A stretch of 64,000 nucleotides of DNA, taken from Zingiber officinale (taxonomy: Eukaryota > Streptophyta > Magnoliopsida > Zingiberales > Zingiberaceae). The notes beneath the pieces were generated by a model. It ran no database searches and was not told where the DNA came from. It saw nothing but the letters and a program-made list of their open reading frames with translations. The position numbers and the translations under genes are program-made. Location: NCBI RefSeq assembly GCF_018446385.1, contig NC_055986.1, positions 78,887,659 through 78,951,658 on the forward strand, written 5' to 3'. Positions 1-64,000 of the stretch are shown here, piece by piece; positions within the stretch are counted from its first letter, which is position 1, and the number at the start of each line of letters is the position of its first letter.

Positions 1-339
1 AATAGATAATAAATTTGCAATAAATACAAGAAAAATAACAAGTAATAAATTTAAGGAAATATAAAATTTTTATATCTTCCGCTAACTTATACCTCCCTCG
101 TAACGTAAGCTTTCTAACTTTCTACCCCTTTGATGACATCAAAAATAGAGAAATTAGTTGATTGGGGTGAATTAGAAATTGACTGATTGGGCAGAAACAA
201 ACTATAAGAAAGAAAAATGAAGTGATTTTGTCAATGTTCTAGAGCAATTGAATAGGCAAAAAAGTAACTAACAAGTAAAAGCAAGCTAAAGAAAACCTCC
301 AACCTTATTATTGTTTCTTATTATTGTATACATTCTATT

Positions 340-626
340 ATCTTAGCTTATCTTTTTGTTCATTGTAAAGTAAGGTTGTAAAAGGTTTCTCCACCTTTGG
401 ATAACTTGAGAAAGATAAAAGATAAAAGGATTATAGGAGTAACTCACTAATCATAGGTTGTGGAGTAGGAATCAAAATTTTTAAACCATGTAAGGCTAGT
501 TTGCATTGTTTGTATATATTTTTTATATTGCTATTTCATACTAAAATGATTGTAGATATAAGCAATAAATTGGAAGTGATCGTCTATTCACTCCCTTCTT
601 TCTCCAGACTCATCATTGATCTAACA
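340..626 (+). mobile_element. Decayed copia LTR remnant (R-U5 end)
   Basis: The stretch resembles the 3' half of a copia LTR. It has a 'tttctccacctttgg' segment like the R/U5 regions of elements E and G, then an AT-rich part, and finally a 'tattcactcccttctttctcc' tract ending in 'atctaaca' where an LTR normally closes with CA. No primer binding site survives downstream and no partner LTR is visible. The assignment is by analogy only. Confidence 0.35.
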
Positions 627-1850
627 AAAATGTTAGTGTTGGATAAAATGAAGAGTTGATTAGCCTATAGCTAAGATTGATCACTTGAGTTCACAATCAA
701 ATTAGTTACGTAATGGATATAAAAAATATGAATAAAGAACTTAAGCAATACAAATAAATTAGTTACAATTCTTTGCTTGTAATAAGAAAGAGAAGACCAA
801 TTACTTGTAAATAAAATAATGAGAAATATAATAAGGAACAAAATAAGTTTGGAGTTCTTATTAGGACTTGCTTTTGCTTCATATCATTCACTTTCATTGT
901 CGTCGTTCATTCACGTTTCACTACCCTTCAAAAACTCCTTTTGTTTTCTTACTCATAGCCTTCATGTTCTACTAACAACCTACTACTTTAAGCTAGTCAA
1001 TTAACCCTTTATTCAGTTGATGTTTTTTTTTTATATCTCCATCTTTCTACCTAGCAATGGATCAGCCAATTCACTCTATTTACTTCTAGTCAACTACCAT
1101 GTCTGGCAACAAATACTTGAGGCAATTGATTAGTTGTAGCTCGTAGACCATCCCATGACACCTTCCAACCTTTGTTAGACCTATCAGTGCAATCAAGAAG
1201 ATTATTAGTGTAATTGACATTTAGAAAGCTTAACTTATGGATGAGATTGATGATGCAATCAAACTTAAATTGGTTTAATTTTGATGGAGTTGAAAAGACA
1301 TTGACATGGTGTTTAAGTTACCAAAAAACTTATTTCTTTGACTAATTGATATGATACTCTTATGTCAAGTGTTCAGTTGCAAGATCTTGATATTAATTGT
1401 AGGTGCATTTTGGCTAGTTTGACTAATGGAAGTTCAAAATTTTAGGTTTTGGCTATTGAAAGTCCTTGCACGTCAAGGAGAACTAGATGTTGACATGAAA
1501 CCTTAAAGAATGAGTTCATGGTAGTAGAAGGCTCGACAAGTTAAGGAGGACTCTATGGTTGATGTAAAGTTTTGGAGAATGAGCTCCTCTAATTGGTGGA
1601 AGACCTAGAAGGTAATACTTGACATGGAGTCTTGGATGTGGAGCTCCATGTATATGGAAGTCCTAAAGTTGGAACTCTTGATTGTTTGAAGTTTTGGAGG
1701 TAATACTTTTGGCAGTTTGATTAGAGGTGAAAATCTTGGCAAGTTTGATATATGTTAAAGATCGTCAACATATTTGAAGAGATGTTGGCTCAGGTGACCA
1801 AGATCAAGTAGGACTTGAAGGCTAGAGGTTGTTGAGGAAATGTTGAAGTA
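627..1850. other. AT-rich intergenic stretch, no gene seen
   Basis: No long reading frame, RNA gene or clear repeat boundary is visible. The one short frame, near 819, has no recognisable protein features. The stretch is likely degraded repeat DNA flanking the nest. Confidence 0.5.
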
Positions 1851-2320
1851 GGGGTGTCAATTTGGCTGGGTTGGGTAGATTCAGGTCGGATTGAAAATCA
1901 GTTACCAAAAATATCCCAACCTGAACCTAACCCTAATCCAAACTCAGTCCAAATATCTTAACCCCGAACTCAAACTTGGATAACCTGAATAACTCGCCCA
2001 ACCCAAAAAAATACTTTTTTGTTATTTCATTATAAATTTTCACATTTATTTTAATATTTCATCATTATTATACTATATTTTATTATTTATGTATATAAAA
2101 TATCTTTATTATTTATAAAAAAAATTGATTGAACTCCAAAAGAATTATAAAATCCTAAATTTATGTCAACCCGGGTCAACCGGGTTAACCCAAACCCGAC
2201 TCGAAACTAAATCAATTCAAAAACTTCCAATCCGATCCTGAAAACCACCAATTCGAACCTAATTTTTTCCTACGTCAACTTGGATTGAGTTGGCGGATTG
2301 GGTTCATTTTTGACATGCCC
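1851..2320. mobile_element. hAT-like non-autonomous element (MITE-sized)
   Basis: A 470-bp segment opens with GGGGTGTCAATTTGGCTGGG and closes with the inverted counterpart (ends 'tttttgacatgccc'), giving imperfect terminal inverted repeats of the GGGGTGTCAA type found in many plant hAT derivatives. The inside is AT-rich with repeated 'aaccc' motifs near both ends and no coding capacity. The 8 bp on either side (1843-1850, 2321-2328) do not match, so the target duplication has decayed or the true ends differ slightly. Confidence 0.5.
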
Positions 2321-3896
2321 ATGTGAGGAGAGAAATACAATTAACATGATGGCATGGGAGAAGAGTGATTGAGTGAACTATATTTTAACTTTTAAGTGGA
2401 GGTTTTTCTCCTTAAGTGTGTACTACACCAAAGAAGAAGTGTTCTAGGCCAAAGTCAATGAGTTTGCTCTAGGTCAAGTAAAATCAATTGACTTATTAGT
2501 TATGTTGACAAAATAGTCAATTGTCGATGGGTTGCTCGAGAATAAAAAGAATTTCTATTTTGGCATGAGTCAACTAAGTCACTTGAATTGATTGTTGTGT
2601 TGAATGATGTTAGAAAAATATGAATGGAAAAGTGATGGATAGAAAGAGATTTCATTGTGAATGAGATAACATTAGTCATATAATAAGAGTTGAGTGGCAT
2701 GAATGTTGGTATATAGTCACAACTGTGGAAGTTGTGGACATACATGCTTACAAGAGAGGGGGGGTGTAAATCTAGGGTCATGATTGAACTACCCAGATGA
2801 CTCTTGTGTGAGCACTACATGCATGCATAGAAATCGGTCGGCGCAAATTTGTCTAAGCGAATCAACTTGTGTTTTTGCCACTCAAATTCTTTTTGCTAAC
2901 TGTTTAAATGAGCAATGCATGCATTAATCTATGATTAATGGATAATCAGTAACCAACCGAGTGAAAAAATGGACCATTGATGGTCGACGACTAACGTCTT
3001 GAGCTCAATGAGTAAAGGTAGTAAATGGACATTAATCGGACATTGGATGATGCTACGAGTCTATGCTCCTATATAAGGAGATTGTGATCACAGACAAAGA
3101 ACACACAACAAAAAGCATATGTAGAAGCCTTCCACCTTAGTTCCCCTCATCTGTTCTCTGTCATGCACCCACTTAACTACTCTTCATTATAGTGTTTGGG
3201 TACTATTTTAGTACACCATCATCAATCAATGCTTGATTGTATACATGATTGTGTCATTGTATTCTAGGAAATAGATGACCCACGCAACCTTGAAGCACTA
3301 CTAGAGGGGGGCATATCTGTTTTAAAGAAACCATGTCGAACATAAGCCTCTGCGTCTGGTAACCGACTTGGACTCGGCTCCTAGCAACCAACTTAGACTC
3401 GCCTCCCATCAACCCACTTGGACTCGGTAGTCAGGAAACTTGGCGTTGTGATTTGGCACTAGGCAATCTAACTCGATCAAGTTGGTACTTGACATCTCAG
3501 GAGCTCATCACTAGGTGACTCGGCAGCCGAGAAATTTGGTCTCCTAACTTATCGTTTAGGCAACGATCCATTTGGACTCGGTAGTCAGGCGACTCGACAC
3601 TTGGCATCCCTCTCAAGAGTAATCAGCTTCTCGAATCAGCACTCAACTTCCCACTTGGACTCGAGAAGCACTTGAGCCACTCGAACTTGCTAGCAACAAA
3701 CTACTAGGGCTTGGGAAATTCCACTTGGTAGTCTGGTGGATGTCTATGCAATCCACTCAAGCACTTGACATCCCTGACAATCTAGCAGATGTTCCTTCCC
3801 AGCTTGGCAGCTATAGATTATCAACTCAAATCATCTCAACAAATAAGTCTAAATTATTTTCCTATAATTTCAATTCAGAATATCCCCTATATCTAC
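2321..3896. other. Intergenic stretch with a promoter-like block and short repeats
   Basis: No gene is visible. A TATA-like 'ctatataaggag' lies at about 3070, and 3340-3720 repeats variants of 'cttggactcgg' many times. Both are typical of an eroded LTR, but I find no second copy and no ends, so I do not assign a family. Confidence 0.35.
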
Positions 3897-4518
3897 TCTA
3901 AGGATCTAGAGCGCTGAACATATAGAAAGTGTAGCGAAAAAGCTACCTAGATCCTCCTAGAAGATCCATCCAAAGGAGAAAAACTACATATACTAAGTTT
4001 GATGAGAGAGAGTTATACTTTTGTTGCATGTCCTTCTCAATCCTGGCAGTAATTTTTCTTTGGATGCAGATCTCAGCGCGATCAAGTGTTCGCACCTCTA
4101 TGGTATCCACATGAACACACCTTCCATCCGTCTCACAAACTCGAGAAGTAGAGAAGAAAACCAACCAAGGTTATGCTAGCAACCATAAGGATGGTTCGGT
4201 CAAGAGAAAGAAGAGGAGGAAGAAAGAGAAGATGAAGAGTCTCACTTTTTCATCATGTGAAAAATTCAATAAAAAAACCTATTTATATTCATTCAATGAA
4301 TACTAAGGATTTTTGTCTCTTTGTAATTCTCTTAATGTGTTGGATTATTATATTATATTAACCATTAATCCAATAACCCAATGAGTTTCACCCATTAATC
4401 TAATGTGTCTAATTCGGATTGGACTCAATCCAATGAGTTGATTCAATTGAGTCTAACTCAATGAGTAATCCAAAAATTTTAATCATCTCATAATTGGCTG
4501 TTAGGGCTAATACTAACA
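3897..4518 (-). mobile_element. 3' LTR of copia element D
   Basis: The first 300 bp match the 5' LTR fragment at 37107-37406 closely, in the same orientation. Both start with 'aaggatctagagc' and share a block around 'ctcagcgcgatcaagtgttc'. The terminal TG has become TC here. On the minus strand the LTR begins TGTTAGTATTAGCCC, preceded by a purine-rich GGGAGAT tract (4519-4525) that fits a polypurine tract. Element D reads on the minus strand, so this low-coordinate copy is its 3' LTR. Confidence 0.7.
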
Positions 4519-5400
4519 ATCTCCCAGTAGCTCTAGTGTCAATCACCATAAAAATGACACCAACACTTTAGATTAACCCATTATACTTAAGGTCGATAGT
4601 ATTTTAGTCAAACTAAAATACACTCATCTCCAAATCAACATGTTCTTTATATGTGACTCAATAAACTCTCGTAACATTGACAATGTATCCAAATCAATAT
4701 TTTAGATACATAAGCAATGAATGACATCTAGCAATGTATTATTGCTACCCAAGTGACGAGAATTTTGAGATCCAACTTAACCTTTTCATGTCTATTATCT
4801 TATATGACTCGATCTTTCTATCATTGATATCTAGATTGATCAATGAGCCATAAACCATGTCATGCTCTTATCAATCTTTGTGTTTCTTGATTTCTAGGTA
4901 GACACACATAAATAAATAAGCTTAATATCTCATAATGACTCATTTGAGCATGATTATGCATTCTTATGTCCTACTAATCAAGGAGCCTACAAATATTACT
5001 TCCGTCATATGAAAGGGATAGATCTCATCTAAATCACTCACATCTCTCCGTATAATTTATTACATACCCAATGATCGAATTTATAGTCCACCTTGTTACA
5101 GGTGATGTTTGTTGATACAAAAGTACACAACTTCTTTTGTATGGAACCATAGTGACTTAAGGTCTAAGGACTATTTATATCAATAGTCACATAAAAATAT
5201 TTATGATACTCATATAATAATCCATGAAAAATTCTAATGGCATGTCATTTAGTACATATTCTCTAATATATACCCATGTGTCAACCTGATATCTCATATC
5301 GATGACTTATGAGATTAAGTCATCTGTTGACCTATATGCTAGTCTTAACACATCAATATTATCCTTGAATATTAATACTAGAGTAGGAATAATTAAAAGT

Positions 5401-5431
<31 letters not shown>

Positions 5432-5625
5432 TCCAGTATTAATTTAACCAATTGATATCATGTAAACTAGAACCTACTACCTTAGGATATTATTATACTT
5501 ATTTATTTAGCACTGAGTTGAAATAAATATAATAACAAACTTTATTTTTATTAATTAATAAAATATGATACAAACAAAATACTCTATCAATCATCTCATA
5601 ATTGGTACTAGAGCTAATATTAACA
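4519..5625 (-). repeat. Duplicated LTR terminus and 3' untranslated region of element D
   Basis: The LTR end seen at 4481-4518 ('aatcatctcataattgg' through 'taaca' followed by 'atctcc') occurs again at 5589-5625, 1107 bp away. Between the copies is AT-rich non-coding sequence. Either D carried a longer LTR with an internal duplication, or two related elements or LTRs are joined here. The sequence does not decide. Confidence 0.5.
5402..5432. repeat. (TG)n(TA)n microsatellite
   Basis: A compound dinucleotide run, TG repeats followed by TA repeats, about 31 bp long. Confidence 0.9.
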
Positions 5626-5639
5626 ATCTCCTTAGTCAC

Positions 5640-6182
5640 TAGTGTTAATCACTAAAATATCTAATATTCATTGACCTAGTGTGACCATCATGCTTCCTCT
5701 ATACCAAAGCTTTGGTCGAAGGATCTACAATGTTAGCATTGGTTGGCACTCTACATATCCTCACATCTCATCTATCGATGATCTCTCGAATGAGATGAAA
5801 TCTCTATAGTATCTAATACCTAACACCACCATTTAAGAAAAATACATACCTTGACTGTGATATAGAATCATCCTTATCAGTTTGGAAGCTAGTATCAGTA
5901 TAACCCTTTACAGCAAGCTCTTCATCGCTTCCAAAGATCAAGAAATAATCTTAAGTTCTTCTCAAGTACTTAAGAATATTATTGACAGCTATCTAGTGAC
6001 CTTCACCTAGATCTGACTAGTATCTTCTCTTCATGCTTAACACATACAAGACATCTAGATGAGTACAAAGCATGGCGTATATGGTAGACCCTATAGAAGA
6101 TGTATAAGGAATCTGATTCATGATGTCCCTTTCTTCCTTAGAAGAGGGGCATTGAGTCTTCGAAAGACTTACACCATGTGAC
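5640..6182 (-). pseudogene. Element D pol, 3' part (end of RT and RNase H), broken
   Basis: Minus-strand translation gives the copia C-terminal pol pattern: an S-K-E-E-R-D-I-M-type segment, a 'YLRRT' block just before the RNase H domain, and a 'KGYTDTSFQTDKDDSISQS'-type RNase H core. Several stops and small frame breaks interrupt it. It joins the RT part at 8765 across insertion J: the 5 bp GTGAC at 6178-6182 is repeated at 8765-8769. The product in an intact element would copy element RNA into DNA; this copy cannot encode it. Confidence 0.8.
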
Positions 6183-8764
6183 TCTTGATTACTTCTCGGA
6201 ATACCGTTCTAGTCCCCCTGTACAAAAATTTGTACAAGCATAGAACCATCCTAGCTACTCATGTGCTCTACTGAAGTTAAATTAGAATTGCAAACGATAC
6301 TTAACATTATTAATCCAAATTGTCCTTCAGAAGTTAAACTTGGATTGGAAATGATACTTAACATTTTTACTCCAAGTTTAACCGATGTGTTCTTCCTAAG
6401 TTAAACCATATTACAGAAGTTAATTAAATATCTATTTCAAAGATTGGTTTCCAGGTTAAACATGGCGAGGCACTAGGCCTTCTTGGGTATGAAATCATCT
6501 ACCACTTCCTAGGCAAAGCCTTTTAAAGAAATCAGATATTTAACTTCTTACAGTAAACTAGGTTTAACTACAGAGACCTCAATAGAAGCACAATATCGAA
6601 ATAAGAAATCGAAAAATAAAATCGATAACAAAATGATAACCTAAAACTGATAGCCTCTTGTGTTTGGTTTTTCAAGATCTATACAAAGAAGATGAACTAG
6701 TTATGATGCGGAAACAAATAACTAGTTATACATTTCTTAGTAGCTTATAGACCTCTTGATCTTCTACTGTATTCCTCTCCTCCTCTTGGACGTCGTGTGG
6801 GCGATGATCTACCAAGATGAAATCCACCCAAGCTTCTTCCTTTGCTTCCAAGTTTCGACCACCAACTAACCTCCAATGGATGCTAGATAAGAGAGCTTCC
6901 TTCTCTTCTTCTTCTCCTTCAAACAACCAGCCACCAAGAGAAAACCAAACTTGATGCCGCAGGGCTCCAAGAGAGAAAACAAAAGGTGAAAAGAGAAAGA
7001 AGAGGACCGGCCACCAAGGGAATAGAAGAGAGAAATTTCGGCCACAATAGAGAGGATGCAAGGCTTAGGTTGTTCTCAATGAGGCACCCTTTCCCTCTCT
7101 TTTATAATCCTTGTTGAATCCAAAAAAGGAAAGTTTTCAAACAAAAAATTAAAACTTCCTTTTATTCCTTTACATGGTCGGCCACCACTTGTGCATCAAA
7201 CAAGGAAAGATTTTAAACAAAAAATTAAAATCTCTCTTTTAAAATCCCTTTTGTGGTTAGCTATAAAAGACATGTTTTATAAAATTAAAATCTTCTCTTT
7301 TAAATCCTTTTTTAGATGTTTATAAAAGAAAAGATTTAAAATAAAACTCCTTTTATATTATGGTTACAAAAAAAAGGAAAGTTTAAAATTAAAATCATTC
7401 TTTTAAACATTATAGATAACTACAAATAAGGAAAGATTTCAAATCTCTCTTTTAATCCTTTGTAGAAAGTTATAAAAGAAAAGATTTTAAAATTTAAAAC
7501 TCTTTTAAAACCATGTGGAAAGCATCATAAAAGGAAAGTTTTTAACAAAATAAAAACTCCCTTTTATTTTCTTTTGAGACCGATCTAAAAAGGAAAGTTT
7601 TATAATTAAAATCATCCTTTTAAATCCTTTTAATGGATCTCTATAAAAGGAAAGATTTTACAAAAAAAATAAAACTTCCTTTTCTATGTGTGGATGGCCG
7701 ACCCCTTGCTTGGGCACCAAGCAAGGCTTGGCCGACCCTAGATTGGGCCTCAAGCTTGGTTTGGTCGGCCCCTTGCTTGGGCTCCAAGCAAGGATGTGGT
7801 CGGCCCTTAAGCTTGGTTAAGAAGTTGGGCTTTGGGTAGATATAAGACTTTATAAATAAGAGACTACAACAAGGGCTGAGAGGAGGAATTGGTTTTGGTC
7901 TCTCGATGAGCTTGAGCTTCCCATGTTAGCCCCGAACACCCAACTCAAGTTCATCAATAATAACTCATACCACTAAAAATTTATTATTGCACTACCGCAC
8001 CAATCTCATATTAAAATATGGGCTCCTTCTTATCATGAGTGCGCTAATCTCTCTGTGTTTAAGCTATCGAATGTCCATTAATTAAATGAGTTACTGATAA
8101 CTCACTTAATTAATATCTAGCTCCAAGAGTAGTATCACTTAACCTTATTGTCATGTCGGACTAAGTCCACCTGCAGAGTTTACATGACAATCCTTATGAG
8201 CTCCTCAAGGGGGCATCATCAACCTAAATTACTAGGACATAGTTTCATTCTATAATCAACAACACACCATATAAATAATATCATTTCCCAACTTATCGGG
8301 CCTTTTAATTTAACGAACTAAATCTCACCCTTTGATAAATTAAAAAAATAAATATTAAGTATACGTGCTTGTTATTATATCATGATTCAGAGTATGCACT
8401 TCCATAATAACAGAGGTCCTGCTCCTTTTTACAGTCAGTATAAAAAGAACAACCTCAAATGGTCCTGCTCAATACACTCAGAGTGTACTAGTATAATTTT
8501 ATAATCAAGATAAATTAATCTCAAATTACACTACAACTATTCCAATGGTTTATCCCATTCCATCTTGCTTGTGAGCAATTATTTATAATTTATAAGGAAC
8601 TGATAACATGATCTTCTGTGTGACACCATACACCATGTTATCTTCAGTATAAATTAAATGAATAACTACATTTAGCATATAAATGGAGACATTTGACCAA
8701 TATAATTCTTATTTCAAAAAAAATATTTATATAAAAATCTAGACTTTTAATATACATTCTAACA
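6183..8764 (+). mobile_element. Solo-LTR-like insertion J in element D
   Basis: A 2582-bp insert splits the D pol gene and is flanked by a perfect 5-bp duplication GTGAC (6178-6182, 8765-8769). The ends read TC...CA, consistent with TG...CA after one change. There is no gag or pol inside. A TATA box (ctttataaataag, about 7848-7860) lies on the plus strand, so the LTR reads rightward. Upstream are an AT-rich array of hairpin units (7090-7680) and a GC-rich hairpin cluster (7695-7825). A short frame on the minus strand at 6726-7061 has no supporting features. At 2.6 kb it is long for a copia LTR; the family is unresolved. Confidence 0.65.
7090..7825 (+). repeat. Hairpin array upstream of the TATA box of J
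   Basis: 7090-7680 holds about nine AT-rich units of the form AAAGGAAAG...CTTCCTTT, each an inverted repeat with varying inner arms (GTTTT with AAAAC in some, GATTTT with AAAATC in others). 7704-7726 and 7771-7793 are two perfect hairpins, CCTTGCTTGG and CCAAGCAAGG, with 3-nt loops. GGCCGACC and its complement GGTCGGCC recur around them. Confidence 0.75.
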
Positions 8765-9890
8765 GTGACATCGGAAGGAATCCCATCTTGGAATTCTGTA
8801 TGGCAGAATGATTAAGCACCTTGTCAATGTATATACTCTGACTTAGACCAAGCAACTCTTAGATTTATCTCTATAGATCTTGATGCCTAAAATGTAGGTT
8901 GCTTCACCTAAGTCCTTTATTGTGAAATAATTTCCAAACCACGTCTTCACTAACTGAAGAGTAGGGATATCATTTCCAATGAGAAGTATGTCATCTATAT
9001 ACAGTATGAGAAAGATGATTGTGCTCCCACTAACCCTCTTGTAGACACAAGGTTTATCTTCATTCTTGATGAAACTAAACGCTTTGATTGCATCATCAAA
9101 TCAAATATTTCAGCTTCTAGAAGCTTGCTTTAATCTATAAATGGATCATTGCAATTTAATTACATACATTTCTAGCATGCTCTGGATCGACAAACCCCTC
9201 AAGTTGTGTCATATAAACATCCTCGAATAGATTTTCATTAATAAATATAGTTTTGACATCCATCTTCCGAATCTCATAATCTTAGTAAGCTGCAATAGAA
9301 AGTAAAATCTAAATAGACTTAAGCATCGCAACTGGTGAAAAGGTTTCATCATAGTCTATACCATGAATCTGCTTGAATCCTTTAGCTGTCAGTCGCCCTT
9401 TGTAGGTATGCAGATGACCATCCATGTCAATCTTTCTTCTGAAAACACAATTACATCCAATGGGTTTGATCCCTTCAAGTGGATCAACCAAGGTTCATAC
9501 TTGGTTAGTGTACATAGATTCATTTTGGATCTCATGGCCTCTAGGCATTTCTTAGAATTTGGGTTCTGTACAGCTTCCTAATAAGATGTAGGCTCATTGA
9601 GACCAACAAACACTACATCACTGTGGTCAAACAAGAGAAAATAATATCTCTCAAATTGACAACGAGTTTTATCATATCTGCGTAGAACTTGTGCTACTTG
9701 AATAGGTTGTTGCTCCATAACTTCTTGTGGTATAAAAAACTCATGATCCACAATATTTTGTGATACCTGTTCAATTTTCATCAAGGCTTCGGTGCTAGTT
9801 TGTGTATCTTGAATTTCTTCAAGATCGACTTTACTCCCACTAGTTTTTCTAGAAATAAATTCCCTTTCAAGAAACATACTATTTCTAGCA
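8765..9890 (-). pseudogene. Element D pol, reverse transcriptase part, broken
   Basis: The minus strand encodes a copia RT. The segment at 9309-9491 has the family N-terminal pattern ([26 protein letters not shown]). The catalytic Y-I-D-D lies at 8990-9001, followed by the usual L-L-I-G-N-D. The linker between integrase and RT is at 9578-9877. Stops and frame breaks separate these blocks, so no intact product remains. The start is cut off from the upstream pol parts by insertion A. Confidence 0.85.
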
Positions 9891-10448
9891 ACAAATACTT
9901 TGCCTTGTGTGTGATTATAAAAGTAATATCCCTTTATTTTCTTGGGGTATCCTATAAAATAACACTTGTCTAATTTGGGTCCTAGTTTATTTGAGACTTG
10001 TTATCAAACATAAGCCTCACAATCCTAAATCTTCATGAAAGACATCTTGGGATTCTTCCCAATCTATATCGTATATGATGTCTTTATGACGACCTTAAAT
10101 GGAATGCGATTAAGTGTGAAAGTGGTCGTCTCTACACTATTCCATTGTGGTGTTCCAGGTGAAGTGAGTTTAGATATGATCTCACACTTAACGAGATGGT
10201 CATGAAACTCTTATCTAAGGTATTCCTCACCTCGATCTGACTGAAGCATCTTAATACGCTTACCAAGTTAGTTTTTGTATTTCATTCTTGAATTCTTTAA
10301 TCTTTTCAAAGGATTTCAACTTATGTCTCATCAGATACACATAACCATACCTACTGAAATCATCAGTAAAAGTAATGAAGTAATGATAGTCTCCTCTAGT
10401 TGCTATTCTGAAAGGGTCACATACATCACTATCTATGAGTCCTAACAA
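9891..10448 (-). pseudogene. Element D pol, integrase core fragment
   Basis: The minus-strand frame at 10260-10448 shows the integrase catalytic-core start (S-D-V-C-D-P-F and Y-F-I-T-F-T-D-D-F-S-R-Y-G-Y-V-Y-L). Weaker integrase-like sequence continues to about 9890. The fragment is cut at 10448 by element A; its upstream partner resumes at 19961. The flanks join exactly in the expected reading frame. Confidence 0.85.
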
Positions 10449-10834
10449 TGTAAGACCGTTAGATTCGATAGAGGGGGGGGTGAATATCGATTCGAAAATC
10501 TCGAGTTAAGACGCAGCGGAAAAGTAAAGAAGTAAAGAGATGAACACTGTTGATTTTTACTTCGTTCGGAGCCTGTGACGACTCCTACTCGAAGGCCCGT
10601 ACTCCTTGAGTACTTTCGTTGGGCAATTCACTAGCAATTCGGATAATTACAATTTACGTGCAAATATTGCTAATGAAAAGAAAGAAAACAAAGCTAACCG
10701 ACAAACAATGAATTAAAAAGAGAGTCGGAGTGAGTCGTCGGAGCTTTGTGAACGTTGTTGGAGCGCAGAGCAGCAGAGTGATTGGACTCAGAGTTCTCAG
10801 AAGACTGATATTTTGAAGCTCCTGCCTGGGGCTT

Positions 10835-10842
10835 CTTTTATA
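10835..10842 (-). promoter_or_regulatory. TATA box of element A LTR
   Basis: TATAAAAG on the minus strand, placed directly after the GGGCGCC module as read in the element. The same box occurs in the other LTR near 19205-19212. Confidence 0.65.
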
Positions 10843-10849
10843 TGCTGCT

Positions 10850-11031
10850 CCGGGCGCCTGGATCCCTTCCGGGCGCCTGGAATGTGACGTAACACTCCCA
10901 ACCAGCATGCTCCAAGTGTCAACGTCGTCCTGGGGATAGAACTTGCCTCCGGGCGCTCGGACTTCCGGGCGCCCGGAGCCATTCCGGGCGCTCGGACTTC
11001 CGGGCGCCCGGAGCCATTCCGGGCGCCCGGA
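10850..11031 (-). repeat. GGGCGCC palindrome module upstream of the A TATA box
   Basis: Repeats of CCGGGCGCCCGG (a perfect 12-bp palindrome) and close variants separated by 'ttcc', 'acttcc' or 'agccatt'. The matching module in the other LTR (about 19220-19383) has a different copy number and order, while flanking LTR sequence is almost unchanged. Confidence 0.85.
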
Positions 11032-11301
11032 CCCTCACTGTTCCCTACCTGCAAAACAGTGTTAGTCCGAGGCAAATAAACCCTGCAGCACAGTTTGTTA
11101 GCACATTTTTACAGATACGCTAAGTAATAAAAATTAGCATCAAGAGTATGACTTAGATTCCGTCTTTCCGAGACCGGAATCTAGTCACGATCTCGACTTA
11201 GATATCCGAAATGGATCTAAGCCGGATCGACGCCTAATGTTCCCTTCCCGGGAACGCGTCCTCGCAGTCACTCCCCTCCAGTGACTTACCTTACTTACCT
11301 G

Positions 11302-11498
11302 CCAGACGTCCGGTCAGCCCGTCGACCCGTCTGGACTTCTTGCCAGCTATCCGGTCAGCCCGTCGACCTAGCTGGACTTCTTGCCAAGCGTCCGGTCAGC
11401 CCGTCGACCCGCTTGGACTTCTCGCCAGCTATCCGGTCAGCCCGTCGACCTAGCTGGACTTCGTGCCAGACATCTGGTCAGCCCGTCGACCTGTCTGG
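11302..11498. repeat. Five-unit 41-bp hairpin array with covarying arms (element A, left LTR)
   Basis: Units begin at 11302, 11343, 11384, 11425 and 11466, exactly 41 bp apart. Each has a 7-bp outer stem, a 3-nt bulge, an inner stem GGTC/GACC and the loop AGCCCGTC. The outer arms are CCAGACG/CGTCTGG, CCAGCTA/TAGCTGG, CCAAGCG/CGCTTGG, CCAGCTA/TAGCTGG and CCAGACA/TGTCTGG: different between units, complementary within every unit. It lies in the U3 region, about 110-300 bp from the LTR start. Confidence 0.9.
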
Positions 11499-11606
11499 AC
11501 TTCTCCTGCACACTCGATCAAAGTGTCAGACAACAACACAACTAACTTAACCTATTTGTCATTCATCAAAACCTGGGTTAGACCGTTAGTGCTACCCGCA
11601 CCAACA

Positions 11607-13130
11607 ATCTCCCCCTTTTTGATGGAATGACAACCTGGTTAAGTTAGTGAAAGCATATGTACGAAACAACATGCATTTGTGTGGTTTTAAAGTTAGTTTG
11701 TGTTTTTAAATTGGTTTAGCTAACTTAACCACCTAACCCTTCTCCCCCTTTGGCATTCATCAAAAAAACAAGGGTAAACAATCATAGTGTAGAGTTACTT
11801 AAAACAATAACACTTAATCTTGAAAAATAACTGAGTTTGGTTCAGGATTCAAGAACAAAAGTATAATTTTTAAATCCAAGAAAAGATCAAGTTGACTGGG
11901 GGGAGTATAAAGATTTGAAAACTTTTAAGTTTAATTTTCAAACATAAGTGTATAAGGTCTAAATTTCAAGATTAAATTTTCAAAACAAGTTTCAACTTTG
12001 AAACGCTTTTCAAACATAAGTTTTCAAAACAAAAATTTCAAAACTAAGTTTGAAAAATCTATTTTTCAAAACTAATTGAAATTTATTTTTCAACACTAAG
12101 TTTGTAAAAGATTCAAATTTCAAAATCAAGGAAAATGTTTTTGAGAAGCTTAGTTTGTAAAATAATTTTTGTAAAATTTAACCTTCAAATCAAATTGTCA
12201 AAACTAAGTAAAATCAAATTTTAAGAACTAGATTCAGGAACATTTTCAAAGTAAAATTAAATTTAAATCTTTACTTTTTAGAATGTTTTGATAAAATTTG
12301 TTTTCCAAAATCAAATTTTCAAAGTTTAAAAGTATTAGATTCAAAATCTTTCAAATTTTTGTAAAAAATTTCACAATTTTAAGTAAGTTGATTTTGAAGA
12401 TTGATTTTTAAACTTTGATTTTCAAAATTAAGGAAAATGATTTTGAGAAGCTTAGTTTGTAAACTTAAGTTTTGAAAATTCTAATTTCAACAATTTTCAA
12501 AACTAAGTTAAATTTAATTTTCAAAATCAATTTTCAATAAAAAGTAAAACCCAATTCTTAACAACAACTTAGTTTTATAAGAGTTAGTTTTCAAAAGTAG
12601 GTTTAAGAAATTTTTAAGAAAACATTTTTCAAACAAAATTTAAAATATTTTATATAAAGGGAAATTTTTAATTAATTCCTCCCCCTGAACCTGATACTTA
12701 GCTTTTACCAGCTGTCTAACCAATTAGGTACTAACTAATTATCAGAAGATAGTAGCTTTCACTTGGTTAGTCAGATTAAGTTAATTATGATCAGTCAGTG
12801 TTTGACTTGACTGATGAACTTTAATCTGATTAATATCTGAATTGTATTTAACGTCCAGACTTATGCTGATGCACTGAAATAAGCATCTTAAGTCTAGACA
12901 GTTGGCCTATGCATCTCACCCCTTTCTATGTTTGTCAAACACAAGCAAGGTAACCCTAGGGTGTTGGTGAGATGCTCAAAGACTAGTCCTATGGGTACAT
13001 GCTTTCTAAGGATGTAAAACTAGTCTAAGGCCAAAATTGTTTTTGAAAGTCTAAAAATGGAAAGTTTGAAAACAAACAAGTTTAACCTATAATTTGATAA
13101 AACCATTTTTGAAAGTATTTTTGAAATTTC
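11607..13130 (-). other. 3' untranslated region of element A
   Basis: 1.5 kb of very AT-rich sequence made of 'tttcaaaactaag'-like motifs in both orientations, with no reading frame. Purine tracts such as the complement of 'ctccccctttggc' occur near the LTR. Sireviruses are known for repeated motifs and multiple polypurine tracts in this position. Confidence 0.7.
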
Positions 13131-16100
13131 CTAGTCTATTGAGCACATCCCTAATTGTCGTCGTAAGTTGCTAAATTCACTCTCAGGGAGTGGTTTTGTA
13201 AAAATGTCAGCTAAATTTGATTTAGACTCAATGTACTTGAGTTCAATATCACCTTTAGTAACATGATCCCTGATGAAGTGATGCCTAACTTCAATATGTT
13301 TGGTTCTTGAATGATGTACAGGATTCTTGGTTAAGTTAATCGAACTTATATTATCAATTAATACTTTTACATTTGTGATATTTAAATTGAAATCTTTTAG
13401 AGTATGCATCATCCATAATATTTGTGCAACATACTCGCCTATAGCTATGTATTCTGACTCAGTTGTAGATAGTGCAACACAGTGTTGCTTTCTACTAAAC
13501 CAGCTAACAAGGGATGGACCAAGTAGTTGGCATCCACCACTTGTGCTTTTGCGGTCTAATTTGCATCCGGCATAATCTGAGTCAGAATATCCTATTAATT
13601 CAAAGTTGTTGGTCCTAGGATACCAAATTCCTACATTTGTGGTTCCCTTGAGGTATCTAAAGATTCTTTTGACTTGAGTCAAATGAGATTCTTTAGCACA
13701 GGTTTGGTATCGAGCACACATACTAACTGCAAATAAAATGTCAGGTCGGCTTGCAATTAGGTAAAGTAGACTACCTATTGCGCTCCGATAATGTTTTAAG
13801 TCTACTGATTTTCCATTAGGATCATCATCTAGGATTGTGTTTACGGCCATAGGTGTTTTTATTTCTTTAGTATTTTCCATTCCAAATTTTCTAAGTAATT
13901 CCTTAGTATATTTCTGTTGATAAATATAATTTCCTTCATTTGTTTGTTTGACTTGTAACCCTAGAAAATAAGTTAATTTTCCTACTAGACTCATTTCGAA
14001 TTCGTGTTCCATTAGGTTTGTAAATTCGTTTAAAAACTCTGAGTTTGTTGAACCAAAGATGATATCATCTACATAAATTTGAGCTATAAAAATATCCTCT
14101 TTTATTGATTTCACAAATAGTGTTGGGTCAATTTGACCTTGGTTGAACGCTTTAGAGGTTAAGTAAGAGGTTAGTCTTTCATACCATGCCCTAGGTGCCT
14201 GTTTAAGTCCATATAATGCCTTTTTTAATTTGTAGACATAATCAGGGTGTTCTAGGCTTTCAAAACCTGGTGGCTGACCTACATAAACTTCTTCTTTTAT
14301 CAATCCATTAAGAAAGGCAGACTTGACATCCATTTGGTATAGTTTGAATCCTTTATGGGCTGCATAGCTTAGTAACATTCTAATGGACTCTAGTCTAGCT
14401 ACCGGGGCATAAGTTTCATCGTAGTCAAGTCCTTCAACTTGACTGAACCCTTTGGCAACTAACCTGGCCTTGTTCCTAGTAATTTCTCCAGTTTCACTTA
14501 ACTTGTTTCTAAATACCCATTTGGTTTCTATTATTTTCTTATCGTTAGGTGGAGGTACTAGGTCCCAAACTTCATTGCGCTCAAATTGAGCTAATTCTTC
14601 TTGCATAGCTATGACCCAGTCTGGGTCAAGTAGAGATTCAGCTACAGTTTTGGGTTCAATATTTGAGATTAACGAGATTTGACTTAGGTTTCTGAAAGAT
14701 GATCTAGTTTGGACCCTCAGATCTGGGTCACCAATTATTTGATTAGTAGGATGGTTTGGGTTGACTCTTATGGTTCTAGGAGGTTGACTTTCTTGTAGTT
14801 GTTCTTCCTCTTCATTATTTTGGGTTTGGTTTGTTCCCTCAGAATTGATATGTTCGTGAACAGAGTCAACTGGTTAAGGTTGGGCTTGTTCTAGGTTTTG
14901 ATTGGATTCTTTGAATTTTACATTGGTGGTTTCCTCAATTCTTAAAGTGACTTTATTATAAATTCTGTAGCCTCTGCTATTCAGAGAGTAACCTAGAAAA
15001 ATTCCATTTTCTATTTTGGAAGTGAATTTGCCTAAGTGTTCTCTAGTATTTAGGATAAAGGCTGGGCAACCAAATACCTTAAAGTATTTTATATTAGGTT
15101 GTTTGTTGTAAAATATTTCAAAAAATGTTTTATTGTGTTTTTTGTTTAGTGTTGTTCGGTTTTGTACATAGCAGGCTGTACTAACAGCTTCTGCCCAAAA
15201 ATATTTAGGTAAGTTGTATTCATTTAGCATAGTTCTAGATGCTTCAAGTAAGGTTCTATTTTTCCTTTCTACAATTCTATTTTGTTGGGGAGTTTTAGGG
15301 CAAGAAAATTCATGATGGTAGCCATTTTCAAGGCAAAATTTATCAAAATTATGATTTTTAAATTCTCCTCCATTATCACTTCTGATTCTTTTAATTTTTA
15401 TGCCTTTTTCATTTTCAATTTATTTGCAGAAATTTGTAAAAATTTCAAAGGTTTCATCTTTATTTTTTAAGAATTTGACCCAAGTGAACCTAGAATAGTC
15501 ATCTATTATAACTAAACAGTATAGACTTCCATTTATTGATTTCACCCCATGGGAGTCAAATAAATCTAAGTGTAAAAGTTCTAGGACTGAGTTGGTTTGG
15601 GATTCATTAATTGGTTTGTGGGTAGATTTTGTTTGTTAGCCTTGTTGACAAGCATTACATATTGTTGAATCTAAGTTAGGTAATTTTGGTAAGCCTCTAA
15701 CTAGACCATTTAATTTACTTATGTTTCTGAAATGTGTGTGTGACATTCTTTTGTGCCATAACCAGGTTTCTTCTTTTTGCGTTAAATAACACTTGACTGA
15801 AGAGGTGGTTAAGTTGATGGCATAGATATTGTCTTTTCTAAAGCCTTTTAGGCTTATAGTTGGATTATCTACATGTTTGATCAAACATTCTGAGGATAGA
15901 AATTTTACCTTATACCTAGTGTCACACAATTGACTTATGCTCAGAAGATTGTATTTAAAATTTTCAACAAGTAGAACATTTGAAATTATGAAATCTATTT
16001 TTAATTCAATATTACCTATACCAATTACCTTGAGTTTACCGTTGTTTCCAAAGGCAACTGTTCCTAGGCTTTTGTAGGTTAATTGAGTGAACTTGGTGTG

Positions 16101-16160
16101 ATCTCCAGTCATATGTTTGGAGCAACCACTGTCCAAAATCCACTTGGTTTCCTACAACAA
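13131..16160 (-). pseudogene. pol: Element A pol (protease, integrase, RT, RNase H) with three in-frame stops
   Basis: One minus-strand frame spans the whole region. In order: aspartic protease (D-S-G-C-S near 16130), GAG-pre-integrase with the zinc-binding H/C residues (C-N-A-C near 15650), integrase core (D-D-Y-S-R, S-D-N-G-G-E-F, E-R-K-N-R-T), linker, RT ([17 protein letters not shown]) and RNase H (S-D-Y-A-G; E-S-E-Y-I-A) to the C-terminus at 13131. TAA stops lie at about 15634-15636, 15418-15420 and 14874-14876, with no frameshift. A family-typical glycine before V-E-R-K is an arginine. The order PR-INT-RT-RH is copia, and sequence style, PBS and LTR features point to the Sirevirus (Maximus/SIRE) group. 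The downstream 491-codon RT/RNase H part is open. Confidence 0.93.
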
Positions 16161-16919
16161 GTAGGATTTTTATGTTAGTCTTAGTTTATCACTTTTTAAT
16201 CAATCAATTTTTTTTTTTTTTTGAAATTGAAATTTGAAATTAATTTAAGTTTTAAAATTAAAGTTTTGAAATTAAGTTTTAAAATTTTGAAATTAATTTA
16301 AAAGTTAAAATCTTGAAAATAATTTTTAAGTTTAAAATTAAAATTTTGAAAATAATTTTTAAGTTAAAATTTTGAAAATAATTTTTAAGCCTTTTTCATC
16401 TCACCCGATCTATATTATCAATCAGGGAATCCTATGGTTTTGTGAGATGAATTTGGTTTGATTACAGAGTTTTGGTTTAACTAGTGTTAGATTCAGATTT
16501 AGCTTTGGTTTCCACAAATAGGCATTCTTCGGATAAACTTCTAAACTTGGTGAGTCACAAGGACATCATTAGAAGTAACCAACCTTTCGAAGTTTTCCGA
16601 ATAGTCCTATCCACGGAACTTAGTACTAAATCTTGGTCTAACTGGTTAGGATTCGTTTAAGGGTAGCTTCGGTCAGTTCCACTTGGCCAAATGCACCAGA
16701 TCGAAGCCATATCTTTCTAGACATGCGATGCCCAAGCTTCCCTAACGTACTATCATCCAAAAACTTCACCAGTACCATGAGTCAAGTTAAACTTGGTCTC
16801 TCTTTAACTAATCCTAATTACCCAGCCGGGTTAGTTTGTTTTGGGTTACCCTGTCGGGTAGGTTAGTTTTGGAGGTGCCAGCTATTCTGGAGCCTCCCCC
16901 TGAATTATTGGCCATTAAT
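16161..16919 (-). other. Gag-pol spacer of element A
   Basis: Non-coding stretch between the gag stop and the protease frame, including a T-run at about 16207-16221 and AT-rich 'aattttgaaaataattttt' repeats (16240-16390). No gene seen. Confidence 0.6.
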
Positions 16920-18575
16920 TTAGATTTTGGGTTTGTGTCGATTCTTTTTATAGTTATAATCAACTTGGTGATAATCTAAATTTTGTTGAGTTTTGAATTT
17001 TGATTTTAATTTAGATTTATATTTTAGTTTTTGATCTGATTTATTCAAGTTTATATAATGTATTTTATCTTTAGGTATATAGAATTGATTAAGTCCTACT
17101 TGCGTGGTTAAGCACGCTTTCGGGACCCAAGCTTGTTTAGTTGCTTTGTGTTGGGTTAATAATGATTTAAAGGTTTTGTTTGAGTTTGACTTATATCCAA
17201 GTCCGGTTTTATTATAGCATGCCTTTTGGTTATTTAGAATTAAATCTAAATTTTTAGATCTTGTTGTGAATTTTTCCAACAATTCTTTTAACTTATTAAT
17301 TTCATTTTTTAATGATAAATTCTCCTCCTCAAGTGTTCGATCTTGAGTTGGGTTCGAATTTTTTAATTGTTCCTTGAGGTTTTGATTTTCCTCAAGAAGC
17401 GATTTATTTTTATTTTCCAATTTAACTAATTTTTTATTTAAACATGAGATAATTCTAAAGAATTTATGATTTAAGTTTAGGTATACCTCTTCGGAACCTT
17501 CGAGTGCGGACTCGTGGCTCGATTCGGGTTCGGACCCGTCTTCCGATTCCTCCGATTCGTCTTCCGTTTCAGCTCATGAGCCATCAGCGCGAGGTGACTT
17601 CCTTTCTCCCTCCGATTCCTCTGAGGAGGAATCATCCCATGTTGCTTTGAGGGCTTTCTTCTTTGTTGACTTTGGTTTGTCAAGTTTCAATCTTGGGCAT
17701 TCGTTCTTGTAGTGCCCCTTTTTGTTACATCCGAAACATGTGACATTTCTTGAGTCGGCTGGCGAACTGATCTTCTGAAGATCCTGTTTGCTGAAGCTTC
17801 TCTTTTTCCTGGTGAACATTTTCCTTACCAGGTTCACCAGGTGTTCTTCGTCTTCAGAGTCTTGATCGGAATCTTCTTTGGATTCGGGCTTGTTCTTCTT
17901 TTCTTTAGATGAACCTGCAAATAAAGCTACACCTTTCTCGACCCCGGCGTTAGTTTGCTCATGAAGTTCTAATTCACAAAAGAGTTCATCCAATTTTAAT
18001 TTAGATAAATTTTTTGAAATTTTGTAGGCATCTACGATTGATGCCCACAAATTGTTTCGCGGAAAAGCATTTAACGCGTACCTGATTAAGTCTCGGTTCT
18101 CCATTTGGTGGCCTATCGCGTGGAGACCGTTGAGGATATCTTTGACCCTCGCGTGGAGCTGACTTGCCGTTTCTCCTTCCTGCATTTTTATATTAAAAAT
18201 TTTATTTAACAGCAAATCTCTTTTTGTTACCTTCGCGTCGCTTGTTCCTTCGTGCAGCTCGATCAGTTTATCCCAAAGCTCCTTAGCGTTTTGATGCGGT
18301 CCGACCCGGTTCAGTTCTTCTCGTGTTAGTCCGCAGTGTAGAGTATTGATGGCTTTGTTTTCAATTGATGCCTTTTTCTTTATATCATTTGTCCAGTCTT
18401 CAGGGTCTACTATGTTCCCGGAGTTGTCTACTGAAATTTTGTAAGCCCTTGTGACGCTCATCCATTGGTCGTAGTCTGTCTTCATGTAGACCTCCATTCT
18501 CCTCTTCCAGTACGAAAAGTCATCCCCGTTGAATAGGGGAGGGCGTACTGTGCTGAAGCCTTCTTGTTGACACAT
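16920..18575 (-). pseudogene. gag: Element A gag with one in-frame stop
   Basis: The likely start is the ATG at 18573-18575, four codons after an in-frame GTG. The N-terminal half carries the copia gag (UBN2-type) pattern: F-N-G-D-D-F-S-Y-W-K-R-R-M, E-L-W-D-K-L-I-E-L-H-E-G-T and M-Q-E-G-E-T. A CCHC zinc knuckle (C-x2-C-x4-H-x4-C) lies near 17715-17750. An acidic serine-rich linker follows, then a coiled-coil-like C-terminal segment (16920-17420). A single TGA at 17574-17576 interrupts the frame; both sides are in the same frame, giving about 550 codons in total. Gag would form the particle that packages element RNA. The next frame, pol, is 0.76 kb downstream. Confidence 0.9.
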
Positions 18576-18804
18576 CTTATCCTGCACACACTAAATTAAC
18601 TGGAAAAAAAATCCCAAGACTTCGTCTTGGATTAGCAGTGCGGGAGAAATAAAAACTCTAAGTTAGTGTTGTACCAATTTAGATTTTAAATGCAACGAGA
18701 AAAAAAATCTTCCAAAAAGATAATAATATCAGTTTGGAATTATTAAAAAAAAATGATTTCACCCCCTGTCTGATTGGTGGTTGCACCAAATCAGAGCGGT
18801 ACCT

Positions 18805-18816
18805 GCTCTGATACCA
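18805..18816 (-). other. Primer binding site of element A
   Basis: TGGTATCAGAGC on the minus strand, two bases after the 5' LTR end, complementary to the initiator methionine tRNA as is standard for plant copia elements. Confidence 0.92.
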
Positions 18817-18818
18817 CT

Positions 18819-19960
18819 TGTAAGACCGTTAGATTCGATAGAGGGGGGGGTGAATATCGATTCGAAAATCTCGAGTTAAGACGCAGCGGAAAAGTAAAGA
18901 AGTAAAGAGATGAACACTATTGATTTTTACTTCGTTCGGAGCCTGTGACGACTCCTACTCGAAGGCCCGTACTCCTTGAGTACTTTCGTTGGGCAATTCA
19001 CTAGCAATTCGGATAATTACAATTTACGTGCAAATATTGCTAATGAAAAGAAAGAAAACAAAGCTAACCGACAAACAATGAATTAAAAAGAGAGCCGGAG
19101 TGAGTCGTCGGAGCTTTGTGAACGTTGTTGGAGCGCAGAGCAGCAGAGTGATTGGACTCAGAGTTCTCAGAAGACTGATATTTTGAAGCTCCTGCCTGGG
19201 GCTTCTTTTATATGCTGCTCCGGGCGCCTGGATCCCTTCCGGGCGCCTGGAATGTGACGTAACACTCCCAACCAGCATGCTCCAAGTGTCAACGTCGTCC
19301 TGGGGATAAAATTTGCCTCCGGGCGCCTGGATCCCTTCCAGGCGCCCGGACTTCCGGGCGCCCGGAGCCATTCCGGGCGCCCGGACCCTCACTGTTCCCT
19401 ACCTGCAAAACAGTGTTAGTCCGAGGCAAATAAACCCTGCAGCACGATTTGTTAGCACATTTTTACAGATACGCTAAGTAATAAAAATTAGCATCAAGAA
19501 TATGACTTAGATTCCGTCTTTCCGAGACCGGAATCTAGTCACGATCTCGACTTAGATATCCGAAATGGATCTAAGCCGGATCGACGCCTAATGTTCCCTT
19601 CCCGGGAACGCGTCCTCGCAGTCACTCCCCTCCAGTGACTTACCTTACTTACCTGCCAGACGTCCGGTCAGCCCGTCGACCCGTCTGGACTTCTTGCCAG
19701 CTATCCGGTCAGCCCGTCGACCTAGCTGGACTTCTTGCCAAGCATCCGGTCAGCCCGTTGACCCGCTTGGACTTCTCGCCAGCTATCCGGTCAGCCCGTC
19801 GACCTAGCTGGACTTCGTGCCAGACATCTGGTCAGCCCGTCGACCTGTCTGGACTTCTCCTGCACACTCGATCAAAGTGTCAGACAACAACACAACTAAC
19901 TTAACCTATTTATCATTCATCAAAACCTGGGTTAGACCGTTAGTGCTACCCGCACCAACA
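18819..19960 (-). mobile_element. 5' LTR of Sirevirus-type copia element A
   Basis: The partner of 10449-11606. By eye I count about a dozen substitutions plus the changed GC module. The five-unit hairpin array is repeated at 19656-19852; in unit 3 the left arm has become CCAAGCA, a CpG-type change that breaks one pair. The bases outside the element (10444-10448 AACAA, 19961-19965 GTCAT) are not a target duplication. Confidence 0.92.
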
Positions 19961-20210
19961 GTCATTAGCTCTTTCACTGTGTCCACTAAATGGAGTCTTT
20001 GTCATCTTACCTTGAATACAAGATTCTCATACTTCATATGATTCAAAATTAAATGAGTGAAAAGTCCATCCTTATAGTGTTGGGATATGCGACTCTCATT
20101 TATGCGACCTAAGCGACAATGCTACAGATATGTTTAGATCAAATCATTAGATTTGAATCATTCGGTATTTATATTATAGATTGTGTTGTCAAAGTCTAAA
20201 ACATAGAGTC
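19961..20210 (-). pseudogene. Element D pol fragment (GAG-pre-integrase and start of integrase)
   Basis: 250 bp between elements A and B. Minus-strand translation fits the copia region just before the integrase core, with the conserved stretch that includes a cysteine and histidine zinc motif and ends at '...E-R-A-N-D', after which A is inserted. Stops are present. It is bounded upstream by B (TSD-like GAGTC at 20206-20210). Confidence 0.7.
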
Positions 20211-21360
20211 TGATCCTGTCTGGAATTTGGGAAGACGGAACTGCCAGTGTGACATGCTTGGAATGTTGACCGCATCTCCATACCCAGATGGTGAGCTGTC
20301 TTCTGTGTTGACCAAGTCGTCAAAGTCCTATGGTCAACAATATCTGTAGCCAGCGATCGGGTTGTCCTGGTCGCTAGTACCCGATACTCGAGGTGGGCCC
20401 CCCCGAATATATAAGCAGCAGAACAATAGTAGAACAACTAAATAAATATAAGATGAGTGCAGTGATGTACCCTGACCCCGGGGGGCCGCCCTTAGATGAA
20501 TCGATGAGCTGGTCGCGATGCTGATCGAGTCGTCATGACCTTGACGGGTAGATGGATGTGAGTCAACTCAGGAGCCGGATCTTAGGGCAATGACACGAAA
20601 TCCGATGCAGTAGGGATCCAAAAAGACGGCGTGTAGGCCGGATATGATAACGGCTCGTAGGTTGGCACACGGCACACAGGCCGGATATGATAGCGGCTCG
20701 TAGGCCGGATGATACAAGTAACTCACAAGCATAATAACAATACGAATAGCGGAACACAATGGCTCGATGGCTGGAACCCCATCCCGACTCGAAGGCCGGC
20801 ATAGACAAATAGTATGAGCGGTGCCGGCCACTGGAGGCGGCGCCCGCTGTTGGAGGCGGCGCCGGTGCCCGGCGGGGGGCGGCGCCGGTGCCCGGCGGGG
20901 GCGGCGCTGGAGGAGGCAGCGGTGGCGCGCGCTAGCTATGGCGTGTGGAGGCGGCTGCAGCACATGGAGGCAGCTATCCAGTGGGCTGCGGCGGCTTCCA
21001 GCGGAGGCGATGGCGCGGGGAGGCCACGACATATGAGGAGGAGCGACGGGAGCATTATCAGAGTCGTCGACTGATGTCAGCATGGTTGAGGCTATGCGAA
21101 AGAGGAGAAGCGGCGGCTAGAGGTTTATACCGGTGAGAGGAGAAGAGAGGGAGAGAGGAGGAGGCGGAAGAAAGATCCCCAAGCTTCTTGTGCTCAACGG
21201 CAGAAGACCCAAACACGAAACCTCTTTCATGCTTGGCGGTGGCCCCCCAAACCCGAACCAGCATCCCCCTAAATCTGTGAACAGTGCTCCTTATAAACTC
21301 AAAACCCTTACTCTATGAAATGATGGAAATACCCATCCCTCTTATCTCCTCACCGTATCA
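20211..21360 (-). mobile_element. 3' LTR of Tat-like gypsy element B
   Basis: This 1150-bp LTR reads TGATCCTGTC to CCGTATCA on the plus strand. It is followed by a purine tract on the minus strand (GGAAGGGAGGCTTG, complement at about 21361-21374). The copy at 24233-24335 plus 33396-34551 matches throughout. Both LTRs hold a very GC-rich minisatellite of 'ggaggcggcgcc' type (20820-20935 here), much longer in the other copy. A TATA-like box (TATAAACC, minus) lies near 21123-21130. Confidence 0.85.
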
Positions 21361-22225
21361 CAAGCCTCCCTTCCAAGTCTAGTCGAAGGAGGCGCGAGTC
21401 CGACTGACTGGACAGTCTATCGCAAAAGCTACATCACTCTCGATAATAGAGTCAAATCGTGAACCCATCGTATAATGCCACGCAAGCGATCGTCGTAGTA
21501 ATGGTGTCACACGGGAGATGATAGCAACGCCGAGCGAACTACGGAAAATAGTACCATGTCGATAACCGGACAAATGCTGAGCGGGTGGCAAAACATTAAG
21601 CGAATGACGAGTAAAATGATAGTCGATCGTGCAACACACGGGATGCCGAGCAGATTGAGCTAACGAGCGGGCGATGCCGAGCGGGTGACCGATAAAGTAT
21701 CGGCCAATCGACCGTAAGATGTTGACCAGACCATCGAGAGAATGTCGAGCGTTCGACCAAGTAGTCTAAGTGTGTGGCCGAACAGGCGGTTGAGCGATAC
21801 CGGTCGGACGACTTGGCAAGTGCTGACAAAATGACGCGCGCTTGGCAGAGTGGCGAGAAAAACGTGTTGACCGAGCGGCAAAAAATAGTGCCGAGCGGAT
21901 GTCACGCAAGCTATCGGGCGAACACCAAGTGAGCGCCCGGGCGAATACCGAACTAGCAATGAGGCAATGTCGGGTGAAAGTGGAGCTCGAAAATGGAGCG
22001 GAAGTATAGCCAGCAAAATCACATGCGCACGAAAATGGAAGTCATGAGCCAAGCGGGCGCATCGCCTGTGAACTGAATGGGAGTATAGCCCATGAATTGA
22101 AAGCGCACGCAAGTAAAAGTCGTTAGCCGAGCGGGCGCGTCGCCCGTGAGCTGAACGGAGGTGTAACCCGGGAATCGAAGAAGCACGGAAGCAAAAGTCA
22201 TGAGCTGAGCGGGCGCAGAGCCTAT

Positions 22226-22960
22226 GAGATATCTTGGCCCGAAACCAGTGGAGATACTCTTGTTCGTGACCATTGGAGATAGGTCGACCCCGAACGGGGG
22301 AGATAAGCTGCTCTGATATGCTCCGTGACCAATGAAGATCTCTTGACCCCGAACGGGGGAGATAAGCTGCTCTGATATGCTCCGTGACCAATGAAGATCT
22401 CTTGACCCCGAACGGGGGAGATATGAGATCCAATGAGCTGGTCTGAGACTAGTGAAGATGAAGACCGCTCGACCCTGAACGGGAGAGATATGAGATCTGA
22501 TGAGCTGGTCCGAGATCAATGAATATCACTCGACCCCGAATGGGGAAGATGAGGAAATATGATATGCTGGTCCAAGACCAATGAAGACCGCGCGACCTCG
22601 AATGGAGGAGACAAGAGATCCGATATGTTGGTTTGCGACCAGTGAAGACCGCTCGACCCCAAACGAGGGAGATAAATGTTATGATAAGCTGGTCTGTGAC
22701 CAGTGATGACCGCTCGACCCCAAACAGGGGAGATAAGTTATCCGATAAGCTAGTTCGAGCTCAGTGACGACCGCTCGACCCCGAATGGGGGAGATAAGAT
22801 ATCTGATAAGTTGGTACGAGACCAGTGACGACTGCTCAACCCCGAACGGGGGAGATAAGATATCCGATAAGCTGGTCTAAGACCAGTGATGATCGCTCAA
22901 CCCCGAATGGGGGAGATAAGATATCCGATAAGCTGGTCCGAGACCAGTGACGATCGCTCG
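22226..22960. repeat. Tandem array 1 in element B (about 60-bp units)
   Basis: About twelve degenerate units of 'gctcgaccccgaa(c/t)gggggagataag...tgataagctggtc(c/t)gagaccagtga'. Each contains the small dyad CCCCG-AA-CGGGG; one unit has CCTCG with a GGAGG partner instead. Confidence 0.85.
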
Positions 22961-23275
22961 ATGATTTGCTGAAGGCTCGGGTTTAAGGTCGCCGCTGGAC
23001 CGTCGGTGGAGACATGGGTTTAACGTCACTACTCGACGATTTGATGAAGACTCGGGTTTAAGGTCGCCACTGGACCGTCGGTGGAGACCTGGTTTTAACG
23101 TCGCTGCTCAACAATTTGATGAAAACTCGGGTTCAAGGTCGCCGCTCGACCGTCGGTGGAGACCTGAGTTTAATGTCGCCGCTCGACGGTTTGATGAAGA
23201 CTCGGGTTTAAGGTCGTCGCTCGACCGTCAGTGGAAACCTGGGTTTAACGTCGCCGCTCGACGATCTTCACATGT
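22961..23275. repeat. Tandem array 2 in element B (about 75-bp units)
   Basis: Four units of 'gctcgacgatttgatgaagactcgggtttaaggtcgccgct...gaccgtcggtggagacctgggtttaacgtcgcc', roughly 75 bp each, with scattered substitutions. Confidence 0.85.
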
Positions 23276-23329
23276 GTTTATAATCGCCGCTCAACTTCTA
23301 GAGCCTATGGATCTAATATAACTCAAATC

Positions 23330-24000
23330 GGTCGATCGGCGCGGGAGACTTTGACTTTGAGCCTGTGGCTCTAATATAATATAATCCTAGCCGATCGACA
23401 TGGGAGTCTTTGACATTGAGACCACGGCTCTAACATAATATAATCCCGATCAATCAGCACGGGAGTCTACGACATTGAGCCCACAACTCTAACATAATAT
23501 AATCCCGGTCGATCGGCACGGGAGTCTTCGACATTGAGCCCGTGGCTTTAATATAATATAATCTCGGTCGATCGGCACGGGAGTTTTTGGCATTGAGCCC
23601 GTGGCTCTAACATAATATAATCCTGACCGATCAGCACGGGAGTCTTCAACATTGAGCCCGCGACTCTAACATAATATAATCCCGGCCAATCGACACGGGA
23701 GTCTTCCACATTGACCCCGTGGCTCTAACATAATATAATCTCGGCCGATCAGCATGAGAGTCTTCGACATTGAGCCTGTGGCTTTAATATAATATAATCC
23801 CGCCGATCGGCATGGGAGCCTTCCACATTGAGCCCGTGACTCTAACATAATATAATCCTGGTCGATCGACATGAGAGTCTTCGACATTAAGCCCGTGGCT
23901 CTAACATAATATAATCCCCGTCGATCGGCACGAGAATCTTCGACATTGAGCCCGCGACTCTAACATAATATAATTCCGGTCAATCGGCACGGGAGTCTTC
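23330..24000. repeat. Tandem array 3 in element B (about 59-bp units)
   Basis: About eleven units with the pattern 'gatcggcacgggagtcttcgacattgagcccgtggctctaacataatataatcccg'. Most keep the small hairpin GAGCC-CGT-GGCTC or a decayed form. Sequence identity between neighbours is high enough to align by eye throughout. Confidence 0.9.
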
Positions 24001-24232
24001 AATCAAGGAACTATGACAGATCCTATGATTGAAAGAGAAAATATAACGAAAAAATTGACCTTCCGACTAGTAGAGGATTTGACTCAATTCCTCGACTCCC
24101 GAATACCCGTGGAGTGAGGAGAATATGATATGCTCATCGAAACCCACCAAGGTCATGAGTATAGCAGAATTTTTCGGTGTCATTCATCTTCATGTTCCAG
24201 ATCAGGCGAAGTTCCCACAGACGACGCCAATA

Positions 24233-24335
24233 TGATCCTGTCTGGAATCTGGGAAGACGGAACTACTGATGTGATGTGTCTGGAATGTTGATCGCATCTC
24301 CATGACCCGGATGGTGAGTTGTCTTCTGTGTTGAC
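24233..24335 (-). mobile_element. 5' LTR of element B, distal piece
   Basis: The first 103 bp of this LTR, matching 20211-20315, up to the insertion of C after TTGAC. The LTR resumes at 33396. Confidence 0.9.
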
Positions 24336-26124
24336 TGATAACCATGATTTTATTGCATTATTTTGATTCATATATGCATGGTTTGATGTTGATTTCATAG
24401 GTTAAAATCATGGTTACATCATATTTTGTGCATAGTGTGTATTTTTGGACTTAATTGCAAATTATATTATTTTTGGTGTTATTTGATGCTAATATTTGAT
24501 TCTTATTTTGTAGGCATCAAAGGATCGTGAATTTGGATCTATTTGGACCGAAATTGGGCTCGAATCGGAGTTCAAAAGACAAGATCAAGCTTTGGGTCGA
24601 TTTGGGCCGTTTATCAAGAATAGGACAGATCTGGACCATCCGTTGAAGATCTGGCCCATCCAACCTAATGGGGAGCAGATATGAGCCATTGATGAAGATC
24701 CAGAAGTTTTGATCCAGATCTGAGTTCATCTAGCCATTGATCCAGCCCGAAACGATCTGGGCCGTTCATTGAAGACTGGGCAGATCTGGGCCATCCAGTG
24801 ATGATCTGATCGATCCGACCTACGGGAGGGTAGATCCAGACCCTAGATCAACATCAGTACCTTTGGATCGGATTTTGGGCAAGCTTTCACTGTTGATTTA
24901 GCTCCAAATTGATCCCAGCCGTCGGTTCAGATCTGGGACAGATTCAAAACACAGAAGCTACAGTATTTTCCAGTGTCGATCTCTTCCTCCGCACAGCTTC
25001 GTCCCGCGGCATTTTCCGGCGAATTTCGGCCCCGATTCTTTCTCCGATCATCCTCCCGAGCTTCAACCTCGGTGGAAGGATTCTTAGCGGTATCATCCCG
25101 ATCTTCTGGAGCCATCGGAGAGTGTTCTCTCCGGTGGAATTTGGCTCGCGGCATCTTCCTTTTCCAGCTTGATTTGGCGGTGGTCCTCCAAATCCAAGCT
25201 CCGATTCACATCAGCGACTATCGGCGGTGGTTCTCCGGTATTCCTGAGCTCCATCCGACAGCATACCATCATCCGCAACATCACCCCAGATCCAGAGATC
25301 AGATTTCCAGATTTTCGGCACTTGAGTGGGTTTTGGGTGTTCTTAGCTCGCCGGGGGTGGTCCGTCGGCATTGCTGAGCATTCCTCGAGCTGATACGACA
25401 CTGAGATGCTCCACTGAGGTCCGAAATTGGGTGGTTTCGATTTCGGTCTCTTGTGTGACGGCAAGAGTATGAAGTTTGGTGAGATTGGTTGAGAGATTGG
25501 ATCGGTTAGGGTTTATCTTATTTTATTTCTGTTTTGTAGCTTGATACAGATTTACTTTTATGTTTGTTATGTTTTTATGCAAGTAATTTAGCATTTCTTT
25601 GTTGTGTTGAAGTTAAATTCATGTTTAGTAGTTGTAATTTACTTAATTGAAGCTTAGTTTAAGTCTTCTTTGAAGCTTGTTTAATTGATAAGTTGTAGGT
25701 TTCAAATTAGGGTTTAAATCATGCTTTAGATTAGATTTATTTCTGTCTTGTAATTTCATATGTAGTTTAAGTGTGGTGATGATTAAATTATAATGTAGGG
25801 TGACAATGCATTATGGTTTGATTGTTGACACACAAGTAGATTTCACTATTTCTTTAGGTTAATCTCTTTATTCGCTGTGCTTGTTTTCATTTGTTAGATT
25901 TAGATTCAAAGTATTAAACCCCCAACTCCATTTTTATATCGAAAACCCCAAAAATAGGAATAAAAAGACAATCCTAAGATTACATCATACTATTGGTTCC
26001 TCGAGAGCGATCCTGGGCTCGTTACTACAACGTTAATGTGAAATTAAGGGGTTCAGTGAATATAATACATTGTTAATTTGATAAGCATATTTGTGACATT
26101 TAATATAGATTCTAGGCTATATCA
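24336..26124 (+). mobile_element. 5' LTR of gypsy element C
   Basis: A 1789-bp LTR from TGATAACCATG to GGCTATATCA, repeated at 31602-33390 at a constant offset of 7266 bp with no indels. I count about 12 differences, all before position 25031. Frames at 24909-25464 occur in both LTRs with near-identical translations; they are most simply explained by GC-rich LTR sequence, although a leader peptide cannot be excluded. Confidence 0.95.
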
Positions 26125-26129
26125 AATTT

Positions 26130-26147
26130 TGGCGCCGTTGCCGGGGA
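26130..26147 (+). other. Primer binding site of element C
   Basis: TGGCGCCGTTGCCGGGGA, five bases after the LTR end. This form is typical of plant Athila-type gypsy elements. Confidence 0.9.
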
Positions 26148-26287
26148 CATTATAATAAGCATTGTAGTAATTTTAGGATTGTTGTTTGATTGTTTTCATG
26201 TTTATATATCCATGTGTTTGATTTTATTTGTTCCTGAGTCTTCTGATTTTATTTACTAGTGTTTCAGTGTAAGAACAGGAGATTTAT

Positions 26288-27331
26288 TTGACCATGGATC
26301 CATATTATCCGTATTTTGGAGATGGGATGGAGAATAACTACTATCAGCCTCAGATTCAGTCCTACCTACCTATGGAGCAACGGAATAGGTATGAGGATGC
26401 ACAAGAACAAATTGAAGAATCAATGTGGAAATGCAATGATATTATGCAACAAATGAGAGAGCATCAAGAGCAATAATTTGCAAGGATACAGAATATTCAG
26501 AGTCAATTGGATCAGATTGCATCGTCCATCAATCAGTTACAAATGCAAAACTCCAGTGAGGAGATGGATTGTGGAGCGCTTGTCAGGCCTGACACTGCAT
26601 CTATTTCTTCACAAGAATTTTCTAGTTTAATTTGTGATGATGATGTAGTTGTTCAAATTTCTGATTCTACTAATGTTTTTGTTTTAGATGTTGTTGAAGA
26701 TGCAGGTTTTGATGATGAAGAGAATTTAAGTGTAGGGGAATGCTTACTGGAAGCATTACCTCAAGAATCACCAAGAGTTGAAGATGTAAGTGTAGGGACT
26801 TGTGCTATGGAGCCAAGCACCCAAGAATCACTACATGAAGTTGAACATTCGCCAGAACTGGAGTCTGAGCATTTATTTGAGGAAAAAGAGGTAACAATCA
26901 CTACTCCAAGTACTTCCCAAGATGACAAGGTGAGTATTATGTGTAATTTTTTAGAGAATTTTATAGAGGTACCATTTATTGATTTTATTAGATGTGAATC
27001 ATTTCTTGAAATATCTTTTACTCACACTAATTTTCTCCTATTTTCTTTTTATCCCACATGTGTGTGGGAGGTGTTTCCTTTTATTGATGTGGTAGGAGAA
27101 ATTAAGCTTCCGGAGTGGGTGCTTAAACTGAACCGCCTTAGACCTCCAGAGAGAATTTTGAATGGAAAAAGGATGAATAAGAAGAATTTGAGCGGAACTT
27201 TGATTACTCCACTTTCGGGGTGGCTTCTTCTTCTAAACCTTCTTCAACCACCGGGAAATGAATGGGGAGTTAGTTCCAATTTTGCTTGCTTTTGCATTTT
27301 AATTCATGCTTTGTGTCTAATAAGTTCTTGA
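26288..27331 (+). pseudogene. Unrecognised element C protein, one in-frame stop
   Basis: Two frames, 26288-26476 and 26507-27331, are in the same reading frame, separated only by a TAA at 26474-26476, giving about 347 codons. The N-terminal part is polar and rich in Tyr, Gln and Glu (Y-Y-P-Y-F; Q-E-Q-I-E-E-S-M; N-D-I-M-Q-Q-M) and looks like a coiled coil. The middle is acidic with repeats of the type 'S-V-G-x-C...Q-E-S'. The C-terminal third is hydrophobic with a possible membrane stretch (F-L-L-F-S-F-Y-P). No zinc knuckle, protease or RT motif is present. It lies where gag should be, 140 bp after the PBS. I do not recognise the family. Confidence 0.5.
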
Positions 27332-30300
27332 TACATTTCTTTAGTTCTATACTTTGCATTTGCACTTTGTTTTTACATTTTGCATTTTATTTCCACATTT
27401 GATTCCATACTTTGCATTTAATTGGTATACATAGCATGTCTTTTGAATAAAAGTCACCATGGGAATTTTCTAAGTAATATTTGTAAGATGGTAAAAGTTT
27501 CTTAAATTTGATCATTAAATTTAGGTCATTTAACATGATTGGATGGCTTTCTTACATGATATTGGTTAAAATGGTAGGGAATTCCAATTTGATTGATTGA
27601 GCTTGTTTGCATGAATATTACCTAGTGAGGTCCACTTTAAGCCTATACTCTATTTTATCTTTGTGTGACATGCACTCATAGCAATTGAAACTCTAGAATT
27701 TGCTTAGTTTCTTCTCAAAATCACAATTGCATATGTATACGTGGAAATGAAGGATTTTTGTCATTCTTGATCCATCCTAATTCCTAATTTCTTTCCCCAC
27801 AATTTCTTAAAATATTTTCTTCAAGCATTTAAATTCTTGATTACTTTGCTTGGTCCATTTCAATGAGGGTTTTGGTTGACTATCTTGATGAGTTAGATTG
27901 ATCGATGATGGACAAAATTTTTAGGTTGGGGTGCTACTGTTTTAGAAAATGTTGAAAATATATTGCAATGAATGAGTGCTCTTAAGATTGTGTGCTAAAT
28001 GATTTAATTTCTTGAGTTTTATCATGTCAAGAGCAAGTGACAATTGCTTTGGATTTGGAGGCTTGATACTAAGTTGATACATTCAAGACTATGTGGCAAG
28101 AAGGTTTTGAAATGCTGAAATCTTGGTTTATATTTGGAGTTGTCGGATAGGAGTTTTGCTATAGCTTTTGGAGAATGTGGAGAAATGCAGATTTTGCAGA
28201 ACTTTATAGCATTTTGTGCCGGAAATCAAGAATGGCCTTAAAACCTATGTGAAACTCAGGTTAAATTCTGTTTAGTGCTGTAACAAAAAGTATTGTAGCT
28301 GCCATGGCATCTACAAACTTTGAAACAGAATTTCAGAATGAGGAAGAAAGAATCTGAACAAGGCAAAACAAAATTCAGAATGAACTTCAGTGATGTTTTT
28401 GGATCTGAAAATAGTGTTGGTACTGCAGAGAGTGTTTCAGTTTTGTAAGCTAACAAGATTAAGCTTTGGAATGTTAGTTGAATTCCTAGTATAATTAGAA
28501 TTCTGAAAAGCTTGAAGAAAGGAAGCAGAATAAAGAATGTTGCATTTGTGCCAATTTAAAAGGATTTGTTAGCCATTTTGAAATGTACATCAAAATTTGC
28601 AAGTAATGTGAAGTTACTTGTGCCAATATTGAATCTTAGTCTAATTACAAAGATGGATGAAGCTGCAAATTCTGGAAGACATCACTGATTCAGTTTACAG
28701 TAACAATTTATTCACAAAATTCAATTCCGAGTTTCACAAATGTGTTCACACTAAATTTTCAGCTAAGAATTTGGAGATGTTATCAGTGGTTATTAATTTC
28801 ATTTCAGTTCTCCACCTGAGTAGAGTGGATACACCTTTTAAGAGGTTGAGGGATCAAGTGCTAGCACAAGATCATGCAACTCAAATGGATCCATAATCTG
28901 AATTTTAATGGGCAGAATTGAATCTGAACTTGGCATCTAAATCCTAGTTTTTGTCAACTTTCCTTATGAACTTCCTGGACAGTGAATAATACAAGCTTAA
29001 GGTCTAATTTGCAATGTCATTGATGATATTAACTCAGAAGCTTGTTAGATAAAGGGTGAAGTTGGTACAATGTAGCAATTAGGAGAGGAAATTGGCACAC
29101 TTAAGTCATTAAAGAAGTATCGAGCAACTACATTAATAAAAAAAAAAAAAACTGAAACAAACTTCTTGAACTACTTTGAAGCTGCGATGATCTCTGAATT
29201 ATGCTGAAGAAATCAGAGATCAGTGGAGGTGATTCCTGTAAATGCCTAGTTGAATTTGCATGTGATATGTAGTTGTGTGTGCCAAGAATTCTTTTGCAAA
29301 CTTCAGGACAGTAAAACATCAAGTGCTCAAGATTCTGAAATTCAGTTGAGTAAAGGAACTCAGGGAATGCAGAAGAGATAAGAATCTGAGATAATCAGTA
29401 AGATTCCAAGAAACAATACTCACTACGTTTAATGTTCTAATCTTTATATGTTCCGAAACCTGTTATTTAGATTTCAAGAAACAGGAACTCTGCAGAGTAC
29501 AAATTTCTTGTTGTTGCAGCTAAGGTTCAATTGCTATTAGTGCAGTGCTAAAAGATGTCTACTTCCAAGTTTAACTTTTCATGAAGCCAGCCAAGATCTC
29601 CTTGAATTCAAATTCTGAAACTAAGGTTCAGATCCAGCCTTAGCTCTGTTTTCAGTTCTGATCTTGTGCTGTTGGAATAGAAGGTGGAAGAGAAAAGTTG
29701 AAACAAAAGAAGGAAGCCAATGAAATGGAGAAACTTCTTTCCAAGTTAAGAATAAAAGCTGGAATTTGAAGCTGTTCAGATGTGCAGTATTAGATATGAG
29801 CAGTGGGAAATAGTTTAAAAGCTAGAAGTATAACATGAAATGAAGCTGAAATTTGGGTACACTGGGCTGTGCCACTTTTGTGCCAATTTTCTCCTTTAAA
29901 TTTCAAATCATCATGTTCCAAAATTGATGCTATGGTGTGTTTCAATATTTACAAGGGAATAGTAGTGATGTGATGAAGGTAGGTTTGCTGAATCTGAATT
30001 GCTAAGGAAGATGCTTATTAGAGCTCTTGGCTGCTGGAATTTGTAAATCAGAGTTAGCCTTGAAGTGAGCTGTTGGATTTGTTGAGAGGTAGCCGGAGAC
30101 ATCAGAATTATTGGAATTCTGATACAAGAAGTGAAGATTGATGTAATTTTCTGATCATTAAAGCAGAGATCTGATTTCTGAAATTGCGATTGCTGTGACA
30201 CAAAATCTAAGATGTGTTCAGAAATTTGGAACTCAGAGATTGCTGGGAGATCAAAGAACCAGAACTTGGATTTGCAGTGCAAGAATGGAGCTGTGCTGAT

Positions 30301-31587
30301 TGTGGCAGAATTAAGTTGTGGAGTTCTATTAGCATTTGGAAACAGAACACGGAAATGCTGTAAGCAGAAGCCACACAAGAAACTAGAAGCATCAAGTGTA
30401 TAATAATAGGAGACTAATGAAGCTGTAAATGAGCTGTGCTGATTGATGCAGTGAGTGCAGAATTCCCAATTATGCTGCCTTGGAAGCTGAAAACTGAGTC
30501 TATAGTTTCTTAAATTTTCAGAGACTGAACTTCAATTCAAAATTGCTGCAGGAGCTTAATTGGTGTTCTATTAATGCAATAGGAATGTATTTCTCAAGCG
30601 AATTAGAATGGAGTGTTACCTGTTTAAGAGATTAGATCAGTAAACTTTTAAAAATCTGAATTCTGAAATTGTGGATTCATGTTGTTGCTGTTTTCTAAAA
30701 TTTATTCTTGGAGTTTAATCCTGAAACTAAGGTTTGGAATCAGTTGCTTGTTTACTTGATTTCCAACAGAATGAGAACAAGGAGATTTCAATCTGCAGAT
30801 TGAAGAAAGGAGTACAGTGGCGAGAAGAGTTTCAAGTAAGGGGATGGCATGAGTTGTTTTATTGTCCGAGACGGCCAATGTTTTAAGTGTGGGGGAGCGA
30901 ATGATTCTTCATGATTTGAGATTATTTTTTTTTTAGTTTCCAAGTGATGGAATTAAAGTGAAAGAAAATGTTTGAAAATTGGCACATCAAAAAAGTATCA
31001 AAGGTGGAGATAGAGTATCAAGATTCAATGTTTGCCATCAAATTGAAGGGGAGGTTAGCTTGATACTTTAAAGTGGTAAAAACAAATGGTATTCATCTCT
31101 TTTCACATCAAAATGGTCAACTCATCAAGTATATTCCTCCAATACTCTCATCTCCTCAATTTTTCATTAAATTCTTTTCTTTTGTCATTTCATCCATTTC
31201 AATTGTTCTTTTTGATTCCATTTCCATTCTTCATGATAAATTCCTTTTGATTCATGTATGCTATGTTCTATGGTGGTGGAGAATTAGAATATAAGCAAGC
31301 TTATGGTAGTGAAATGTTGTGAGTTGCATTGAGTGAGCTCCACTTATACACATGCTTGAGTGTGAGAGATAGATTAGGTAAATCCCTTGTGAGATTGCAA
31401 CTTGCTTAATTTTTCAATTGGATTGAAACTACCATACCTACTGATTATTGTTTGGATTGTATTCATGATTGTTGTGATCTTTAGATGATCTTAGTTAAAT
31501 TCTTTTTACTATCTTTTAGATATTGCTAGGGAATTTTTTATGGAGATGATTTTTAGTTTTTTTTACTTGCATGGGACGTTCAAGACT
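27332..31587 (+). other. Non-coding internal region of element C
   Basis: 4.2 kb without a supported gene. 28100-30900 is peppered with 'cagaattctgaaa', 'gaagctg' and 'ttcagaa' motifs in both orientations. This makes C a large non-autonomous (LARD-like) element that must borrow its enzymes. Confidence 0.6.
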
Positions 31588-31601
31588 AAGTGTGGGGGAT
31601 T
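31588..31601 (+). other. Polypurine tract of element C
   Basis: AAGTGTGGGGGATT immediately before the 3' LTR, the form usual in Athila-type elements. It confirms plus orientation. Confidence 0.85.
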
Positions 31602-33390
31602 TGATAATCATGATTTTATTGCATTATTTTGATTCATATATGCATGGTTTGATGTTGATTTTATAGGTTAAAATCATGATTACATCATATTTTGTGCATA
31701 GTGTGTATTTTTGGACTTAATTGTAAATTATATTATTTTTGGTGTTATTTGATGCTAATATTTGATTCTTATTTTGTAGGCATCAAAGGATCGTGAATTT
31801 GGATCTATTTGGACCGGAATTGGGCTCGAATCGGAGTTCAAAAGACAAGATCAAGCTTTGGGTCGATTTGGGCCGTTTATCAAGAATAGGACAGATCTGG
31901 ACCATCCGTTGAAGATCTGGCCCATCCAACCTAATGGGGAGCAGATATGAGCCATTGATGAAGATCCAGAAGTTTTGATCAAGATCTGAGTTCATCTAGC
32001 CATTGATCCAGCCCGAAACGATCTGGGCCGTTCATTGAAGACTGGGCAGATCCGGGCCATCCAGTGATGATCTGATCGATCCGACCTACGGGAGGGTAGA
32101 TCCAGACCCTAGATCAACATCAGTACCTTTGGATCGGATTTTGGGCAAGCTTTCACCGTTGATTTTGCTCCAAATTGATCCCAGCCGTCGGTTCAGATCT
32201 GGGACAGATTCAAAACACAGAAGCTACAGTATTTTCCAGTGTCAATCTCTTCCTCCGCACAGCTTCGTCCCGCGGCATTTTCCGGCGGATTTCGACCCCG
32301 ATTCTTTCTCCGATCATCCTCCCGAGCTTCAACCTCGGTGGAAGGATTCTTAGCGGTATCATCCCGATCTTCTGGAGCCATCGGAGAGTGTTCTCTCCGG
32401 TGGAATTTGGCTCGCGGCATCTTCCTTTTCCAGCTTGATTTGGCGGTGGTCCTCCAAATCCAAGCTCCGATTCACATCAGCGACTATCGGCGGTGGTTCT
32501 CCGGTATTCCTGAGCTCCATCCGACAGCATACCATCATCCGCAACATCACCCCAGATCCAGAGATCAGATTTCCAGATTTTCGGCACTTGAGTGGGTTTT
32601 GGGTGTTCTTAGCTCGCCGGGGGTGGTCCGTCGGCATTGCTGAGCATTCCTCGAGCTGATACGACACTGAGATGCTCCACTGAGGTCCGAAATTGGGTGG
32701 TTTCGATTTCGGTCTCTTGTGTGACGGCAAGAGTATGAAGTTTGGTGAGATTGGTTGAGAGATTGGATCGGTTAGGGTTTATCTTATTTTATTTCTGTTT
32801 TGTAGCTTGATACAGATTTACTTTTATGTTTGTTATGTTTTTATGCAAGTAATTTAGCATTTCTTTGTTGTGTTGAAGTTAAATTCATGTTTAGTAGTTG
32901 TAATTTACTTAATTGAAGCTTAGTTTAAGTCTTCTTTGAAGCTTGTTTAATTGATAAGTTGTAGGTTTCAAATTAGGGTTTAAATCATGCTTTAGATTAG
33001 ATTTATTTCTGTCTTGTAATTTCATATGTAGTTTAAGTGTGGTGATGATTAAATTATAATGTAGGGTGACAATGCATTATGGTTTGATTGTTGACACACA
33101 AGTAGATTTCACTATTTCTTTAGGTTAATCTCTTTATTCGCTGTGCTTGTTTTCATTTGTTAGATTTAGATTCAAAGTATTAAACCCCCAACTCCATTTT
33201 TATATCGAAAACCCCAAAAATAGGAATAAAAAGACAATCCTAAGATTACATCATACTATTGGTTCCTCGAGAGCGATCCTGGGCTCGTTACTACAACGTT
33301 AATGTGAAATTAAGGGGTTCAGTGAATATAATACATTGTTAATTTGATAAGCATATTTGTGACATTTAATATAGATTCTAGGCTATATCA
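31602..33390 (+). mobile_element. 3' LTR of gypsy element C
   Basis: The partner of 24336-26124. The target duplication TTGAC is perfect at 24331-24335 and 33391-33395. At about 0.7 percent divergence this is the youngest insertion in the window; a commonly used plant rate of 1.3e-8 per site per year would put it near a quarter of a million years, as a rough guide only. Confidence 0.95.
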
Positions 33391-33395
33391 TTGAC

Positions 33396-34551
33396 CAAGT
33401 CGTCAAAGTCCTCTGGTCAACAATACTTGTAGCCAACGACCGGGTTGTCCTGGTTGCTAGTACCCGATACTCGATGCGGGCCCCCTGAATATATAAGAAG
33501 CCGAACAATAGTAGAACAACTAAATAAATACAAGATGAGTACAGTGACATACCCTGGCCCCGGAGGGTGGGGGGCCCTTGGATTGATCGATGAGCTGGTC
33601 ACGATGCTGATCGAGTCGTCGCGACCTTGACGGGTAGATGGATGTGAGTCAGCTGAGGAGCCAGATGTGAGTCAGCTGAGGAGTCGGATCTGAGGGTGAT
33701 GACATGGAATTCGATGCAGCAGGGATCCAAAAGGACGGTGCGTGGGTCGAATATGATAACGGCTCGTAGGCCGGCACACGACACGCGGGCCGGATATGAT
33801 AGCGGCTCGCAGGCCGGATGATACAAGTAACTCACAAGCATAATAACATTAAGAATAGCAAAACATAATGGCTCGATGGCCGGAACCCCATCTCGATTCG
33901 AAGGTCGGCATAGACAAATAGTACGAGCGGCACCGGTCGCTGGAGGCGGCCCCCGCTGCTGGAGGCGGTGGTGGTGGCCGCAGGGGGTGGCGGCGACGCC
34001 CGCTGGAGGAGGCAGTGGCAGTGCGTGCTGGGGGCGGTGCCAGTGCGCGCTGGGGGCGACGCCGGCTCCCGTTGGGGGCGGCGCTGGCGCCCGCTAGAGG
34101 AGGCAGTGGCAGCGCGCGCTAGCTATGGCGTGTGGAGGCAGTTGCAGTGCGTGGAGGCAGTTGTCCAGTGGGCTTCGGCATGCTCCCAGCGACGGCGATG
34201 GCGCGGGGAGGCCACGCCATACGAGGAGGAGCGACGGGAGCGTTGTCAGAGTCGTCGGTTGATGTCAGCATGGTTGAGGCTGTGCGAAAGAGGAGAAGCG
34301 GCGGCCGGAGGTTTATATCGGCGAGAGGAGAAGAGAGGGAGAGAGGAGGAGGCGGAAGAAAGATCCCCAGACTTCTTGTGCTCAATGGCGGCAGAAGACC
34401 CAAGCACGAAGCCTCTTTCGTGCTCGGCGGTGCCCCCCAAACCCAAACCAGCCTCCCCCTTGAATCTGTGAATAGTGCTCCTTATAAACTCAAAACCCTT
34501 ACTCTGTGAAATGATGGAAATACCCCTCCCGCTTATCTCCTCACCGTATCA
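33396..34551 (-). mobile_element. 5' LTR of element B, proximal piece
   Basis: Continues the LTR from 24335, matching 20316-21360. Its GC-rich minisatellite (about 33920-34120) is roughly twice as long as in the partner LTR, and a 20-bp segment near 33650 is duplicated. The element end ...CCGTATCA is followed by AAGTC against GAGTC at the other side, a 5-bp target duplication with one mismatch. Confidence 0.88.
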
Positions 34552-35020
34552 AAGTCTATTCACAAGATGTGTTCTATAATAGAATTTCATTGAAATAAAT
34601 AGTACAATATTTTTGCTTTATTACAAATGAAAAACTTTTCTTATCTAAAAAAGAAATAGAGATAATGCTCTTAGTCAAGGTAGGCACATAACAACACTCT
34701 TCAAGTTCTAAAATAAGCCCAATGGGTAAAGATAAGGAATATATTCCTACAGCTATAACAACAACTCTTGTGTCATTACCTACTCGTAGGTCCAATTGAC
34801 TCTTTATCAATGATCTATTATTTCTTAGCCCCTGCACATTAGTACAAATATAAAATATACACCCGGTATCCCATAAAGAAGAAATATATAGATTGACCTC
34901 TATAACATATATACCTAAGGCAAAAGTCTCACTTCTCTTCCTTTTCAGTTCCTTTTAGTACAACTTGTAGTTTATCTTCCAGTGTTCAGTCTCACTATAG
35001 TGGAAGCATGTCCCTTCTTT
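34552..35020 (-). pseudogene. Element D gag zinc knuckle and protease fragment
   Basis: On the minus strand, 34955-35014 shows a decayed CCHC knuckle in which two cysteines are tyrosines. Then comes D-T-G-C (protease), followed by the 'L-E-L-E-E-C-C-Y-V-P' pattern of the copia protease to pre-integrase region at 34574-34837. Stops interrupt it. The fragment is cut by B at 34552 and continues at 20210. Confidence 0.8.
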
Positions 35021-37092
35021 AAAAACTCCACCTTTGGGTTTCAATGCACGAGTTTTTCCCTTGCCTTTGGCTAGGGTCTTACCCTTACCTTTGGGGTTCC
35101 ATTTGCCTTTGCCCTTTTACACCATTATAATGGTACTAGGCATTGTCTTCTTAAGGTTGAGTTCAATAGTTCTCAACATACTCAACATCTTAAGCAACAA
35201 TTTGTTAATTTCATTCATGTTATGGTTCATAACAAATTAATTGTAGCTCTTGGGCAATGATTGTAGAATAAAGCCAGTGGCAAATTCTTGGCCCAGTGGA
35301 AATCCCAATCTTTATAGGTTCTCCACATACCTGATCATTTTGAGCACATAAGGCCCTACGGGACTTCCTTCTTGCATCTTGCATTGAAATAGATCCTTAG
35401 AAATCTCAAATCTCTCATGCCTTGCTTATCCTTAATATAGTTGTCTAAGATGTATAACCATATCATAAACATCCATGTTCTTATATTGCTTCTGAAGCTC
35501 AGAGTTTATGGTGGCAAGCATAAGGTATGATACATCTAATGTATCATCTTGATGCTTCTTATAAGCATCCTTATCAGCTCTAGTGGTAGTAGTCGGGGTG
35601 TTTCAGGAATGGGATGTTCTAGGACGTATAATTTTTTTTCTTGCTTGAGAATTATTCTCAATTTCCTGTATCAGTCTAGGAAATTAGCTTCATTGAGCTT
35701 GCCCTTATCAAGGATAAATCGCAAAAAGAGTGTATTTGACGTGTTAGATAGCATGGTAATCTACAATAATAAAATACAGAAATAAGTATTATATTCAGAT
35801 CATTTAATTAGGCTTTTAATTAAACAATTCTCCTACTTAATTTTAAAGCTTGGTAGGAGCAAGTCAGGGATGTAGTGTTACCCAGACTACTAGTTCCAAA
35901 CCTAAAAGTAATGACATTCAAGTGGGATAAGATCCATATTATATCTTATCTTGAGTTTACTTTGGCTAATCGTCCAAGACTTAATACAACTTAGGTAGAC
36001 AATGTTTACCAATTACATCCTATGTAACTCTTGTATCATTGGATGAACAAGCTTATTTCTTCGTTTGCCCATCTTATAAAATTCATATTATAACTCATCT
36101 TAAGTTAGCTTTGGATAATTGTCCAAGGCTATTATAATTTGAATTACATTATATGGAATATGCCTCTAAGTTCTCAATCTAATTGAGGTAACTTAGTTAA
36201 GTTACACCTAAAATTTAATAGTCGAACATCACAATTATCCTATCGCACTCTACCAAAATAAAATGAATTAGTTTGCTTTGGCAAACCTGACTACAAATGA
36301 TTGAGGCAGTAGTGAATACCAAACTTTGGTAGGCATATAAAAAGGGCCTAATTTCGATTAAACTACACATGTATCACATACAATCATGGAATACATCAAC
36401 ATATATGCTAATTAAACATGACATGGTTATGGCCCCATCAACTACGATCTTCTCAAGTCAATGAGAAGATCAAAAGGTCAACCTAGGTTAAAGCATCTTC
36501 TCCAAGTACTTCCTTGGTCACCGTGTGTTGTTATCCTTCTCTTTTTTTCACCATCATCTAGTAGACTGGTTCTTTCTCTAATTTGTATATTACAAAATCT
36601 AAAGAAACCTCAAGTTACATTCTAGGATAGTCTAAATTTACAACCGGAATGAAAAAGAAGAGAGGCACGATACGCAGGTCGTATTATGAATTACAATATA
36701 CACACACATCCAATCACCTTGGAGTTAAAGGGTTATAACCATGCACCATGTTATATAACATTCACAATATCTTTATGACATACAATCTACTATAAGTTGT
36801 TGTCATACTCGAGACCCTACTACCTACAAAACCTTTGACCAAATCTTGTCATGTTGTTCACAACAATTTTAGCCGAGACCTTGGCAGTTTATTTTTAATA
36901 AAATGAAATTGGCTAAAGCACACATTCATAACATGTATGAAGATGTTATATCCTTTACTTTGTTCAACACAGACTATTTCATTCCCAATAAAAACAAAGA
37001 CTCATAATCATACAAATCATAGTACATATCTCATGCAATTTTTATATTACAAATAAAAATCTAGCTATAACTTAGTATACGCCTTCGCAAGT
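35021..37092 (-). pseudogene. Element D gag region, degraded
   Basis: Copia gag is expected here between the PBS and the zinc knuckle. The sequence is AT-rich with many stops in all minus frames, and only patches read like gag (around 35230-35760). No intact frame longer than 80 codons remains. Confidence 0.5.
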
Positions 37093-37093
37093 G

Positions 37094-37105
37094 GCTCTGA
37101 TACCA
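37094..37105 (-). other. Primer binding site of element D
   Basis: TGGTATCAGAGC on the minus strand, directly beside the LTR that begins at 37107. It fixes the orientation of D. Confidence 0.9.
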
Positions 37106-37106
37106 T

Positions 37107-37406
37107 TGTAAGGATCTAGAGCACTAAACACGGAGAAAGTGCAGCAGAAAAAAACTACCTAGATCCTCTTAGAAGATCCATGCGAATGAGAAAAACCATA
37201 TATACTAAGTTTGATGAGAGAGAGTTATACCTTCGTTGTGTGTCCTTCACAATCCTGGCAGCAGCATTTCTTTGGATGTATATCTCAGCGCGATCAAGTG
37301 TTCGCACCTCTATGGTATCCGCACGAACACATCTTCCATCCGTCTCATGAACTCAAAAAGTGGAGAAGAAAACCAATCAAGGTTGTGCTGGCAACAACAA
37401 GGATGG
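37107..37406 (-). mobile_element. 5' LTR of element D, truncated by element E
   Basis: Starts TGTAAGGATCTAGAGC and matches 3897-4195. It stops at 'aaggatgg', where E begins. The missing part is not found after the far end of E, so that side has been deleted or lost. Confidence 0.8.
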
Positions 37407-38460
37407 TGTTGGAGCAATCTTGATGGTCAGGTATGACCATGTGTTTTTATGTTTGGACAAAGGGTTTAAATTAGGTTTACCTTTGTTATTTGATATGTGT
37501 ATGTGAGTGTGCAGGTTTATAGGATAGACATATGACTCAGCTTGATGGCTTCGAGTCAGATGAATGATGGAGCATCCGAGGGACCGTGGACAATACAGCA
37601 AAGACAAGATCCGAGGGAAGCACACTTTGAGGCATACGTGAAGGATGACATTGGGTCAAGCCACGGGCTTAAATGCATCCAAGGGATGAGAGCCAAATGA
37701 AGAAGGTTTGAAGGCAAGAGGTCAAAGATGCAAGGAAAGGTCAAGTGAGTCATGAGGGTACGAGTGCATGAGAGATTGCATTCAGGGTAAAATCCCAGGA
37801 AATTACTGTAGTAGGCAACGAGTACTGTAGCAGCCAACGGTACTGTAGCAGTTGCTGTAGCAGTCGACTAGTGCACTGTGGCAGTCGACTGGTGCACTAT
37901 AGTAGTCGACTGGTGCATTGTAGCAGTCGACTTGTAAAGAGTCATTCACAGAATCATGGATTCTGTGTAGTACCATTGGGCTAGCACCAGTCGACTGGTG
38001 CAAGGACTAGTCGGCTGGTAACTGTAAACAACAAGGTTGTTTCTCCCCAAGCTCTATAAGATGAAGCTTGGGATGGTTGGCTAAGGTGACGAAACTAGAC
38101 TTGGTTAAAGCCTAATTAGTAGTCAACTAGTTCTCAAGTGTTTGGTAAGTGTTGTGATGAGATTTCTCCACCCACAAGGAGACTTGAGATAGTCGGGGTT
38201 TGTTGAGGGCTAATCCACTGAAGGATTGAGGGATTGTCTATCTTACAGACAGTCATGGAGTAAGAGACCTAATCTCCAAACCATGTTAAAGAAAACGTGT
38301 TAGCGGTTTACATTTCTCTTCTTGTCTTTAGATTAGCTTTTGTATTCATATTAGTATTGTATTTTCGTTGTGCAAGCTAATGAAAGAAAGGGAATGGGGA
38401 ATTAACTAAACTAATTCCCTTCATTCAACCCCCTTCTAGCCGGACATACGATCCCCAATA
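37407..38460 (+). mobile_element. 5' LTR of gag-only copia element E
   Basis: Begins TGTTGGAGCAATC and ends just before a mutated copia PBS, with 'caaccccccttctagcc'-like sequence near its end as in many copia LTRs. It holds a cluster of CAGTCGACTG palindromes (37861-38001), including the 18-bp perfect palindrome GCACCAGTCGACTGGTGC at 37984-38001. A TATA box (CTATAAG) lies at 38054-38060 inside a hairpin. Confidence 0.85.
37861..38072 (+). promoter_or_regulatory. Palindrome cluster and hairpin-framed TATA box of element E
   Basis: AGTCGACT cores occur near 37862, 37882, 37904, 37925 and 37989. 37947-37967 is a 9-bp hairpin, CACAGAATC with GATTCTGTG. The TATA-containing loop at 38054-38064 is framed by perfect arms CCCAAGCT (38046-38053) and AGCTTGGG (38065-38072). 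Confidence 0.75.
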
Positions 38461-38462
38461 AG

Positions 38463-38474
38463 TGATATCAGAGC
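38463..38474 (+). other. Primer binding site of element E (one change)
   Basis: TGATATCAGAGC, one base different from the usual copia TGGTATCAGAGC. Confidence 0.8.
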
Positions 38475-38515
38475 GAGGATGCTCTCCGTTGGACTAACCG
38501 CCAAGGAAGCAAAAG

Positions 38516-38867
38516 ATGGTTGACATGATAGAACCTCCAAAGTTTGAAGGAGGAAGCCTAGGGGACATCACATTTTGGATGATGAGGATGGAGGTCTTCT
38601 TCGACACGGATTGGGACACCATGATAGTGATCAAGGAGCTGTTCGAAGTCCCAAAAGACAAGAAATGGAAGTGACTCCGACCACGATATTGGACGGAAGA
38701 GCAAACCTCACAATCAGAGGCAAACTCACAGGTAATATTAATCTTAATAGATATATTGTCATCTAATGTGATAAGTGGTGTAGGTGAATATGAGAAAGCC
38801 CATGATTTGTGGAGCAAAGTGAAGATAGTTCTAGGGGGAGTAGGGGGAGAACCTAAACCTGCACAAG
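38516..38867 (+). pseudogene. gag: Element E gag, N-terminal part
   Basis: Starts at ATG 38516. F-E-G-G then T-F-W-M-M-R-M-E-V-F-F-D-T-D is the copia gag opening, a decayed form of the Y-W-K-x-R-M-E pattern. A TGA follows after about 50 codons, and frames then shift. A later block, K-A-H-D-L-W-S-K-V, matches the gag middle. Element F is inserted at 38868, and the gene resumes at 54121. Confidence 0.8.
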
Positions 38868-40373
38868 TATTACACTTCCGCAAGTGCACAGATACGTCGT
38901 TAGTAATAAAAGATTATCGATCTCACGAGGACTGGTTATAAGCACTAGCAATTGTTTATATATAATTAGCTAAACTACAAATGGTTGTAAGTTAACTATT
39001 TCCTAAGAGGAAAGGGAATGGGGAAATAGACTTGAGAACTAGCAAAAGAAAGAAAGGTTAACTTGGCTTTGGAAGAGTTCTAGGAGTTCGGTTTCATTGT
39101 GCTAGAACCTAATGTATCATGTTCTATATTTTCCTTATTGTCAATCAACATGCATTCGTCGGAAGTTAAAGATGATATTCTTAAGCACTAAACAGAGAAG
39201 ATCCCTATGAAGTCCTGTTACGGTTAACCCCTATCACTAGGGTGCCTCGGTAGATCACAAGAATACAAATCTAATCGGTATCATTAAGGATAGAAATAGG
39301 GGTTTGGTTCGGTCTCTTACTTCCTTGTGGTGAAGTTGCCTCTCCTTTCAAGGGAGTATCCTAAATGTCCGTGAATGGGTTACCCCTATCACCAGGGCCC
39401 CTCAGGTATACAATCTAAGATCCTCTCTTTATGAAATTAGCAATTCCTACACAATCGACTAATATGACGAGATAATCTCAACGAGTCTCATGCATATCAA
39501 ATAGAAACAAAGCAAGAGAAATCATCCAATAAGTAAAGGCATAAATATGAGTCTTACATCAAACCCTGTCCACAACTACTCCCTGATCCTAGAACAAGGG
39601 ATCTACTCCATACACGTCGGAGAAAAACCCAAAGACATAATAAAAGTAAGCATACAATCCTCAAACGAGAAGAGAAAAGATGCTTATCCAATAACGTCGA
39701 GTGATCTTCGGATCCAATCCTTTGCTTCTGGAGTTGATGTGATGATGACGGTGATCTCAGAAGTTCGGGATAGCGTGGAACGGTACCAAGCTGAATTCTT
39801 TCTGACGGCTCGCCTCCTCCCCCGAGAAGAAGAGCTAAAAGCCTTTATATAGGCTAAGGCACGGGCGCCGCACGGCCCGTGCCACGGCCGTGCAAAATCC
39901 GCACGGCCAAGCTCTTCTTGTCTTCGGGTAAAGTGGCACGGCCATGCCACTTTTGCACGACCGTGTCTTGCTTTAGCTCAGGCTGCACTGCACGGCCGTG
40001 TGGTTCTTGGCTGCTGGTAGTAAGGCACGGTCGTGCAAGATTGCACGGCCGTGCTCAGCTCTCTCTCGGTGAATGGTCACACGACCGTGTAGGGTTGCAC
40101 GGTCATGCTCTGCTCTCTATTTGGAATTGCCACACGCCCGTGTAGGGGTGCACGACTGTGCTCTTCTTTGCTCGGGTGCATCGACAATCGTCGTTTTCAC
40201 TCCAAAAGTTGTCCCTGTCAATACAAAACCAAACAAAGAGCAGATCTCTGACAAAAGAGTAATAAATATTGAATAAATGATAAGAGAGATAATCGTGTAA
40301 AATATATATACAAATAAAGCAAGTGAATGTGTGTTAAAGCATGCATAAACGATCATAATATCTACGCACATCA
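38868..40373 (-). mobile_element. 3' LTR of Athila-like gypsy element F
   Basis: A 1506-bp LTR paired with 52604-54115. The target duplication ACAAG is perfect (38863-38867, 54116-54120). It contains a CACGGCCGTG palindrome array (39858-40165) and, beyond it on the minus strand, a TATA box CTATATAAAG framed by AGCCT/AGGCT (39840-39855). The outer TG has decayed to TA in this copy. Confidence 0.92.
39840..40165 (-). promoter_or_regulatory. CACGGCCGTG palindrome array and TATA box of F (left LTR)
   Basis: About ten copies of GCACGGCCGTGC or one-base variants (CACGACCGTG, CACGGTCGTG, CACGGTCATG), spaced 20-55 bp apart, lead directly to the TATA box as read on the minus strand. The same block occurs at about 53582-53915 in the other LTR. 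Confidence 0.8.
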
Positions 40374-41022
40374 CACCTCCAGATTTGAACCTTTGCTTGT
40401 CCTCAAGCAAAACTTTGCAAGCTATGTTCATGAGTTCCTATAGTGTATCATAATCCCTAGTGTACTCGCCTAACTCTATCAACTAGTTTCATTGATAAGC
40501 ATGATTGTGGAGTAACCTAAGTATGGCCTAAGCATAAGTTCTTTGTGCTCGGTGCAATAAGTAACTCAAACTCTTCAAGTTTCAATTTTCTGTCCTAATT
40601 AAGTCGTCATACAATTGAATTCCTAATGTTCCCGGTGATAGACACTTACCTGCCACACACTTGATCGTTTCCCTTAAATCACACAAGGTCTCAAAGGATA
40701 CTACTCGGAATCAAGAGAAACATAGTATTTATTTTCCCAGTAATCTAACTCAGTCTCAAGGGGGTAAATTATTAGTTTTCACTCACGACAACTATTTTTT
40801 ATCCCTTATTCAACTTTTTTTAAAGTGCTATAGAGGTGTAGCACTAATCACAAATGCCAGATGTATATGTTGGGATTTAGATTTTTTCAAATGAGCTTCC
40901 ATGATCCGAGGTCATCCAGTAACCAAAATGTAACTAAGGAATCCCCATGGGAACAAAAGTACTAAGCAAATTGCATGAATCATAACTATTTCAAAATATT
41001 TCTACTATTCAAGCTTAAGTAC
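40374..41022 (-). other. 3' untranslated region of element F
   Basis: Non-coding AT-rich sequence next to the 3' LTR. The tract beside the LTR (complement of 'cacctccagatttg') includes GGAGGTG and is the candidate polypurine tract. Interrupted by H at 41023. Confidence 0.6.
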
Positions 41023-43393
41023 TGTAACGCCCGAAAATTCTCAAATTATTTTAGAAATATTCTATGATTTTTCTAGAATTATTAGATATTTTTATGGAAT
41101 TTTTCGAGTAGCGGAAGTAGCAAAAATTATTAGAAAAGTAAAATGCCTTAAGCGGGAATCAAACCCGGGACCTCTCGGGTCCGTTAAACCTTTAGTTAGC
41201 CTTAGTAACCGGTGAACCCAGCAGGGCCGTGCTGAAAGAGAAGGGAAACATTTATATTTATTGTTGAGTTGGGCCTAGTTACCCACTTAATATAAATTAA
41301 AAACTTAAGTTGGTTTGGGTTATTTTATGTTGGTTCGGCAACTTTCCTCTCCTCACCCTAACTCACGCCGACCCCCTCTCCTACTTCCTTCTCTCGGCGC
41401 CAACACCCAAGCAAGCCTAGGGTTTCATCCCTAGGGCCAAAGGAGTGCCTTCCGGTGACATCTCGGACACCAGGACGTTCCCCTCCGCGAGTAGAGCACG
41501 TGGACGTGAGCGAATCGTCGAGAAGTCGTCTCCACCGGAATTTCTAGCGATTAGATTTGTAAAAAATCTAGCACACAAGGTAAGAAACCCCTCACCTGCA
41601 GTATAAGTAGCTCCGTTTGGTTTTATACGCACTAGTTTAGCCATATGTTGTTTTTATCGACGCATAGGGTGAATTTGACCCTCCTCGCAGATTTAGGGAT
41701 TTAGCGAGTACTTCTAGATGGGCCGGACACGTATTCCCTCTTCAGGGGGGGTTCCTAGATGTTGTCGGGTGCCTAGAAGTGGTCTCCCTAATAGAGGGGA
41801 GAGTTGGGGCACACTGGGTGTTCGATAAAATAGCTAGTTAAGTTAAAATGCAAATTAGGCATTTTAATAGCTCAGTTAAATGTATTAGAAGCATTTAAAT
41901 CAATAAATCAGTTTATTTTAGCTTATATGGGACTACGGTCCAATGGGTGGGCTCCCACAGTCGCCTCTAGGTTCAGATAACCTAGATTCAGCAAAATAGT
42001 ATTAGCTATTTCAGTATTTTACTTTTCAGTGGCACTGTAATGGATTAGATATCCATTGGGTTGGGCTCCCATAGTCGTCCCTAGGTTTAGCTAACCTAGT
42101 AAACCCTACTAGATTCGGAACTTGCAATCCCGGGTCTAGTTAGGGATGCGCGCACAGCAAGTACAGTTGCCAGGGCCCATCAGCAGCATGTTTAGTATTT
42201 TCACTTACTATATGTATATGGTTTTCAACCTTTCACAAATTAGTTCGTGAATTCAGTACAGTCCTAGCAGTAGCTCAGTTTTTAGTATCAGCTTAGTTCT
42301 TCATTGATACCATGTGATTGATATCATGTTCAGCTTTAGATATGCCATGATTGTATGCTTATATGCCATGTCATGTTTAGTTTATTCAGTATACTTAGCA
42401 TATCCTTTCAAACAGCATGATTTAAAATCATATTTGCATCGTATGCATGTTTTAGTGAGGTAGATGGTTTCTTACTAAGCTTTTTAGCTTACAGATACTA
42501 TTTTCCTTATACTGCATATGCAGGTAAAAGGAAAATGGACTAGCAGTGGAGGTTGGAGGTCAATGCAGATCGAGATGGTGTGTGTGGCAGGAACATGGAA
42601 TAAAAGATCCTTAGGGATCTAGCAAGCTTAAACAATTGAACTTTTAGTATTTCTATTTTCACGCACCTTTAATTGTTAAATGCTACGAACTAGTAAACCA
42701 TGCTTTATATCCAGTTTAGAATGCTAGCTTTATGTCATTAGAATATATTCTATGAATTGTGTAAGTGAAATGTGAGATTTTGGCACGAACAAGTGCTGAA
42801 ATCAGAGCTTAACTGCAAAATCAGAAACCCCAATCGATCGGTGGATCGATTGGGGGGTCCCAATCGATCAGCTGATCGATCGGGCAAATTGCTCCGCGAA
42901 CAGTAGGTTTCTGGATCGAACAGCCGATCGATCCAGCAATTTCTGTCGTGAACAGAAGGTTCGGGGATCGATCACTGGATCGATTGGTCAGTCGGGATCG
43001 ATCAGCCGATCGATCCAGAATATCGTCCCGAGCACAGTAGCATGCTGGATCGATCACTGGATCGATCCAACCTATGTCCAGCATAAAGTAGCCGGCTGAA
43101 TCGATCCCTGGATCGATCCGACGTTCCAATAGATCAATGGATCGATTGGGAGGTCTGATAACAGCTGGAAAACATTTATTTCAGTTCCTTGACCATTGGG
43201 GATGTAGTATATGCTAGGTATACTTTAGATTACACCCTTTAGCATGTATAGAATCAAGAAATGTTAGCAGCTTAGAAAATTTTAAATTAGTACAGCTTCC
43301 GCACCTAGATTTTATGGTGGTTAGGGAGTAGTTAGCACAGCTTAATGTGATGATCGGCCTTACAGCCTAGTTAGTAGAAGGCGGGTCATTACA
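41023..43393 (+). mobile_element. Solo LTR H (chromovirus-like gypsy)
   Basis: A 2371-bp segment from TGTAACGCCCGA to GGGTCATTACA with a perfect 5-bp duplication AGTAC (41018-41022, 43394-43398). The TGTAACGCCC opening, the CT-rich leader (41330-41430) and the 'ttactaagctttttagcttacag' block (42473-42495) are usual in plant Tekay/Del LTRs. There is no internal domain, so it is a solo LTR left by LTR-LTR recombination. It carries an ATCGAT hairpin cluster at 42828-43149. Confidence 0.82.
42828..43149. repeat. ATCGAT hairpin cluster in H
   Basis: About eight hairpins share the core ATCGAT with different outer arms. The best are CCCCAATCGAT with its 11-bp partner (42828-42855, 6-nt loop), CTGGATCGA with TCGATCCAG (42911-42936), GGATCGATC with GATCGATCC (42995-43016 and 43047-43068, 4-nt loops), and a CCAAT...ATTGG form at 43126-43149. 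Confidence 0.85.
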
Positions 43394-43398
43394 AGTAC

Positions 43399-43822
43399 TT
43401 AAGTGAAATGAAAGTAAAATCCTTAAGGTTAGGCCAAGACTTATACTAAACTCTGTACAATGCTTAGCTTATTTCATGCTACTAAAGATAGAGAAAGGAG
43501 GTATACCAAACATAGTAACACTATTTCTACAACACATGAACTAAGAAAATATACGTGCTAGTCATTTTACTATTGGACAAGTCAGCAGAGGAAGTAGAAG
43601 GTTTAATATTCTCAAATATGCCTCAAAACTATAAGTGGGAAAAGAAAATGCAAATGAGATGCAAGTAGAAATATGAAACTAAAAGAAATAAGAATGAAAT
43701 GCAAGTAAACTAAATAAATTTGTAGAAAGAAAAGAATAGGACTCGACTCAGGTTGTGCAAACACAACACTCCCCCCCCCCCCCAGACTTAGATTTTTCAT
43801 CGTCCCAATGAAATCAAAATGG
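43399..43822 (-). other. Element F sequence downstream of its ORF, with C-tract
   Basis: Non-coding. A run of 13 C (43771-43783) reads as a G-run on the minus strand, next to 'taagtct', resembling the 'aagtgtgggggag' purine tracts that follow genes in Athila elements. Confidence 0.5.
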
Positions 43823-45164
43823 TCAATGAGGCTGAAGGTTGGGGAGGTCGGGAAGCTCAGGATAAGACTTAACTACCCATCTCAAGTCCCTTACTTGTTT
43901 ATGATACGAGAACAACTCGTCAATATTACTCTGAAAATTCCTGATATACCACCTAAAATCCTCGTTCCAAGTCATTCTCTTCCTATGAGCATCCATGAAT
44001 TCAAGCATTCGTGTGCATAAATCTCTTTCACTCCTAAAACAGTTCTGCAAGTGCTTAAATTGCTTGTCCTTCATGCAAAACTTTCTAGTAAACAAACTAT
44101 TAGTTAGTTCCAAGTTATGATGAAGAGGGTTAATAATAGGACGAAATTCTTGGAAATTGAATCGCAAAATATATCGACTAACCGAAGTCATATTTCTAGG
44201 AAGGGAGGTCGAAGGTGGGTTAATTTGTTGCTTTGCTAAAGTCAAACGCCAATTCTCCTTAACATGGATCGTGGTCAAAGCCGGGTTGGGTAATCTAAGG
44301 GGAAAACTATCCTTAATCACAAACGAGTGGTTAAACAAAAATTTAAATCCATTCGATAAACATCTTCAATTATTTCAAGATCACTCAGATCATAACCTAG
44401 TATTACCGCAATATGTGTAAGAAATTCTCCTAAAACAATGGGGATAGAGGAAGAAGTCTTCCCTAATGTTATCAAGTGCCTTAAAAAGAAATATTCAGAA
44501 TTAATAGACACATTTTCTATCATTGCCCATAAACAATACAAGTCTGAAAGTCTTACAATTCCTTCTTTATCGCCCCTTCCAAATATCGTGTTTCTCATCA
44601 TCATATGGACATATCGAAAAATTGGGTTAATGATACTAAACCCATTAGAAACATGTGGATTAAAGCGAGCTCATCCACCAATTTGCTCCCATAAATTTGA
44701 ATTTTCAAAAGTAGGTAGGATTATGTAAGCTCCCTCCCTAGGCAAATCATAACATACATTAAAATCCTCAAGACTCCATTCATAGTCATCATTAAATAAA
44801 CGAAATTTTAATTTTCCTCCTCCTTGAACATTTCAACAGTGATGGAGCTTAAAATTTTCAAAACGATACGAGGATAAGTTGGGTACTTCATGGTCATTAT
44901 GTTAGTCCAACCTATTCTATCAAGCAACCAATCAATATCATTCCTAAACCCCAGCACTTCCAAGGTTTCTTGGTCCATAAGCCTAGTACTCAAAATAGAA
45001 CGTTTAGATAAAGATTGATAACGATGCAATTGTTCATCGCTAGAGAAAGTAATGCCGAAGTTATTTGATATACCTTTGAAACGTGCATTCCCCTTGTTTG
45101 AGACAACCAACAACTCTTTTCCTTTCCTTTGACGAGAGCTCCCTTCGATGATATTCGACATCAT
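43823..45164 (-). pseudogene. ATHILA ORF-1-like gene of element F, frameshifted
   Basis: The minus strand encodes a protein of the plant retrotransposon ATHILA ORF-1 / putative plant transposon protein type. In order: 'S-S-D-E-Q-L-H-R-Y' and 'R-I-G-W-T' (44808-45164); an 'F-N-D-D-Y-E-W-S-L-E-D-F-N' to 'L-P-R-E-G' block; 'I-F-G-R-G-D' and 'L-Y-C-L-W-A-M-I' (44317-44604); then a C-terminal part at 43823-44338. The three parts lie in three frames, with a TGA near 44668. The function of this family is not established. It sits after the end of pol in F. Confidence 0.72.
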
Positions 45165-45282
45165 GGATGACAGGAGAGGTAGATTTGAATGAGATGAATG
45201 TGGGAGATGGGTGGTAGCACTTTTGGGAACTTGTGGGAGGAAGGAAAAAGTAGGGGGGGTATGAGGAAGGAGATGATGGTGG

Positions 45283-45625
45283 CGGCACGGCCGTGTAAAC
45301 CTCTACTCACCCGTGCCCTAATAGGAGTGGAATTGGGTCGGGCCATGTAAGAATCCACACGCCCTCCTCTTGACATCTTGGCACAACCGTGTCAATTAAC
45401 ATGGCCGGTTCTTTCCTCCTTTTGGTCGCGATCGCACGACCATGTCAAATCTGCACGGCCTGTGCCCTCTTCCCCTCTGGTGACTTCACACGGTCGTGCC
45501 ATTTGGCACGACTATGTATTGTCCTTTCTCTACACAAGCTACACGGTCATGCAGGGTCGCACGGCTAGTGACATTTCTTCCTCTGTTAGCTCCACACGAC
45601 CGTGTGGGGTCACATGACTGACTCT
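45283..45625 (-). repeat. Internal CACGGCCGTG palindrome array of element F
   Basis: Ten or so decayed copies of the palindrome found in the LTRs of F (for example gcacggccgtgt, cacacgaccgtgtg, cacacggtcgtgcc). The array ends about 120 bp before the ATG of the ATHILA ORF-1-like gene, as read on the minus strand. Confidence 0.75.
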
Positions 45626-45779
45626 CTTACACGTGTAGCGCCTCACCTTTTTTACTCCTCTGATGCCCCTAGGCCCATGAAATGATCACGACCAGCTCAT
45701 GGAGGTTATGCACATCCTGAAAATAAAGATCCGACAATAAAAAAAACTTCATTGAACAAAATAGAATGATAAATTGATA

Positions 45780-45912
45780 ACAAATTAAAACAAAAACCCT
45801 TGGGTTGTCTCCCAAGAAGCGCTTGTTTTAGGTCTTTAGCTTGACCCCATATCAATTAGTGTGGACTAAACCCATGGAAGCATGATTCTCCTCCTAGGGT
45901 TAATGCTCCAGT
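45780..45912 (-). pseudogene. Remnant of the 3' end of F pol after an internal deletion
   Basis: On the minus strand, the stretch at about 45790-45840 encodes the K-Q-A-L-L-G-R-Q-P-K-G pattern that closes pol in Athila-type elements. It follows protease by under 100 bp. RT, RNase H and integrase, normally about 3 kb, are therefore missing. Confidence 0.6.
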
Positions 45913-46572
45913 CTACTCCTTCAGTTTTGCGCGTGCAGAACAGATGTACTTCTCTTTTCTTGTTGGAGGTGACCTCTCTTGGAAATTGCATTCCTCAGCT
46001 TTATGTATATTTGTCTTGCTAGAATTTTCCTGAGAAGAGGAGACGCAGTTAGGAGAATCAGATAAATCGAATTCCAACCTTTCTTTGCCGATCTCCAAGG
46101 ATAACTTGTGATTTTTCACATCGATGAGGGCTCCAGCGGTGGCGAGGAATGGTCTTCCAAGGATGATTAGGATCTTGGGATCCTCCTCCATGTCCAGGAC
46201 AATAAAATCTGTGGGAATGATGAATCCGTCTACCTCTACTGGCACGTCTTCCATTATACCCATTGGGTATCTACATGAATGGTCAACCAATTGTAGTACC
46301 ATAGTAGTAAGTTTGATGTTCTAGAGTTCTAGCTTCTTACATAATGAGTATGGAAGTAGGCTAACACTCGTTCCCAAGTCGCAGAAAGCCTTTTGTATGA
46401 GCTCAGGGCCAATTTTACACGGTATAGAAAAACTTCCTGGATCATGGAGCTTTGGGGGAATATCTTCCATGAGTAGAGAGTTGCACTTCTCTGTCAATGC
46501 CACAGTCTCAAAGTCACCCTTTTGTCTTTTGTTAGATAGAATACCTTTTAAAAATTTGGCAAACTTCGGCAT
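45913..46572 (-). pseudogene. Element F retropepsin-type protease, one in-frame stop
   Basis: Read on the minus strand: C-D-L-G-T-S-V-S-L-L-P-Y carries the catalytic Asp (near 46355-46390), then the E-D-V-P-V-E-V-D flap region, D-F-I-V-L-D-M, and I-L-G-R-P-F-L-A-T-A near the end of the domain. The two frames 46321-46572 and 45913-46302 are one frame split by TAG at 46321-46323. This is the gag-linked protease of plant Athila-lineage gypsy elements. Confidence 0.88.
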
Positions 46573-48104
46573 TTGGTGCAGTGCGTCTATCAGAGGTACT
46601 TCAATGCAGATTTCTTTAATCTTCTTGAGGAATCGATGGAACTCTTCATCCTTTTGGGATGTAAATAGTTTCTGGGGAAAGGAATTGTCTAACTTTGTGG
46701 GGGAAGTGGAAGAGTCCTTTTGACCTTCTTGGTGATCTCCTCCCTATCCTTGTTCTAGACTAAATTAGGCATAAGAGGAGAGGGCTTTTCTTCTGATTCA
46801 ATTCCTTTTTGAGCAGTCATTTGGGAGTCTCCCAAAGTATGTCCGCTCCTCAACTCAATGCGGTTGCAATGTTCTGCCAAGTTTATGTCGGGATTTCTCG
46901 GAAATGCTCCCGATGCTCTTGAAAAGGACTGGGCTATCTTGGCGATTTGGTTGTCCTGCATCTTTTGATGCTTTTCAAAATTCTCCAATCTTTGATTCAA
47001 TTACTTAATTTCATTCTTCATCTCTTTTTGCTCCAAGAGAGCTTCTTCAAGCATCTTTTCGATTCTGGACAGTTGTGAAGGTTGTTGTTGTTGATAAATC
47101 TGTTGTCCAGGTGGGTAGCTTTGTTGCCCAAGTTGGTAACTTTGTTTTGCTGGTCCTTGATCCTGATTGCCCTGGTAAGAAAAATTTGGGTGGTTCCTCC
47201 ACTCAGGGTTGTATGTGTTGGAGTAGGGATTGTTTTGATTTTGGTTATAACTGACTATCACATCTCATTGCTCAAGTTGGTTTATTTGTGCTTGTATTGG
47301 TCCTAGGGGCAAGTATCTTGAGCATGATCCGAACTTCCGTAAATTTTGCAAACACACACTATTGCAGTGGTTGTGTTGTTCCCCATGGTCTCAAGCTTCT
47401 TGGTCAGAGCATCCAGCTTTGCAGACATGAGCGTGACTGCATCTACGTCAAATTTTCCTGATGCCTTTATTGGATTCCCAGAGAAAGAACCTCTAGATCA
47501 TTCGACTGCCCACTGATGGTGGTTCTATGCCACATTTTCTATGATCTCTTCAGCTTCATCAAGGCTCTTGTTCATTAACACCCCTCCTGCTGCAGAATCG
47601 AGGGACACCTTTGTGTGATAGTTGATTCCATTGTAGAATGTGTGCAGCACCAACCATTTCTCGAGGCCATGATGGGGGCACTGTCTCAGCATACTCTTGA
47701 ATCTGTTCTATGCTTCGAATAGCGATTCTGAGTCTATCTATTTGAAGATTACAATTAAATTTCTCATGTGTGCAGTTTTACTCGACGGGTAAAATTTGTC
47801 CAAAAATTTCTACTCACACTGATTCCAAGATGTTATGCTATTTGCCGGTATAGAATTAAGTCACTGCTTGGCTCTGTCTTTCAGGGGAAATCCAAAAAGG
47901 AGTAAGCTTACTATTTCTGGAGGGACCCCATTTACTTCATAATACTGTAGATCTCATAGAGAAGCTCCAAGTGATGATTTGGATCGTCGTGCGGTCCTCC
48001 TCCAAATTGATTTTGCTAGACTATGTGGATTACTACAGGCTTGATTTCAAAATTGTTGGATTCAATCGGTGGTCGAGTGATGCTAGACAAAAGCCCTTGT
48101 GCAT
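46573..48104 (-). pseudogene. gag: Element F gag, main part
   Basis: The minus strand gives A-Q-G-L-L-S-S-I-T-R-P-P-I at the upper end, then the gypsy gag core with several stops, a zinc-knuckle remnant near 47325-47350 (C-x2-C-K-I-Y, one cysteine changed), a Gln/Tyr-rich stretch (47001-47261) and a linker to protease. The first 12 codons lie at 52269-52306, beyond the G insertion. Gag forms the particle; this copy is not functional. Confidence 0.78.
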
Positions 48105-48222
48105 TGTTGGAACCCCAAGGTTGTTTTGGTGTGATCAACAAGTTAAGTTAGGTCCTGCGTTGTTTCTAACCTTGTGTCTAAGTGTGCAGGAGCTTAGGAA
48201 CACAGGTAGTCGAGCGGAAGAC

Positions 48223-48456
48223 GCAGCTAGCGAGAAGGACGGCAGTCCGAGGGACGAGGTGCTGCGGAAGAGTACACCGGCGGACGAGAAGGAAGCGCGC
48301 GGTGGTTCCGAGGGACGAAAGCCGGAGCGGAAGATTGCTCGGGGAGCAAGAGACGCAGTTAGCGAGAAGGTCGACGACCGAGGGACGAAGACTGCGGATG
48401 AGTACGCTGGCGGACGAGAAGGAAACACGCGGCAATTCCGAGGGACGAGAAGCCGG
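48223..48456 (+). repeat. Nested hairpin units with covarying stems in LTR G
   Basis: Two tandem ~131-bp dimers. Unit 1: outer GCAGC/GCTGC (48223, 48261), inner GGAC/GTCC. Unit 3: outer GCAGT/ACTGC (48355, 48391), inner GGTC/GACC. Unit 2: CCGGC/GCCGG with GGAA/TTCC; unit 4: CTGGC/GCCGG with one U-G wobble and GGAA/TTCC. An extra stem, TTGCTC/GAGCAA, lies at 48335-48349. 'gagggacga' follows each inner stem. The array is repeated at 51392-51625. Confidence 0.82.
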
Positions 48457-48750
48457 AGGGAAGCCCGCTTGAGAAGACCGGAAGTTGGGTTCGGGTGAGC
48501 CCTTTTCCGGATGGCAGAGATCACCCAAGTAAGCGGATCCGGAGCGGAAGACCCGGACCGAGGCGGGACTAAAACGGAGCAGAGGTCCCGGACGTAAAAG
48601 TCAACCAGAGTTGACTTTTTGCTCCGGGGCGCCTGGAACTGTCCGGGGTGCCCGTAGCAGCCCAGGGCTCCAGGAACAGTCCGGGGCGCCTGGAACAGTC
48701 CGGGGCGCCTGGAACAGTCCGGGGCGCCCGGAACCCTTCCAGGCGCCCCG

Positions 48751-48776
48751 ACCAAGACTATAAATATAGCCTTGGT
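48751..48776 (+). promoter_or_regulatory. TATA box of G inside a dyad
   Basis: The 26-nt segment from ACCAAGACTATA to the end CTTGGT pairs with itself at 11 of 12 positions, leaving the TATAAATA box in the stem-loop centre. Confidence 0.75.
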
Positions 48777-49092
48777 CCAGAAGCTGTCAATGAACTGAGA
48801 ACTCAAGCATTCTTTCTACACTTGTACGCTTTTATGTTTTAAGCTTCTATTGTGCGCTTCATTGCTGTAAAAGGCTTCTCCGCCTGAAGGAGATACTAGT
48901 GCTACGCTTTCTTGGATTAACAACCTTCCCGGTTGTAACCAAGTAAATCTCGGTGTGCCTTTTACTTTTCTGCTTTTATTTATTTCTCTTATTTTACAAG
49001 TGTTAGTTTAAGAGTTCGAGAAGGGTGTTTGCGTTTTGATTTTTGCAGGGCTATTCAACCCCCCCCCTTCTAGCCGGCCCAACGGTCCTACA

Positions 49093-49106
49093 AGTGGTAT
49101 CAGAGC
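49093..49106 (+). other. Primer binding site of element G
   Basis: AGTGGTATCAGAGC directly after the LTR, the copia initiator-methionine tRNA site. Confidence 0.92.
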
Positions 49107-49149
49107 CAAGACGCTTTAGGAGGACTAACCGCCAATCGAAGCAAAGATA

Positions 49150-50601
49150 ATGGCCGGACCAAGCATCCACCCGCAGAAATATGGAGGAGATTTCGCTACG
49201 TGGAAGAATCTGATGCAGGTATTTTTTACCACAGACTTTGAATTAACTTTAACAATGGAATCCGGTTTTGTAGCTCCAGAAGGTAAGGAAAAATGTCAAT
49301 GGACAAAAAAGGAGCAGGCTGAATACGTGGCGAACGGCAAAGCAGAATACCATCTGCTAAGCGTTCTTCCACCTTAAGAAGTCAACAGAATCGGACAATA
49401 CGACTCTGCAAAGGAACTTTGGGAAAAGTTCCTCGAGCTGCACGAAGGGACTTCCGAAGACAAGCTCGCCAGAAGAGATCTGCTTCGGAATCAGCTCACC
49501 AGCCTGCAACTTGGGGAAGATGAGACAGTCACGCACTTGCACTCGAGAATCAAAGAGATCATCACCGGACTTTCGAATCTCGGAGAAACGGTAAGTAACC
49601 GCGATTCGCTAAGGTACGCACTAAATTCATTTCCTAGAAATTCAAAATGGGTATCACTAGTAGATGCCTTTTATATTTCTAAAGATTTAGAAAATATCTC
49701 GTTAGAAGAATTTTTTTCTACTTTTGAAGTGCATGAGTCAAGATGTGCAGGAATGAAGGAGCCCAAGAATAATGTCGCCGTCAAAGCTTCGAGAGACGAA
49801 CCAGAGTCGGAATCCTCTCTCGATGACGAGGAAATGGTAATGATGGTAAGAAGATTCAAGAAGCTTTGTAAATCCAGATCTACTAACCATCCACAGGGGA
49901 AGAAGAAAAGGACGATCCGCTGCTACCACTGCGACGAAGAAGGGCACGTCAAGGACAATTGCCCCAAGCTGAAGAACAAGAACATGGAAAAGGGTAAGAA
50001 GCCTATCCAAAAGCGGAAAGCCCTAAAGGCGACGTGGGATGATACGTCGTCGGAGTCGGAAGTCGAGGCATTCTCCGGACTTGCTCTAATGGCAAGTCAT
50101 CAAGACGACGACTGTGAGTCAAGCTCTTCCGAAATGAGCATCGAGAGCATCGATGAAGGGGGAGCTTCGTCAGAGGAAAGCAGTAGTTCAGGGGGAGACA
50201 CGGAAAACGAACTCGACAAGGTAAGTCAGGTATGTTCACTTCCTCCCGATAAACTTTATAAATTTGTTAAGTTATTAACTAAAGACTGCTGTAAATTAGA
50301 AAAAGAAATAAAAAATTTAAAAATAATCTTAGCTAAATCCTGCCCTCTAGAAGAATTAGATAAATCAAAATTGGAAAATGAAAAATTGAAACTTGAAAAT
50401 AATGATTTGAAAATTCAAGTAGATAATTTGAAAAACCATGCATGTTCATCTAATTCTAGAAAATTTAAAAATTTAAATTGGTATTATAGATATCACCCGG
50501 GACAAATTAAGAATATCTCTAGAAAATATGTCCTTAAGAAATTTTTAATCAATCCAGTAGGCTGGAACCTTTATTGGGTTCCTAAATCTTGCTTAGTCTA
50601 A
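49150..50601 (+). pseudogene. gag: Element G gag, one in-frame stop; no pol follows
   Basis: ATG at 49150. The frame continues to 50601 with a single TAA at 49375-49377, about 483 codons in all. It shows copia gag features: K-Y-G-G-D-F-A-T-W-K near the start; E-L-W-E-K-F-L-E-L-H-E-G-T; L-R-Y-A-L-N-S-F-P-R-N; and a CCHC knuckle C-Y-H-C-D-E-E-G-H-V-K-D-N-C (49921-49962). An acidic serine-rich segment and a leucine-rich coiled coil at the C-terminus follow. It is close in design to the gag of A. The element ends 0.67 kb later with no protease, integrase or RT, so it matches the class described as TR-GAG (terminal-repeat elements with only gag). Confidence 0.92.
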
Positions 50602-51273
50602 GTTTTAAAATTAAAATTAAAATTAGCGCATTTCAGTGAGAAAATTAAACAATGAATTTCTCTATGAGGTTTTGTCTAAGGAAGTGGTTGTTGCTCCAAT
50701 AACCAAGAAGGCCTAGTGCCTCGCCACGACCTGGAAGCCAAAATATTGAAATAAATATTTAATTAACTTTCTGTCAAAGCATTAAAATTAGAATTAATTA
50801 ATGCTTTCAAAGTTTTAAAAAAAAAAAAAAATTTCAAAATATTTTTATACTTAGAAAAATACTTTTTGCCAAAGTCAAATTTTCACTTAGAAAAATTCTC
50901 AAAGTTTTTACTTAGAAAAATTTTCTGCTTAAGTTACTTAGAAAAATTCTCATTTTTTGTTAATTTAGAAAAATTTTCATAAGACAATTTTGTTTAAGTT
51001 AAAAGACCATTTTGAAATTGAAAATTTCTGCTTAAAGTCTTTAAGAATTTTTTTTTACTCTAAGTCTTTAACCCTTAGTTCTTTTTAAACCCCATTTTTT
51101 TTGTGATCAAAGGGGGAGAAGAATTAGTATAAGTCTAGGGGGAGGTAGAAATTGAAAATTGAAAATTTTTTAAATTTAATTTTGTTGCACATTATTGCAA
51201 TAACTTGTTTTAATTTTATGTCTAGTTTTGACCCTAGCTTAACTTGGGTTGATCACACCAAAAAGGGGGAGAT
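50602..51273 (+). other. 3' untranslated region and polypurine tracts of G
   Basis: AT-rich 'acttagaaaaattttc' repeats, then several purine tracts: 'aaagggggagaag' (about 51111), 'ctagggggaggtag' (about 51137) and the primary 'aaaaagggggagat' (51260-51273) against the LTR. Multiple polypurine tracts are a Sirevirus trait. Confidence 0.8.
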
Positions 51274-52268
51274 TGTTGGAACCCCAAGGTTGTTTTGGTG
51301 TGATCAACAAGTTAAGTTAGGTCCTGCGTTGTTTCTAACCTTGTGTCTAAGTGTGCAGGAGCTTAGGAACACAGGTAGTCGAGCGGAAGACGCAGCTAGC
51401 GAGAAGGACGGCAGTCCGAGGGACGAGGTGCTGCGGAAGAGTACACCGGCGGACGAGAAGGAAGCGCGCGGTGGTTCCGAGGGACGAAAGCCGGAGCGGA
51501 AGATTGCTCGGGGAGCAAGAGACGCAGTTAGCGAGAAGGTCGACGACCGAGGGACGAAGACTGCGGATGAGTACGCTGGCGGACGAGAAGGAAACACGCG
51601 GCAATTCCGAGGGACGAGAAGCCGGAGGGAAGCCCGCTTGAGAAGACCGGAAGTTGGGTTCGGGTGAGCCCTTTTCCGGATGGCAGAGATCACCCAAGTA
51701 AGCGGATCCGGAGCGGAAGACCCGGACCGAGGCGGGACTAAAACGGAGCAGAGGTCCCGGACGTAAAAGTCAACCAGAGTTGACTTTTTGCTCCGGGGCG
51801 CCCGGAGCAGCCCGGGGCGCCCGGAACGTGAAGTTTGACCAGAACGCGTCTTTCGCGTTCTGGACGTTGGGGGATAAAGTTTTATCCCCCCCAGGGCGCC
51901 CGGAACCCTTCCAGGCGCCCCGACCAAGACTATAAATATAGCCTTGGTCCAGAAGTTGTCAATGAACTGAGAACTCAAGCATTCTTTCTACACTTGTACG
52001 CTTTTCTGTTTTAAGCTTCTATTGTGCGCTTCATTGCTGTAAAAGGCTTCTCCGCCTGAAGGAGATACTAGTGCTACGCTTTCTTGGATTAACAACCTTC
52101 CCGGTTGTAACCAAGTAAATCTCGGTGTGCCTTTTACTTTTCTGCTTTTATTTATTTCTCTTATTTTACAAGTGTTAGTTTAAGAGTTCGAGAAGGGTGT
52201 TTTCGTTTTGATTTTTGCAGGGCTATTCAACCCCCCCCCCCCCTTCTAGCCGGCCCAACGGTCCTACA
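51274..52268 (+). mobile_element. 3' LTR of element G
   Basis: 995 bp, the partner of 48105-49092. Its GC module (about 51791-51922) holds two perfect 10-bp hairpins absent from the left LTR: CCAGAACGCG with CGCGTTCTGG (51839-51863) and GGGGGATAAA with TTTATCCCCC (51869-51890). The outer flanks TGCAT and TAAGG are not a target duplication. Confidence 0.93.
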
Positions 52269-52306
52269 TAAGGTGCTGCGTAATCCTTCAAAAGTTTGTC
52301 AGCCAT
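52269..52306 (-). pseudogene. gag: Element F gag, first codons
   Basis: The minus strand starts at ATG (complement 52304-52306) and reads about 12 codons ending in Y-A-A-P before G interrupts. Joining the flanks across G restores the frame continued at 48104. Confidence 0.7.
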
Positions 52307-52580
52307 TTCAGAAGTTTCTTGTTTTGCTTGGATTCTCTGCAAGTTTCTTCTCCTTATGTAAGTTCTATCAATTTCTAGATCGAATGGCAAAAGTTCTCCT
52401 GAAAGATTAGCTTTTCACATGCAAGAACAAGATATTGAATAATCCAAGTGCAAAATAAAGAGTTAAAATATATTTTTAATATTTTTTTAAGTTAATAAAA
52501 AAGCAGAAAGTAAAGTGAAATAAAGAAAAATAAAGTCTAGTCTAATTCAATATGATTTTCACTAATGTTATAGATGCAGT

Positions 52581-52603
52581 CCCCAACAACGACGCCAAAA
52601 ACT
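52581..52603 (-). other. Primer binding site of element F
   Basis: The minus strand reads TTTTTGGCGTCGTTGTTGGGG a few bases after the 5' LTR, a variant of the Athila-type TGGCGCCGTTGCCGGGGA. Confidence 0.82.
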
Positions 52604-54115
52604 TGTTATGTTTTCGCAAGTGCATGGATACTTCGTCAGTAATAAAAGATTATCGACCCCACGAGGGCTGGTTATAAGCACTAGCGATTGTTCACGTAGA
52701 ATTAGCTAAACTACCAATGGTCGTAAGTTAACTATTTCCTAAGAGGAAAGGGAATGGGGAAATAGACGTGTGAACTAGCAAAAGGAATAAAGGTTAACTT
52801 GGCTTGCGAAGAGTTCTAGGAGTTCGGTTGCTTGTGGTAGAACCTAATGTATCATGTTCTATCTTTTCCTTATTGTCAATCAACATGCATTCGCCGGAAG
52901 TTAAAGCTGCTATCCTTAAGCACTAAACAGAGAAGATCCCTGTGAAGTCCTGTTACGGTTAACCCCTATCACTAGAGCACCTCGGTAGATCACAAGAATA
53001 CAAATCTAATCGGTATCATTAAAGATAGAGATAGGAATTTGGTTCGATCTCTTATTTCCTTGTGGAGAAGTTGCCTCTCCTTTCAAGGGAGTATCCCAGA
53101 TGTCCGTGAACGGGTAACCCCTGTCACTAGGGCCCCTCGGATATATGATCTAAGATTCTCTCTTTACGAAATTAGCAATTCCTATACAATCGACTAATAT
53201 GACGAGATAATCTCAACAAGTCTCATGCATATCAAATAGAAAAAAGCAAGAGAAATCATCCAATAAGTAAAGACATAAACATGAGTCTTACATCAAACCC
53301 TGTCCACAACTACTCCTTGTTCCTAGAACAAAAGATCTACTCCATAGACGCCGGAGAAAAATCCAAAGACATAATAAAAGTAAGCATACAATCCTCAAAC
53401 GAGAAGAGAGAAAGAGAAAAGATGCTTATCCAATAACGTCGAGTGATCTTCGGGTCCAATCCTTTGCTTATGGAGTTGATGCAATGATGACGGGGATCTC
53501 AGAAGTCCGGGTTAGTGTGGAACGACACCAAGGTGAATCCTTTTTGACGGCTCACCTCCTCCCCCAAGAAGAAGAGCTAAAAGCTTTTATATAGGCTAGG
53601 GCACAGGGCACCGCACGGCCCGTGCCATGGCCGTGCGAAATCCGCACGACCAAGCTCTTCTTGTCTTCGAGTAAAGTAGCACGACCGTGCCAATTTTGCA
53701 CGGTTGTGTCTTGCTTTGGCTCGGGTTGCACTGCATGGTCGTGTGATGTTCACACGACCGTGTAGTTCTTGGCTGCTGGTAGTGAGGCACGACCGTATAA
53801 GGTTGCACGACCGTGCTCATCTCTCTTTCGGAGAATGGCCACACGGTCGTGCTCCGCTCTTTATCTGGAATCGCCACACGATCGTGCAGGGTGCACGACC
53901 ATGCTCTACTTTACTCGGGTGCATCGATAATCATCGTTTTCACTCCAAAAGTTGTCCCTGTCAATACAAAACCAACAAAGAGCAGATCTCCGACAAAAGA
54001 GTAATAAATATTGAATAAACGATAAGAGAGATTATCGTGCAAAGAATGTATACAAATAAAGCAAGTGAATGTGCATTAAAACATGCATAAACGATTATAA
54101 TATCTATATACATCA
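52604..54115 (-). mobile_element. 5' LTR of Athila-like gypsy element F
   Basis: On the plus strand it runs TGTTATGTTTTCGCAAG to ATATACATCA, aligning with 38868-40373 along its whole length with scattered, mostly transition, differences. The palindrome array and TATA box are present (about 53582-53915); here the TATA-flanking arm has one mismatch. Confidence 0.92.
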
Positions 54116-54120
54116 ACAAG

Positions 54121-55281
54121 AAAAAGAACCAACGGAGATGGGTTTAATTGCTCAAGTTGAGGAGGAGAAAACGAAAGTTGAGCCATGCTCAACATCCGAA
54201 GAGGAGAAGGATGAAGAAATGGCATCCATAAGTGTGGATGAGGAAACATCCTCAAGGGTTGAAGAAGAATCCAAGATAAGTGAAGAGGAAGTCTTAGAAG
54301 TCAACCTTGCAAGCATTTCCACTAAAGTGAAGTCAAAGGACAACATCATTTGCTTTGGATGCAATGAGAAAGGACACTACAAGAGTAGGTGTCCATTGGG
54401 TAAGAAAAAGATAACTCCCAAATTCAATTCAATTCCTTTAAAATCTAATTTGAGTTGTAGGAAGAAGAAGGAGAAGAAACGCATAGATATTTCACGTGTG
54501 GTGAAATGGGACACGACCACACAAGATGCCCAAGGAAGGGAGAGCTCAAGAAGTTGGAGCATCTAAAAAAATGAGAGAAGAAGAGGAACTCAAGTCAAGG
54601 GGGAGCTTCAAGGGTAAGGGAGGTATACCCTAATTTGAAGTGTAATTCAAATTTAAATTTTTCCATGCATGTTAGAAATAATTTCCATTATTTACCCATG
54701 TAAAATTTTGGATTTAGATATCATGATAGAAATAGGGTCAATGTAGATCATAACCCTAAGAAATCCATTCATGCTAAATCTAATAATGGTAGACCTGAGG
54801 AGAATCAAGGCATTAATCCCAATAAGGGGAGACACATGCTTAGAATGGGTAGGTCTAGGAATGTCCATAATTGACATGTTGACTCTAGGTTTAGGAACCT
54901 AGAAAGGGAAAATCAAGGTTTGAAGGCAAAGCTTGATAAGTTAGAAAAATTCCTTAAGATATTCAATGTTGGATATAAGGGATTAGGTATGGTGTTGGGT
55001 AGTCAAAGATCCAACAATGATAGATCGAGTTTGGGATACCAATTTAATTCCTCTAAGGCTAAGGAGAGATCATATGCTAGGGTAGCAAATGATCATGGCA
55101 AGGGAGAGTCAATTAAGGCCAATAAGAAGAAATATGCTAGGGTTGCATATGATTATGGCAATGATGAGGTGTCCAAGGTACACCATTGTGGTTTAGTCAT
55201 AGTGGAGAAAGCATCTAAGAAGGTGGCTAAGGTTAAGAGCTCTAAGGGGAGCTCAAAGAGTCAATTTGGGACCCATGGCTA
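54121..55281 (+). pseudogene. gag: Element E gag, C-terminal part
   Basis: Resumes E after F. An acidic linker rich in E-E-E and S-E-E, then a CCHC knuckle C-F-G-C-N-E-K-G-H-Y-K-S-R-C (54352-54393), a Lys-rich tail, a frame break near 54566, and a Lys/Ser-rich C-terminal frame at 54920-55282. No protease, integrase or RT follows before the 3' LTR, so E is also gag-only. Confidence 0.82.
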
Positions 55282-56317
55282 ATGGATCTCAAGTGGACAT
55301 TACTTGGGATTCTAGATGGATCATGGAATGTACCAAGTGGTTTGAAGACAGATTTGAGTCTCAAACCTAGGGATTTGGCACAATTGGATTATGCTTCATG
55401 TATAAAAATATGGCATTGGAGATCATATTGCATGATAATTGATTTTGGATGTATAGATATCGTATAAACCAATGTAGGGATGCATTGTGGGTTAGTATGA
55501 GCAAATATATCAAGAGGAAGCCAAAACTAGAACTTTACGTCAATGTTCAATTGAACTATTTAGCTAGTTTTGGATTTTGTGTCAATCTTGGGATTTGTGA
55601 TAAATATATTTTTAAATATATTTTTCCAAAGTAGACAAGGGTAAAATAGATCTCTTTATAAAATTTGAGAATTTTTGGAGGTCTGTGGAATTTCTAGTGC
55701 ATTTTTGAATTTGAGTCAAAAATGTTAATTTTTGCAAAAATAGTGTACTAGTCGACTGGTGCAGATACCAGTCGACTGGTAACAGTATTTTTTAGCACAA
55801 AATATCTCTGTACGCTCGTTTTGATGAGGGCAGTCGACTGAGGCTTATAGCAATCGACTAATACCAGTCTGAAACTATTTTTCAGCGTTGATTTTGACCA
55901 GGTCAACTCATATAGGTGTATGAAATCTTTAGGGGATAAATACACAAGTTTAGGGTCAGTTTTGATGATCAAGTTTTGACAATTAGGATATTGTTGGAAG
56001 CTTTTTAATGTTAGGCAAAGGGGGAGAAGTAAGGTTTAGTTGGGAAACCTTAAAACCTTAAATGTCTTTGCATGAAATTTCTAGCTCAATGGGGAGCTTA
56101 GGTGTAGGGAGAGCATTATAATAGATTCCAATGCATGTTGCATATTGACTTAGCGATGTAAGCCCAAATGTATAGCCTTGGCAACGTAAGTTCATTCGGT
56201 AATGTAAGTTCAAGTGTGTATCCTTGGTAACATACCTCCATTTGTTATTAGCATATTATTTTGCTATTATATTTTCCCTAACTTAAATTTATTGTCAAAC
56301 ATAAAAAAATGGGAGAT
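55282..56317 (+). other. 3' untranslated region of element E
   Basis: No supported frame. The LTR palindrome recurs inside this region: ACCAGTCGACTGGT at 55767-55780 and related AGTCGACTG sites from 55750 to 55860. Purine tracts 'caaagggggagaag' (about 56019) and 'aaaaaatgggagat' (against the LTR) are present. Confidence 0.65.
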
Positions 56318-56855
56318 TGTTGGAGTAATCCCGATGGTCCGGTGTGACCATGTTTTTTGATGTTTGGGCAAAGGGTTTAAGTTAGGTTTACCCTTGTTAT
56401 TTGATATGTGTATGTGAGTGTGCAGGTTTGCAGGATACACATATGACTCAGCTTGATGACTTTGGGTCTTGTGAAGGATGGAGCATCCGAGGGACCGTGG
56501 ACAAGGCAGCAAGGACAAGAGCCGAGGGAAACACACTTCTAGGCATACGCGAAGGATGACATTAGGACAAGCCGCGGGCTTGAATGCATCCGAGAGACGA
56601 GAGCCAAAGGAAGAACGCTCGAAGGCAAGAGGTCAAGGATGTAAGAAAGGGTCAAGTGAGTCGTGAGGGTACGAGTGCATGAGAGATTGTACTCAGGGTA
56701 AAATCCCAGGAGATTCCTTTAGCAATCAACGGGGGGTACTGTAGCAGTCAATTGTACTGTAGCAATAGATTAGTGCACTGTAGCAGTCGACTGATGTACT
56801 ATAATAGTCGGCTGGTGTATTATAGTTATCGACTGGTAAAGAATCGTTGACACCC
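56318..56855 (+). mobile_element. 3' LTR of element E, truncated
   Basis: Matches the first half of 37407-38460, beginning TGTTGGAGTAATCC, and loses similarity inside the palindrome cluster at about 56855. The TATA box, R and U5 are missing, so a deletion removed the right end of E together with the rest of the D LTR. Confidence 0.82.
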
Positions 56856-58270
56856 ACAGGATACTCCATACAAATACTGTATAAGTATTTTTATTTAGTT
56901 GTGTACTAATTCTTCATAAATGTGAAAAGAATGAATGAGAAAGAATGAGACTATTCATCCTCTTTAGCTTCTCCAACAATCCAACAAAAAAAAACACCTT
57001 GATCAATTTCAACCACTTAGGTTTGATTATACCAACAATATCTCCAATTATTACTTGGTTAAGACTAGTGACATGTGGCACGATTGCACCCATGGTTAGA
57101 CAATTTCAATTAAATGAATGTTAGCTCTAGGTGAACCTAATATTTTTATTCAAACAATAGTCAATTAAAAAAATCAATCGATCGAAGGCTTGATCTAATA
57201 ATTAGTCCATTAAGTGATGATATAATCATTGTCATTTATCTGTCACATTTGTGTATTTAGTTGGCAAGAGGCTATTGTTAGTTGACTGGAGGAACTGGAA
57301 TGTATCCGTTGGAGGGTTTATTTATAATCTCTTAGAGAGGTTTTGGGAACAATGTGTGCACGAAAATATTCTTCACTCTTGGTAATCGATTCACTCTCCT
57401 AGATTTCACTCTCATCTGTCGGAAGAGGTGAGATTCTTATTGTTGAGAAAAAAAATCTTTGTATAAGATCAGACTTGCTAAACTTGTGAAATCCCATTGG
57501 CTAGGTCAATAAGTAATTATTGCTTTTAAAGTTTTACCCCTAGCTCTTGTGAAGGGGAGGATTAATAGAATCCTTTGAGGATGATACATCAGGTGCACCG
57601 TAGGCCACGAAGTATGAGCAGGGTATCTAAACCATTTCACGTGCATTATGTTAGCATCATTCTTTAGTTACATGTCGACACATACTTAAAGAGCTTAGCA
57701 GTTCCACTTCATCCTACGTGAGTTATGAGGAATCTCAAGTGCGCATTCTAGACAACAAGGAACATCACTTAAAGAATAAGAATGTACCACTAGTAAAGGT
57801 TGAGTAGCAACACCATTCAAATCAGAAAACAACTTGAGAGACTGAGAATATTCAAAAAATCTAGCCATTAGTAAAGGTTGGATAGCGGCTCCATTCAAAT
57901 TGACACGAGAGGTGCTAAGGAATTTTCTTATCATCAATGTGACCATTCCCACCCAAATGAAGGAACTCACCTGGGCATAACAAGCCAAGTTGCATTTGAG
58001 TTGGAAGTCAAGAGCATAGGAAAAAAAATACAGTTATAAAGAGATAAAGGATTGAAGGGCATGGTCTCTTTCCGCAGCTTAAACACTCCATTAACCCTTC
58101 ATTCATTACCATTGGAATGAAAAGCAAATTCACCCATTTTTATGGAACTTAATAAGGAAACTAATGTAGGCTAGATAACAGTTTATCATATGGATAATCC
58201 ATTAATCACACCAAACTTGCTCTAAGGAGAAAACAAGGAAAGTCCCATAGAAGATACGCAATGCTAGACA
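56856..58270. other. Intergenic stretch, no gene seen
   Basis: AT-rich sequence between the nest and the response regulator. One minus-strand frame (57695-57988) has no recognisable domain. The 3' end of the response-regulator transcript should lie in the last few hundred bases, but I see no decisive polyadenylation signal. Confidence 0.5.
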
Positions 58271-58351
58271 TTATTTGGCATTAGACACTTTTTTTGATGA
58301 TCTTTTAGTAGCATTATGGCAGCAAAGACATCAAGGAACGGATGACTATTG

Positions 58352-59982
58352 TCATGCCACAGCTAGCCCAGTAAGGCGAGGTCTTCTGTCAGTCGCACCA
58401 TTCTCTGCCATCAACTCTGCAGTCATTTTCCTCTTGGTGCCATTCCTAGGTGATATTGCACTTCGTCGAGCATAGTTCTTCAACCGTAGAACATCATTCG
58501 TTTGAAGAGGCTTGATGATGAAATCCTCAGCTCCAATAGCTAGGCACCTACACGGAAGGAACTCATGATCAAATTAGTTTGCTAACATTACTAAACCAAC
58601 TGTCTCATTTTCAGATAAGCTAAGCGATCAGGAGAAGAATGATTCTACAGGCAAAGCAGCTTTCGAAACAATACCTGTTGATGCGCTGCGGTTCATTTTC
58701 TGATGACATTATGATAACAGGAATGGTCCTGTCGAAGTTCTGCTCCTAGAATTTCAGATGGGGTTAAGACAAATAGAAACATAATGAAATGGTTAAAAAG
58801 TTCCAAGCATCATACAGTCATTTCAAGTATGATTCAGATAAAGATGCTGTTAAAGAATTATACCTTGACAGCTTTTAGGAGGTCATAGCCAGTCATCTCT
58901 GGCATGCAGTAATCAGTGAGGATAATGTCTACCTTGTGCTCCTACATGATTTGTCAATCTTCTTGAGTTAGATTACTGTTCTAACAGCAGTCAGTAACTA
59001 AAAACATCTCCAAACACAATTTTTCAGACTTGGACTACGTTACTAGAACGAGAAGCAAAGACTTACAACAACATCAGGAGATTCAGTTTTGTGTTCATTT
59101 AGTCCAAGAATTTCCATTGCTCGCCGTCCGCTGTCCACCGTTATAACTGAATGAACATAGCTTGTTAGATGGAGATGAAGAAAACCCACTTGACCATGTC
59201 TATTAACTGACTGACTTTACAGAGTTGAGAATTTGTCAGTTGCAGGGGTGTGAAGAGTTCATTGTTTAACAACATACTTGTACCTACTCTTTTGTTTCGA
59301 ATCATGAAATTAATAAAATGCTATGAGGATGCTGCCTACTACAATTCCATCAACTACAGAGTTGTTTAACAATCAATATAATAGAAAAGAAATGGGAATA
59401 AATCAGACTGCAAAACAATTTTGAACAACTTAAGAAAAGGGTGGAACAGTTGGATGTTGGTGTGGTCCTTAAAAGTATGTACGCCATGAAAGGCAGTGGT
59501 CCAACGTCCAGAATACCTTCCTAGACTTTTGTTCAAGAACATAGTTGTCCAAGTACAAATGTCAGGCACACAGCATCAGTGAAATATATTTCTTTAAGGA
59601 TTAATGTCTACAGAAGTGAGAACACAATTGAAATATTTAAGAGCCATTGAGCAGAATACACTGCACACATGGAGAAAAAAAAGAAGAGGAAGAAACAAAT
59701 GGTTTTTACAGCATGCAAAACAACTATCATTGTTAGTAGTTTGGAGATAAGAAGTAGCTATTGTCAAGAAGAAGATGAGGGGGGAGAAGAAAGATCAGAA
59801 AGCATAAAAAAAACCATCTAGTTGTCGAAGATTTAAGCTTAATTACCTTGAAACATGTCTCCAGTGCTCTTGAAGAGGCCCTCCACAATCCTTCTCTCCA
59901 CAGGGGAGTCATCCACCAGCAGAACCCTCAGCTCCACCCCTCCAAGCCTCTCCTCCTCCCCCTTCATCAGTGACTCTTCCAT
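58352..59982 (-). CDS. Type-A response regulator (cytokinin signalling), five exons
   Basis: Exons on the minus strand: 59982-59847, 59146-59067, 58941-58864, 58745-58675 and 58547-58352. All introns are GT-AG, and the spliced frame gives 186 residues. It is almost entirely a receiver domain: acidic pair D24-D25 (L-L-V-D-D-S-P), phospho-accepting D82 (L-T-D-Y-C-M-P-E-M-T-G), S112 (I-M-S-S-E-N) and K134 (I-I-K-P), all of the receiver's key residues. A short basic tail follows with no DNA-binding domain, which is the type-A layout. Such proteins take phosphate from histidine phosphotransfer proteins, damp cytokinin signalling, and are usually induced by cytokinin. The start is the only ATG before the domain. 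AGATTT motifs at 60147-60152 and 60234-60239 could be type-B regulator sites. No disabling change is seen. Confidence 0.93.
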
Positions 59983-60955
59983 GGATGTGGATGTGGCTGT
60001 GGCTGTGGCTGTGTGAGGGAGAATCTCAAAGAGGAGCTTTGGGGGCCTTACTATAATGAAGGGGAGAAGAGAGGGGGAGGGTGTGGGCTCCCCACGCGTG
60101 ACATGAGCAGTGGGACCAGGTGAGAAGGAACGGAATACTTTCCCCTAGATTTTGTTGTCGGGGAATCTATCTTGTTGTGGGATTCGGGACATTGACCTCA
60201 ACACCCGCGCATGAAACTCGCACCAAGCAGATGAGATTTTGCTACAGTAGTCAGTGCCCACTGATAGAAGAAGATATTGCAAAAGGCAATTTAGATCATG
60301 TGAGATGTGGATTTGTCAACCATTAGACTCAGTGTTTATACGCTTGATCCATCAACTGTAGGGTGATGGAACCAGAGAAATAGTAATGTTCACAAATCAG
60401 AGCAACAGAACCGGTAATTTTGTTTAGATCTGAAAAAGTTATAGGAGTTAATGAAGTAAATCTTTGTTTTGTGATCATACTCCAGTCCATCCAAAAGATT
60501 TTTGCGAAAAACTGAAGAAAAAAAATGAAAAAAAATCTCCATCAGTTGTTTATGAAATGTCAATGAGAGTGAGATTGCATTAACTAATATAGTCAATGTT
60601 GTGGACTTTATCAGGCAAAAACAAATCATTACAGTTTTTCTCAAGAGATCCTCCATAACTATTTAATACAATATTTGGAATGAAAATTAAGATGGGTAAC
60701 TTATTTTCAGCTCCAACTTGCTAAGCATTGTGCCATTTCAGAGCAGGTCTGCTAAGGTCTATTAGTTGACCAATATGACAGCAACTTGATGTTCGAAAAC
60801 TATTTTAAAATTTTATTAGAGATATTTGTTGGAGTTAGAGGAACAATCTGAATTAAAATTAAATTTATTTATCAAGATGATTTAAACTGGTAATTTCAAG
60901 CAGATAAGGATGAGCTATTTGATAGGAGCTATCTTGTATGATCGTACTGAGTTAC
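59983..60955 (-). other. Upstream region of the response regulator
   Basis: A 5' leader with GA-rich sequence and 'ggctgt' repeats directly before the ATG, a weak TATA-like TTATAGT (complement near 60049-60057), then AT-rich DNA. No other gene is seen. Confidence 0.4.
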
Positions 60956-61015
60956 CGAGTGCCGAGTGGCAAGTGCCAAGTGCCGAGTGGCAAGTGCCAA
61001 GTGCCGAGTGTCAAG
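60956..61015. repeat. Short tandem repeat, 21-bp unit
   Basis: Nearly three copies of 'tgccgagtggcaagtgccaag'. Looser 'gagtg' and 'aagtt' repetition runs on to about 61110. Confidence 0.85.
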
Positions 61016-61184
61016 TAGGCTGAGTCCGACCTGGCTGAGTGTCAAGCTACTAAGTTGTTAAGTTGGTTGAGTGTTGACTTGACTGAGTGCTCGAGTGTTG
61101 TCTAACTGTAAGTGCTCGGTTATGTCGTTAAATAATAAAAATATTGATCTACAAGTACTGTTAATTAAGTTGTTGAAGTCGCAA

Positions 61185-63959
61185 TGTAAAATACCGGAAG
61201 TAGGAGAATATTAATAAGGGAATTTTCCAGAATTTTTGGAGATTTTTCGGGAATTTTTCGGAGCTCGTACGGACGATTTGACGGGGATAAAAAACGGGGT
61301 CCGGAAAAGCTTGTTTAAGCTACCCGAATTAAGCGAGGAAAAGTTTATATTTATATATCTTTTTCCTTTTATTTTTCTTTATTTCCTTTGCATTTGTCGC
61401 CGAAACCGAGCCGTTCCCGCACCTCTTCTTCTTTTCCCCCCCGACGCCGATTTCCCTCTCAGCCGACTCCTCCGAGCCCTAACCGCCGGCCACTCGGCGG
61501 TTTCCTCTTCCTCCTCTTCTTCTTCTTCGATCCTCTGCCGCCGGCGACGAGAGCAGCACCGCCGCCTCACGAGACATCGCTGCCGTTCTCTCTTCTTCTC
61601 CTCTGCCGACGCCGTCGCCGTGCCCTAGCACAAGCCACCACCGGCCGGGCTGTGTACCTCACCCTCCCGAGACGCTCCGGCCACAGGAGTAAGAGCCGGC
61701 CTCTCCACGCCGAGCTCTAAGTTTTCAGCGCCGACCACCGCCGGCCATATCTTCTCTTATTCCCTTACTATGTCGTGCCCTAGTATTGGGTTTGCATCTG
61801 CTGCCGCTTGATATCTTCTCCCCTCTGCCGGTCCGTCTCTCCTTCTCCTCCTTTCCGAGCCGCACCAGGCGCCGCCACCACCTGAGGCTGAACGGAGCAG
61901 CGCCTGACCTAGGGTTTCCGGCAGTGGGCTGATACATGATTATTCCAGCCACTGCTGGTTGCTACCATCGCCGGAAAAGAAGGTCGGGTAATGGTATTGT
62001 TAATTTCAACAGTGATGTAGATTTTTGGTATGCTATTGTAGGGATTTCCAATTAGTTAGATATGGAATTTGTTTTCCAATTGGCAGTGATAGTGGTGTGA
62101 AGCTATTGGATTCCGACCACCACAACACTGAATGCCTTGGTTGTTTCCTTGATATCCAACTTTGATCCGATCAGTGAAAGGTAAGGTTATTGTTTAACGT
62201 TGTGGATTTAGGTCTTGCTGTGGAGAAATTAATCGATGACCAATTAAGGTTGATCAATAATTAGGGTTTTCCTAATTGAATTAGGTATATTGGTGATTAT
62301 TAATTAGGGTTTTTGCCCTAAATAGTTTTAAGGATTTATTTAGCAATTCATTTGAATTTTAGCTAAATAAAAGTATATCTATTGGTATTACAGGACTTTG
62401 ACGCGAGACGAGTATCTCGATGTCGGATTTGGACATTCCTATTGGAGGCGGGTACTTTTGACTTATTGTCTTTGATATGCTTAGTAATTAAATTAACAAG
62501 ATGCATTAATTGTGTTTCTTACTTGTTCCGGTTAATCACTGCCCAATACATGCTACCTGTTGATTGATTGTTTGTTTACATCTTGTATGGATATATATAC
62601 CTGATTCCACATGCTCATGGGTAGTGATATAACCATATTTTACCATGTCAGGACCTAGGTTTGATACCTTATATGATCAGATACCTTGATATGATTTATT
62701 CGCTTTGGTGCACATTATGATATGTTCAGAGATTGGTTTAGTATATTACCATGTTTAGTGACATGCACCATTCGCATGATTGCATGCTGAGTGATTGATT
62801 GCTCCTTTATTGTCGAGCACTTTGCCAGTTTCATCACTGTTCGGTGCTCCGTTGTGACGCTCATGGGTAGCGAGATACAGCGTGGTAGCACGTCAGTTTG
62901 GCTCTTCCGGTGCTCCGTTGGTCCGCTCATGGGTAGTGTGACGCAGCGTGTAGCACGTTAGAGATCCCTCCTCATGCATCTGGAGTTGAGAGCATTGCGC
63001 TCCCCTATTTATGATTTGGGGTAGGAGTGCGTATGTACTCCGACCAGCATCCGTCCACTCGATCACTCATCGGGAGTAGTGTTCCTGAGTGCACGGTTGT
63101 CATGACCCTACCCACTCGGTCCCACTTGTGTTGTGAGTGGTGGCGTCAGGGGTGACCATGACATTTGCATCATATGCATGATGCATTTATTGTTTGTGTT
63201 TGTGTTTGTTGCACTTATATGCTGCACATTACTTGGATACCTTGATTGACATGCATACAGGTCTTCTATGCCTTTCGGACTGTTTGTCCTTTTACCGGGT
63301 CCTGGTTAGTACAAATTCTCTCCTGTCTTCTTCGGTTTGTAGTTACCTTTATCTTTATCAGGAGACTGTACGCATGATTAGTGCTAGGTGTTATTTCTTT
63401 ACTTTGCATATCAACTGTACCTGCTGAGTGTTGGACTCACCCCGCCTCCATTGTTGATATTTTCAGGTTGATGCTGTCAGGAGAGAGTTCCAGTTGCTGG
63501 TCCCTGCAGACCTCGAGGATGTGATTGGTTTTTCATTTGGTTTCCTTTTCTGTTTTAGACTATTTGGACTTGTTATGTTCTGGATTTATTTACTTATGGA
63601 CATGGTATTAGATTTTATTATATCGATGGATTTGGATTTGGTTTTTATTCTACTACATGCCTGCCTGGACGGCAGAAGAGGTGAGTTCGTCGGATTTGAG
63701 CTTTACGAGTGTAGTGGAGTAAGGTCGATTTCGAGTCAGAGTATTATTTTACTGTTTAATTATCTTAACTGCGTGGTTGTGACAGCCAGAGGCTGAATAG
63801 ATTATATATAACTGCGTGGTGATGTTTTATTTTGTTGTTATTATTCCAGCCGCCTGTGGCTGAGGTATTTGTGAGATGTAGAAAAGTTTCAGATTGTCCA
63901 CCGTACAGGGGAGATGTTGCCGGAATTTTCTCGGACAGGGACTCCTCTGGGGCGTGACA
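61185..63959 (+). mobile_element. Solo LTR I (chromovirus-like gypsy)
   Basis: 2775 bp from TGTAAAATACCGG to GGGGCGTGACA, with a perfect 5-bp duplication CGCAA (61180-61184, 63960-63964). It has the Tekay/Del layout: AT-rich start, a GC- and CT-rich leader (61385-61900), and a 'gttggactcaccccgcc...ttttcaggttgatg' block (63430-63475). A 60-bp segment with 'ggtgctccgttg...gctcatgggtag' is repeated twice (62840-62965). Frames in the leader code for low-complexity Ser/Pro/Arg and are not genes. No partner LTR or internal domain is in the window. Confidence 0.8.
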
Positions 63960-64000
63960 CGCAAAGTAAGTTATCTAAAAAATTGAGTTTGTGTATAGTC

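Follow-up and report, generated by a model that had tools for sequence, protein, structure and literature searches.

Repeats inside the LTRs of plant copia elements have been described both in Sireviruses and in tobacco Tnt1, which lies outside Sirevirus. The closest relatives of the array described here are the palindromic repeats (RM boxes) of Sirevirus LTRs reported by Bousios et al. 2010, the available text of which (PMC2829016) presents them as CpG-rich palindromes with a CGG–CCG core, clustered between the PPT/LTR junction and the TATA box, starting 200–400 bp after the junction and upstream of TATA, and numbering at least eight per element. The classic copia elements in that study lack them, and their symmetric flanks differ across elements yet stay symmetric (Table 3 of PMC2829016). 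In maize, the available parts of two papers describe an LTR cis-region of Sireviruses that is palindromic, highly variable in sequence and predicted to fold strongly, and to which small RNAs map in excess (PMC5311732, PMC10760457). Tnt1 carries tandem repeats in U3 with suggested roles in transcription, and a hairpin series with exchanged arms is not reported in the available text on that element (PMC3601003).

The window, that is, the whole 64,000-nucleotide stretch of Zingiber officinale DNA analysed here, contains a Ty1/copia element with a pair of LTRs (element A, 10,449–19,960), whose sense strand is the minus strand. Its 3′ LTR (10,449–11,606) and 5′ LTR (18,819–19,960) are 97.4% identical, and the interior holds minus-strand matches to gag (Retrotran_gag_2, 17,574–18,587, E 2.9e-16) and to a pol fragment with copia-type reverse transcriptase (RVT_2, 13,131–14,606, E 1.8e-74). 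Judged from its sequence landmarks, element A is a Sirevirus, because it agrees with hallmarks published in the available text of PMC2829016 in its PPT–attachment site, the junction at its PBS, its additional PPTs, the inverted repeat flanking the PPT and its TATA box. The terminal PPT and attachment site, AGGGGGAG-AT/TG (AGGGGGAGATTG, 11,605–11,616), are an exact match to the published Sirevirus twelvemer, with the TG of the 3′ LTR starting directly after AGGGGGAG-AT. The PBS, TATCAGAGC at 18,805–18,813, lies directly inside the 5′ LTR; the junction directly past the LTR end, AGTGGTATCAGAGC (18,805–18,818), corresponds to the published form CA-A(T/G)TGG-TATCAGAGC. Identical PPTs occur at 11,609, 11,742 and 12,679, the latter two as upstream copies in the linker (11,742–11,749 and 12,679–12,686), the published average being four. 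An inverted repeat of 24 nt (88% complementary) surrounds the PPT/LTR junction, with its right arm inside the LTR at 11,541–11,564 and its left arm at 11,625–11,648; the right arm begins about 42 nt inside the LTR, against a published average of 28 nt. A run of eight C stops 24 nt before the LTR end and is a candidate for the polyC-rich integrase signal at the 3′ end of Sirevirus LTRs, which has a published average distance of 21. The TATA box, TATAAAA (10,836–10,842, minus strand), is situated about 765 nt inside the 3′ LTR. The 5-bp flanks of element A do not match as a target duplication (AACAA at 10,444–10,448 and GTCAT at 19,961–19,965), as would be seen after inter-element recombination. 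A second Sirevirus lies on the plus strand at 48,103–52,268, with LTRs 94.9% identical, a PBS at 49,098, PPTs at 50,157, 50,190, 51,111, 51,137 and 51,264, and a palindromic array of its own (TCCGGGGCGCCTGGAACAG, 48,623–48,747); its interior is only about 2.2 kb and it is probably non-autonomous.

The array of interest occupies 11,302–11,498 of the 3′ LTR and consists of five hairpin units spaced at exactly 41 bp, each of which follows, on the plus strand, the formula CCA-NNNN-TC[CT]-GGTC-AGCCCGTC-GACC-NNNN-TGG. All five have GGTC/GACC as inner stem and AGCCCGTC as loop, while the outer arms read, in unit order, CCAGACG (11,302–11,334), CCAGCTA (11,343–11,375), CCAAGCG (11,384–11,416), CCAGCTA (11,425–11,457) and CCAGACA (11,466–11,498). 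Each outer arm has its exact reverse complement 19 bases on, giving five perfect 7-bp pairs from four arm sequences. The matching array of the 5′ LTR (19,654–19,859) differs in unit 3, where the innermost outer pair is broken and the loop carries one change. The sequence-only reading had described this same arrangement, with a common loop and inner stem, four fully complementary arm types and a single broken pair in the other LTR, and all of it was confirmed at 11,300–11,505 and in the 5′ LTR. Arm variation in the array is confined to four positions; because CCA/TGG never varies and units 2 and 4 share one arm sequence, the five units are not five independent cases. An 82-bp period outscores the 41-bp period in the array (349 vs 278). 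An Rfam search of the whole window gave no match at the array. Elsewhere in the window, 47,664–47,735 matched the plant snoRNA R71 with a score of 42.1 against the Rfam gathering score of 40.

The array is best placed as an extended variant of a known repeat type, because palindromic Sirevirus LTR repeats have already been published. Like the RM boxes as presented in the available text of PMC2829016, it lies between the PPT/LTR junction and the TATA box, and four of its five units contain CGGTCAGCCCG, a CGG–CCG core within a larger palindrome, TGG replacing CGG in unit 5; the Osr8 motif of that paper, CGGTCAGACCG, nearly equals CGGTCAGCCCG. The CpG observed/expected ratio of the array is 1.00. 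Unlike the RM boxes described there, the ginger core lies in 41-bp tandem units, each of which surrounds it with a long outer palindrome, and a single array holds four types of arm; the array has five units rather than at least eight copies, and it spans about 102–307 nt of the LTR, starting near 100 nt and not at 200–400. Five TCCGGGCGC[CT]CGGA boxes of TCCGGGCGCCCGGA type form a further palindromic array (10,948–11,032), with the hairpin array on one side and the TATA box on the other, about 575–660 nt inside the LTR (CpG observed/expected 1.14; fold z = −6.65 for 10,940–11,040 on the minus strand), and this array is closer to the published RM kind than are the 41-bp units. If these five boxes and two further palindromes at about 10,849–10,882 were added to the count, the palindromes of this LTR would exceed eight, but the added ones have a different motif. 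The array shares with the maize Sirevirus cis-region its palindromic character, strong predicted secondary structure and high sequence variability, but the maize region has another motif (CACCGGAC..GTCCGGTG) and another host (available parts of PMC5311732 and PMC10760457). With Tnt1 it shares the presence of U3 tandem repeats in a copia element. Palindrome-containing tandem arrays also occur in other repeats of the window, at 7,695–7,808 and 42,863–43,066 (CCTTGCTTGG..CCAAGCAAGG and GATCGATC types), and long arrays of 59–61-bp and 75-bp repeats lie at 22,265–24,000.

The family to which this LTR belongs is very large. Copies were counted by pattern search in the 3.09-Gb assembly of 211 contigs, so that the counts would span two haplotypes; a DNA similarity search, which skips very common words, had given no match. 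The 16-base core is present in 48,737 exact copies (24,364 + 24,373), its reversed control in none across the assembly, and a 16-base LTR flank in 13,081. From the 100 flank matches listed, 90 loci were taken, all from the first part of one contig (C1), with ten omitted, eight of which were second LTRs of pairs. Of these loci 79 yielded distinct arrays, which together with six core-search loci and the two LTRs of the window gave 87 LTRs with 417 units, 413 after a mismatch filter. Pairing is the rule in these units and far from universal: 236 of 413 are paired at all seven positions, and the 4-base arm words match in 294, as GCTA (118), AGCG (70), GACG (47), GACA (43), GATA (7), AACG (3), ACTA (2), AATG (2), AACA (1) and GATG (1). 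The situation that would have undercut the sequence-only reading, unpaired arms being as common as paired ones, is thus not what the sample contains, although over seven positions the margin is narrow. Thirteen units in 11 LTRs are hybrids, which would arise by exchange within the shared loop. Group means of change are 0.025–0.057 for paired columns outside the row assignment and 0.063–0.085 for unpaired columns; single-column rates overlap between the classes, with some paired columns reaching 0.10.

Comparison of subfamilies suggests that two arm classes, GCTA and GACA/GACG, are old, being common to old and young subfamilies. Old subfamilies alternate GACA (or GATA) with GCTA, the middle group reads GACG GCTA AACG GCTA GACA, and the young group reads GACG GCTA AGCG GCTA GACA, plus duplications. 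The series at unit 3 is therefore GAYA, GACG, AACG, AGCG, and unit 3 appears to have followed the path GACA → GACG → AACG → AGCG, with every step a transition matched on both arms; GATA, AACG, AATG and AGCG all look like matched transitions within the GAC class. In all seven LTRs of the middle group, the two arms of unit 3 have both changed to give A:T at the first position of the word; all four positions match in one copy, and each of the other six has one mismatch. Fully paired AACG was found in three LTRs, AATG in one and GATA in seven. The replacement of GACA by GACG could alternatively reflect whole-unit copying from unit 1. The sequence-only reading had named, as an outcome that would count against it, that the arm variants are whole-unit duplicates of only two original hairpins. 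This proved half right: there are two old classes and units 2 and 4 are of one type, but AACG, AGCG, AATG and GATA depart from each of the old words at positions that are paired between the arms, and so need changes in both arms. Among 20 additional loci outside the 87-LTR set, two of which (L137 and L140) yielded no units, six carry the mismatch GACA|GACT or a near form, and this recurrence indicates that the mismatch is probably inherited.

Covariation was measured against a null in which substitutions were scattered randomly on a tree of the LTRs from which the array had been left out (2,000 simulations). A first tree seemingly misplaced some LTRs; columns were trimmed and 10 of 82 rows with terminal branches above 0.30 were removed, so that each unit set was tested on 47 to 66 LTRs, and two of the removed rows (L012 and L080) are among the three LTRs with fully paired AACG. 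For unit 3 the summed partner-column G was 122.6, compared with 17.0 under the null, a value reached in 0 of 2,000 simulations, and three of seven pairs covaried (pairs 4, 5 and 7, at p 0.003, 0.001 and 0.0175). Mean G was about 17.5 in partner and 6.4 in non-partner columns of unit 3; the non-partner columns likewise exceeded the null (p 0.002), an excess to be expected from replacement of whole units. Elsewhere covariation was borderline (unit 1, p 0.060; last unit, p 0.085), and in the GCTA units this test detected none (p 0.99). With all rows kept, unit 3 gave 0 of 1,000, unit 1 p 0.019, the last unit p 0.058 and the GCTA units p 0.762. Paired cells were more frequent than under the null in each of the four unit sets (p 0, 0, 0.001 and 0.0035), their share reaching 0.893 vs 0.462 in unit 3. 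The covariation comes from a single unit lineage and a few events. The proposal that the fold is selected, made from the letters of the window, has some support, with two sets borderline and the GCTA units null.

Broken arms were followed across the assembly. At one pair of the GCTA unit, with the core exact, there are 12,220 copies of GCTA|GCTA, 491 of ACTA|GCTA, 311 of GCTA|ACTA and 18 of ACTA|ACTA, the last near chance (12.8 expected, Poisson P 0.10) and set against 802 one-sided forms; the hybrid AGCG|GCTA has 154 copies. An array with a same-strand partner 4–12 kb away was scored as part of an apparent LTR pair. Among the matches listed, 30 of 70 arrays with an intact GCTA unit were in such pairs, as were 16 of 99 with ACTA|GCTA (8 pairs), 8 of 100 with GCTA|ACTA (4 pairs) and 8 of 98 with the hybrid (4 pairs), so that hybrid hairpins with several mismatched positions sometimes stand within apparent LTR pairs. 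Two one-sided GACG variants gave 2 of 66 (1 pair) and 6 of 43 (3 pairs), again among the matches listed, and the ACTA|ACTA double gave 0 of 18. These counts imply that broken arms are at times inherited, less often than intact ones. Many broken arms must be post-insertion decay, and the data agree with the decay after insertion that had been proposed from the two LTRs of the window.

The reading we prefer, at a probability of about 0.6, is that whole hairpins were duplicated, that symmetry is under weak selection in the transposing lineage, and that inserted copies decay. This very abundant Sirevirus would then have a control region rich in palindromes in its U3, of which the array is a part, each 41-bp unit joining a conserved CGG..CCG core to an outer palindromic arm pair. 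Units would be gained and lost as whole hairpins through misaligned exchange; occasionally an arm base would mutate and its partner change later, with a single-mismatch intermediate between them that can presumably be tolerated because the row is redundant. Transmitted units would stay mostly paired because dyad symmetry is weakly selected while the lineage transposes, and copies once inserted would decay neutrally. The analysis shows the family, the arrangement of the array, the pairing statistics, the covariation of one unit lineage and the occurrence of broken forms in apparent LTR pairs. We infer both selection as the cause of the symmetry and misaligned exchange as the source of copy-number change, and the function of the array may be transcriptional control (through binding of a dimeric factor or through DNA shape), a fold in LTR transcripts, or both. 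A stronger version, that the palindromes are conserved as structures and not as sequences, with arms drifting by the compensated steps GACA, GACG, AACG, AGCG, is tentative, and we would sooner bet against it than for it.

Whole-hairpin copying could also operate with no selection on pairing, if the old hairpins, one GCTA and one GAC-type, each multiplied as entire units and the paired changes were a few subfamily accidents that became clonally amplified. We consider this unlikely. It would fit two classes common to old and young subfamilies, the same arms in units 2 and 4 together with the 82-bp period, GCTA units without covariation, a double change near chance and the presence of broken arms in apparent LTR pairs, but the derived paired words need changes in both arms, whether as frequent as AGCG (70 units) or as restricted as GATA (7 LTRs), AACG and AATG. 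That the last two are fully paired in just three LTRs and one LTR speaks for this neutral account; the excess of paired cells over the tree null in all four sets and the covariation of unit 3 (0 of 2,000) speak against it.

Folding bears on whether the hairpins might instead be selected as RNA. U3 lies within the 3′ part of genomic RNA under the general LTR plan, and hairpins there could act as sense-RNA structures in packaging, export or strand transfer. Every single unit folds alone as a hairpin on either strand (−15.7 to −16.8 kcal/mol), in keeping with such a role. When folding was compared with shuffled controls, as the sequence-only reading had suggested, z was below −2 for 59 of 70 arrays on the antisense (plus) strand but for only 32 of 70 on the sense strand, with medians of −3.02 and −1.90; the array of the window gave −4.08 on the plus strand and −1.26 on the sense strand. 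The lowest-energy plus-strand fold is one nested rod, in which units 2 and 4 pair around the hairpin of unit 3 and unit 1 pairs partly with unit 5, and it is possible because the arm words are symmetric in order (GAC-, GCTA, AGCG, GCTA, GAC-). Sense G-U exceeded sense A-C at two exact-core pairs (491 vs 311 and 66 vs 43), in favour of sense RNA, but for the second pair the apparent LTR pairs ran in the opposite direction (1 vs 3), and in a 383-unit sample all seven pairs gave 67 G-U vs 85 A-C. A consistent G-U signal was thus absent over the two exact-core pairs and the 383-unit sample, and we read the count difference as a mutation difference between sites or arms. With the weaker sense folding, this makes selection on sense RNA a poor candidate. 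Wobble tolerance in sense RNA was rejected on the 67 vs 85 count and the reversed apparent LTR pairs. At two homologous sites, G-to-A changes are about 1.5 times commoner in the plus-strand 5′ arm than at the mirrored 3′ arm site (491/311, 66/43); mean arm change rates in the sample are about equal, at 0.044 and 0.046.

Least probable of all is palindrome correction, in which a reverse transcriptase or DNA polymerase switches template within a hairpin, so that one arm is rewritten from its partner with no selection: it would account for matched arms of any sequence, and quasipalindrome template-switch mutation is described for E. coli in the available text of PMC7202029, but apparent LTR pairs retain arms that are one-sided or hybrid and have not been corrected (8, 4 and 4 pairs among the matches listed, 1 in 66 and 3 in 43), which disfavours frequent correction, and doubles number 18 vs 802 one-sided forms, stay near chance and include zero apparent LTR pairs, so that the correction during reverse transcription offered in the sequence-only reading is not borne out.

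A literature search, in which the 2016 maize Sirevirus study (Bousios et al., doi 10.1101/gr.193763.115) was covered through passages of PMC5311732 and PMC10760457, turned up no account of compensated arms in Sirevirus LTRs and no paper that treats Sirevirus and Zingiber together. Nor did the literature so covered describe several arm types that succeed one another within a single array by stepwise, compensated changes. Such a series bears on the question of why plant retrotransposons keep palindromes although these draw small-RNA silencing; the available text of PMC10760457 pictures function and silencing as pulling against each other. As the family offers 13,081 flank copies and has natural paired, one-sided and hybrid arms, whether symmetry or sequence is what matters can be tested statistically, with no need for designed mutants. 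If the palindromes are indeed conserved as structures and not as sequences, the hairpin itself, as a DNA cruciform or a transcript fold, would be what the element needs, and thousands of insertions would record the fate of each arm mutant.
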